Origin: Lachnospiraceae bacterium
GTDB taxonomy: Bacteria; Bacillota; Clostridia; Lachnospirales; Lachnospiraceae
NCBI GenBank assembly: GCA_017480565.1
Contig: JAFVAL010000017.1
Coordinates: 1 to 38,425, forward strand
Direction of reading: 5' to 3'
DNA length: 38,425 nucleotides
Below, piece after piece: positions 1 to 38,425 of the stretch; the stretch's first letter is position 1, and each line of letters starts with the position of its first letter. A program made the position numbers and the translations under genes. The notes beneath the pieces were generated by a model. It did not search any database. It saw only the letters and a list, made by a program, of their open reading frames with translations, and was not told where the DNA came from.

Positions 1-27
1 GACTTCTCGCGGGATGCACGTAAAAGA

Positions 28-131
28 AAAGCCTGGAGGGTTAACAGATCATTACAGATGGCTTGTTCGAGTTTACTCGATAACAAGACATCTGTTGATC
101 TGTTCGTTGCGAAAGCAACGCTCCAGGCTTT
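28..131. ncRNA. Compact three-way-junction structured RNA element (unclassified)
   Basis: Seen directly: AAAGCCTGGAG (28-38) is the exact complement of CTCCAGGCTTT (121-131). Inside it lie a long arm and a small hairpin. The long arm pairs 43-51 with 96-104, 55-60 with 89-94, 62-67 with 82-87 and 68-72 with 75-79. The small hairpin is CGTTGC-GAAA-GCAACG (105-120). About 43 base pairs form in 104 nt, and only GGTT (39-42) is unpaired at the junction. On the plus strand the small hairpin carries a GAAA (GNRA) tetraloop and the long arm a G.A mismatch, so a plus-strand RNA is favoured. A T-rich stretch (129-144) follows on the plus strand and a TTTTCTTTT tract follows on the minus strand, so it might instead be an elaborate terminator for either direction. 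I recognise no known RNA family. A mobile-element end is another possibility. Confidence 0.55.
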
Positions 132-247
132 GTTATATTTAATTCAAACGCGGGGAGTCACGGCCGCTTACGTGTCCGCTACTGGCGAAACGAAGACGAG
201 AGTCGTCCACGCACACGGAAAGATTCGACGAGCCCAATGCGACGATA
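132..247. other. Intergenic stretch with no gene recognised
   Basis: This stretch follows the structured element and precedes the stop codon of the small lipoprotein gene. Its first part is AT-rich. The rest is GC-rich with several GACGA/TCGTC motifs, including a weak 5-bp hairpin near 202-215. Open frames crossing it lack a ribosome binding site and look like chance. I see no promoter or terminator I would defend. Confidence 0.4.
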
Positions 248-814
248 TTACGCCTGCACCTCTGCTTCCCTCAGCGTCGCAAACTGGAACCCATCCTCCA
301 GATACGTATCAAACGTCCCAATCACAACCACATCATCGCCTTCCTCAGGCATCGCATTCGGATAATCAAACTCCTCCAGCGGAATAAACTCAATTCCCGA
401 AGAGCAGCACGCCAGCGCATCCTGGATGATGCATGCATAATAATCCTTCCCTGTCTGGTCATCGTGATAATACGTGAAGTATCCCGCCATTTTGACGACC
501 TTCCCCTTATAATTCTCCGGGTAGACCATCATATCATTAACCTGCGAGAGCACCATCGTGGAAGAAAGAATCGTCAGATCCACATCGATTCCCTCTGTCA
601 GGCTTAACACCGCGGGCAGCGTCTCTTTCTCAGTCTCTGTCTCCTCTTCGTCAGGGAATTCGAACATCGTCGTCATCTCGACGGTTTCTTTTTCGGTTGT
701 CGTCTCAGCCACCGCTTCCTTCGTGGTCTGTACAGGAACCTCTTCGCTCTTGCCAGAGCAAGCCGCAAGCACCAAAACCAGCGCCAATAAAACCATTATT
801 TTTCTCAGTTTCAT
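248..814 (-). CDS. Small lipoprotein, last gene of the metal ABC operon
   Basis: Predicted 188-residue exported lipoprotein. The ATG at 814 is chosen because GGAGG (822-826) lies 8 nt upstream; a longer frame would begin at an unsupported TTG. The N-terminus is a short basic segment, a Leu/Val-rich helix and a lipobox ending in AAC-S. A Thr/Glu-rich linker (about residues 25-60) follows, then a compact C-terminal domain of about 110 residues (YKGKVVKMAGYF, DDVVVIGTFDTY) that resembles an OB-like beta domain and carries a Cys-Cys pair (ALACCSSGIEF). It starts 21 bp after the permease stop, so it is co-transcribed with the transporter. Similar small lipoproteins accompany zinc transporters in other Firmicutes. 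A role as a periplasmic-side accessory of metal uptake is inference; the biochemical function is unknown. Confidence 0.75.
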   Translation of the reverse strand: MKLRKIMVLLALVLVLAACSGKSEEVPVQTTKEAVAETTTEKETVEMTTMFEFPDEEETETEKETLPAVLSLTEGIDVDLTILSSTMVLSQVNDMMVYPENYKGKVVKMAGYFTYYHDDQTGKDYYACIIQDALACCSSGIEFIPLEEFDYPNAMPEEGDDVVVIGTFDTYLEDGFQFATLREAEVQA

Positions 815-835
815 TTCATTTGCCTCCAAAAACAA

Positions 836-1678
836 TCATCCACGTTTTCCTGCCAATGCCCCAATCACCCAGCAGATTGCAAAGGCCACCACGTCAACCG
901 CTACGATCGTCGAGCCCACGGGAGTTCCCCACAGAATCGAGATCAGGATGCCAAGCAGCGAGCAGATCACCGAAAGCACTGCGGAACAGATCGTTACCTT
1001 TAAAAAGCTGTGGAACAGCCGCATCGCGGAGAGCGCCGGGAAGATCACCAGCGCAGAGATCAAAAGCGATCCCACGAGATTCATGGCAAGCACGATGATC
1101 ACAGCGATCACCACGGCAATCAGCAGGTTATAACGGTCCGCTCTCGTTCCCGCGGATCTTGCAAAATCTTCGTCAAATGTCACCGCAAAGATCTTGTTAT
1201 AGAACAAGACATAGATGACCAGAACCGCGATGGAAAGCACCACACAGAGCCATACGTCACGGATTGTCAGCGTCAAAATCGAGGTCGATCCAAACAAGGT
1301 GCTGCAGACATCGCCAGAGATATTCGAGGATGTCGGAAAGAGGTTCATGAGCAGATAACCAAAAGCCAACGCACCGACCGAGATCATCGCGATCGCGGCA
1401 TCTCCTTTGATCTTCGCATTTTGTCCGGTCTTTAATAGTAAAATTGCGCACACAATCGTGACCGGAAGGACCAGATACATTTTATTAGTCAAATTAACCA
1501 CGCTCGCGATTGCCATCGCACCGAACGCCACATGAGAAAGGCCATCTCCGATGAAGGAAAATCTCTTGAGCACCAGCGTCACGCCAAGCAAAGACGAGCA
1601 CAGTGCGATCAGTACACCGACGATCAGTGCGTAGCGTACAAACGGGAAGTTCATGTAAAACTTTAAGGTCTCAAGCAT
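836..1678 (-). CDS. znuB: Metal (zinc-type) ABC transporter permease
   Basis: 280-residue integral membrane protein of the ABC-3 family (ZnuB/TroC/MntB type), forming the transmembrane channel of a high-affinity divalent metal importer. About eight hydrophobic segments are visible, with the family hallmark GDGLSHVAFGAMAIA near residue 45 and a late SLLISALVIFPA segment. The chosen start is the ATG at 1678, which overlaps the ATPase stop by 8 bp; a longer open frame upstream runs entirely inside the ATPase gene and is not needed for family length. The tight overlap implies translational coupling with the ATPase. The family name is secure, but the transported metal (Zn, Mn or Fe) cannot be read from this subunit. 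Confidence 0.9.
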   Translation of the reverse strand: MLETLKFYMNFPFVRYALIVGVLIALCSSLLGVTLVLKRFSFIGDGLSHVAFGAMAIASVVNLTNKMYLVLPVTIVCAILLLKTGQNAKIKGDAAIAMISVGALAFGYLLMNLFPTSSNISGDVCSTLFGSTSILTLTIRDVWLCVVLSIAVLVIYVLFYNKIFAVTFDEDFARSAGTRADRYNLLIAVVIAVIIVLAMNLVGSLLISALVIFPALSAMRLFHSFLKVTICSAVLSVICSLLGILISILWGTPVGSTIVAVDVVAFAICWVIGALAGKRG

Positions 1679-2402
1679 GTGCTTCACCGCCCTTCTCCAG
1701 ACATTTCTCAGAATGCCCCGCAAACAGACGCCCGATGTCGCTTGCCAGATATTCCTCGGTTGTCCCGAAGAAAATCTTGCTGCCGATGTGCAAAATGTGT
1801 GTCGCATAGTGCACTGCCGCGGCGATATCGTGGGAAATCATGAGGATTGTGATCCCCTCTTTGTTAAGCGCACGGATCAGATCATACATCTCCATCGTCA
1901 CCTTCGGGTCAAGGCCGGCCACCGGCTCGTCGAGAAGCAAGACTTTTCTCGTTGCACAGAGTGCACGTGCTAGCAGGACACGTTGCTGCTGTCCGCCGGA
2001 AAGCTCCCGGTAGCAGCGATTTGCAAGGTTTGTGATGCCCATGCGCGCCATATTTTCTTCCGCAAGTTTCTTCTCTTCCCTGCTGTAAAATGGACGGAAC
2101 CCCGCTCTTCCCTGGCACCCGGAAAGCACAATCTCACGTACGGAAGCGGGAAAATCGCGCTGCACAATCGTCTGCTGCGGCAGGTAACCGATCTCGTTGC
2201 GGGCAAGGCCATCGCCAAGCTCCACCGAGCCTCCCATCGGCTCCTGGAGCTTTAAAAGCGTCTTCACAAGCGTCGTCTTGCCAGACCCATTTTCACCGAC
2301 GATACACAAGTAATCGCCGGGATTTACACTAAAGTTTAAATTCTGCACCACGACCCGGTTTTCATAGCCCAGGGTCAGGTCTTTTGCTGTCAAATAAGCC
2401 AT
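1671..2402 (-). CDS. znuC: Metal ABC transporter ATP-binding protein
   Basis: 243-residue cytoplasmic ATPase that powers the metal importer. All nucleotide-binding motifs are visible: Walker A GENGSGKTT (about residues 36-44), Q-loop in LPQQTIV, the signature LSGGQQQR, Walker B VLLLDEP followed by a D-loop (VAGLDP), and the switch His in ISHD. Length is typical for ZnuC/MntB-type ATPases. The gene starts 9 bp after the substrate-binding lipoprotein and overlaps the permease by 8 bp, giving the order regulator, binding protein, ATPase, permease, lipoprotein. The ribosome binding site is weak (GAAGAAAG), consistent with coupling to the upstream gene. Confidence 0.93.
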   Translation of the reverse strand: MAYLTAKDLTLGYENRVVVQNLNFSVNPGDYLCIVGENGSGKTTLVKTLLKLQEPMGGSVELGDGLARNEIGYLPQQTIVQRDFPASVREIVLSGCQGRAGFRPFYSREEKKLAEENMARMGITNLANRCYRELSGGQQQRVLLARALCATRKVLLLDEPVAGLDPKVTMEMYDLIRALNKEGITILMISHDIAAAVHYATHILHIGSKIFFGTTEEYLASDIGRLFAGHSEKCLEKGGEAHA

Positions 2403-2411
2403 ATTCTTTCT

Positions 2412-3386
2412 TCACTGCAGCGCTTGCGTAAGCGCTTCCAGATTCTTCTCCATGATCGTCAGGTAGGTCTCCCCCGCCTGCACATCCTGCATCGTTGTTG
2501 ACTGCATCGAATCGAAGGTCACGATGCTTTGATTCTTCTCACTTGTCGTCTCACGGATCGTCTCCGCAATCTTGCCGTCCGAACTTTCCAGGGTGCAAAT
2601 GTTTAAAAGTCCCAACTCGTCGGCCTTTCCTGCCAGGAAAATGACCGTCTCAAAGCTGGCTTCCGTCTCCGCAGAGCAGCCCGCAAAAGCCGCATAATAG
2701 GTGAGCCCGTAGTCATCCACCAGATACCGGAACGGGAAGCGATCTCCGAACAAAACAACCTTTTTCTCGGCCTCTGAGACAGCTTTCTCATAGGCTTCAT
2801 CAAGCTTTGTAAGCTTCTCCTGGTAGGCGGATGCATTTGCCAGGTAGACATCCGCATGATCCGGATCGATCGTCTCGATCGCCTGAGCAATCTCGCCTAC
2901 AAATGTCTTTGCATGCTTTAAGGAAAGCCACACGTGCTCATCGTATTCCGGGCCTTCCTCCTCGCCTTCGTCCTCTTCCTCGGCTTCCATACCTTCGATG
3001 ACTTCCTCTTCCTTCACCGCATCGCCCAGCACATCCAGCAGGTCGATCACGATCATATCCGGATTGACCGCCTCTTTTAAGGCATCATTGACCCATTCAT
3101 CCGACTCGCCGCCGACATAAATGAATAGATCACACGTTGAAATCTTCATAATGTCCTGTGCATTTGGCTGAAAACTGTGAAGATCCACGCCGTTGTCTAA
3201 AAGCATCACAACTTCCGCATCTGCGGGATTCTCCCCCAGAATCTCCCGTACCCAGTCATATTCTGGAAAAATGGTGGTCACGATCGTGACCCCTTCATGA
3301 TTCGTTGTTTGACTCTCTCTGCCGCACGCCGCAAGCCCCAAAACCAGGATCAGCAGGCCAATCAGCCATGCCCCTTTTCTTTTCAT
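2412..3386 (-). CDS. znuA: Metal-binding lipoprotein of ABC transporter (ZnuA/TroA family)
   Basis: 324-residue cluster A-I substrate-binding protein. The ATG at 3386 is preferred over the GTG just upstream because AAGGAG lies 6 nt before it. A signal peptide with lipobox LAAC puts the lipidated Cys at residue 21. Expected ligands visible are His70 (DLHSFQP) and His151 (DEHVWLS). In place of the usual histidine-rich loop there is a strongly acidic segment (about 126-150, Glu-rich). At the third ligand position, where ZnuA/TroA proteins usually have HDAFGYF-like sequence, this protein has GDRFPFRY (Asp215). An acidic fourth position (Glu267/Asp270) is present. Two His plus two carboxylates would resemble a Mn/Fe/Zn mixed site, so the metal is uncertain. 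It lies 10 bp downstream of the regulator gene. Confidence 0.88.
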   Translation of the reverse strand: MKRKGAWLIGLLILVLGLAACGRESQTTNHEGVTIVTTIFPEYDWVREILGENPADAEVVMLLDNGVDLHSFQPNAQDIMKISTCDLFIYVGGESDEWVNDALKEAVNPDMIVIDLLDVLGDAVKEEEVIEGMEAEEEDEGEEEGPEYDEHVWLSLKHAKTFVGEIAQAIETIDPDHADVYLANASAYQEKLTKLDEAYEKAVSEAEKKVVLFGDRFPFRYLVDDYGLTYYAAFAGCSAETEASFETVIFLAGKADELGLLNICTLESSDGKIAETIRETTSEKNQSIVTFDSMQSTTMQDVQAGETYLTIMEKNLEALTQALQ

Positions 3387-3396
3387 CACAAACTCC

Positions 3397-3816
3397 TTAC
3401 AATTCCCTACATTCCTCGCAAATCCCGTAAAACACCGTACGCATCGGATTGAGCGTAAATCCGTGATGCTCCTCTAAATGCGCCGCGATCCCGACAAGCT
3501 CATCACAGTGCAAATGAATCAGCTTCCCGCATTTCTCACATTTGCAGTGAAAACAATTCTCACCGGAGATATGCGTCCCGTCTGCCACATACTCAAAGCA
3601 GGCTGGACTCTTCTCGTCGATGATGTACTTGTTCACGACACCCTCGTCCACCATGCGCTCCAACTGCCGGTAAACCGTTGACTGGCCAATCGGTGTTCCC
3701 TTTGATTTACAATACTCACACACATCCGAGGCCGTAAAATGCGCCTCCGGGATATTCTCCAGGTAGTCAATCAAGACTTCCCGTTGTTTGGTTTTATATT
3801 TTGACTTCGTATTCAT
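3397..3816 (-). CDS. Fur-family metalloregulator (Zur/Fur-like)
   Basis: 139-residue DNA-binding repressor that senses a divalent metal. The ATG at 3816 is chosen because AGAGGGG lies 7 nt upstream; a longer frame would start inside the operator. The N-terminal winged helix includes TASDVCEYC and QSTVYRQLERM (recognition helix near residue 46-56). The C-terminal half has a His-rich segment (HCKCEKCGKLIHLHC) and two CxxC pairs (Cys93/96 and Cys133/136), which in this family hold a structural zinc. It is the first gene of the transporter operon and probably regulates itself, since two Fur-like palindromes flank its promoter. By context it is Zur-like, but the operator sequence looks more like a classical Fur box, so I leave the subtype open. 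Confidence 0.88.
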   Translation of the reverse strand: MNTKSKYKTKQREVLIDYLENIPEAHFTASDVCEYCKSKGTPIGQSTVYRQLERMVDEGVVNKYIIDEKSPACFEYVADGTHISGENCFHCKCEKCGKLIHLHCDELVGIAAHLEEHHGFTLNPMRTVFYGICEECREL

Positions 3817-3850
3817 CGCATCCCCTCTGACAAAGTCCCTTCTCTCAATC

Positions 3851-3871
3851 ATAAAATGAGAACCATTTTCA
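3851..3871. promoter_or_regulatory. Fur-like operator downstream of -10
   Basis: An imperfect palindrome with arms AAAATG and CATTTT around AGAAC sits just downstream of the -10 box of the regulator promoter, covering the expected transcription start. It resembles the Fur/Zur family AT-rich dyad and is the weaker of two boxes. Binding here would block initiation. Confidence 0.65.
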
Positions 3872-3872
3872 A

Positions 3873-3901
3873 ATTATAGCGTAACTGTTTGGAAACGTCA
3901 A
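3873..3901 (-). promoter_or_regulatory. Near-consensus promoter of the metal-uptake operon
   Basis: On the minus strand TTGACG (3896-3901) and TATAAT (3873-3878) are separated by exactly 17 bp. This is the best housekeeping promoter in the window and lies between two Fur-like palindromes, so the operon should be strongly expressed unless repressed. Confidence 0.85.
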
Positions 3902-3907
3902 GTAATT

Positions 3908-3928
3908 TGAAAATGATTCTCATTTTCA
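3908..3928. promoter_or_regulatory. Fur-like operator upstream of -35
   Basis: A perfect 9-3-9 inverted repeat, TGAAAATGA / TCATTTTCA around TTC, lies just upstream of the -35 box. By eye it matches about 15 of 19 positions of the classical Fur consensus (GATAATGAT-type half sites). The repressor is probably the first gene of the operon. Confidence 0.8.
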
Positions 3929-3959
3929 TACAATCTTCAAATGTCATATTCAATCGCAC

Positions 3960-4928
3960 TTACGGCAGCTCAATCTTTGCAATCGCAGCATCAAGCCTTG
4001 CAACCTCTTCTTCAGAAAGTGTCACATCCATCGCGCGTACATTTTCCTGCGCCTGCTTCTCATTGCTCACACCGCAGAGCACGGTATCCAGATACGGTTT
4101 GCTCAGATTCCAGTTGATCGCAATATGGGATAACGGCACATTCTTCTGCGCAGCAATCTCGTCCATCACCTTTAACAGATCCTGACAGCGGTCAAAATAC
4201 GGCTGCCGGAAGAACTTATAGAAACGATAGCGGGAAGCCATCTCATCAAACTGCACAAACTCACGGAACTTTCCGGTCAGCATACCTGCGCCAAGGGTTC
4301 CGTAGCTCTCCGTTGTGATGCCTCGCTCCTTGCACCATTCTAACTGTGGCTTCGACTTCTGGTCCACCATCGAGTAGCCGTACTGCACAAAGTCGATGAT
4401 GTTTAGATCTTCCGCTTCTTCCAGTCGATTCAATTCGAAATTAGAAACACCCACAAAACGGATCTTCCCCTGCGCCTTTAAATTCTCCAGTGCCTCCGCC
4501 GTCTCAGAGAAAGGCGTGCCAAAAGAAGTGTCCGGCCAATGCATCATAAAAATGTCCACATAGTCCATCTGAAGACGCTCCAATGACTCATCGATCATCT
4601 GGTAGACGATCTCCTTTCTGCCATCGTGGATTGGCTTATCTCCGGGTAGTTTCTCCTTGTGCGGCCAATGAGAGCCAAACTTTGTCTGCAGAATTACTTT
4701 GTCTCTTCTGCCTTTGAGTGCCTCACCAAGTCTGCGCTCCGCATCGCCGAGGCCATAGGTCGGTGCCGTGTCAATAAAATTCACGCCTGCATCCAACATG
4801 CATTCAATGGCAGCCATTGCATCCTTCTCGCTCACACCGCTCCAGTCCTTGCCGCCACCAAGCGGCCATGTACCGAGCACAAGCTCCGAGACTTCCAGTC
4901 CGGTTTTTCCAAGTTTTGTATATCTCAT
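3960..4928 (-). CDS. Aldo/keto reductase family oxidoreductase
   Basis: 322-residue soluble (beta/alpha)8 NADPH-dependent oxidoreductase. The N-terminus MRYTKLGKTGLEVSELVLGTW is typical. The catalytic tetrad is complete: Asp53 and Tyr58 (FIDTAPTYGLG), Lys83 (LQTKFG) and His130 (MMHWPD). The C-terminal NADPH-binding part (about residues 260-310) has the familiar SNEKQAQEN segment. It starts 6 bp after the stop of the Rpn-type nuclease gene, so the two are probably co-transcribed. The physiological substrate cannot be inferred; sugar or steroid-like carbonyls and general detoxification are all possible. Confidence 0.9.
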   Translation of the reverse strand: MRYTKLGKTGLEVSELVLGTWPLGGGKDWSGVSEKDAMAAIECMLDAGVNFIDTAPTYGLGDAERRLGEALKGRRDKVILQTKFGSHWPHKEKLPGDKPIHDGRKEIVYQMIDESLERLQMDYVDIFMMHWPDTSFGTPFSETAEALENLKAQGKIRFVGVSNFELNRLEEAEDLNIIDFVQYGYSMVDQKSKPQLEWCKERGITTESYGTLGAGMLTGKFREFVQFDEMASRYRFYKFFRQPYFDRCQDLLKVMDEIAAQKNVPLSHIAINWNLSKPYLDTVLCGVSNEKQAQENVRAMDVTLSEEEVARLDAAIAKIELP

Positions 4929-4934
4929 TTCCGT

Positions 4935-5762
4935 TTACTCATTTTCCTCGTCAAGATTTTTCAGCAGTTCCTCTACATCTTCGTTTGTACAATTCAGTGC
5001 CTTAGTAATATCATCCATCGTCATTCCCGCTTGAATGAGTTGACTGATCACCTGCGCTTTTCCAAGGTCAATTCCATCATCTCGACCCATGCGATAGGTC
5101 TCATCCAGTTTCATTTGCCAAGTCATGTACTCAATCCTCCATTCCGTAGAACTTCTGGCATCCTCGACCTCTTTCTCCAAACGACTAGATAGCTCATCCG
5201 TCACTAAACTCGTGTTGATGTAAGTAAGCAGACTGCTTAGCTCTGCGCTTAAGCCTTCCTTGGGGCCATTTGCATTCAGAACAACCGTAATGCTCTCGTC
5301 TTTTAAATCGACTCTTTTATCTTCCTGGCACTGTCTGATAAAAGTATAAATTGGAAGATTAATCTCAAACGAGGATGGTTTTTTCTTACATACAAATATC
5401 ACGTAGCTTTTTTTCAATTCAGAATAAGTACTTCCGTTCTCAATCGAATCGAGATCTATCATGCCGTGATAGTATCTACTTCGCTTTCCAATTGATGGTT
5501 CATTCGTCGCCTGCATTTCGATATCGTAGCTTGTTTCATTTTCATCTTGCACATAGATATCCAAACGCACTCCATGATCGAATGGTGTAAGCTTCAATGA
5601 ACGTTGTGATATAACAGCTTTCAGTTTTGTGATCTTGATATTTAAAATAACTTCCAAAATTTCTTTGGTAAGATCCAAGTTTTTCTCTAGTATTTTACAA
5701 AACAGAAAGTCATCTGCAAAATCAAGATCTTTATAGTCCTTAGAATTTCCCTGTTTACTCAT
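4935..5762 (-). CDS. Rpn-type PD-(D/E)XK nuclease / putative transposase family protein
   Basis: 275-residue protein of the Rpn/YhgA-like family, annotated in many genomes as PD-(D/E)XK nuclease family transposase. E. coli Rpn relatives promote RecA-independent recombination and cleave DNA. The motif DLDFADDFLFCKIL lies at the N-terminus, and the nuclease core is visible as Asp68 (VRLDIYV) with Glu82-x-Gln84 (YDIEMQA), followed by SRYYHGMID, so the active site looks intact. The C-terminal 60 residues contain a helical segment resembling the usual tail with repeated hydrophobics. AAAGGAG (5769-5775) supports the start at 5762. The leader has alternative base-pairing segments (see 5769-5890). 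These genes are common, often multicopy and mobile, and I see no terminal repeats of a transposon. Confidence 0.85.
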   Translation of the reverse strand: MSKQGNSKDYKDLDFADDFLFCKILEKNLDLTKEILEVILNIKITKLKAVISQRSLKLTPFDHGVRLDIYVQDENETSYDIEMQATNEPSIGKRSRYYHGMIDLDSIENGSTYSELKKSYVIFVCKKKPSSFEINLPIYTFIRQCQEDKRVDLKDESITVVLNANGPKEGLSAELSSLLTYINTSLVTDELSSRLEKEVEDARSSTEWRIEYMTWQMKLDETYRMGRDDGIDLGKAQVISQLIQAGMTMDDITKALNCTNEDVEELLKNLDEENE

Positions 5763-5768
5763 AGAAGT

Positions 5769-5890
5769 CTCCTTTCACAACATCTTCAACATATGACTTA
5801 ATTGACGAAAATATTGTGAAACGGAAACTCTGCTTTTATGATAGCAGAATTTTCTTGCAAAGTACACGGTTACTCCGAAAGTTTCACAAT
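5769..5890 (-). promoter_or_regulatory. Leader of the Rpn gene with three mutually complementary segments
   Basis: Read on the minus strand, segment A ATTGTGAAAC (5890-5881), segment B GTTTCACAAT (5822-5813) and segment C TTGTGAAA (5780-5773) occur in that order. A pairs perfectly with B (10-11 bp), enclosing a hairpin TCTGCT/AGCAGA. B can alternatively pair with C (8 bp), and C overlaps the ribosome binding site AAAGGAG. The arrangement could switch translation, or the repeats could be protein-binding sites. A weak promoter candidate (TTGTGA, 17 bp, TGTACT) would begin inside A, which would exclude the switch idea. Confidence 0.4.
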
Positions 5891-6000
5891 AATTTCTTCA
5901 TTTTGATAAACAACTACTCCATTATTGGGGGAGAACGTTCTGCAATACAGGGGATTAGAACAATAAAGAATATATGAGAGAAATCGTAGAAATTAAAAAG
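5891..6000. other. Non-coding AT-rich gap
   Basis: This is the rest of the 415-bp gap between the Rpn gene and the AbrB-type gene. It holds a short palindrome AGAACGTTCT (5932-5941) and no credible open frame. I see no further gene or RNA signal. Confidence 0.4.
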
Positions 6001-6036
6001 ATCCCCTGACTGGATGATCAGTCCAGCGAAGGGGAT
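5996..6036 (-). terminator. Rho-independent terminator ending the transporter/catabolic operon
   Basis: On the minus strand AATCCCCT-type arms pair (6001-6007 with 6030-6036, plus the inner CTGGA/TCCAG pair 6010-6014 with 6022-6026). They are followed by a CTTTTTAATT tract. The site lies about 140 bp beyond the stop codon of the AbrB-family gene, which is transcribed toward it. Confidence 0.75.
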
Positions 6037-6105
6037 TATAGTTTATTATATTAGCTTTGTCAAGATGTTTTTATATCTTATAACTCGTTATGTAAAATTA
6101 TTTTC

Positions 6106-6152
6106 AGATATTTGCATTGCATCAGGCAATGCATAAAGCAATGCAAATATCT
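6106..6152. repeat. Perfect 15-bp inverted repeat with nested repeat
   Basis: AGATATTTGCATTGC (6106-6120) and its exact complement (6138-6152) surround a 17-nt centre. The centre contains another GCAATGC (6126-6132), which can pair with GCATTGC (6114-6120) instead. The repeat lies 25 bp beyond the AbrB-type stop codon. It lacks a good T-tract on either strand, so it may be a transcript 3'-end stabiliser, an extra weak terminator or a recombination/insertion footprint. Confidence 0.6.
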
Positions 6153-6177
6153 CTCATTGGATGTATTCCCTCGATGT

Positions 6178-7260
6178 TTATCCCATCCATCTCGCCAAAA
6201 GTGGAATCACCTGCGGCAAAATCGACACCACACTGATCACGCGAAATACATGCAAGATCATGATGTCTGCCGCATACCCCTGCGAGATGTTTAGGTCCTC
6301 CGAAAGCAGTGCAATTTCACTTGCCCCTGCGCAAGTCGTTGCAAGCATCGACTCTTTGACTTCCATCGGGCTGACTTTTCGCACCAGGAAGGAGGTCAGG
6401 AAGCAATTCGCGATAAATACAACGATGATGACAAGTGCCGGGAGAAGCAAAAAGCGAAGTTCCAGCACATCTTTCTGGCTTAAGAGTGTTCCAATATACG
6501 CACCGGAGAACAACTGCGCCGCTTTCTTAATCTCTTTGCGCATTCTGCCTTTCTGCGTGGTAAGACTTAAGGCCGCGACCGCGACCAGGGAAAACAGCAG
6601 GGTTCCCCCGGGGATCCCGATCATCTTTCCAATCCAGCCGCCAGCGAACGCTGCCGCGAGGGAGGTCAAATGTTCCACCATCGGCACTTCTTGGGTTCCT
6701 AGCTGTTTCTTTGAAGATTTTCTCTGCCCTTGCGTTCCCATCTCCTGCCCTGCTTTCGTGGCTGCTTTCGGATCCACAAAACGAATCAAGAACGGAATGA
6801 TTGCGATTCCGGTGATCAGTCTGACAAACTGCAGTACCGCAACCTTTCCGGCATCAGCACCGAGCTCTTCTGCGATCAGAGGCACATCGTTGATGCCTCC
6901 TGCGATGCCAGACGCAAGGGAAGTTGTCGGATCGAGCGGGCTGATGTGCATGATCAGAAAACCGACCACAATATCACACAGATACATGCTCACAATCACG
7001 AGCAACAATGGCAGTATCAGGTCTTTTAAGCGTTTTAGTTTCTCCCTGTTGATCGCTGCGCCTAAGAAGCCACCGGCGACGGATTGCGCGAAAAAGCGCG
7101 CTGCAAAAGGCATGTAAGCCTGGTCTGTCACCAGGTTTAGTGCGGCCGCACCGACGATTCCGCCAAGCATCATGCCGCCGGGAATCCGCAGTTTGGTAAA
7201 TAAATATCCTACGACAAATGCACACACAAGCGTAAGAATCAGCGATGTCCATTGATCCAT
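6178..7260 (-). CDS. AbrB-family membrane protein (PF05145 type, 'ammonia monooxygenase' misnomer)
   Basis: 360-residue integral membrane protein with about ten hydrophobic segments in two similar halves. Each half carries a signature seen in AbrB (PF05145) proteins: KLRIPGGMMLGGIVGAA with SGIAGGINDVPLIAEELG in the first, and IGIPGGTLLFSLVAVAA with CAGASEIALLSEDL in the second. The ATG at 7260 has GGGGGT about 9 nt upstream; the longer frame would start at a TTG inside a terminator. AbrB proteins are frequently found beside tripartite tricarboxylate transporters, as here, and a role in substrate or product movement is inferred. It is the last gene of the operon and follows an internal terminator. 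Confidence 0.82.
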   Translation of the reverse strand: MDQWTSLILTLVCAFVVGYLFTKLRIPGGMMLGGIVGAAALNLVTDQAYMPFAARFFAQSVAGGFLGAAINREKLKRLKDLILPLLLVIVSMYLCDIVVGFLIMHISPLDPTTSLASGIAGGINDVPLIAEELGADAGKVAVLQFVRLITGIAIIPFLIRFVDPKAATKAGQEMGTQGQRKSSKKQLGTQEVPMVEHLTSLAAAFAGGWIGKMIGIPGGTLLFSLVAVAALSLTTQKGRMRKEIKKAAQLFSGAYIGTLLSQKDVLELRFLLLPALVIIVVFIANCFLTSFLVRKVSPMEVKESMLATTCAGASEIALLSEDLNISQGYAADIMILHVFRVISVVSILPQVIPLLARWMG

Positions 7261-7293
7261 CGGTTCAACCCCCAGTTCTATTAAAATGCCCAA

Positions 7294-7332
7294 AAACAAG
7301 CAATCGCACCAGCGGCCTGCCGCTGGTGCGAT
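7294..7332 (-). terminator. Strong hairpin with T-rich tail between aldolase and AbrB genes
   Basis: The 14-bp perfect arms ATCGCACCAGCGGC and its complement (7303-7316 and 7319-7332) have only a 2-nt centre. On the minus strand the hairpin is followed by TGCTTGTTTTTG. It lies about 40 bp after the aldolase stop and 40 bp before the AbrB start, with no room for a separate promoter, so it probably attenuates rather than ends transcription. Confidence 0.75.
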
Positions 7333-7373
7333 GGGACAAAGAAGAGACGAAAAAAAGAGAATTTCAAAGGAAA

Positions 7374-8132
7374 TTAAAACTGATGAATCTTCTCTGAGAT
7401 TCCCTTAAGTCCCGTGCGCAGCACATCAATGTCATTTTGCATCATCATCATATCCAGACGATCCGAGAAACGTTCTAACATCTTCGGTCCGCCGTGGATG
7501 GCAAACTTCTTGCCATATTTGCGGCATGCGTCAGACGTCTTTGTGATCGCTTCGATCATCAGTGGATTCATGGTGTCACCGGGAATGCCAAGCGAGATGG
7601 ACAGGTCGTTCGGACCGATTAAGAGCACATCAATGCCCTCCACCTGTGCGATAGCCTCCACATTTTCGATGGCAGTCTTGGTCTCAATCTGCGCGATGGA
7701 AAGAACATTCGCATTGCCTTCCGCCATCGCTTCCGCATGCTTCTTGCCAGCCATATAGCCGGTAATCGCGCCGACCCCGGCAAAGCCACGGTCGCCAAGC
7801 GGCGGATACTTTGACCAGTGCACGATCTCTTCGGCCATCTCTTTGGTCTCGGTCATCGGCACCATCACACCGGTCGTCCCGGCATCCAAAAAGCGCGAGA
7901 CTTCCTTAGAGAGCATGGTTGCCCGGAAAAAGCATCCAAGATCAACCGCGCGGGCCATCTGTGCCAGATCATGTACGGTCTCGATCGTATAATTGCTGTA
8001 CTCGGTATCGAGCATCACGAAATCAAATCCGGCTTCTTTCGCCATCGGAATGATCGCAGGATTGCGGACCACACGAAGCATGGTTCCGTAAATCTTTTCG
8101 CCCGATAATAATTTCTCTTTTAAATTGGTCAT
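7374..8132 (-). CDS. HpcH/HpaI-family aldolase-like protein
   Basis: 252-residue member of the class II pyruvate aldolase family (HpcH/HpaI, GarL, RhmA), which retro-aldolises 2-keto-4-hydroxy acids to pyruvate plus an aldehyde. The ATG at 8132 has AGAGGTGAG upstream. By-eye alignment to E. coli HpcH keeps Asp42, Glu44, the Arg of FFRATM (R70 equivalent), metal ligands in IAQIETKTA and IGPNDLS, and the GDRGFAG loop. The catalytic His45 of HpcH is Tyr45 here (LDTEYSNY). That may mean altered substrate or chemistry. It lies 17 bp after the PdxA-like gene in a transporter operon, which argues for a role in degrading an imported hydroxy acid. Confidence 0.87.
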   Translation of the reverse strand: MTNLKEKLLSGEKIYGTMLRVVRNPAIIPMAKEAGFDFVMLDTEYSNYTIETVHDLAQMARAVDLGCFFRATMLSKEVSRFLDAGTTGVMVPMTETKEMAEEIVHWSKYPPLGDRGFAGVGAITGYMAGKKHAEAMAEGNANVLSIAQIETKTAIENVEAIAQVEGIDVLLIGPNDLSISLGIPGDTMNPLMIEAITKTSDACRKYGKKFAIHGGPKMLERFSDRLDMMMMQNDIDVLRTGLKGISEKIHQF

Positions 8133-8149
8133 TCGTCTCACCTCTTGCC

Positions 8150-9172
8150 TTATGCTTCTTTTGCTTTTCTGGCCACGCACATTCTAGCTGTCATGCGGAT
8201 GGCATTTTCAAATGATTTCTCAGACGCACGTCCCTGGCCTGCTCTTCCGTAAGCAGTGCCGTGACCGCAGGTCACCACCGGGTAAGGCTGACCACCGGAG
8301 ACCGTGATGCCGCCCTCAAATCCATGCAGCTTCGTCGCAATCTGTCCCTGGTCGTGATACATGGTCACAGCCACATCAAACTCACGCTTCTTGAACGCGC
8401 GGATGAAAAGAATGTCAGAAGAAATCGGTCCGATTGCATTGATGCCTCTCTCCTGCAAAATCTTGATCGCAGGCGAGATGATCTCGATTTCTTCCATGCC
8501 GCAAAGGCCATTTTCACCACAGTGCGGATTTAAGCCGGCCACGCCAAGACGAGGGTTCTCAATGCCCATATTGACAGCCGTCTCATAGCCTAACGTAGAA
8601 ATCTCGAGTACACGGTCGATGCATAAGTGATCGCTGATCTCCTTGACCGGAACGTGGCTTGTGCAGCGCACGGTCATCAGTCCATCTACCACATTGGTTT
8701 CACAGTATCTGGTCGCACCAAGCTCATGCGCAATCAGGGTATGCTCGCTCTCAAACTCGCAGCCACCTTCGATCATCGCGGCTTTGTGGTACGGTCCAAA
8801 ACAGAAGCCCTCGATCTTGCCTTCCTTGCAGAGTCTGCAGGCAAGCTTAAATGCTTCTACACCGGCAGCACCGCAGTACGGATCCGGAGCACCCATCTTG
8901 ATGCGGGCAGGATCCTGATCCTTGGTATCAAGCACCGGATATCCTTTGCTCCAGTCTGCATCCTCGACGTTCTCAATCCCGTAATACGTAGCCTCGCCGC
9001 CAAATGTCTTCAACCCTTCTGCCACGATTCTTAAGTCACCAATAAAGATCGGCCGGCAAACTTCGTCATAGACCTTTGCGACCATACACTTGGCAACAAT
9101 CTCCGGGCCAACGCCGGTTGAGTCTCCCAAAAGGACGCCAATAATCGGTTTGTAATCTGTATTTGTAGCCAT
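8150..9172 (-). CDS. PdxA-family 4-phospho-hydroxy-acid dehydrogenase (PdxA2-like)
   Basis: 340-residue NAD-dependent decarboxylating dehydrogenase of the PdxA family. The N-terminal motif is GDSTGVGPEI rather than the usual GDPAGIGPEI. Metal-site segments SEHTLIAHELG, LNPHCGENG and MYHDQGQIATKLHGF are all present, so the enzyme is likely active. No other vitamin B6 synthesis gene is nearby, and the neighbours are a transporter and an aldolase. A catabolic PdxA2-type role, such as oxidation of phosphorylated threonate-like acids, is therefore more likely than pyridoxal phosphate synthesis. However, no kinase of the DtnK/OtnK type is seen in the window. GGGAGGT about 9 nt upstream supports the start. 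Confidence 0.87.
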   Translation of the reverse strand: MATNTDYKPIIGVLLGDSTGVGPEIVAKCMVAKVYDEVCRPIFIGDLRIVAEGLKTFGGEATYYGIENVEDADWSKGYPVLDTKDQDPARIKMGAPDPYCGAAGVEAFKLACRLCKEGKIEGFCFGPYHKAAMIEGGCEFESEHTLIAHELGATRYCETNVVDGLMTVRCTSHVPVKEISDHLCIDRVLEISTLGYETAVNMGIENPRLGVAGLNPHCGENGLCGMEEIEIISPAIKILQERGINAIGPISSDILFIRAFKKREFDVAVTMYHDQGQIATKLHGFEGGITVSGGQPYPVVTCGHGTAYGRAGQGRASEKSFENAIRMTARMCVARKAKEA

Positions 9173-9197
9173 TGTAGGTTACCTCCCAAGCTGCACA

Positions 9198-9851
9198 TCA
9201 AATCTGCTGCAAATGATCGCGCAGATAAAACTGCAGAAATTGTTTTTCTTCGTTTAATTCTCTCTGCGGCAGGAACAAAAGAAGGGACCTGCCTTGATAA
9301 AAATAAATGTACTCACTGTCATCATAGACAGCCGTCAGCGTATCCCAGCCGACCGAAAGACCAATCACTCCGTAGCGGAACGCAATTCCAAATTCGTCCC
9401 ACTCTACCTTGCGCTCTCCCAGGTATCCGGTCGGATAAAAGCCCGCGGAAAGATTCTGACGAATCCCGTTCCGGATTAAGAAATCCGGCTGATACCAATA
9501 AAGAAGAGCAAACAGACTGACCACGATCTCCAGCACATAGAATACATTTAAAAATGTGCCGAACGTGACCGTCATCCCTACCTTTGCGGCAAGTCCATAG
9601 ATGCCTCCCGCAAGGCAGGTCAAAATGATGAGTAAGATGATCACCACAGCACCGCCAAGGGCATAGGCCAACGTATCATTGATGCGAAAACTCATCCGGA
9701 AGGTGGTGACATTCAGATAAATGAGTACGCCCACCGCCAAAAATCCGACGAGCTTGATCAAGCCGGCACTGCCAAGCGCATTTGCATTGGCTTTCTCCAG
9801 CGATTTTGCATCCAGATAATCCTGTTCGGTAAAATCAAATGTATACGTCAT
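9198..9851 (-). CDS. YcxB-like membrane protein of unknown function
   Basis: 217-residue protein with a cytoplasmic-type N-terminus (YTFDFTEQDYLDAKSL), three or four hydrophobic segments (about residues 30-48, 62-90, 93-118) and a C-terminal soluble domain. That domain has the pattern WDEFGIAF...SVGWDTLTAVYDDSEYIYFYQGRSLLLFLPQREL, which resembles the YcxB-like C-terminal domain. It sits in the same direction between the TctA gene (21 bp) and the PdxA-like gene (25 bp), so it is co-transcribed with them. This family is normally unconnected to transport and no function is known. Here it could be a membrane regulator or accessory of the transporter, or a passenger. GAGGG 8 nt upstream supports the start. 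Confidence 0.7.
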   Translation of the reverse strand: MTYTFDFTEQDYLDAKSLEKANANALGSAGLIKLVGFLAVGVLIYLNVTTFRMSFRINDTLAYALGGAVVIILLIILTCLAGGIYGLAAKVGMTVTFGTFLNVFYVLEIVVSLFALLYWYQPDFLIRNGIRQNLSAGFYPTGYLGERKVEWDEFGIAFRYGVIGLSVGWDTLTAVYDDSEYIYFYQGRSLLLFLPQRELNEEKQFLQFYLRDHLQQI

Positions 9852-9872
9852 CCTTTTGCCCTCAAGTTCAGA

Positions 9873-11369
9873 TTAAAAGATTGCTTTGCCCTTCCGGATG
9901 TTATTAACCAGTGCAAGTACGATCGCTCCCAGAGAGATCAGCAGAAGGATGCTGCTCAGTGCAGAGTTGGTAAATGCATGCCAGTAACTGCCCAGGGAAA
10001 TGATCAGGGCACGGCGCAGGTTTGCCTCCATGATCTCGCCGAGGACGAAACCAAGAACGACCGCCGCACTTGGCAGTTCAAATTTCCGGAAGAAGACGCC
10101 GATCAAGCCGCAGACTAATGCGACATACATGGAGAAGATTTCTCCGGAATATGCATACGTTCCGGTAAATACAAGCGCGATAACGATGGAAATCATCACC
10201 GGCTTCGGGATCAGAACGATACGCATCGCAGCCTTGATGCACAGATAGCCGACAAAGAACATAAAGAAGTTTGCGACAAACAGTGCGATAAAGATACCGT
10301 AAGGGATCTCCGGGCTGTTCTGGAAAAGAAGCGGACCGCAGTGCACATTGTGGATCGAGAACGCAGCCAGCATGATCGCCGTAGAGTTCGATCCGGGAAT
10401 ACCAAGCGCAAGAAGCGGAACCATTGCACCACCGGTCACGGCGTTGTTTGCACTCTCAGGAGCAGCAACACCACGGGGATTTCCTTCGCCGAAGCCACCT
10501 TCTTTTGCATAAATCTGCTTGACGCCGGTATAAGCAAGGAAGGATGCTGCGGTTGCACCTGCACCGGGCATAACACCGATGACGGTACCAAGAAAGGAGG
10601 TTCCGAACAGCTGTGGAATCAGACGACGAATCTCCGGCCATTTCGGGAAGCTCATATCCGGCTTTTCATCGATAAGCTTGATGTCTCCGCCGGTGCGGAT
10701 GATCTGCGCCTGATCAAACATTTCTGTGATCGCATAAAGACCCATCATCAGCGCAACCATCGAGATACCGTTGTTTAAGTCACGGATGCCCATCGTGTAA
10801 CGCTTTGCGCCGGTGAAGGAGTCAAATCCGATCGTGGACATCAGGATACCGACAAAGCCGGCCAGAATGCCCTTGAATACATTTCTCTCACCGAGGGAGC
10901 AGACCATGGACAGACCAAGGAATGCCAGTGCGAAGTACTCGGCTGGTCCGAATGCCAGTGCAACCTTTGCCAGCGGAACCGCCGTAAACAGAAGCACCAA
11001 TGCACCGAAGAGGCCACCGAATACTGAGGCGATCAGTGACGTGTACAAGCCTAGTCCAGGCTTTCCTTTCTTCATGAGAGGATAGCCATCGATGACGGTA
11101 CAGGCAGCTGCGTTGGTACCAGGTGTACCGATCAAAACTGCAGGGATCGAACCACCATACTCACCGCCGCAGTAAACGCCGGCCAGCATCATGACGGCTA
11201 CGGTATGGTTCATCGAGTAAGTAAACGGAAGTAACAGGGCCATCGCGATCGTCGCGTTGATACCCGGGATCATGCCGCCGATCGTTCCCCACGCCACGCC
11301 GAAAGCGATGAGCAGTAAGGATTGAGGCGTAAATACGGTCTTAAGACCCAATAAAATACTCTCTAACAT
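9873..11369 (-). CDS. tctA: Tripartite tricarboxylate transporter large permease
   Basis: 498-residue membrane protein of the TctA family, the large channel subunit of a binding-protein-dependent secondary transporter for citrate-like or other carboxylic acids. About eleven to twelve hydrophobic segments are visible. Family hallmarks include GTIGGMIPGINATIAMALLLPFTY near the N-terminus, YGGSIPAVLIGTPGTNAAACTVIDGYP (about residues 70-97), GVMPGAGATAASFLAY and ESANNAVTGGAMVPLLALGIPGSNSTAIML. AAAGGAG 8 nt upstream supports the ATG. It follows the TctB gene by 12 bp. The substrate is not deducible from sequence alone; the neighbouring aldolase and dehydrogenases suggest a hydroxy or keto acid. 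Confidence 0.95.
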   Translation of the reverse strand: MLESILLGLKTVFTPQSLLLIAFGVAWGTIGGMIPGINATIAMALLLPFTYSMNHTVAVMMLAGVYCGGEYGGSIPAVLIGTPGTNAAACTVIDGYPLMKKGKPGLGLYTSLIASVFGGLFGALVLLFTAVPLAKVALAFGPAEYFALAFLGLSMVCSLGERNVFKGILAGFVGILMSTIGFDSFTGAKRYTMGIRDLNNGISMVALMMGLYAITEMFDQAQIIRTGGDIKLIDEKPDMSFPKWPEIRRLIPQLFGTSFLGTVIGVMPGAGATAASFLAYTGVKQIYAKEGGFGEGNPRGVAAPESANNAVTGGAMVPLLALGIPGSNSTAIMLAAFSIHNVHCGPLLFQNSPEIPYGIFIALFVANFFMFFVGYLCIKAAMRIVLIPKPVMISIVIALVFTGTYAYSGEIFSMYVALVCGLIGVFFRKFELPSAAVVLGFVLGEIMEANLRRALIISLGSYWHAFTNSALSSILLLISLGAIVLALVNNIRKGKAIF

Positions 11370-11381
11370 CTTCTGACTCCT

Positions 11382-11867
11382 TTACAAGCGAGGCATAAAC
11401 GACTGAATGAACTTTCTCATGAAGCCCAGAGGAAGATTCACTCGAAGCAGCGAATAGAACAGTAAGAACAACACTATGGTTGCAATCACGCTCAGCAAAA
11501 TAATCTGTTTGACATTGCGGTTGCCGCAAATGAGCAGGATCGCTGCAATCAAGAGCGGAGTCGCAAGCAGATAGCCGATCACCTGCAGAAGCAGAATGTA
11601 AGCAATACAGGTTACGGTCAACAAACCAACCACACGCAGCTCCGCCACAGACATCAGCGGTTTCTCCGGTTTGGTTTTCACAAAAAATCCACCGATCGCC
11701 AGAATCAGTCCAAGAACCATGATTCCGACACTTAAGATCTTCGGAATTGCCCCCGGACCGGCCGGATCGGACGCGAAATACATCGGCCATGTGGTTGCAC
11801 TGTAGAAGCAGATGCCTCCCAGCACGATAAATCCGATGCCAAGATATCGGTCTGTACGATCAAACAC
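11382..11867 (-). CDS. tctB: Tripartite tricarboxylate transporter small permease
   Basis: 161-residue small membrane subunit of the TctABC transporter with four hydrophobic segments (near residues 5-25, 35-55, 75-105 and 120-150 by eye). The family-like motif SDPAGPGAIPKILSVGIMVLG is present. The start is a GTG at 11867, with AAGGAG (11875-11880) 7 nt upstream. An ATG 30 nt further out lies inside a strong hairpin and has no ribosome binding site, so I reject it. It lies between the binding protein (about 93 bp away, with a hairpin between) and the large permease (12 bp). Confidence 0.88.
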   Translation of the reverse strand: MFDRTDRYLGIGFIVLGGICFYSATTWPMYFASDPAGPGAIPKILSVGIMVLGLILAIGGFFVKTKPEKPLMSVAELRVVGLLTVTCIAYILLLQVIGYLLATPLLIAAILLICGNRNVKQIILLSVIATIVLFLLFYSLLRVNLPLGFMRKFIQSFMPRL

Positions 11868-11890
11868 GGTTTTTCTCCTTTTTTGGTGAT

Positions 11891-11919
11891 GTCCCACGAC
11901 AGATCATCTGCCGTGGGAC
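11891..11919 (-). promoter_or_regulatory. Stable hairpin between tctC and tctB
   Basis: GTCCCACGGCAGA and TCTGTCGTGGGAC form a 13-bp stem (one G.U) with a 3-nt loop on the minus-strand transcript. It lies 41 bp beyond the binding-protein stop and ends 11 nt before the TctB ribosome binding site. It has no T-tract after it, so it is more likely an RNA processing or 3'-end stabilising structure. Such a structure would leave more binding-protein mRNA than permease mRNA. Confidence 0.7.
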
Positions 11920-11960
11920 CATCAGTTCATACTATGCTATTTCCAGAGATGTATGAATAC

Positions 11961-12956
11961 TTAGTTGTTGACTTCGTCAAGGGAAGCCTGAAGCATTGCG
12001 GTCTGATCAGCCATCAGCTTCATTGCATCGTCGCCGTCATGCCACTCGACAAGCAGACCATTTGCCTCAACGTACTCAAGGAAGGACTCTTCTTCTAACA
12101 TTGCCTTAAGCTGCGTGCGGATTGCATCGACAACATCCTGAGGCATATCCTTCGGTCCAAGGATACCACGGATCTTGGTAACATCGATATCGCTGTGGCC
12201 AAGGTCTGCCATGGTAGGAGTATCTTCGTAACCTGCAACGGTTAACGGGTTGAAGGAAGCAAGGATCTTGACATCGCCGGACTCAGCAGCCTCGGAAAGC
12301 TCTGCGAACTCACCGATTGCAGCATCAAGGTGTCCGCCCATCAGGGAAGCTGCTGCATCGCCGCCGCCCTCGAAAGGAACTAAGTTGATGTCGATACCAA
12401 AGGACTTCTCAACCTGCATACCTGCAACGAAACCAAGCTCGCCTGCGACACCGCCTGCCCAGCTCTGGGTGCCAGGAGCGTTCTTTGCAGCCTCAACCAG
12501 CTCTTCAAAGGTGTTGTAAGGGCTCGTTCCGGGAACTGCGATAACCATCGGGTCAACCAGCAGGATTGCGATCGGTGTGAAGGACTCATAGTTGACATCC
12601 ATCTCGTTCATCAGAGGGGAAGTAAGGATCGTGGAGGAAACGCCAAGTAAGGTGTATCCATCCGGATCTGCAGCTGCGGTGTACTCCCATGCAACAGCAC
12701 CGGAACCACCAGGCATGTTGTTGACAACCCAACCCTTGTGGTTGATCTTGCCAGCATCTGCAAGGTTGGTCAGAGCCTTATCAAATGCACGGATCATGAT
12801 GTCGCCGCCGGAACCAACGGAAGAATGGTAAACTACTTCGACTTCTTTCTCAGGATAGTTCGATGCTGCATCTTTGCCGTCATCCTTGCTGCCGCATGCG
12901 GTCAGGGAACAGACCATAACGAGGACTAACAGTAATGCAAGTAATCTCTTTTTCAT
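11961..12956 (-). CDS. tctC: Tripartite tricarboxylate transporter substrate-binding lipoprotein
   Basis: 331-residue extracytoplasmic solute-binding protein of the TctC/Bug family. The signal peptide and lipobox LTAC put the lipidated Cys at residue 21. Family motifs follow: HSSVGSGGDIMIRAFD near the mature N-terminus, VVNNMPGGSGAVAWEYTAAADPDGYTLL, and FEGGGDAAASLMGGHLDAAIGE. These form the carboxylate-binding beta-zipper loops in Bug proteins. AAAGGAG about 8 nt before the ATG supports the start. It lies 57 bp downstream of the dehydrogenase-like gene and upstream of tctB and tctA, giving the standard C-B-A order. The bound acid is unknown. Confidence 0.94.
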   Translation of the reverse strand: MKKRLLALLLVLVMVCSLTACGSKDDGKDAASNYPEKEVEVVYHSSVGSGGDIMIRAFDKALTNLADAGKINHKGWVVNNMPGGSGAVAWEYTAAADPDGYTLLGVSSTILTSPLMNEMDVNYESFTPIAILLVDPMVIAVPGTSPYNTFEELVEAAKNAPGTQSWAGGVAGELGFVAGMQVEKSFGIDINLVPFEGGGDAAASLMGGHLDAAIGEFAELSEAAESGDVKILASFNPLTVAGYEDTPTMADLGHSDIDVTKIRGILGPKDMPQDVVDAIRTQLKAMLEEESFLEYVEANGLLVEWHDGDDAMKLMADQTAMLQASLDEVNN

Positions 12957-13013
12957 TGTTTCTCTCCTTTTTCTTTTTGCTTTTGTTTTATTACTCGTTC
13001 CATTGAGTACAAC

Positions 13014-14084
13014 TTAGAACTGACTGCAGATGTATGCGCCCATCTCTTTGGTGCCTGCAGTCCCTCCCAGATCGGGAGTTAACACCTTTCCTTCGGTAAT
13101 CACACGGTACATGACATCCTCGATGTCCTTTGCGGCCTGAATCGCAGCCGCATCGTGCTTTTGATTGCCGAGCCAGGAAAGCATCATTTGCGCCGACATG
13201 ATCATCGCGTAAGGATTGGCGATGTTCTTACCGGCAATGTCCGGAGCAGAACCGTGCGTGGCCTGCGCCATAACGTATTTCGGTCCCACGGAAAGTCCCG
13301 GTGCAAGGCCGAGGCCGCCGATCAGACCGGCTGCTTCGTCCGACAAGATATCGCCAAACATGTTCGTTGCAACGACCACGTCGTATCTGGTCGGATCCAT
13401 CAACATCTTCATGGCAAATGTATCCACCACACAGGTTTCAAACTCAATGTCAGGATAGTCTGCCGCAACTTCTCTGCACGCATCTAAGAATAAGGTGCAG
13501 CCAAGCTTGAAGACAGTGTTTTTGTGGATTGCCGTAACCTTCTTAAGACCATTTCTCTGTCTTGCAAGTTCAAAGGAAGTTCTCGCGGCCATCTGTGAAT
13601 TTCTTCTGGTGATGACTCGAAGCGATAGCGCCATGTCAGGGGTCGGCATGCAGTCGCTCGTTCCTTTGAACATGTTGCGGTCCGGCTGGAAGCCTTCATT
13701 GTTCTCTCTGACGATGATCAGATCCGTCTTATCGTTGATACATTTGATGCCAGGATAAGCCTTGGCAGGACGGATGTTGCTGACCAGGTCAAAGTCTCTG
13801 CGAAGAATCGGATGCGGATTGATACAGTTCGGATCCTTCGGATACGCCATGTGTCCGATCGGGCCTAAAATCCAGCCATCCAGATCAAAGAGGGTGTTAT
13901 ACGTACTCTCCGGCAGAGAGTGTCCATTTTCCAAAAAGGACTTGTAGCCGATCGGAAGCGGTACCCAGTCGATATTGATCTCGGGGTACTTCGCGACCGC
14001 AGCCTTTAAGACGTCCACGGCAACCGGTACGATCTCAAGACCGATATCATCGCCGAGGAGGATTCCCAGACGATACTCAGCCAT
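13014..14084 (-). CDS. Isocitrate/isopropylmalate dehydrogenase-like protein
   Basis: 356-residue member of the beta-decarboxylating dehydrogenase family (isopropylmalate, isocitrate, homoisocitrate and tartrate dehydrogenases). Retained features are LRRDFDLVSNIRPAKAYPG with its substrate-binding arginines, the catalytic-type Lys188 (HKNT), Asp221, Asp245 and Asp249 (NMFGDILSDEAAGLIGG) and the dinucleotide loop HGSAPDIAGKNIANP. The entry loop is GDDIGLE rather than GDGIGPE. At the usual ENTEGEY position the protein reads ENNEGFQPD, so the catalytic Tyr appears replaced by Gln. It therefore may use a different substrate or mechanism. It overlaps the upstream gene by 8 bp and precedes tctC. Confidence 0.86.
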   Translation of the reverse strand: MAEYRLGILLGDDIGLEIVPVAVDVLKAAVAKYPEINIDWVPLPIGYKSFLENGHSLPESTYNTLFDLDGWILGPIGHMAYPKDPNCINPHPILRRDFDLVSNIRPAKAYPGIKCINDKTDLIIVRENNEGFQPDRNMFKGTSDCMPTPDMALSLRVITRRNSQMAARTSFELARQRNGLKKVTAIHKNTVFKLGCTLFLDACREVAADYPDIEFETCVVDTFAMKMLMDPTRYDVVVATNMFGDILSDEAAGLIGGLGLAPGLSVGPKYVMAQATHGSAPDIAGKNIANPYAMIMSAQMMLSWLGNQKHDAAAIQAAKDIEDVMYRVITEGKVLTPDLGGTAGTKEMGAYICSQF

Positions 14085-14721
14085 TTGCTTTCGCCCTCTT
14101 CTTCTCTACATCTTCTGCAATCAGGTCTGCGCAGCGCACCTGGTTAAAGATGCCGCAGTAGCAGAAGGTGGAAAGACGGTCTGCGCCTTCCTGAGGGGTC
14201 ATCTTGCCTTTGTCAACCTGGTCGATGACATACTCAACGAATTTCGGCGGAATCATGTGATGACCGCACATGGTCGTGATTGCCAGGGTATCTTCATCCG
14301 GAAGGATTCCCTTGTTGCCCCAGACACCCAGAGAATAGTTGATGGAGTGCGGGGTAACGCCAGCTTCGTGGCAGCAAGGAATGACTTCTGAGAACACGCC
14401 GGTGATGATGCAGGACTGATCGATATCAGCTTCCTTGACTTCCTTTAAGAAGCCAACTACCTGCTCAGGCTTTGTAAATACGCCGCGGATACGGGACTTG
14501 TCGGTGATGTTATCCTTGATCTCCTGCGCATCAAAGCGGGTGATCGGTCCGGTCTTGACATCGCCCCAGTTCTCGGAACCCTGACGCTCAGCCGCGTTGA
14601 TGTAAACCATCATCTTCGGCTTGATGTTTTTATCATTGACATTCTTGGTCTGGTACATGAACCAGACAAAATCTTTCTTCTGCGACTCAATATCGCCGCT
14701 GCGGTGTAATGAATGAGACAT
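14077..14721 (-). CDS. Cys/His-rich protein of unknown function
   Basis: I do not recognise this 214-residue protein. It is soluble, with no signal or membrane segment. A basic, polar N-terminal half contains KPKMMVYINAAERQG. The C-terminal half holds a striking set of potential metal or Fe-S ligands: Cys104, Cys116-Cys117-His118, Cys152-Gly-His154-His155, Cys187-x-Cys189 and Cys197. It starts 58 bp after the 4Fe-4S protein gene and overlaps the dehydrogenase-like gene by 8 bp, so the three are translated together. An enzyme subunit receiving electrons from the neighbouring Fe-S protein is plausible inference. AAAGGAAG upstream supports the ATG. Confidence 0.75.
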   Translation of the reverse strand: MSHSLHRSGDIESQKKDFVWFMYQTKNVNDKNIKPKMMVYINAAERQGSENWGDVKTGPITRFDAQEIKDNITDKSRIRGVFTKPEQVVGFLKEVKEADIDQSCIITGVFSEVIPCCHEAGVTPHSINYSLGVWGNKGILPDEDTLAITTMCGHHMIPPKFVEYVIDQVDKGKMTPQEGADRLSTFCYCGIFNQVRCADLIAEDVEKKRAKANG

Positions 14722-14779
14722 ACGCTTCTTCCTTTCTTTTCAACAATGCTTATCTGTGTTCTGGCACAATCTCTTTTGA

Positions 14780-15511
14780 TTAGTCAAGGCAAAGAGGTTT
14801 GCCAAGGCCGACATTGACTTTCCCACGATAAGGTCTCGGAATGCCAAGCTCATCTAACTTCGCAAGGTTTTCATTGTAGCCGTTTTCATCGACACGCATG
14901 ATCAGTCCGAGGGAGAACACGGTCTCGATCTCGCCGGAAACCTTCTTGAGCGCTTTCATTACATTCGGGAAATCTTCATCTGCACAGTTTCCTTCGATGA
15001 TGACGGAAAGGGTGCGATAGTTTAAAACTTCATCTCTTAACTTACCGGTCTCAAGATCGGTCATCAGCGCTGCAAGCGGTGTGCAATCCGGTCCCTCAAG
15101 CTTTACGCCGGCAGCTGCGATCGCCATTGCGATCTTCTCCACATCATAGAAACGGCATCCAGCACCAGGACGGCCGACATCGATACAGAAACCGACTCTG
15201 CCCTTTTTCACACGGCCGGTGACATCGTTGGTCTTGACTTCCTCGGTACCACGTCCGGTTACGCCGGTCACACCGTGATTCTCGCAAGGGTCACTCATCG
15301 TGTGGCAGAACTGCTGATAATAATCCATCTCTACAGGCTCGATGGCATCACGGAAACAGACATGCTGTCTCATACAGACATAGCAATCAACACATTCATT
15401 CGATGCGATGTAACATTTTCTCTTCTCTGCATCATATTTGATTGCATCCACAGAACAGTACTTCTGGCACTGTCTGCAGCCGACACATTTTTCGCTATTA
15501 ATACGCGCCAT
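14780..15511 (-). CDS. 4Fe-4S ferredoxin-domain protein with unknown C-terminal domain
   Basis: 243-residue protein, first gene of the ten-gene operon. The N-terminal 60 residues hold two cluster motifs: Cys9/12/15/19 (CxxCxxCxxxC, followed by Ser instead of Pro) and Cys40/43/46/52 (CxxCxxCx5C, an unusual spacing). Further cysteines at 69 and 76 precede a roughly 130-residue domain starting VGFCIDVGRPGAGCRFYDVEKIAMAI. That domain ends with a beta-alpha-beta-like segment (LSVIIEG, VFSLGLIMRV). I cannot name this domain. The gene probably supplies electrons to, or forms a complex with, the Cys/His-rich product of the next gene. AGGAGGAAG upstream gives a strong start. A LysR-type regulator is divergent 202 bp away. 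Confidence 0.8.
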   Translation of the reverse strand: MARINSEKCVGCRQCQKYCSVDAIKYDAEKRKCYIASNECVDCYVCMRQHVCFRDAIEPVEMDYYQQFCHTMSDPCENHGVTGVTGRGTEEVKTNDVTGRVKKGRVGFCIDVGRPGAGCRFYDVEKIAMAIAAAGVKLEGPDCTPLAALMTDLETGKLRDEVLNYRTLSVIIEGNCADEDFPNVMKALKKVSGEIETVFSLGLIMRVDENGYNENLAKLDELGIPRPYRGKVNVGLGKPLCLD

Positions 15512-15600
15512 GTATCTTCCTCCTAAACTTTCATCCTACGGGTTTACAAAAAAGACGTGTGACTCAATATTCAAAAAATATTTGCTTTTTTGTTGAGTTC

Positions 15601-15630
15601 ATTGTACAATATTCCCATAAGGCGTGTAAA
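15601..15630 (-). promoter_or_regulatory. Promoter of the ten-gene transporter/catabolic operon
   Basis: On the minus strand TTTACA (15625-15630) and TACAAT (15601-15606) are separated by 18 bp, about 90 bp before the first start codon. The -10 lies in a perfect palindrome ATTGTACAAT (15601-15610), so the same bases could serve a plus-strand promoter for the regulator (TTGCTT, 17 bp, TACAAT). Confidence 0.55.
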
Positions 15631-15639
15631 GTTTCAGAA

Positions 15640-15659
15640 AGTTATACTGAAATATAACT
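15640..15659. promoter_or_regulatory. Candidate LysR-type operator
   Basis: AGTTATA (15640-15646) and TATAACT (15653-15659) form a perfect 7-6-7 dyad of the kind LysR regulators use. It is centred about 56 bp upstream of the expected start of the operon promoter, where an activator's recognition site normally sits, and about 60 bp before the regulator's own ATG. Confidence 0.6.
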
Positions 15660-15713
15660 CAAAATTATATTTGGGTTTTGTTTTATGAAAAATATGGAAA
15701 AAGGGTGATACAA

Positions 15714-16637
15714 ATGATTGAATGTAAAGATGTGGACTATGTTCTGGCCATCGCCAAGCACGGAAGTATCTCGAAAGCTTCCGAAGAGCTCTATATTTCA
15801 CAGCCCGCGCTGACGAAATATTTAAAAAATCTGGAGGAGCGTCTTGGGATCGAGCTCTTCTATCACGACCGCAGGCCACTGACGCTAACGCCCGTCGGCG
15901 AGCTCTATGTCAACTACTCCAAACAGATTGCTGCGATCAAGACGAATCTGGAAAAAGAATTGATGATTTATAAAAATGAAGACGTGCCGGAGCTTCACAT
16001 CGGCTTTTCCTGCACGGAGATTCGCCCGTACATTTTCTCCGCCGTGCAGAAAATGCGTCAGAACAGTCCACATGTGAATCTGGTTCTGACGGAGCTTCGC
16101 TCCCAGGAGATCGAACGGAGGCTGAAGATCGGGCAGTTAGACATCGGCTTTATCACGCTTCCGAAGCACGATCCGGACATCGACACGACCCTGATCATGG
16201 AAGAAGACATTTTGCTCGGAATTCCGGCCGATCACCCGCTCGTCTCCATGGGAACGCCTTATCTCTCTAACGGTTATCCCTTGATGGATCTTAGCTACTT
16301 TGCGCACGACTCCTTTGTCCTGCGCGAGAAGGGCACCCGTTTCAGTGATCATGTCGCGCAGCTTTTTGAGCAGGTCGATTACACGCCAAACATCGCTGTC
16401 ACTGCCCGCAACAACTTAAGTGCGATCGAGTTTGCCGAGATCTGGGGACTTTGTGTGCTCACGACCCGCGCTTTTATCCGCAACCTGAAAGATCCGAATT
16501 CGATGCGCTTCTTCGTGGCAGGCCCGGTGCCGCAGCAGCTCTCCATCGGGGTAGCGCATTATCACGGCAAGCCGCTTTCTGTCACGGCAAATGAGCTCAT
16601 TTCCTTAATCCATGAAGAGATTTTAAACGCAAAGTAA
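15714..16637 (+). CDS. LysR-family transcriptional regulator
   Basis: 307-residue LysR-type regulator. The winged helix-turn-helix occupies the first 60 residues (VLAIAKHGSISKASEELYISQPALTKYLKNLEERLG). An effector-binding domain of periplasmic-binding-protein fold follows (ELHIGFSCTEIRPYIF, QLDIGFITLP, EEDILLGIPADHPLV). The ATG at 15714 has AAGGGTG about 7 nt upstream; the longer frame lacks one. It is divergent from the ten-gene operon with a dyad in between, so it most likely controls that operon and responds to its organic-acid substrate. Its stop is only 2 bp from the stop of the convergent aldolase-like gene. Confidence 0.93.
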   Translation: MIECKDVDYVLAIAKHGSISKASEELYISQPALTKYLKNLEERLGIELFYHDRRPLTLTPVGELYVNYSKQIAAIKTNLEKELMIYKNEDVPELHIGFSCTEIRPYIFSAVQKMRQNSPHVNLVLTELRSQEIERRLKIGQLDIGFITLPKHDPDIDTTLIMEEDILLGIPADHPLVSMGTPYLSNGYPLMDLSYFAHDSFVLREKGTRFSDHVAQLFEQVDYTPNIAVTARNNLSAIEFAEIWGLCVLTTRAFIRNLKDPNSMRFFVAGPVPQQLSIGVAHYHGKPLSVTANELISLIHEEILNAK

Positions 16638-16639
16638 TC

Positions 16640-17575
16640 TTATCTTCTTTGCAGCAAATGCACCGCAAAGCCGCCAATCTCTTCCTGCAGATAGATGTTT
16701 GAGAGTCTGCCGCCCAAAAACTTCTCTGTCTCATGACGAAGTCCCACACCCTTTTTCTCAAGCCAGAGGGCGGCTCTCTCCGCACTGTTGGTACGCACAC
16801 CGATGTGCCCGTGGGTGCCTAACTGCATAAACTTCATCACTTCGATCTGGGACGTCGCGTAGATCGAATTGCCGCGCGGATTGTCTGTTGCTGGGAAGGA
16901 AAATAAGTCTCCAAAACGCCCAGTCACAGTTCTTGTCTCTGATAAATCCTCACAATTGATCCCCACGTGCGCAAAAGAAAAACCCATCACCGCATTGTGA
17001 AGCGCAAGGCACTGCGCGGCGACCTGCTCTCTTTGGTGGGTTCGGATCCAGTCAGTCTCGACCGCCGCCACCGAGGGCAAGGAGATCGCAAGTCCGATCT
17101 GCTCCGGATCTGTCATCTCTCCGATTACAAGGAACCCCGCAGGCATATATCTCTCATAGATCTTTAATTCTTCCTGAAGGGGCTTTTCCCATGTAAAAAT
17201 GAGCCTCACGGCATCCGCACCCGCGTCTCTGGCAGAAACTGCTTCTTGTAGCGTTCTGCAAGTGACGATCGTTTCGATGCCTCTCTCTTTCGCATCTGTA
17301 ATCCAACCCGCTTTCGCATAAGAAAAACTCACAAAGTCTGCATCGAGATCCAGCACGCGAGCAAACTCTTCGTCGGTGCGAATTCCGACCACACCCACGA
17401 CCATCTCCGGCACATGTTCACGAATTGCAGAAAGTGCTAAAAGCCCTTCCCCGCGAGGATTGATCCCCAGCGTCCCGATCTCACCGGCAAGCATCGCCTC
17501 CGCGACATCCACCGCGTTGGCCGCATTTTCCATATAAAGGCGAGGAATCGCGCCTGTCTGTGCAAATTTTTGCAT
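16640..17575 (-). CDS. KDPG-aldolase-like domain fused to VOC/glyoxalase-like domain
   Basis: 311-residue two-domain protein. Residues 1 to about 195 form a TIM-barrel-like repeat pattern similar to KDPG/KHG aldolase (Eda): TGAIPRLY, AMLAGEIGTLGINPRG, AIREHVPEMVVGVVGI, DAVRLIFTW. By eye the Eda catalytic Glu45 is replaced by Gly37 and the Schiff-base Lys133 by Arg124, while the phosphate/carboxylate-binding Arg is kept (Arg41). Residues about 200-311 look like a VOC metal enzyme domain (FAHVGINCEDL, THGHIGVRTNSAERA, NIYLQEEIGGFAV) with His203, His257 and Glu298/299 as possible ligands. It has its own ribosome binding site (GGAGG) and lies next to the LysR gene, so a link to the operon is plausible but not shown. 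Confidence 0.75.
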   Translation of the reverse strand: MQKFAQTGAIPRLYMENAANAVDVAEAMLAGEIGTLGINPRGEGLLALSAIREHVPEMVVGVVGIRTDEEFARVLDLDADFVSFSYAKAGWITDAKERGIETIVTCRTLQEAVSARDAGADAVRLIFTWEKPLQEELKIYERYMPAGFLVIGEMTDPEQIGLAISLPSVAAVETDWIRTHQREQVAAQCLALHNAVMGFSFAHVGINCEDLSETRTVTGRFGDLFSFPATDNPRGNSIYATSQIEVMKFMQLGTHGHIGVRTNSAERAALWLEKKGVGLRHETEKFLGGRLSNIYLQEEIGGFAVHLLQRR

Positions 17576-17724
17576 CTCGTACCTCCATTTTTGTAATCAC
17601 GTCATCTTTTAAAATTATCCACTCTGACTCTAACATATTCCCTATATCAAGAGCAAGTGCGAAAAAGCTATACCATACTATTCGTTTTAGTTATGTTTTT
17701 TTGTGCATTTCTTAAAAAATGGCA

Positions 17725-17751
17725 TAAAGAAAACGGCCACTTTCGTGGCCG
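17725..17751 (-). terminator. Intrinsic terminator after yebC
   Basis: On the minus strand CGGCCAC-GAAA-GTGGCCG (17734-17751) is followed by TTTTCTTTATG. It lies 13 bp beyond the YebC stop codon. Confidence 0.88.
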
Positions 17752-17764
17752 CCACATATCTCTA

Positions 17765-18505
17765 TCAATCCTCATCCGGCATGTTCCAGTTATGATATAC
17801 ACTCTGGACATCGTCGTCTTCATCCAGAAGATCCAGGATTCGGTTCATATTCTTAATATCCTGCTCACTTGTCAGATCCACATAGGTCTGCGGAATCATC
17901 GTCACTTCCGCCTGCGCCATCTCAAGGCCTTCCTTCTCAAGAGCCTCACGCACGGCAGAGAAGTCCGCAGGATCCGTGATGATCTCGAAGCTATCTTCTT
18001 CCTCGGAGAAATCTTCTGCACCGGCATCGAGCGCCAGCATCATCAGATCATCGGCTTCCCATTCACACTCTTCCTTATCGATGATGATCTGTCCCTTCTC
18101 ATCGAACATGAACGAGACGCAGCCCTGGGTACCAACGTTGCCCTGTCCCTTGGAAAATGCATTGCGCACGTTCGAAGCGGTACGGTTGCGGTTATCGGTC
18201 AGGGTATTGACGATAATCGCGGTGCCGGACGGGCCATACCCTTCATAAGTTGCATATTCATAGTTGACAGACGCTGCATCGCCTGCTGCCTTTTTAATTC
18301 CTCTTGCAATGGTATCGCTCGGCATGTTATTCGCCTTCGCCTTCGCAATCACATCACGCAGACGGCTGTTGTTCGCGGGATCCGCGCCGCCTTCCTTGAC
18401 TGCCACCGCAATCTCACGCCCGATGACGGTAAAAATCTTACCCTTCGCAGCATCATTCTTCTCTTTTTTATGCTTAATATTCGCAAACTTGGAATGTCCG
18501 GACAT
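17765..18505 (-). CDS. yebC: YebC/PmpR family (TACO1-like) protein
   Basis: 246-residue conserved cytoplasmic protein of the YebC family, variously described as a transcriptional regulator or a translation factor that helps ribosomes through proline-rich stretches. The N-terminus MSGHSKFANIKHKKEKNDAAKGKIFT is diagnostic. Further typical parts are NNSRLRDVIAKAKANNMPSDTI, YEGYGPSGTAIIVN and TDNRNRTASNVRNAFSK. Length is standard. AGGAGGG precedes the ATG, and a terminator follows immediately. It sits 76 bp after argR; a possible own promoter lies in that gap, so it may be transcribed separately from the isoprenoid operon. Confidence 0.95.
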   Translation of the reverse strand: MSGHSKFANIKHKKEKNDAAKGKIFTVIGREIAVAVKEGGADPANNSRLRDVIAKAKANNMPSDTIARGIKKAAGDAASVNYEYATYEGYGPSGTAIIVNTLTDNRNRTASNVRNAFSKGQGNVGTQGCVSFMFDEKGQIIIDKEECEWEADDLMMLALDAGAEDFSEEEDSFEIITDPADFSAVREALEKEGLEMAQAEVTMIPQTYVDLTSEQDIKNMNRILDLLDEDDDVQSVYHNWNMPDED

Positions 18506-18544
18506 GGTTTCATTCCCTCCTCTATCTAATTCTCACAAACAAAT

Positions 18545-18573
18545 AGTTTACCACTTCTTAAGCTTTTACACAA
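18545..18573 (-). promoter_or_regulatory. Possible yebC promoter
   Basis: On the minus strand TTGTGT (18568-18573) and TAAACT (18545-18550) are 17 bp apart in the argR-yebC gap. Both hexamers match consensus only partly, so this is a weak call. Confidence 0.35.
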
Positions 18574-18581
18574 GCAAATTC

Positions 18582-19034
18582 TCACTCTTCCACGAGCTTT
18601 GCGATCTTCTTCATGACCTCAAGCGTATCATCGGTGGTCCGGATCGCACAAAAAACCGTGTCGTCTCCCGCGATACAACCGATCACGCCGTTCATATTCA
18701 GATGATCAATCGCAGCACCGACGGCCATCGCCATACCGGCCACTGTCTTAATCACGAGGATGTTCTGCGCACAGTCCATCGAGAGGAAACCGTTTTTGAG
18801 CACCTGCACATACTTCTCGAACATGCCGTCCGCGGCCTGTTTTAAGACTGCATATTTTTGCCTTCCCTTCTCCGTCGGCACCTTCGTCAGCTTCAGCTCT
18901 CTGATGTCGCGGGAAATGGTCGCCTGCGTCACATTATATCCTGCTGCATTGAGCAGATCCGCCAGTTCTTCCTGCGTCTCGATGTCGTTCGCATTCACCA
19001 GCTCAACAATCTTTGCCTGTCTTCCGATCTTCAT
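18582..19034 (-). CDS. argR: Arginine repressor ArgR
   Basis: 150-residue hexameric arginine-responsive repressor/activator of arginine metabolism. The N-terminal winged helix spans about residues 1-70 (RQAKIVELVNANDIETQEELADLL, NVTQATISRDIRELKLTKV). The C-terminal oligomerisation and arginine-binding domain includes ILVIKTVAGMAMAVGAAID and IAGDDTVFCAIR, with the key Asp-Asp pair. The ATG at 19034 is chosen because GAGGA lies about 7 nt upstream and it gives the usual ArgR length; the upstream ATG is poorly supported. The cluster order tlyA, nadK, argR is classical in Firmicutes, but recN, which usually follows, is absent. Confidence 0.94.
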   Translation of the reverse strand: MKIGRQAKIVELVNANDIETQEELADLLNAAGYNVTQATISRDIRELKLTKVPTEKGRQKYAVLKQAADGMFEKYVQVLKNGFLSMDCAQNILVIKTVAGMAMAVGAAIDHLNMNGVIGCIAGDDTVFCAIRTTDDTLEVMKKIAKLVEE

Positions 19035-19076
19035 TTTCCGTTCCTCGTTCGTACATTTATGCATAAAGAATGCAAA

Positions 19077-19922
19077 TTAATTCAGCTTACTTCTCAGAAT
19101 ATCAAAAAAGCTCAGATCCGTCAACTTGATCAGCTTCGTCACTTGCGGCGCAATCTCGATATCCACGCGCTCGCCCACCTGGATCTCTTTTTTGAGTCGT
19201 CCGTCGAAAGAAATGACCGCTTCATCCTTGCCAGGCTTTCGCTCACACATCTCAAGCGTTACAACATCCTGCGCGGAAACTACAAAGCTGCGCTTGTTAA
19301 GCGAGTGCGGGCAGATCGGGGTGATCGTAAACATCTGACTCTGCGGCGCCATCACCGGACCGCCGGCTGACAAGTTATAGCCCGTGGAGCCGGTCGGTGT
19401 GCACACCAGCACGCCATCGCCGTCAAACGTATCAATTAACGCACCATTTAAATACACTTTCACGAGAATCATGCCGCAAAAGCCGCTTCTGGAAATGATG
19501 ATGTCATTTAAACTGTACTCCTGATAACTCCAGCCATCCAGGCAGCGCACCTGGCCGCTCATCATCATCCGGTGCTCGATCTGAAAATCATCGTGCACCA
19601 GTCTGGTAAGCGCCTGATCGATGTTGTGTTCTTCGACCTCGGTCAGATAACCGAGCGTCCCCAGATTCACACCCACGAGCAGCAGATCCCAGTCCTTTAA
19701 ATCGACAGCCGCCTGAATCAACGTTCCATCACCGCCCACAACGATCGCGCACTCCGTATCCTGCGGAATCTCGTTGATGTTCGTATAATTGCCCGGCCGG
19801 TTGGGACGATCCTTCGTGATCAGGCAACTCTTCCCTTCCCGCTCCAGAAACGCCTTGATATACGCGGCAACCCGCTCTGCATTTTCCTTGCTGCTATTTG
19901 TAATGACACAAAACCGTTCCAT
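19077..19922 (-). CDS. nadK: NAD kinase
   Basis: 281-residue ATP-NAD kinase making NADP from NAD, cytoplasmic. The GGDGT motif (residues 63-67) with catalytic Asp is visible in AIVVGGDGTLIQAA, followed by VNLGTLGYLTEVE and the NAD-binding TPTGSTGYNLSAGGP. Length is within the usual range. It lies 14 bp after tlyA and 42 bp before argR in the same operon. It provides NADPH-precursor cofactor for the isoprenoid (DXP pathway) enzymes and the NADP-dependent oxidoreductases in this window, although that link is general rather than specific. Confidence 0.95.
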   Translation of the reverse strand: MERFCVITNSSKENAERVAAYIKAFLEREGKSCLITKDRPNRPGNYTNINEIPQDTECAIVVGGDGTLIQAAVDLKDWDLLLVGVNLGTLGYLTEVEEHNIDQALTRLVHDDFQIEHRMMMSGQVRCLDGWSYQEYSLNDIIISRSGFCGMILVKVYLNGALIDTFDGDGVLVCTPTGSTGYNLSAGGPVMAPQSQMFTITPICPHSLNKRSFVVSAQDVVTLEMCERKPGKDEAVISFDGRLKKEIQVGERVDIEIAPQVTKLIKLTDLSFFDILRSKLN

Positions 19923-19936
19923 CTTAGATCACTCCG

Positions 19937-20746
19937 TTACAGGGTCGCGTGCGAACGCGCCACAAGTTCCTTGATGACAGGCTCCCAGCTGCCTGGATCG
20001 TCTGTCAGTTCTTTGCTTCTTTTTTGCAAATATAATAGATATTCGATGTTGCCCTCCGGCCCGCGAATCGGCGAATGATCCATTCCCAGAATCTCGAATC
20101 CATTTGCCAGGACAAAGGTACTCACGTCCTCAAGAACCGTCTCATGCACCTTCGCATCCCGCACAACACCTTTTTTACCGACCTTTTCTCTGCCCGCTTC
20201 AAACTGAGGCTTCACAAGAGCCGCCATCTGCGCACCCTCGGCCATAACCTCCCAGATCGCCGGCAGCACTTTGGTCAAGGAAATAAAAGACACATCGATC
20301 GAGACAAAGGCAATTTCATCCGCAATCTGTTCCGGCGTCAGATACCGCACATTGGTCTTTTCCATGCAAATGACGCGCGGATCGTTGCGCAGCGACCAGG
20401 CAAGCTGGTTCGTCCCGACATCGACCGCGTAGACCTTCGCGGCACCATTTTGCAGCATGCAATCCGTAAAGCCACCCGTCGACGCACCGACATCCATACA
20501 GATCTTGTCCGTCAAATCGATCGGCCAGACCTGCATCGCTTTCTCAAGCTTATAGCCGCCGCGGCTGACATACTTCTGTGGCGTCCCCTTGATCCGGATC
20601 TCTGCGTCCACCGGAAAGGTACTCCCCGCCTTATCTTCTCTCTGATCGTTGACCAGGACCACCCCGGCCATGATCAGTGCCTTGGCTTTTTCTCTGGATG
20701 GTGCCAGTCCTCTCTGCACCACCAATACATCGAGTCTTTCTTTCAT
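19937..20746 (-). CDS. tlyA: TlyA-family rRNA methyltransferase (hemolysin A-like)
   Basis: 269-residue protein with an N-terminal S4 RNA-binding domain (about residues 1-60, ERLDVLVVQRGLAPSREKAKALIMAGVVLVN) and an FtsJ-like SAM-dependent methyltransferase domain (MDVGASTGGFTDCMLQNGAAKVYAVDVG, SIDVSFISLTKVLPA, LVKPQFEAGREKVGKKGVVRD). TlyA proteins 2'-O-methylate 16S and/or 23S rRNA. The ATG overlaps the dxs stop by 4 bp (ATGA), showing translational coupling. Its place between dxs and nadK is conserved in Clostridia. Confidence 0.93.
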   Translation of the reverse strand: MKERLDVLVVQRGLAPSREKAKALIMAGVVLVNDQREDKAGSTFPVDAEIRIKGTPQKYVSRGGYKLEKAMQVWPIDLTDKICMDVGASTGGFTDCMLQNGAAKVYAVDVGTNQLAWSLRNDPRVICMEKTNVRYLTPEQIADEIAFVSIDVSFISLTKVLPAIWEVMAEGAQMAALVKPQFEAGREKVGKKGVVRDAKVHETVLEDVSTFVLANGFEILGMDHSPIRGPEGNIEYLLYLQKRSKELTDDPGSWEPVIKELVARSHATL

Positions 20747-22617
20747 TTTATATCAGAATAACGAATCAGAATCTTCTTTACAATCGACTCAAGGTCCACA
20801 CGATACTTTAATTCTACGCTTGTCGTATCGCCATGAACCAGATACCCTTCCGGAAGTGCCAGATTGAGCACCGGCACATGGGACCCGGTTCTGGAGAGCA
20901 AGACCTCCACTTTCTCGCCAAAACCACCGGTTTTCTCGTTATCTTCCAGCGTCACAACAAGCTTTGCCTGCTTGCAGGTTTCCAGAATGGTCTTCTCATC
21001 GAGCGGCTTTAAAAATCTTGCATTCACAACGCCCGCATCGATGTCGTGTACTGCCAGCGCATCCCGCACCTGCATCGCACGTTCCACCATCCGGCCGATC
21101 GCAAGGATCATGACCTCATCACTCTCTGCGATCACCTGCGCCTGCCCAAGCTTCACAGGTGTCTCTTCCCCAAAGCTCTCTGTAATCGCCGCGCCTCTCG
21201 GATAGCGCACCGCGAACGGTCCCGGGTGGGACAAGCCCAGATGCACCATCTCTTCGAGCTCTTTCGCGTTTGCAGGGGCCGCCACGACAAAGCCCGGAAT
21301 CGTATTCAGATATGACAAATCATAGATGCCCTGATGCGTCTCCCCGTCGTGCGGCACGATGCCCGCGCGGTCCAGTGCAAAAAACACCGGCAGATGCTGG
21401 ATGCCCACATCGTGCAACATCTGGTCATAGGCACGTTGCAAAAACGTTGAATAGACCGCGACCACCGGCCGAAATCCCGAGGCCGCCATGCCCGCCGCAT
21501 AGGTCACCGCATGCTCTTCCGCAATGCCTACATCAAACGTCCGCTCCGGAAACTTCTTCTCAAACGCCGCAAGCCCGGTTCCATCCGGCATCGCCGCGGT
21601 AATTGCGACCACATCCTGCCGAACCTCCGCTTCCTTGATCAGCGCATCGGAGAACACCGACGTCCAGGTCTTTTTCGCTTCGCCGAGCACCTTGCCGGTC
21701 ATCGGATCGAACGGTCCGATTCCGTGGAACTTCGCAGGGTCTTTTTCCGCAAATGGATACCCTTTGCCCTTCTTCGTCACCACGTGAAGCAGCACCGGCT
21801 CATCCATTGCAAACGCACCCCTAAGCGCATCTCGCACCGCGATTACATCGTGTCCGTCGATCGGTCCGATGTAGGTAAAGCCCATATCTTCAAAAAGCAT
21901 GTTGGGCAGGGTCAGCTTCTTTAACGCCTCTTTATATCCCTTCACGGATACGGCCAGATCCCAGCCAACCTTCGGAATCTTCGTCAGGAAGTTCTCTACA
22001 TTGACCTTGAGTGCTTTATAGCGTGGGCTCGTACGAACCTTGCCAAGATACGTCGCCATGCCGCCGACATTTTTCGCGATCGACATGTTGTTATCGTTTA
22101 GAATTACTACGAAATTCTTCTCACGTCTGGCCGCGTTATTTAACGCCTCGTAAGCCATACCGCCCGAGAGCGCTCCATCACCAATCACCGCGCAGATCCG
22201 CTCCCTGCTGCCCCGCAGATCTCTTGCGGCAGCCATGCCAAGCGCTGCAGAAATCGACGTCGAACTGTGCCCGGTGCCAAACGCATCCGAGCGACTCTCC
22301 GCCGGCTTCGGGAAGCCCGAGAGGCCTTCAAACTGTCTTAAATTGTCGAATTCTTCTTTGCGCCCGGTCAGAATCTTGTGGACATAGCTCTGATGCCCCA
22401 CATCCCAGACGACCTTATCCCGTGGGAAATTCATCACCAGGTGCAGTGCCATCGTAAGCTCCACCACACCCAGATTCGCCGCGAGATGTCCGCCATTTGC
22501 TCCGACCTTTTCGATCAAAAACTCCCGGATCTCCTGCGCCAGCTGTGCGTACTGCGACTCATCAATCTTCTTGATGTCGTTCGCCTTTTCAATCCGGTCC
22601 AATACTCTCTCAGCCAT
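20743..22617 (-). CDS. dxs: 1-deoxy-D-xylulose-5-phosphate synthase
   Basis: 624-residue thiamine-diphosphate enzyme that condenses pyruvate and glyceraldehyde-3-phosphate, the first step of the MEP isoprenoid pathway and a source for thiamine and pyridoxal. Visible motifs are GHQSYVHKILTGR, the ThDP-binding GDGALSGGMAYEALNNA with NDNNMSI, GHSSTSISAALG, and the transketolase pyrimidine-domain pattern VGIAEEHAVTYAAGMA with HDGETHQGIYDLSYL. Length matches the family. It follows ispA by 13 bp and is coupled to tlyA, so DXP synthesis and prenyl chain elongation are co-expressed. Confidence 0.97.
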   Translation of the reverse strand: MAERVLDRIEKANDIKKIDESQYAQLAQEIREFLIEKVGANGGHLAANLGVVELTMALHLVMNFPRDKVVWDVGHQSYVHKILTGRKEEFDNLRQFEGLSGFPKPAESRSDAFGTGHSSTSISAALGMAAARDLRGSRERICAVIGDGALSGGMAYEALNNAARREKNFVVILNDNNMSIAKNVGGMATYLGKVRTSPRYKALKVNVENFLTKIPKVGWDLAVSVKGYKEALKKLTLPNMLFEDMGFTYIGPIDGHDVIAVRDALRGAFAMDEPVLLHVVTKKGKGYPFAEKDPAKFHGIGPFDPMTGKVLGEAKKTWTSVFSDALIKEAEVRQDVVAITAAMPDGTGLAAFEKKFPERTFDVGIAEEHAVTYAAGMAASGFRPVVAVYSTFLQRAYDQMLHDVGIQHLPVFFALDRAGIVPHDGETHQGIYDLSYLNTIPGFVVAAPANAKELEEMVHLGLSHPGPFAVRYPRGAAITESFGEETPVKLGQAQVIAESDEVMILAIGRMVERAMQVRDALAVHDIDAGVVNARFLKPLDEKTILETCKQAKLVVTLEDNEKTGGFGEKVEVLLSRTGSHVPVLNLALPEGYLVHGDTTSVELKYRVDLESIVKKILIRYSDIK

Positions 22618-22630
22618 CTATCTCTCTCGA

Positions 22631-23527
22631 TCAGCGTTCTCTTGTAATCAGAACTGCGATCAGTTCCTCCAAAAACTCATTTCTACCGGCATCTTCCTCA
22701 AGCACTGTCAAATGATACAGCGCTTGGTCAGAATACTCCTCCACCTTTTTTCTGGCCCCGTCAAGCCCGAAAAGCGTCACATACGTGCACTTTCCATTCT
22801 TCTCATCCGAGCCCGCAGGACGTCCCGTCTTCGCGGCGTCTCCCACGACATCCAGCACATCATCCTGAATCTGGAAGGCCATGCCGACTTCCTGCGCGAC
22901 CTCACCGATCGCCGCAATCTGCGCATCCGTCGCACCCGCAAGGATTGCACCCACCTTCATCGCGATCTCGATGAGTGCCCCGGTCTTTAACTTGTAAATG
23001 AACTCTAACTGATGTTCGGACAGAGGCTTCCCTTCCATCTCTACATCCACGACCTGGCCGCCAAGCATCCCGTAAAGGCCGGCTCCATTTGCCAAAACAC
23101 CGATCGCACGCCCGACATTGGCCGGATTCTCCGTCGCATCAAATGCCTTCGCCGCGGTCTCAAACGCATACGTTAACAGCGCATCGCCGGCAAGAATGCC
23201 CATCGCCTCGCCGTACACCACATGCGTCGTCTTGCGCCCACGCCGGTACTCATCGTTATCCATCGCGGGCAGATCATCGTGCACAAGTGAGTACGCATGG
23301 ATCATCTCAATCGCCGCCATAAACGGCTGAATCACGTCCTCATTTGTGCCGCCAAACATCTGATACACTTCGTTCATAAAGATCGGCCGCAGGCGCTTTC
23401 CGCCGCCCATCAGCGCGTACTCCATTGCCTCCGCAACCGTCCGCTGCAGCGAAACCTCCGTTGGCAAATATCTCTTTAGGATCTCATCGACCTGAGACAC
23501 TTTATAGTTAAACGTCAGCTGAAACAT
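22631..23527 (-). CDS. ispA: Farnesyl/geranyl diphosphate synthase (polyprenyl synthetase)
   Basis: 298-residue trans-prenyltransferase making geranyl/farnesyl diphosphate for undecaprenyl and quinone precursors. The first Asp-rich motif is DDLPAMD (Asp84/85 to Asp90) and the second is QDDVLD (Asp222/223/226), both needed for magnesium-diphosphate binding. GGGKRLRP near residue 41-48 and RRGRKTTHVVYGEAMG are also typical. It is flanked by xseB and dxs in the conserved order. GGAGGAG upstream supports the start. Chain-length specificity cannot be fixed by eye. Confidence 0.95.
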   Translation of the reverse strand: MFQLTFNYKVSQVDEILKRYLPTEVSLQRTVAEAMEYALMGGGKRLRPIFMNEVYQMFGGTNEDVIQPFMAAIEMIHAYSLVHDDLPAMDNDEYRRGRKTTHVVYGEAMGILAGDALLTYAFETAAKAFDATENPANVGRAIGVLANGAGLYGMLGGQVVDVEMEGKPLSEHQLEFIYKLKTGALIEIAMKVGAILAGATDAQIAAIGEVAQEVGMAFQIQDDVLDVVGDAAKTGRPAGSDEKNGKCTYVTLFGLDGARKKVEEYSDQALYHLTVLEEDAGRNEFLEELIAVLITRER

Positions 23528-23532
23528 TTGTA

Positions 23533-23718
23533 CTACTCCTCCGAAAGAATCTGCATCTCCTTCTCGATCCGGTCGATGCTCTCATTCGCTTCCTTTACAA
23601 GCTGCATGCCCTTCTGATACAGCGCAAATGAATCCTCCAGACTCACGTCCGGCTTCTCCATCGCATCAAGCACGCCGTCAAGCTCGGTAAATCTCTCTTG
23701 TAATGTCTTCTTATCCAA
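23533..23718 (-). CDS. xseB: Exodeoxyribonuclease VII small subunit
   Basis: 61-residue small subunit of exonuclease VII, which degrades single-stranded DNA. The sequence FTELDGVLDAMEKPDVSLEDSFALYQKGMQLVKEANESIDRIEKEMQIL is typical of the helical-hairpin family. It overlaps the end of xseA by 8 bp, so stoichiometric synthesis is coupled. Several XseB copies bind one XseA. Confidence 0.95.
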   Translation of the reverse strand: MDKKTLQERFTELDGVLDAMEKPDVSLEDSFALYQKGMQLVKEANESIDRIEKEMQILSEE

Positions 23719-24859
23719 ACTGCACTCCTTCGGTCACGTCCTGAATCACTGCCTCTGCACGCCCATCGGCAAATGTCATCGTAACCTTCTCATCTTTCAC
23801 AAGCTTCGTGACGCTGTCGATTCCCTTTCCCTGCGCATCCGCTATATACGCATAACCGCCCGAGAGCTTCTTTAGCGGTGACAGCCCGTCAAGCTTGCCC
23901 GCCGCGATCTGCACGCGGTGTCTGTTTCGTAAAATCTGGTCATGAAGCAACCTTGCAAATAAATCCTCTTTGTCCATCAGCCGCTGACGAAACTCCCGCA
24001 GGCGATACACCGGGGACGCATAGGTCAGCCGCTTTTTATACTCTTCTAACTTTCGGTCAATCAGATCGATCGGATACACCGCAAGCTCTGCCGCCGCAGA
24101 AGGCGTTGGCGCTCTCATATCAGCCACAAAATCCGCAATCGTTACATCCACTTCATGTCCAACCGCCGATATAATCGGTGTTCTACAATTGTAGATTGCA
24201 TATGCGGTTTCCTCTTCATTAAACGCCCACAGATCTTCGATCGAACCACCGCCGCGACCGACGATAATCACATCCAGTCCCATCGAATCAAGCCTTCGAA
24301 TGCCCTTCGCAATCGACGCCGCCGCGCCTTCGCCCTGGACCCTTGCCGGACACAAGATCAGCTGCACATAGGGATTGCGCCTCGCGGCAATCTGTCTGAT
24401 ATCCTGAATCGCTGCGCCGGTCGAAGCCGTCACAACACCGATCTTCCAGGAAAGCTCCGGAATCTGCTTCTTATGCGACTCATCAAAGAGTCCGCGTTCC
24501 GCGAGATCTTTCTTTAACTGTTCAAACTTCAGATACAAGCTTCCCGTACCATCCGGCAGGATCTCTCTCGCATACAGCTGATACCGCCCGGACGCCTCAT
24601 AGACCCCGATGCTGCCGGAGACGACCACCTTGTCCCCGTCCTTCATTCGAAAGGCCAGGCCATTTCTTGCCGAGGCAAACATCACGCACGCAAGCTGTCC
24701 GCCAAAATCCTTCAGCGTAAAGTAGATATGCCCGCTGGAATGATACTTGAGGTTCGATACCTCGCCCCGGATCTGCAGTCTCTGCAGCGCATAATCTCTC
24801 TGCAGCAAATCCTTGATGTACGCATTGATCTGAGTAACCGAATATACCTGCCCGCTCAT
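23711..24859 (-). CDS. xseA: Exodeoxyribonuclease VII large subunit
   Basis: 382-residue catalytic subunit, somewhat shorter than the usual 400-450. An N-terminal OB fold (about residues 1-100, LQIRGEVSNLKYHSSGHIYFTLKD) is followed by the catalytic domain with STGAAIQDI, GRGGGSIEDLWAFNEE and VGHEVDVTIADFVADMRAPTPSAAAE. The shorter length reflects a short coiled-coil region between about residues 265 and 330. It overlaps nusB by 4 bp (ATGA) and xseB by 8 bp. No frameshift is apparent. Confidence 0.95.
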   Translation of the reverse strand: MSGQVYSVTQINAYIKDLLQRDYALQRLQIRGEVSNLKYHSSGHIYFTLKDFGGQLACVMFASARNGLAFRMKDGDKVVVSGSIGVYEASGRYQLYAREILPDGTGSLYLKFEQLKKDLAERGLFDESHKKQIPELSWKIGVVTASTGAAIQDIRQIAARRNPYVQLILCPARVQGEGAAASIAKGIRRLDSMGLDVIIVGRGGGSIEDLWAFNEEETAYAIYNCRTPIISAVGHEVDVTIADFVADMRAPTPSAAAELAVYPIDLIDRKLEEYKKRLTYASPVYRLREFRQRLMDKEDLFARLLHDQILRNRHRVQIAAGKLDGLSPLKKLSGGYAYIADAQGKGIDSVTKLVKDEKVTMTFADGRAEAVIQDVTEGVQFG

Positions 24860-25272
24860 TTGGTCGCAAGCTTTGCCAGAATTCCGTTGACAAAGCTGGG
24901 GGACGCATCCCCGCCGTAGCGCTTCGCAAGCTCCACCGCCTCGTTGATCGCAACGCCCGTCGGGATCTTCTCATCGCAGAGCAGTTCAAACGCAGCCAGA
25001 CGAAGGATCGCCAGATCCACCTTGCTCATGCGTGCTAACTTCCAGCCGATCGAAACCTCCTCGATCTGCGGATCTAACTTCGGAATCTCCGCCTCGACCT
25101 TCGCAAACCGCTCAGAGATCTCCGCAAGCTCTTCCTCCGTCAACCCTTCCGTCTGATCCGCAAATTCATAGTAGAGGCTTCTGACATCCTCCTGTTCCTC
25201 TGCCGGATGAAAATCCTGCATAAAAATCAGCCGAAACAAATGCTCTCTTAAATCGCGTCTTGTCATCGCCAT
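24856..25272 (-). CDS. nusB: Transcription antitermination factor NusB
   Basis: 138-residue helical RNA-binding protein that joins NusE/S10 on boxA RNA during rRNA transcription. Typical parts are RRDLREHLFRLIFM near the N-terminus and LRLAAFELLCDEKIPTGVAINEAVELAKRYGGDASPSFVNGILAKL at the C-terminus. It starts 80 bp after asp23, beyond a terminator-like hairpin, and its stop overlaps xseA. An ATG two codons later is an equally possible start. Confidence 0.95.
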   Translation of the reverse strand: MAMTRRDLREHLFRLIFMQDFHPAEEQEDVRSLYYEFADQTEGLTEEELAEISERFAKVEAEIPKLDPQIEEVSIGWKLARMSKVDLAILRLAAFELLCDEKIPTGVAINEAVELAKRYGGDASPSFVNGILAKLATK

Positions 25273-25299
25273 AGTATCCTTACTTCTCCTTCACATTTG

Positions 25300-25336
25300 A
25301 AAAAAGGGTCCGCAAATAGAAACTATCTGAGGACCC
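25300..25336 (-). terminator. Terminator/attenuator between asp23 and nusB
   Basis: On the minus strand GGGTCC ... GGACCC (25331-25336 and 25306-25311) close a hairpin with an inner ATAG/CTAT pair, followed by TTTTTTC. It lies 17 bp beyond the asp23 stop and 28 bp before the nusB start, so it should cut most asp23 transcripts and let some read through. Confidence 0.82.
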
Positions 25337-25352
25337 CTGTCATCTTCTATCT

Positions 25353-25709
25353 CTACTTGTCAAGCTGCACACCGGCCACGTGAACATTCACTTCCTTCAC
25401 CTTTAAGCCGGTCATATTCTCGATTGCACTCTCTACATGATTCTGTACGTCCTCACCCGTCTCCGGAATACTGTGACCGTACGCGATCATCACATTCAGA
25501 TCCACCAGTACGCCCTCTTCCGAGAGCACCACCTTCACGCCCTTCGTGTAGCCCTTCGAACCCCACTTGCCGCCGCCGACAAGCTCGTAGACACCCTTCG
25601 TCTCCGCTGCTGCAAGTCCCGCGATCGTCGCAACCACTTCGTTCGCAATCTTGACCTCGCCGATCTTCTCAGCCGTCTCCTCTATTTTCATCTCTTTGTT
25701 CTCTTCCAT
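25353..25709 (-). CDS. Asp23/Gls24 family envelope stress response protein
   Basis: 118-residue Asp23/Gls24-like protein (PF03780), a small alpha/beta protein linked in Gram-positives to alkaline and envelope stress. The core pattern is visible: GEVKIANEVVATIAGLAAAETKGVYEL, GVKVVLSEEGVLVDLNVMIAYGHSIPE, VQNHVESAIENMTGLKVKEVNVHVAGV. It is the first gene before nusB, a conserved Clostridia neighbourhood. AGAGG upstream supports the start. A strong promoter precedes it and a terminator follows it, so it is probably expressed well above the downstream genes. Confidence 0.93.
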   Translation of the reverse strand: MEENKEMKIEETAEKIGEVKIANEVVATIAGLAAAETKGVYELVGGGKWGSKGYTKGVKVVLSEEGVLVDLNVMIAYGHSIPETGEDVQNHVESAIENMTGLKVKEVNVHVAGVQLDK

Positions 25710-25761
25710 AGCATAAACCTCTTTCTCTTCGGAAACCTAACAATCCTTGGAATCTATCCTC

Positions 25762-25790
25762 ATTATAGCCAGAAATGCATTCATTTGCAA
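25762..25790 (-). promoter_or_regulatory. Promoter of asp23 and downstream operon
   Basis: On the minus strand TTGCAA (25785-25790) and TATAAT (25762-25767) are 17 bp apart, about 53 bp before the asp23 start codon. Confidence 0.8.
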
Positions 25791-25797
25791 CAAGAAA

Positions 25798-25820
25798 CAG
25801 TGGACGAATGGCCTCCACTG
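25798..25820. repeat. Short hairpin in the asp23-aroE divergent region
   Basis: CAGTGGA (25798-25804) and TCCACTG (25814-25820) form a 7-bp stem around a 9-nt loop. It lies just upstream of the asp23 -35 box and in the aroE leader. It may be an operator or a leader hairpin; there is no T-tract on the plus strand. Confidence 0.45.
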
Positions 25821-25874
25821 GGGTAAACTAAGAAAAGTTTCATAATTCCATTTGCAATTCCTTAAGGAGACACC

Positions 25875-26633
25875 ATGGCAAGATACGGACTTATCGGCTA
25901 CCCGCTGGGACACAGCTTTTCCAAGATCATCCACGAGCAGCTCGCAGACTACACTTACGACATCATTCCGCTCACGAAAGAAGAATTCGACCCCTTCATG
26001 CAAGGGCGCGACTTTGCGGCACTTAACGTCACCCTGCCCTACAAAAAGGCAGTCATCCCCTACCTCGATGAACTTGATGCAAATGCAGCCGCCATCGGTG
26101 CGGTCAACACCATTGTCAACGAAAATGACCGCCTCATCGGCCACAACACCGACTTCTCCGGCTTCGAATACATGCTTACGCATAACCACGTCGCGATCGC
26201 AGGCAAGAAAGTCCTCGTTTTGGGAAATGGAGGCGCTGCGCAGGCAATCTTAGCCGTTCTTAAGAAAATGAATGCAGGCGAGATCATCATCGCAAAGCCC
26301 CGCCCGAGCACAGAGACCATCACGATGGAAGAATGCTATGCGCACCACACCGACGCGCAGATCGTTGTCAACACAAGCCCCGTCGGCATGTATCCACACG
26401 TGGACGAAAGCCCCTTAGACCTCACACGCTTTACAGTCTGCGAAGCTGTCTGCGACATCGTCTACAATCCACTCGAAACCAAACTTCTAGCACAAGCCAG
26501 ATCTCTTGGTATGCAAGCCGTCGGCGGCATCGAGATGCTCGTCGCTCAGGCGGTATTCGCGGCAGAATTCTTCACCGGGAAGACCATTGACAAAATCAAG
26601 ATCGAAGAAATCGCAAAGCAGTGGGAAATGTAA
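25875..26633 (+). CDS. aroE: Shikimate dehydrogenase-family protein
   Basis: 252-residue NADP-dependent shikimate dehydrogenase-type enzyme (3-dehydroshikimate to shikimate, aromatic amino acid pathway). Visible are the shikimate-binding Ser-x-Ser in GHSFSK, the catalytic Lys in NVTLPYKKAV, the Asp in GHNTDFSGF, a dinucleotide loop LGNGGAAQAIL and a C-terminal GGIEMLVAQAVFAAEFFTG. The protein is about 20 residues shorter than E. coli AroE, and three motifs differ from the textbook form (HSFSK for HSKSP, GHNTDF for GDNTDG, GNGG for GAGG), as in some Clostridia. AAGGAGA precedes the ATG. It stands alone on the plus strand without other aro genes nearby. Confidence 0.88.
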   Translation: MARYGLIGYPLGHSFSKIIHEQLADYTYDIIPLTKEEFDPFMQGRDFAALNVTLPYKKAVIPYLDELDANAAAIGAVNTIVNENDRLIGHNTDFSGFEYMLTHNHVAIAGKKVLVLGNGGAAQAILAVLKKMNAGEIIIAKPRPSTETITMEECYAHHTDAQIVVNTSPVGMYPHVDESPLDLTRFTVCEAVCDIVYNPLETKLLAQARSLGMQAVGGIEMLVAQAVFAAEFFTGKTIDKIKIEEIAKQWEM

Positions 26634-26643
26634 CGAAGTGCGC

Positions 26644-26671
26644 TTGTCTTTTTAAGAATTAAGCCTATAAT
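26644..26671 (+). promoter_or_regulatory. Promoter of the small membrane protein gene
   Basis: TTGTCT (26644-26649) and TATAAT (26666-26671) are 16 bp apart, starting 11 bp after the aroE stop. The small gene therefore has its own promoter. Confidence 0.75.
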
Positions 26672-26706
26672 AAACATGCAAATATTTCTTTGGGAGGGAA
26701 AGAATT

Positions 26707-27063
26707 ATGATTTTCTACAGAGTTTATCGCTACGCACCCAGTGCGACCGCATTTTCCGTATTATGCAGCCTGATCGGCTATGGTTGCGTCGTTGGCGCGA
26801 TCTCCTTGATCGCAGGCGCACTCATCATTCCGGCCATCTTAGTCGGTGCGATCGGTGCCTTCTTTATCATCTACCTTGGCCACACCGTCGCAGATAAGAT
26901 CGCTGAGAAAAACGGCAAGAAGAACATCGAAACCAAAGCCAAGTACGCACGCATCTATTGCGGCGAGCATCCGGAAGCCTACGAGTACCTCAGAAGCATC
27001 AACCCGGACTTCGCGGCAAAGTTCACCCGTGATGAGAATGGCAAGATTGTAAAGATGAAATAA
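26707..27063 (+). CDS. Small two-helix membrane protein of unknown function
   Basis: 118-residue protein that I do not recognise. Two hydrophobic segments (about residues 13-35 and 37-58, rich in Gly, Ile and Ala) are followed by a charged C-terminal half of about 60 residues with a Lys-rich stretch (ADKIAEKNGKKNIETKAK) and the segment EHPEAYEYLRSINPDFAAKFTRDE. The layout suggests a membrane anchor with a cytoplasmic tail. GGGAGGG upstream of the ATG and a dedicated promoter argue that it is a real gene. It ends 9 bp before a shared bidirectional terminator. Confidence 0.75.
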   Translation: MIFYRVYRYAPSATAFSVLCSLIGYGCVVGAISLIAGALIIPAILVGAIGAFFIIYLGHTVADKIAEKNGKKNIETKAKYARIYCGEHPEAYEYLRSINPDFAAKFTRDENGKIVKMK

Positions 27064-27072
27064 TGATACGTC

Positions 27073-27122
27073 AAAAGGGTGTCCACAGCACATCATCAAA
27101 TGCACTGAGGGCACCCTTTTTT
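27073..27122. terminator. Bidirectional intrinsic terminator
   Basis: AAAAGGGTGTCC (27073-27084) pairs with GGGCACCCTTTT (27109-27120) with one G.U, and T-runs follow on both strands. It serves the plus-strand membrane protein gene and the minus-strand M32 peptidase operon, whose stop is 10 bp away. Confidence 0.85.
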
Positions 27123-27132
27123 GTTGCACACC

Positions 27133-28644
27133 TTACTTCAGCTCATAAAGCTTCGTAAACTTCTCTTCCAGATAATCAAGATAATAATTGACGTTAAACG
27201 CCTCGCCCGTGATCGCTTTGATCCACTCATCCGGTGTCGTAAGCGATCCGATCGAGAAGACATGCTCCTTCAGCCAATCACCGATCGGGATCAGATTTCC
27301 TTCCTGGATCAGGCCAAACACATCGATGTCTTTTTCCATCGTGCGCAGAATCTGCACACCGTAAGCATTGCCGAGCGCGTAGGACGGGAAGTATCCGTAG
27401 CCCCAGCCGCCGCTCCAGTGGACATCCTGCAGGCAGCCCTTCTCATCATCCGGCACGTCAAGGCCCAGATACTCTTTGTACTTCGCATTCCAGATCGCAG
27501 GCACTTCATCAACCGTGATCTCCCCGTTGACAAATGCTTTCTCAAGCTCGTAGCGCACCAAAATGTGCAGCCCGTAGGTCAGCTCATCGGCTTCCATGCG
27601 GATCAGTCCCGGCTCTGCGATATTGACCGCCTCGTAGAGCTCTCTCTCAGTCACATCATCAAAGGTATCCCCGGAAAGCTCTCTTAACTTCGGCATCACG
27701 AAATGAACGAATGCCTCGCTTCTGCCGATGATGTTCTCGTAGAACCGCGAGATTGTCTCGTGCATCGCACTCGTCATGTAATCCGAACAATGATTGTCGT
27801 AGAGCTCTTTCGGCTCATACATCATAAACATCGCATGGCCGCCCTCGTGCATGGTTGAGAAGATGTTGGAGATAAAGTTCTCCTCGTAATAATGCGTCGT
27901 CACGCGGACATCATTTGCCCCAAAATGCGTGGTAAATGGATGCTCGGTCGTGCGAAGCACCAGCGCAGTTTTGCGAAGTCCTTCCTTCTCCAGCAGATAC
28001 TCAGAGAACTTCTCCTGCTGCGGGATCGGAACCGGTCTGGTCAGGAAATCATCGCGGATAGGCTTGCCTTCCGCTTTGATGCGCGCAACTAACGGAACGA
28101 TGCGCTCCTTCAAGGCCGCGAAAAATGCATCCAGCTGGGCAATGCTGCCGCCCTTTTCATACTCGTCAAGGCAGGTATCGTAATAGGTCTCCTTCTTCTC
28201 GTCGCGTAGATCGATGAAGGTCTGTGTCAGCTTGATCAGCTTTTCAAAGGAATCGCGGAAGATCGCGTAATTCTTTTCTTTCTTCGCGGTCAGCCAGTCC
28301 ACATAGGCCTTGTTGGAAGCCATGCTCATCTCATAATCAAGCTCTGCGGAGACATTTTTCTCCTTTGCATAGCGCTCATAGAGATGCTCGATGGCCTTCT
28401 TCTGCACCGGTGTTAAGCCCTCGCAGTCCTCATGCAGTTCAATGATCAAAGACTCATACTCTTTATCATGCGAAAGCGCAAAGATCTGCTTGCCGATGAT
28501 CGCCATATCTTCGCCTGCCTGTTCCAAACCTTCCTCCGGCGCAGTGCATTCCATATCAAACTGCAGCTTTCCGATCGTCCGACCATAAGCAGCGATTTCA
28601 TCTAACTTCTGGGAGAGCTTCTCCCATTTCTCTAAATTTGTCAT
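27133..28644 (-). CDS. M32 family carboxypeptidase (Taq type)
   Basis: 503-residue cytoplasmic metallocarboxypeptidase, typical M32 length. The zinc motif HEGGH is at residues 266-270 (THMHEGGHAMF-like context), with the third ligand region HETISRFYEN about 25 residues later. The family segment HPFTTHFGANDVRVTTHY precedes the zinc motif and the distal YALGNAYGVQI segment also fits. It likely trims C-terminal residues from peptides during recycling. It is the last gene of the minus-strand operon, 15 bp after the GH3 gene, and ends at the shared terminator. AGAGGAA supports the start. Confidence 0.93.
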   Translation of the reverse strand: MTNLEKWEKLSQKLDEIAAYGRTIGKLQFDMECTAPEEGLEQAGEDMAIIGKQIFALSHDKEYESLIIELHEDCEGLTPVQKKAIEHLYERYAKEKNVSAELDYEMSMASNKAYVDWLTAKKEKNYAIFRDSFEKLIKLTQTFIDLRDEKKETYYDTCLDEYEKGGSIAQLDAFFAALKERIVPLVARIKAEGKPIRDDFLTRPVPIPQQEKFSEYLLEKEGLRKTALVLRTTEHPFTTHFGANDVRVTTHYYEENFISNIFSTMHEGGHAMFMMYEPKELYDNHCSDYMTSAMHETISRFYENIIGRSEAFVHFVMPKLRELSGDTFDDVTERELYEAVNIAEPGLIRMEADELTYGLHILVRYELEKAFVNGEITVDEVPAIWNAKYKEYLGLDVPDDEKGCLQDVHWSGGWGYGYFPSYALGNAYGVQILRTMEKDIDVFGLIQEGNLIPIGDWLKEHVFSIGSLTTPDEWIKAITGEAFNVNYYLDYLEEKFTKLYELK

Positions 28645-28659
28645 ATATGATTCCTCTAC

Positions 28660-31116
28660 TTAATCTTGATTCATTAGCTTACTCTGATCCTGCGCACCAA
28701 GCATTCTTGTAAGAACAGAGATGGTCTGCGATGCGTTGATCTCTAACTGCTCTCTCCTTAACTTTCCGCTCTTTAAGCCGTCAAGGATGCTCTTGACATC
28801 GCCCTTGGATCCCGGCATCACAAGGTTCTCACCGGCTGCAGCGATTCTCCACCCTTCCGGCACCGGATGCAGGGCATTCTTCGGCTTCGTGCCGCCGTTG
28901 ATGACCCAGTCGGTCATCAAAATGCCGTCGAATCCAAACTCATGACGCAGGATGTCGGTCAGGCCCTTGCGCTCCGATGTATGCACACCGTTTAACAGGT
29001 TGTAGGAACTCATCACGCTCGCGGGCTTTGCTTCACGCACACAGATCTCAAATCCACGCAGGTAGATCTCACGCATCGCACGCTCGCTCACATGGCTGTT
29101 ACTTGCGTAACGGTTGGTCTCCTGATTATTTGCACAGTAATGCTTGATCGTGACGCCGCGTCCCGGGTGAGACTGCACGCCCTTGGTGATCGCCGCTGCA
29201 AACAGACCGCTCATGATCGGATCCTCGGAGAAATATTCAAAGTTTCTGCCGCAGCGAATGCTTCTGTGAATGTTGAGTGCCGGTGCAAGCCAGAAGGTCA
29301 CGTTAAAACGCTCCATCTCATCGCCGACGAGATCGCCGCACGCATAGGCAAGATCCAGGTTAAAGCTCTGAGCAATCGCTGTACCGATCGGAATCGCATT
29401 GGCATACTGCTCATAGATCTTCGCACCCTTCTTGGGCTTCGGGGTCATCGCGTTCATCACCTTGACTACCACCGGGCCAAGCAAATCCGTGATACTCTCC
29501 GGGAACGGAACATCCAAAGACTGTGCCCCCTTCTTCGGATCTCTGAAGAATCTGGTCGCAAGGCGCAGTCCTGCAGGACCGTCGGACATCACAGCCGTAC
29601 CGATTCCCTTTCCCTTTAAGCCTGCCCAGGTCTCGCCCGCAGCTCCTGCCACGGTACTCGAACCATTGGCAATCGCAGCTACGGAAAGCCCACCGCCATC
29701 TTTAAAGCCGCCGCAGTTTAAGTACGCAAGCTCTTCCGCAGACATCTTCCTTACCATCGGCAGAATCTCGGTCTTCTCTTCGTAAGAAATGGTCTCGCTC
29801 GCGATCGCAGAAGCGTCCATCGTGACCACTGGAACGTCCGCAGGGACTTCACCCAGATCACGTGCCTCAGGTACCCACTCCGTCATCTTCGGATCCCCAC
29901 ACTTTGCCTGTACAAGGCGCGTCACAACATCTTCGGTCAGGCGCAGAACGCCGCAAACCTTCGTGTTTACGCTGTCATTTCCCAGACGGAGGATGTAGTC
30001 GCCTGCCTCCAGCACATAGCTGGTGTGCGTCTCGTCAAATGTACTCACATCCGACAGACGGAAGCATACCTCGACCTCGTCGATATCGCCAGGCTTCAGC
30101 TCTTTGGTCTTTGCAAATCCGCCGAGTGCCTGGTAAGCGGAAGGGATCTTCTTACCAGGGACAGAGACGTAAACCTGCACGACCTCGCGGCCCCAGAAGG
30201 TACCAGTGTTAGCCACCGTAGCTTTCACTTTCACATACTCACCATCGACACTGACTTCGCCAGCCTTCGTCTCAAAGGTCGTATAGCCAAGGCCGTAGCC
30301 GAACGGATATCTCGCCTTCTTGCCGATCGTATCAAAATACCGGTAACCGACATAGATACCCTCGCGGTACCAGGTCTCATTTTCATCGCCGAAATCGCCC
30401 TCGGCGCAGTAGTCTTCCCATGCTGCCCAGGTCGTTGCAAGCTTGCCGGACGGGTAGGCTTTGCCGGAGACCAGATCCGCAAGGATCGTGCCGGTCTGCG
30501 AGCCAAGCTGGGAAAGCACCAGGATATTCTCGACCGCTTCAACCTCAGTTAAATCCACCGGGCCGCCTACATTTAACACCAGAAGGAACTTCTCATACTT
30601 CTCCTGCAGTGCAAGGATATCGCGCTTCTCTGTCTCGGAAAGCAGGATGTCGCCGCGCACCGGCTTTCTGTCACTGCCTTCACCGGAAATGCGTGCCACC
30701 ACATAGATGGCCACATCGCCCTTTCCGTTAAGCGCAAGCTCATACTCTGGCTCAGGCTCCACGGCACCCATACCGATCAATGGTGCAGGAACGTGGCGCT
30801 TCTTCGCCTCTGCCTGGATGCCCTTGAGAAACTCCTTGTGATTCTCCACACGAATCGCATCGTAGGCGTCAAGCCATTCTGTGGTTGTCAGGGTAAATCC
30901 CGCGGCCTTCAGGCCCTCTTCAATGCTCACGCGAGAGCGCACATTGACCTCGCCGGATCCGGTGCCTCCCATGATCGTGTGTCTCGCACCATTGCCGTAG
31001 AGTGCAATGTCACATCTGCCTGCGAGCGGAAAATCTCCGTTGGACTTTAACAAAACCGTGCATTCCGGCGCGAGGCGTCTGACCTTGCGCAAATGGTCTT
31101 TTTCGTACTCGTACAT
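28660..31116 (-). CDS. Glycoside hydrolase family 3 beta-glycosidase, domain-swapped
   Basis: 818-residue GH3 enzyme without a signal peptide, so intracellular. The domain order is reversed from the common one. The GH3 C-terminal-type domain comes first (residues 10-240, including PECTVLLKSNGDFPLAGRCDIALYGNGARHT). A fibronectin-like domain follows (about 290-390), then the catalytic TIM-barrel domain (about 480-800, with DGPAGLRL, GRNFEYFSEDPIMSGLFAAA and KHYCANNQE). Asp736 in GILMTDWVINGG is the likely nucleophile. Swapped GH3 enzymes are known in Ruminococcus and other gut Clostridia. Substrate is probably a beta-glucoside or N-acetylglucosaminide-type oligosaccharide, not determinable by eye. 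It lies in an operon with nagA and an acetyltransferase-like gene. Confidence 0.92.
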   Translation of the reverse strand: MYEYEKDHLRKVRRLAPECTVLLKSNGDFPLAGRCDIALYGNGARHTIMGGTGSGEVNVRSRVSIEEGLKAAGFTLTTTEWLDAYDAIRVENHKEFLKGIQAEAKKRHVPAPLIGMGAVEPEPEYELALNGKGDVAIYVVARISGEGSDRKPVRGDILLSETEKRDILALQEKYEKFLLVLNVGGPVDLTEVEAVENILVLSQLGSQTGTILADLVSGKAYPSGKLATTWAAWEDYCAEGDFGDENETWYREGIYVGYRYFDTIGKKARYPFGYGLGYTTFETKAGEVSVDGEYVKVKATVANTGTFWGREVVQVYVSVPGKKIPSAYQALGGFAKTKELKPGDIDEVEVCFRLSDVSTFDETHTSYVLEAGDYILRLGNDSVNTKVCGVLRLTEDVVTRLVQAKCGDPKMTEWVPEARDLGEVPADVPVVTMDASAIASETISYEEKTEILPMVRKMSAEELAYLNCGGFKDGGGLSVAAIANGSSTVAGAAGETWAGLKGKGIGTAVMSDGPAGLRLATRFFRDPKKGAQSLDVPFPESITDLLGPVVVKVMNAMTPKPKKGAKIYEQYANAIPIGTAIAQSFNLDLAYACGDLVGDEMERFNVTFWLAPALNIHRSIRCGRNFEYFSEDPIMSGLFAAAITKGVQSHPGRGVTIKHYCANNQETNRYASNSHVSERAMREIYLRGFEICVREAKPASVMSSYNLLNGVHTSERKGLTDILRHEFGFDGILMTDWVINGGTKPKNALHPVPEGWRIAAAGENLVMPGSKGDVKSILDGLKSGKLRREQLEINASQTISVLTRMLGAQDQSKLMNQD

Positions 31117-31132
31117 GCTATTCTCCTTTAAT

Positions 31133-32269
31133 TTAATCTAAGTTCTTGATGTAGCAGCGACGTCTCTTGTGGGGCGTCAGATTAAACATCTTCCACTGAT
31201 GGTGAACCTTCGTGTTGGTCTCAAGCTGCGGTCCGGTCTCTGCCTGGTGAATACCCATCTTGATGCAGCCGCGCATCAAATGTTCCATCACGATACCATT
31301 GATCGCATGTCCCTGCAAGGAAGGATCGACCGCGATCAAAAACAGATCCAGCGCATCATTCTTATGCAACGCTTTTAGCACCGGAATCCAGCCGGTCGGG
31401 AAGAGCTTGCCGCGGTTTTTCTTCATCGCTTCCGCCATCGACGGTGCGCCGACACCGAACGCCACCAGATTATCATTTTCATCGACGACCAGGCAGCAGA
31501 AATCCGGATTGATCAGCGGGATAAACTTATCCGCATACTTCTCGATCTGCGCTTCATTTAACTCCACGACCCCGTAGAGCGGTGCGTAGGCCTTGTTAAC
31601 CATCTCAAAGACCTTGCGGATATACGGCTTATACTCACTTCTCTTTTTAAGCTCCACCTTGCGGTAACCGGTCTTTTTCATCACCGCATCCGCAATCTTC
31701 TTTAGCTTCAGGTAATTCGGATCATCCCAGCCGCCGATCGGAATCATGTGTTCGATCCAGTCGGTGTCCTTCTCATATCCCAGGTTTGCCAGATGCTCGT
31801 TGTAATACGGATCGTTGTAATACGTGATGAACATGCTGCGCTTATCAAAGCCTTCCACCAGCATGCCCTCGCGGTCCATATCACAAAAGCCCAGCGGTCC
31901 GTGCACCTGATTGCAGCCCTTTTCCTTTGCCCAGGCCTCCACAGTGTCAAAAAGCAGCTTCGACACCTCCGGATCATCAATGAAGTCTACTTGCGAGAAA
32001 CGCATCCGCTTGGTGCCCCATTTTTCATTGGCTGCGTGGCTTAAAATCGCACCGATTCGCCCCACGATCTCGCCATCACGGTAAGCTAAGAATGCCTTCG
32101 CCTCACAATAATCAAAGGCCGGATTCTTCTTCGGATCCCAGTCCGCCATGTCATCCCCGTAAAACGCCGGGACAAAGTTCGGATTATCCTTGTAAAGTAC
32201 GTTCGGATAATTCACAAACTTTCTGCGCTGCGCCCTGGTTTTGACCTCCACAATCTCAATGTTGCTCAT
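31133..32269 (-). CDS. GNAT-like N-acetyltransferase-fold protein
   Basis: 378-residue cytoplasmic protein. The N-terminal segment FVNYPNVLYKDNPNFVPAFYGDDMADWDPKKNPAFD, the strand FLAYRDGEIVGRIGAILSH and the segment GPLGFCDMDREGMLVEGFD are typical of a GNAT-fold family common in Clostridia and Bacteroidetes and often left as hypothetical. The C-terminal half has a second half-fold ending in HQAETGPQLETNTKVHHQWKMF. It probably binds acetyl- or acyl-CoA, but the substrate is unknown. It is 43 bp downstream of nagA and 16 bp upstream of the GH3 gene, so it may act on sugars or amino sugars, which is inference. Confidence 0.75.
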   Translation of the reverse strand: MSNIEIVEVKTRAQRRKFVNYPNVLYKDNPNFVPAFYGDDMADWDPKKNPAFDYCEAKAFLAYRDGEIVGRIGAILSHAANEKWGTKRMRFSQVDFIDDPEVSKLLFDTVEAWAKEKGCNQVHGPLGFCDMDREGMLVEGFDKRSMFITYYNDPYYNEHLANLGYEKDTDWIEHMIPIGGWDDPNYLKLKKIADAVMKKTGYRKVELKKRSEYKPYIRKVFEMVNKAYAPLYGVVELNEAQIEKYADKFIPLINPDFCCLVVDENDNLVAFGVGAPSMAEAMKKNRGKLFPTGWIPVLKALHKNDALDLFLIAVDPSLQGHAINGIVMEHLMRGCIKMGIHQAETGPQLETNTKVHHQWKMFNLTPHKRRRCYIKNLD

Positions 32270-32312
32270 CTCTATTGCCCTTCCTTATCATCATTTTTTA
32301 GATGGAGTTTTC

Positions 32313-33434
32313 TTAATTTTCAGCCGGGACGCGCACCCCGTCGATCCAGACTGCCTTCACATTCAGATCCTCATCAAGCAGAACCAGATCCGCACATTTG
32401 CCCGGCGCAATCTGACCGATATCGTCCCGCCTGATCGCCCTTGCCGGTGCTTTTGTCGCCGCGTACACGGCTCTTACGAGTGGCAAATGAACTACCTGGT
32501 GCGCATATCTGACCGCGTCCATCAGGTGAATCACCGAACCTGCTAACGTATCTTGATCCTTTAACTTTGCCACGTGGTCTTTTAAAACGATCTGCTGCCC
32601 GCCAAGCTCGTATTCTCCGTCCGGCATTCCCGCGCAGCGAAGCGAATCCGAGATCAGCACGGTCTCCCAGCCAAACATAGAAAACGCCAGCCGCACCATC
32701 GACGGATGCACGTGAAGGCCGTCGCAGATGATCTCCGCACTCGCACCTTCCTCCATCGCAGCCACGATCACACCGGGCGCTCGATGAAGCATCGGCGGCA
32801 TCGCGTTAAACAGATGCGTCACCTGCGTGGCTCCGGCCCAAAACGCCTGCCTGGCAGTCTCATAGTCCGCATTGGTATGTCCCAGAGAAATCGCACAGTG
32901 CCGGATCATTTCTTGCATCATCGGGATCGCCCCGGGAAGCTCCGGTGCGATCGTCATCTTCGCGATATTGTTCCCGGACGCACTGACCAGACTCGCAAAA
33001 AGATCGAGATCCGGGTTCGTGATATTCTCTGCCTTGTGCGCGCCGCGCTTTTCGTAGGAAATGAACGGGCCCTCCAGGTGAATGCCCGCCATCTTCGCCC
33101 CGGCAGGTGTTCTCTGATACTTACCGATCGACCGGATCGCCACAAGCAGTTCATCCTTTTTTAACGTCATCGTCGTCGGACACCAACTCGTCACCCCGGA
33201 AGCCGCGTAATATTCTCCCAGCTTTGTGAGGCCGTCTGGCACACCGTCCGACACATCAACGCCCACCGCACCGTGCGTGTGAATATCGATGAGCCCCGGA
33301 ATCAGATAACCGCCCTGTGCATCGATCTCACCGTCTGTGATGTCTGCCCCGGCGGAGCGGATCTTTGTGTCAAATTCCACCCCGCCGCGGACAAATTCTT
33401 TGCGAAGAAACACCTTCGCATTGTAAATCTTCAT
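32313..33434 (-). CDS. nagA: N-acetylglucosamine-6-phosphate deacetylase
   Basis: 373-residue metal-dependent amidohydrolase converting GlcNAc-6-phosphate to GlcN-6-phosphate plus acetate, in amino-sugar catabolism and cell-wall recycling. Motifs are LIDIHTHGAVGVDVSDG (metal HxH), LEGPFISYEKRGAHK (metal Glu), ISLGHTNADYETARQAF, THLFNAMPPMLHRAPG and the catalytic Asp in LISDSLRCAGMPDGEYELGG. Length is standard. No nagB or sugar transporter is adjacent. The ribosome binding site (GGGG) is only fair. Confidence 0.93.
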   Translation of the reverse strand: MKIYNAKVFLRKEFVRGGVEFDTKIRSAGADITDGEIDAQGGYLIPGLIDIHTHGAVGVDVSDGVPDGLTKLGEYYAASGVTSWCPTTMTLKKDELLVAIRSIGKYQRTPAGAKMAGIHLEGPFISYEKRGAHKAENITNPDLDLFASLVSASGNNIAKMTIAPELPGAIPMMQEMIRHCAISLGHTNADYETARQAFWAGATQVTHLFNAMPPMLHRAPGVIVAAMEEGASAEIICDGLHVHPSMVRLAFSMFGWETVLISDSLRCAGMPDGEYELGGQQIVLKDHVAKLKDQDTLAGSVIHLMDAVRYAHQVVHLPLVRAVYAATKAPARAIRRDDIGQIAPGKCADLVLLDEDLNVKAVWIDGVRVPAEN

Positions 33435-33470
33435 CTTTGCCCCAAACTTGCTCTAAAAAGAGCGTCCGTA

Positions 33471-36266
33471 TTATTTCTTCTTGTTCATCAAAATCTTTGC
33501 TTCACGCTTGATCACGTAAGGCAGAATCGCTTTGACCTTGCCTTCCTCACCGGTGAACATCCGCGTATTCTGCGGCATGTCTCTCTCCAGATGGATCGCG
33601 TCAAAGTTACAACGCGTCGTGCACAGACCGCAGCCAATACAACGATTTTCGTCCACCTTGGCGGCACCGCACTTTAAGCAACGGTTTGCCTCTGCCTTCA
33701 CCTGCTCTTCCGTGAGCGGCAGTCTCAGATCCTCAAATGTCTTCGCTGCCTCACCGGGCTTCATGCCGGGCACCTGGCGCTCTGCATTGTCATAGCTCCA
33801 GACACGGATGTCATCGCGATCCAACTCTACAAACTTTCTCAAATCTCTTGCCAGGGTCAGGCTCTGACCCGGATGGACGAATCTCTTGATCGAAACCATG
33901 CCCTCGCGTCCGTCGGCAATTGCATCGATCGCAAATCTTGCGCCGTGGAAAATGTCTCCGCCCACGAAGATGTCCGGCTCTGCGGTCTGCAGTGTCACCG
34001 CATCCGCGACAGCCGTTCCACCGGGACGAACCTCGACCTTGCTTCCCGCAAGCAGATCGCCCCAGACTGCTGCCTGGCCGATCGATAAGAGCACATGCTC
34101 GCAAGCGACCGTGATGGTCTCATTTTCATCATATTCCGGTGCAAAACGATGATTCTCATCGTAAACTCTGGTACATTTCTTTAACACGATGCCGCAAAGC
34201 TTGCCATCCTCGGAGAGGATCTCCTTCGGGCCCCAGCCATTGCCAATCGTGATGCCTTCCGCCTTCGCATCCGCGATCTCATCCTTTGCCGCAGGCATCT
34301 CGTTTAACTGCTCTAAGCAGTACATTTCGACAGTCTCCGCACCTGCTCTGAGGGCAGTTCTAGCAACATCCATCGCCACGTTGCCGCCGCCGATGACAAC
34401 GGTCTTACCGGAGAGAATCTTCTCCTGCTTTGCATTTGCCTCGCGCAGGAAATCCACGCCGGAAACCGCAAGCTCTTCACCCGGAATGTTTGCCGCACGG
34501 CCTGCCTGCAGACCGATCGCAACGAAGAATGCCTTGTAGCCCTGCGCACGCAGCTCATCCAAGGTAACATCCTTGCCAACCTCGACGCCGCAGCGAATCT
34601 CCGCACCCATCTTCTCGATCACATCGATCTCCGCACGGATCACATCACGCTCCAGACGGAAGGAAGGAATGCCGTAGCGCAGCATGCCGCCGGGCTCATT
34701 TTCCTTTTCGAAAATAGTCACAGGGTAGCCATTCAATCGCAAATAATACGCGGCAGACAGGCCCGCAGGACCTGCACCGATCACCGCAATCTTATACTCG
34801 TCGCCCCACTGCTTACCGATATCATTCATGCACTCCGGAATGTAACGGTTCTCCTCTTTAAGCTCCAGCGAGGCGATAAACTTCTTGATCTCATCGATGG
34901 CCACGGGCTGATCGATCGTGCCTCTCGTACAACGATCCTCACATCTGCGGTTGCAGATCGCACCGCAGACCGCCGGCAGCGGGTTATCCTGCTTGATCAG
35001 CTTTAACGCATCCAGATATCTGCCTTCCGCGGCCATCCGGATATATCCCTGCACCGCGAGGTGCGCCGGGCAGGCACTCTTACAAGGCGAGGTACCGGTC
35101 TCATAGGTGTTGATCTTCGCGTCGTCACGGAAGTTCTTATTCCACTTCGCAGGGCTCCACTTCACCGCATCCGGAAGCTCCATCATCGGATAGGTCACCG
35201 CCGTGCCATCCTTTAAGCACAGCTTCTGGCCAAGCTTCGCCGCGCCCACAGGACAGATCTCCACACACTTGCCGCAGGCCACACATTTGGCACGATCCAC
35301 ATGCGCACGGTAAGCCGACGCGGACATGTTCGGTGTGTTAAACAACTGCGAAGTACGCAGTGCATTACAGGTTGCGTTGTTGCAGTTACAGATACCTACG
35401 ATCTTATCCTCACCGTCAAGGTTCGTGATCTGGTGCACAAATCCCTTCTTCTCAGAGACCTCCAGCACCTCCATCACTTCTTCATACGTCGCATATCTCG
35501 CATCCTTGTGCGTCTCGACCAAAAACTCGGCCATATCGCCGACCGCGATGCAGTAATAATCTTCCACATTGCCGTCGCCCTCACCGCGGATTCTCTGCTG
35601 TCTGCGGCAGGAACAGACGTCTAAGCAATACTTATCATACTTTTTCAGCCAGTAAGAGAGTCTCTCCAGCGACACCGCCTTACCGCATGCGTCAATCGCC
35701 TTCTCCACCGGGATGACATGCATACCAAGGCCGCCGCCCCCGGGAGGAACCATGTGCGCCACCTTGCCGACCGGGACGCTCGACGCATAATGGAAGAACG
35801 TCGCAACCTCCGGATGCGCCTCCGTCACCTTGCTGCTCATCATCATATATTCGCCGGAACCGACGACAAACTTCGGCACAAAATACTGCTTCGACCGGTC
35901 CTTCGTCTCGCGGTCGAACTCCAGCAGACCGATCTCGCAAATGTGATCGACAATCGGCTGCACCTCTGCCACCGTCTTACCGTTGCGCTTTGCGATCTCT
36001 TCGATGCTTAGCTTCACCACTCTCTTTTTCTTAAACGAGAGCATGAGCTTGACCTCTTCCTTCGTCAGCAGCCTGTCAAGCAGCCAGAAATCCGGATCAT
36101 CATTTAAAATGTGCTCCGGCTTCATAAATGTGATGTCATCCGAGATCATGAACGCCAGCTTTCTCACAAGCTGTTCCTTTTCAGGATCCTCCACCACATA
36201 ATGCTCCGGCATGAAATCATTCTCGTTGAACGTATAATTCTTAAAGCGTTCCGGGATCTTTGCCAT
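33471..36266 (-). CDS. Large Fe-S flavoprotein oxidoreductase (GltD-like NADPH module with ferredoxin domains)
   Basis: 931-residue cytoplasmic oxidoreductase. The N-terminal 200 residues resemble a helix-turn-helix-like and regulatory region (EEIAKRNGKTVAEVQPIVDHI). Cys clusters follow near 214-220 and 293-300, then a 4Fe-4S ferredoxin motif (Cys328/331/334/338). A GltD-type Fe-S domain lies at about 395-446. The FAD-binding VIGAGPAGLSAAYYL (about 495-509) and the NAD(P)H-binding VVIGGGNVAMDVARTAL (about 623-639) follow. A C-terminal double cluster has Cys863/866 and Cys876/879/882/886. Such proteins move electrons between NADPH and ferredoxin-like carriers and may be bifurcating; the partner is not shown. 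It is 17 bp after fbp in a metabolic operon. GGAGG supports the start. Confidence 0.9.
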   Translation of the reverse strand: MAKIPERFKNYTFNENDFMPEHYVVEDPEKEQLVRKLAFMISDDITFMKPEHILNDDPDFWLLDRLLTKEEVKLMLSFKKKRVVKLSIEEIAKRNGKTVAEVQPIVDHICEIGLLEFDRETKDRSKQYFVPKFVVGSGEYMMMSSKVTEAHPEVATFFHYASSVPVGKVAHMVPPGGGGLGMHVIPVEKAIDACGKAVSLERLSYWLKKYDKYCLDVCSCRRQQRIRGEGDGNVEDYYCIAVGDMAEFLVETHKDARYATYEEVMEVLEVSEKKGFVHQITNLDGEDKIVGICNCNNATCNALRTSQLFNTPNMSASAYRAHVDRAKCVACGKCVEICPVGAAKLGQKLCLKDGTAVTYPMMELPDAVKWSPAKWNKNFRDDAKINTYETGTSPCKSACPAHLAVQGYIRMAAEGRYLDALKLIKQDNPLPAVCGAICNRRCEDRCTRGTIDQPVAIDEIKKFIASLELKEENRYIPECMNDIGKQWGDEYKIAVIGAGPAGLSAAYYLRLNGYPVTIFEKENEPGGMLRYGIPSFRLERDVIRAEIDVIEKMGAEIRCGVEVGKDVTLDELRAQGYKAFFVAIGLQAGRAANIPGEELAVSGVDFLREANAKQEKILSGKTVVIGGGNVAMDVARTALRAGAETVEMYCLEQLNEMPAAKDEIADAKAEGITIGNGWGPKEILSEDGKLCGIVLKKCTRVYDENHRFAPEYDENETITVACEHVLLSIGQAAVWGDLLAGSKVEVRPGGTAVADAVTLQTAEPDIFVGGDIFHGARFAIDAIADGREGMVSIKRFVHPGQSLTLARDLRKFVELDRDDIRVWSYDNAERQVPGMKPGEAAKTFEDLRLPLTEEQVKAEANRCLKCGAAKVDENRCIGCGLCTTRCNFDAIHLERDMPQNTRMFTGEEGKVKAILPYVIKREAKILMNKKK

Positions 36267-36283
36267 GATAAACCTCCAATCTC

Positions 36284-38203
36284 TTACAAGCCTTTGTTTT
36301 GCAGCATGATGTCACCGTTGCGGATCGCCGCAAGCAGTGCAATTAAATCCTCTCTACGTTCGCCCAAACGCTTGCCAAAATCCGTGTCCTTCACGTATTT
36401 GCGCTTGGGATAAGTACAAAATTCAAACGACTGGGAGTGAATGTCCCGGCCCGTCTCCTGTGCATCCTGAAGCGTCGTAAATGGCTGATGCGACATCAGC
36501 CTCATCCCGTGACTGTTCGAGATCAGCGTATATCCCGCGATCCCTGTCGTCTTCTGGTACGCCTTGCAGAACCCGCCGTCAATCACAATCAGCTTTCCAC
36601 CGGCCTTTAGAGGGCTCTCCCCGTGCGTCACACGGACCGGCGTATGCCCGTTGATGATGTGACCATCCTCGCCAGAAAGGCCAAACTCTTCCAGGATCTT
36701 TTGACAGATCTTCTCGTCATTGTAAAGCAGATAGTAGGCATTTCTCGGCTCTTCCCAGGCCTCTTTTTCGGGCACAAATGCTCTCGCAAATGTCGTAATC
36801 TTACGCCCGCACACCGGCGAATCCGACCCGCACCACAGGTACCACATAAAGTCTAACGCATACCGGTCACCCTTGTAATACGCACGTCTAGCGACCTGAT
36901 CGCAATAATCCATAAATGCCTTGCCGGACAGTCTCTCCCCGTTCAGGGTCTTCTCGTGGAACGACCCATCCTCATTCAGAGGAATGCACCCATGGAACAA
37001 CAGATTTCCGTTAAATGTCCGGTACATCCACCCGCGCCGGTACAAGAAATCAATATGCTCATGCAGACGATAACTGTGCCGGAACGCCTTCCGAAGACCC
37101 GCAAGCACCTCTTCCTCTTCCGGGGTTAGCGCATACGGATCCTCTTCGCTTACATTTTGCAAATGATCCGTATTGACCTGCCATTCCTTGCCTTCGATCT
37201 CAACCGTTTTCTTCTCGCGGTCGATCTTGTGAAGGAGTCTGCGCTCCTCCATATCAAACTCTGGATTTCGCGCGATCAGCTGTCCTTCCAGCTTAAACAT
37301 CATGACCGCCGCAGCCTGCGCCATCGCCTTATTTAACGGCAGCTCCGGATACAACTTCTCACACATCAGCGCCAGCGGACGCAGCGGAATCGCGTACCCG
37401 CGCTCCAAAATCGCGGTATTATCATATGCAAGGCAGTTGCGCACCACACCGGCAATACACACTTCACTGCCGGAAGCTGCGCCCATCCATAAGATGTCGT
37501 GATTCCCCCACTCGATATCCACCGAATGGTGATTCATCAAAATATCCATGATACTGTCGGCCCGATGACCCCGATCAAAGATATCTCCCACGACATGCAG
37601 CCGGTCCACCGCCAGGTTCTTAATCAGCTCCGCAAGCGCTGTGATCAGGTCGCCGCCGCTCTCCGTCGCAATCGTCGAATTGACAATCGCATCGTGATAC
37701 CGCCTGCGGTTGCCCTCCTGCTCACTCTCACCCTCATCGTTCTGATCATGCAGCAACTCATCCAACAAAAATGCCCAGTCCGCCGGCATCAGACGACGCA
37801 CCTTGTCTCTCGTATATTTGGAAGAAAGCATGCGCGCAAGCCGCACCAGATGATCCACCTGCTCCCGGTACCAGTCAGGCGTATCCGCCTCCTGCTTCTT
37901 CATTTGCCTAAGCACCGCATCCGGATAATAAATCAACGTACAAAGCGCATCCTCCTGCGCAGACGTTAATACATCCCCAAGCCACAGATGCACCTTCTCC
38001 CGGATCACGCCCGAGCAGTTGTTCATAATGTGGCAAAACGCCTCGTACTCCCCGTGAATATCGCTCATGAAATGCTCCGTGCCCTTGGGAAGACTTAAGT
38101 ATGCCCCGAGCCTTGAAATCTCCGTGCACAGCGCCTCATTCGTCGGAAACTGCTCTGAAAGCAGCCGCAGATATTTCATACGATCTTCAGAAACCTGTAT
38201 CAT
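36284..38203 (-). CDS. fbp: Class III fructose-1,6-bisphosphatase
   Basis: 639-residue Firmicutes-type fructose-1,6-bisphosphatase, a metallophosphatase catalysing the committed step of gluconeogenesis. The metal ligands of the calcineurin-like fold are visible: Asp48 and His50 (FMSDIHGEYEAF), the Asp of VGDIFDRG and the Asn-His of WGNHDILW. INGHTPVRVTHGESP and LIVIDGGFCKAYQ complete the active site. The length (about 640) is characteristic of the class III type. AGAGGTT 7 nt upstream supports the ATG at 38203. It is the first gene of a six-gene minus-strand operon. Confidence 0.96.
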   Translation of the reverse strand: MIQVSEDRMKYLRLLSEQFPTNEALCTEISRLGAYLSLPKGTEHFMSDIHGEYEAFCHIMNNCSGVIREKVHLWLGDVLTSAQEDALCTLIYYPDAVLRQMKKQEADTPDWYREQVDHLVRLARMLSSKYTRDKVRRLMPADWAFLLDELLHDQNDEGESEQEGNRRRYHDAIVNSTIATESGGDLITALAELIKNLAVDRLHVVGDIFDRGHRADSIMDILMNHHSVDIEWGNHDILWMGAASGSEVCIAGVVRNCLAYDNTAILERGYAIPLRPLALMCEKLYPELPLNKAMAQAAAVMMFKLEGQLIARNPEFDMEERRLLHKIDREKKTVEIEGKEWQVNTDHLQNVSEEDPYALTPEEEEVLAGLRKAFRHSYRLHEHIDFLYRRGWMYRTFNGNLLFHGCIPLNEDGSFHEKTLNGERLSGKAFMDYCDQVARRAYYKGDRYALDFMWYLWCGSDSPVCGRKITTFARAFVPEKEAWEEPRNAYYLLYNDEKICQKILEEFGLSGEDGHIINGHTPVRVTHGESPLKAGGKLIVIDGGFCKAYQKTTGIAGYTLISNSHGMRLMSHQPFTTLQDAQETGRDIHSQSFEFCTYPKRKYVKDTDFGKRLGERREDLIALLAAIRNGDIMLQNKGL

Positions 38204-38425
38204 AGCCGAACCTCTTTAATTTCGTTCATAGTCTTTTTTATTATACCGCAAAAGATGTCAAAAGTACATAACTTCGTCGCATCAGATAGCGTTAACTTAC
38301 CTTCGGAAATGACAGATCAGAATTTCCCCTCTGTTTAGGTAGATTTGTTTTTACCTTTGTAGTTGCTTTATCTTACCACTTTTCCTTGCTCTTTACCAGA
38401 TCCTCTTCCTGCTCTTTTTATTTTA
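38204..38425 (-). promoter_or_regulatory. Leader and upstream region of fbp
   Basis: A perfect minus-strand TATAAT (38240-38245) lies 37 bp before the fbp start. A TTGACA (38256-38261) is visible but only 10 bp upstream, too close for a standard promoter; no better -35 stands out, so the TATAAT may rely on other contacts. The remaining AT-rich 160 bp has no gene or clear hairpin. Confidence 0.4.

Follow-up and report, generated by a model that had tools for sequence, protein, structure and literature searches.

The most novel part of the operon described here, which lies in a 38,425-nucleotide stretch of DNA (the window) from a Lachnospiraceae bacterium whose nearest kin are anaerobes of the rumen, is an undescribed pair of genes, FES and CYS, whose products may, we tentatively propose, together form an undescribed family of two-subunit iron-sulfur oxidoreductases acting on small (hydroxy)carboxylates. 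The operon occupies positions 15511-7374 of the minus strand and reads FES, CYS, IsoDH, TctC, TctB, TctA, YcxB-like, PdxA-like and HpcH-like (Table 1), with intergenic gaps of -31 to +63 bases from FES to HpcH. The three consecutive Tct genes make up a tripartite tricarboxylate transporter. Pfam searches of the window ORFs bore out the genes and families listed in the first-pass annotation, together with its divergent LysR gene, on the plus strand opposite the minus-strand operon. They also agreed with its remark that the window has no sugar-acid kinase, as no match to sugar-acid kinase families was found among the ORFs scanned (some short ORFs, 24856-25272 and 25737-26189 among them, lay outside the scan). 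The two-gene Fe-S/Cys-rich module that it mentioned, and to which it gave no special weight, corresponds to FES and the CYS gene behind it, in which the conserved Cys and His residues are present.

Table 1. Features of the operon and its flanks in the window
Feature	Positions	Strand	Basis or remark
FES: two [4Fe-4S] ferredoxin motifs and a C-terminal domain of ~180 aa	14780..15511	-	Pfam, alignment
CYS: 214 aa, Cys/His-conserved family	14077..14721	-	Profile searches, alignment
IsoDH: isocitrate/isopropylmalate-dehydrogenase-like, NNEGFQPDRN subfamily, Gln for Tyr	13014..14084	-	PF00180
TctC: solute receptor	11961..12956	-	PF03401
TctB: small membrane subunit	11382..11897	-	PF07331
TctA: permease	9873..11369	-	PF01970
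YcxB-like membrane protein, fast evolving	9198..9851	-	
PdxA-like dehydrogenase, xEHxxxAH subfamily	8150..9172	-	PF04166
HpcH/HpaI-like aldolase, conserved His replaced by Tyr	7374..8180	-	PF03328
Terminator-like hairpin between HpcH and AbrB	7303..7332	-	
AbrB-family (duplicated) membrane protein	6178..7299	-	PF05145
Palindrome GTTATA-N6-TATAAC between LysR and FES	15641..15658	.	Also in L010 and L011
LysR regulator, divergent	15678..16637	+	Likely ATG start 15714
Degenerate-looking KDPG-aldolase-like domain with probable VOC-like C-terminal half, fast evolving	16640..17575	-	

Neither protein has a convincing Pfam, NCBIfam or PDB family beyond the ferredoxin motifs of FES. The C-terminal part of FES, which carries the motifs GRGTEExKTND and GRP, matched no Pfam family at E<=1, and the best PDB match of CYS (E 0.0098) was a chance-like one to a 24-residue stretch of XPA. 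A common origin of the two proteins was rejected on an hhalign probability of 0.7%. The L-lactate utilisation systems LutABC/LldEFG, in which several small Fe-S proteins act on a hydroxyacid with no flavoprotein, would be a functional parallel, but their LUD and CCG domains were found neither in FES and its C-terminal domain nor in 81 CYS proteins. No description of the pair, of the gene combination or of its parts appeared among the matches listed in a search of titles and abstract starts of open-licence PMC articles. The eight cluster cysteines were retained in 81 of 81 aligned FES sequences, and H3, R7, C152, H154, C187, C189, N193 and R196 of CYS in 81 of 81 rows, counts that are biased because the collection scan was keyed on MxHxLHR- or TMCGH-like patterns and the aligned rows were chosen by N-terminal or Cys motifs. 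Divergent CYS proteins found later by profile start with MSHTSQRR, so that L5 and H6 are not universal. The CYS alignment comprised the window and 80 of 82 rows (L075 and L084 were left off the list), after removal of eight sequences lacking the exact N-terminal motif, of L020 for its length and of near-duplicates above 88% identity. The FES alignment comprised the window and 80 of 81 rows (one L055 copy was left out), after removal of copies longer than 320 aa, fusions included, of one without the motif, of five by length and of near-duplicates above 85%; FES alignment A4 contains every second row of A3.

The pairing of the two genes is near-obligate. In 100 of the 106 copies outside the window, CYS is immediately preceded by FES; of the other six, three are at contig edges, two were called otherwise placed and one stands alone; these locus counts rest on 80 of the 257 relatives found and on gene calls made by script. 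One of the two otherwise-placed copies (L049) is due to an over-long gene call. At the level of genomes, the FES C-terminal domain was detected in at least 26 of 398 and CYS in at least 27, with all 26 shared, and in a second phylum both were detected in the same 25 genomes, at least, of 247; a limited number of candidates was scored per genome, and all FES sequences behind the FES profile came from loci where CYS is adjacent, a choice that favours linked copies. The 27th CYS genome holds a 34-residue fragment. The distances within the two families are correlated (r=0.93 over 71 pairs, the largest of 2000 permutations giving 0.19), a value partly raised by shared ancestry. Where a locus has more than one pair, the closest foreign CYS and the closest foreign FES came from one and the same pair in just 17 of 25 cases. 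One genome has nine CYS genes. Carriers belong to Bacillota, Desulfobacterota, Synergistota, Chloroflexi and some archaea, and many are anaerobic bacteria. Anaerosolibacter carboniphilus, Desulfosarcina widdelii and Desulfotruncus arcticus are carriers available in culture.

The genes around the pair point to electron flow and to carboxylates. In L059, L087 and L089, FES forms one chain with a GltD-like reductase (Pyr_redox_2 and Fer4_20); further apparent long FES fusions, in G718, G727, G563 and G458, were rejected, as by eye they join an upstream open frame with no recognisable partner. The commonest neighbour is TctA, which shares the run with FES-CYS in 37 of 85 cases and is present at 8 of 20 loci with searched genomes against 0.49 expected, the 20 genomes having been picked by hand among the 80 loci so as to cover different lineages. 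CooF-like proteins (13/85), CODH-like proteins (11/85), flavoprotein oxidoreductases (11/85) and aldehyde:ferredoxin oxidoreductase (6/85) also occur, as do IsoDH, aconitase-like, DUF1932, Ldh2, LarA, PrpD, DHDPS, RraA and hydroxyacid dehydrogenase genes, each cluster label resting on one representative. The reductase fusion and the redox neighbours could be explained if the pair were an electron-transfer or confurcation adaptor that serves separate dehydrogenases with no substrate site of its own. This reading is unlikely: the runs of L029, L055 and L075, in which FES-CYS is accompanied by nothing but TctCBA and in some cases GntR, and that of L051, which adds one unnamed gene, leave no adjoining enzyme to serve, and the conserved His, Cys and Arg of CYS and the Arg, Lys and Glu of the FES C-terminal domain resemble an active site. 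No dedicated redox partner for FES-CYS was found in the window. The small Cys/His-rich partner and the varied neighbours would also fit a pair that matures the metal sites or clusters of the operon enzymes, or senses redox state for them, but no client enzyme is common to all 85 runs, of which 17 have a GntR gene and 4 a sigma-54-type activator, and we regard this reading as quite improbable. Because the neighbouring enzymes are so varied, no single substrate follows from them. It is possible, if more doubtful than not, that the oxidoreductase proposed here is a new two-subunit Fe-S enzyme class that applies one low-potential chemistry to many hydroxycarboxylates, with the neighbours only fitting it to each substrate.

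The comparison with two near relatives (L010 and L011) supported the earlier idea of a regulated and co-conserved operon for carboxylate uptake and catabolism. Both retain the core from FES through CYS and IsoDH to TctCBA, the LysR gene and the KDPG-like gene; L011 also retains YcxB, PdxA, HpcH and AbrB, and the L010 contig breaks off within the YcxB-like gene. The expectation that the neighbours are conserved together held in part, for the core in both relatives and for the full set only in L011. CYS is the most conserved operon protein in each (94% in L010 and 93% in L011), with FES at 94% and 86%, and the YcxB-like protein reaches 56% over the part present in L010 and 38% to L011. Between LysR and FES, all three sequences have a perfect LysR-type palindrome, which is probably the LysR site. 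Sigma-70 promoter matches in the region were not above those in shuffled sequences (10 found, mean 12.6).

The claim that the gene combination is unprecedented did not survive a search of plasmids. Operons of Neorhizobium, Pacificitalea and Phyllobacterium plasmids bring together the same transporter type (TctA/TctB), AbrB, an NNEGFQPDRN-type IsoDH and an EH-type PdxA, and differ from the window in having MmgE/PrpD proteins and a tartrate dehydrogenase where the window has FES-CYS and an HpcH aldolase; CYS had no match in the plasmid collection. The replacement raises the alternative that FES-CYS is a non-redox Fe-S hydro-lyase, isomerase or epimerase, an anaerobe's stand-in for an MmgE/PrpD or aconitase-like step. 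Variovorax likewise has TctC, MmgE/PrpD and IsoDH, the genome of the window gave a single match to the aconitase family and none to a separate LeuC, and the characterised MmgE/PrpD members include an (S)-(R)-methylsuccinate isomerase (PMC12290011). On the other hand, PrpD or LeuC/LeuD occur together with FES-CYS in several runs (L030, L038, L042, L050; L014, L016, L026, L027, L034), which argues against a simple substitute, and the ferredoxin motifs and reductase fusions point to electron flow. We therefore consider a non-redox role improbable. The first-pass view of one undescribed pathway defined by the whole gene set agrees with the retention of that set in L011; elsewhere the set breaks up, FES-CYS stays together and much of the rest recurs on plasmids without CYS, so that this view now has very little probability.

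The same annotation had noted enzyme homologues without the standard catalytic residue and suggested altered substrates or chemistry. The exchanges are real. The catalytic Tyr of isocitrate, isopropylmalate and tartrate dehydrogenases lies in NTEGxY, and IsoDH, which shares PF00180 (4e-79) and the Lys and metal Asp motifs with these enzymes and with homoisocitrate dehydrogenase, has Gln at this position (NNEGFQ) and misses the cut-off in all 16 NCBIfam models that it matched. NNEGFQ is found in the window and in 10 of 12 relatives, L027 being truncated at the motif and L038 different. The metal-binding GHTE motif of PdxA reads SEHT in the window, with Glu at the His position, and the protein scores 228 of the 290 bits required for the PdxA equivalog. 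HpaI/GarL aldolases have a conserved catalytic His after DxE; the HpcH-like protein shares PF03328 with these class II aldolases, but it has Tyr (DTEY) where 3qz6 has His and reaches 109.9 bits against a cut-off of 368.8 for HpaI. The IsoDH and PdxA variants are, judged by their sequences, conserved subfamilies, since the same odd residues occur in the plasmid copies; their exchanges are thus common to these subfamilies, whereas, of the 10 sequences compared, only those of the window and L011 have the HpcH Tyr. Decay was rejected for IsoDH and PdxA, as the changes are kept in relatives and on plasmids. A role of the PdxA-like gene in vitamin B6 synthesis was rejected on the operon context and the lost GHTE. 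The DUF1537/PdxA2 pathway for four-carbon acid sugars also uses a PdxA-like dehydrogenase, but the window operon has its GHTE replaced and no DUF1537 kinase beside PdxA or elsewhere among its genes; for want of a kinase the four-carbon acid-sugar phosphate pathway was rejected. A kinase-type (SBD_N, NBD_C)-PdxA fusion lies away from the operon, on contig C70 of the same genome.

At the two ends of the region, the earlier description needed revision. AbrB adjoins the operon, in which it had been included, but a hairpin of 13 pairs followed by T-rich DNA separates it from HpcH, and because of this element AbrB may be expressed separately. A role of AbrB as a transcription regulator was rejected, the protein matching a membrane-duplication model. 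As for the proposed KDPG-aldolase-like/VOC fusion, the KDPG-like half is under the Pfam cut-off in the window (20.1 against 27.8 bits) and over it in L010 (47.0 bits) and L011 (95.2 bits), whereas Pfam does not recognise the VOC half in the window and recognises it weakly in the two relatives. The catalytic residues of KDPG/KHG aldolases are Glu and Lys; the window domain has Gly where 1eua has Glu, and the Lys position falls outside the alignment. Unlike IsoDH and PdxA, this domain does look degenerate.

For the oxidoreductase that we tentatively favour, catalysis, cofactors, step order and substrate class are inferred as follows. FES would carry electrons through its two [4Fe-4S] clusters; the carboxylate is probably bound by the FES C-terminal domain, which has many conserved Arg, Lys and Glu residues. 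To the catalytic interface CYS would add a metal or cluster site built from H3, H6, C152, H154, C187 and C189. Electrons might pass to or from ferredoxin and then, through the linked flavoproteins, to NAD(P). Low-potential ferredoxin clusters are poorly suited to oxidising alpha-hydroxyacids, and the direction may for this reason be reductive. In the window, a substrate entering through TctCBA under LysR control would undergo its redox step on FES-CYS. NAD-linked oxidation or decarboxylation would fall to IsoDH and the PdxA-like protein, and cleavage of the product to the HpcH-like aldolase.

A second puzzle that can be tested is posed by the IsoDH and PdxA subfamilies, whose catalytic residues are exchanged. 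The FES-CYS pair is carried by at least 6.5% (26/398) and 10% (25/247) of the genomes in the two phylum samples, yet it has no name in Pfam or NCBIfam, and its operons offer clues to the substrate through their TctC receptors. Should the pair prove to be a hydroxycarboxylate oxidoreductase, it would supply steps that current models lack for the flow of carbon through anaerobic guts and sediments.

The lead offered by this region is the pair formed by FES, a protein with two [4Fe-4S] ferredoxin motifs and a C-terminal domain of about 180 aa, and its 214-aa Cys/His partner CYS, rather than the gene combination as a whole. The first-pass annotation described the operon and its genes soundly, and misplaced their novelty in reading the combination as unprecedented. 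On plasmids of the aerobes Neorhizobium, Phyllobacterium and Pacificitalea, an isocitrate/isopropylmalate-dehydrogenase-like protein (IsoDH) of this type occurs with MmgE/PrpD, an AbrB-family membrane protein, the transporter proteins TctA and TctB, tartrate dehydrogenase and EH-type PdxA, and TctC is annotated in the Phyllobacterium and Pacificitalea clusters. Because much of the set recurs there, the combination is, judging from gene content, a recurring theme in transporter-linked carboxylate catabolism. Three alphaproteobacterial plasmid loci (L111, L112, L113) are dense in MmgE/PrpD, Tct transporter, AbrB, NNEGFQ-type IsoDH, tartrate dehydrogenase and EH-type PdxA genes, and possibly encode a separate carboxylate pathway.

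The unusual catalytic residues reported earlier in three enzymes are real, and two of the exchanges, those in IsoDH and PdxA, mark conserved subfamilies. Plasmids of Rhizobium jaguaris, Variovorax, Rhizobium sp. BG4, Pacificitalea, Phyllobacterium and Neorhizobium carry IsoDH relatives with 53-56% identity; the motif NNEGFQPDRN was seen in the Pacificitalea, Phyllobacterium, Neorhizobium and Variovorax proteins, and a Priestia relative (43%) has NTEGFY instead of NNEGFQ. The Gln-type motif was present in 10 of 12 IsoDH relatives among the loci, and the PdxA-like proteins carried SEH in L011, L017 and L071 and GAVD in L063 and L066. The Tyr of the HpcH-like aldolase is private, being found only in the window and L011 among 10 compared, with His kept in L028 and L041.

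The window is one entire contig (C6) of a 2.78-Mb genome. Its minus-strand operon reads FES, CYS, IsoDH, TctC, TctB, TctA, YcxB-like, PdxA-like and HpcH-like aldolase (ending at 7374), with intergenic distances of -31 to +63 bases; a hairpin sets AbrB apart from these genes, and a LysR gene is divergent from FES (see table). The palindrome between LysR and FES, with at most one mismatch allowed, has a single occurrence in the window, where 0.02 would be expected. Among 126 loci examined it was present in L010, L011, L081, L004 and L090, the last two being the window itself and not independent occurrences. This conservation, together with a TTTACA/TACAAT-like pair following it whose position is shared in the alignment of the window, L010 and L011, supports a predicted LysR-controlled operon. 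The ordinary acid-sugar kinase/dehydrogenase pair of this genome sits elsewhere, on contig C70.

Coordinates of features in the window and in other loci
Feature	Sequence	Position	Strand	Remark
FES	window	15511-14780	minus	first operon gene
CYS	window	14721-14077	minus	second operon gene
Terminator-like hairpin, strong, palindromic	window	7332-7303		between HpcH and AbrB; AbrB stays on same strand
Perfect palindrome GTTATA-N6-TATAAC	window	15641-15658		between LysR and FES
PDDEXK_2 nuclease-family protein	window	4935-5762		adjoins AbrB end of operon
Large Fe-S flavoprotein, 931 aa	window	33471-36266		Fer4_20, Pyr_redox_2, Fer4; outside operon
738-aa protein	L117 (window's genome, contig C70)	262-2478		SBD_N, NBD_C kinase domains and PdxA
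Divergent FES with CYS	L119	983-3004		
Divergent FES with CYS	L121	2240-3951	minus	
Single-chain FES fusion	L059	7864-9987		
Single-chain FES fusion	L087	7387-9513		
Single-chain FES fusion	L089	713-2842		

Two near relatives retained the gene order: L010, a MAG from goat abomasum that is labelled Lachnospiraceae, and L011, a MAG from sheep rumen labelled Oscillospiraceae. Identities to the window in L010 and L011, respectively, were 94% and 93% for CYS, 94% and 86% for FES, 93% and 86% for IsoDH, 92% and 89% for TctA, 88% and 75% for TctC, 80% and 68% for TctB, 81% and 66% for LysR, 56% (over the part present on the contig) and 38% for YcxB, and 44% and 33% for the N-terminal part of the KDPG-aldolase-like protein; in L011, PdxA and HpcH reached 75% and AbrB 61%. 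By these values constraint is strongest on a FES-CYS-IsoDH-TctCBA core, and the YcxB and KDPG-like proteins seem to lie at its periphery. By single-sequence search, CYS occurred in 4 of 291 genomes of the class sample, the window's own among them, and in none of nine same-family genomes.

FES and CYS are a nearly obligate pair. Outside the window, 100 of 106 CYS copies had FES immediately upstream on the same strand; three of the others were at a contig edge, two were called otherwise (one via an over-long gene call) and one had no FES. In the window's phylum (398 genomes) the FES C-terminal domain was found in 26 genomes and CYS in 27, with 26 common to both and the extra CYS a 34-residue fragment; in the phylum of Desulfosarcina widdelii (247 genomes) both occurred in an identical 25. 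Copy numbers, which are lower bounds because the genome searches scored candidates up to a cap in each genome, were equal in 18 of 20 chosen genomes. Distances of the FES C-terminal domain and CYS correlated at 0.93 over 71 pairs (at most 0.19 across 2000 permutations), a value to which shared ancestry adds, and at multi-pair loci the nearest foreign CYS and FES were partners of each other in 17 of 25 cases.

For the window's CYS, neither Pfam nor NCBIfam gave a family at E up to 0.05, and the PDB gave nothing convincing. The 81 members gave weak, mostly scattered matches to Pfam/NCBIfam, most often a SHOCT-like domain (10/81, best 1e-4) and then FeoC (5/81). In FES the ferredoxin domains were the only matches, covering about the first 60-70 residues, and the C-terminal domain of the window's protein had no Pfam match at E up to 1. 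A collection in which each of 84,980 species is represented by a single genome yielded 257 CYS relatives; by record title, the best 80, which were the set examined, came from Clostridia and other Bacillota, Desulfobacterota, Synergistota, Chloroflexi, Bathyarchaeota, a Borrarchaeum, a Zoogloeaceae MAG and a 'Nanoarchaeota' MAG. In this last (L048), whose label may be a binning error, a radical-SAM/B12-binding protein follows FES-CYS. Eight CYS residues (H3, R7, C152, H154, C187, C189, N193, R196) were invariant in 81/81 aligned rows and H6 was kept in 80; in FES the eight cluster cysteines, R87, E91, K93, R114, E173 and K231 were likewise invariant in 81/81 aligned rows. Rows were partly found and chosen by these motifs, which biases the counts. 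Together, we infer, these residues look like a split active site. In L119 and L121 the FES is divergent and seemingly begins with a twin-arginine leader (judged by eye), as would suit a protein that is folded and bears a cofactor. The CYS of these loci starts MSHTSQRR, keeps H3, R7 and the Cys/His set and lacks L5 and H6; they probably encode a form of the pair that is exported.

Neighbours were counted in 85 same-strand FES-CYS runs, window included, with names taken from representatives. TctA was present in 37 runs and GntR in 17, and a few runs held TctCBA and FES-CYS only, with or without GntR; TctA also lay within 43 of 80 loci, and in 8 of 20 with genomes searched against 0.49 expected. 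A CooF-like ferredoxin occurred in 13 runs, IsoDH, a DUF1932 dehydrogenase, a flavoprotein oxidoreductase and a truncated CODH-like protein in 11 each, HpcH in 7, aldehyde:ferredoxin oxidoreductase and aconitase-like LeuC/LeuD in 6 each, PdxA and Ldh2 in 5 each, and LarA in 4. FES is fused in a single chain with Pyr_redox_2 and Fer4_20 (GltD-like pyridine-nucleotide reductase) in three loci. The CODH-like protein (about 490 aa) stands near the CooF-like protein and flavoprotein beside FES-CYS in L022, L058, L076, L079, L080, L083 and others, and in a representative the CODH resemblance was confined to the first ~85 residues. The CYS tree divides, with support of 100 by a quick method, into one clade of 36 rows and one of 45, and closely related CYS retain differing neighbours. 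A single-contig 2.9-Mb genome (G311, L098-L104) has nine CYS genes within the parts examined, several beside aldehyde:ferredoxin oxidoreductase and others beside zinc alcohol dehydrogenase, TctCBA or LarA. The reading of FES-CYS that we tentatively consider likeliest is a two-subunit Fe-S oxidoreductase acting on (hydroxy)carboxylates. That the pair is instead a hydro-lyase or epimerase is unlikely, an electron adaptor is improbable to the same degree, and a maturation or sensing pair is very unlikely.

For the window, a guess from family chemistry is that import would be followed by the favoured FES-CYS oxidoreductase, then IsoDH, the PdxA-like and the HpcH-like enzyme. As the substrate, a di- or tricarboxylate bearing a hydroxyl group is compatible with TctC and IsoDH and also with the aconitase- or PrpD-type enzymes of sister operons. 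The FES half is of a familiar type, and that the pair represents a new enzyme class is conceivable, if somewhat doubtful.
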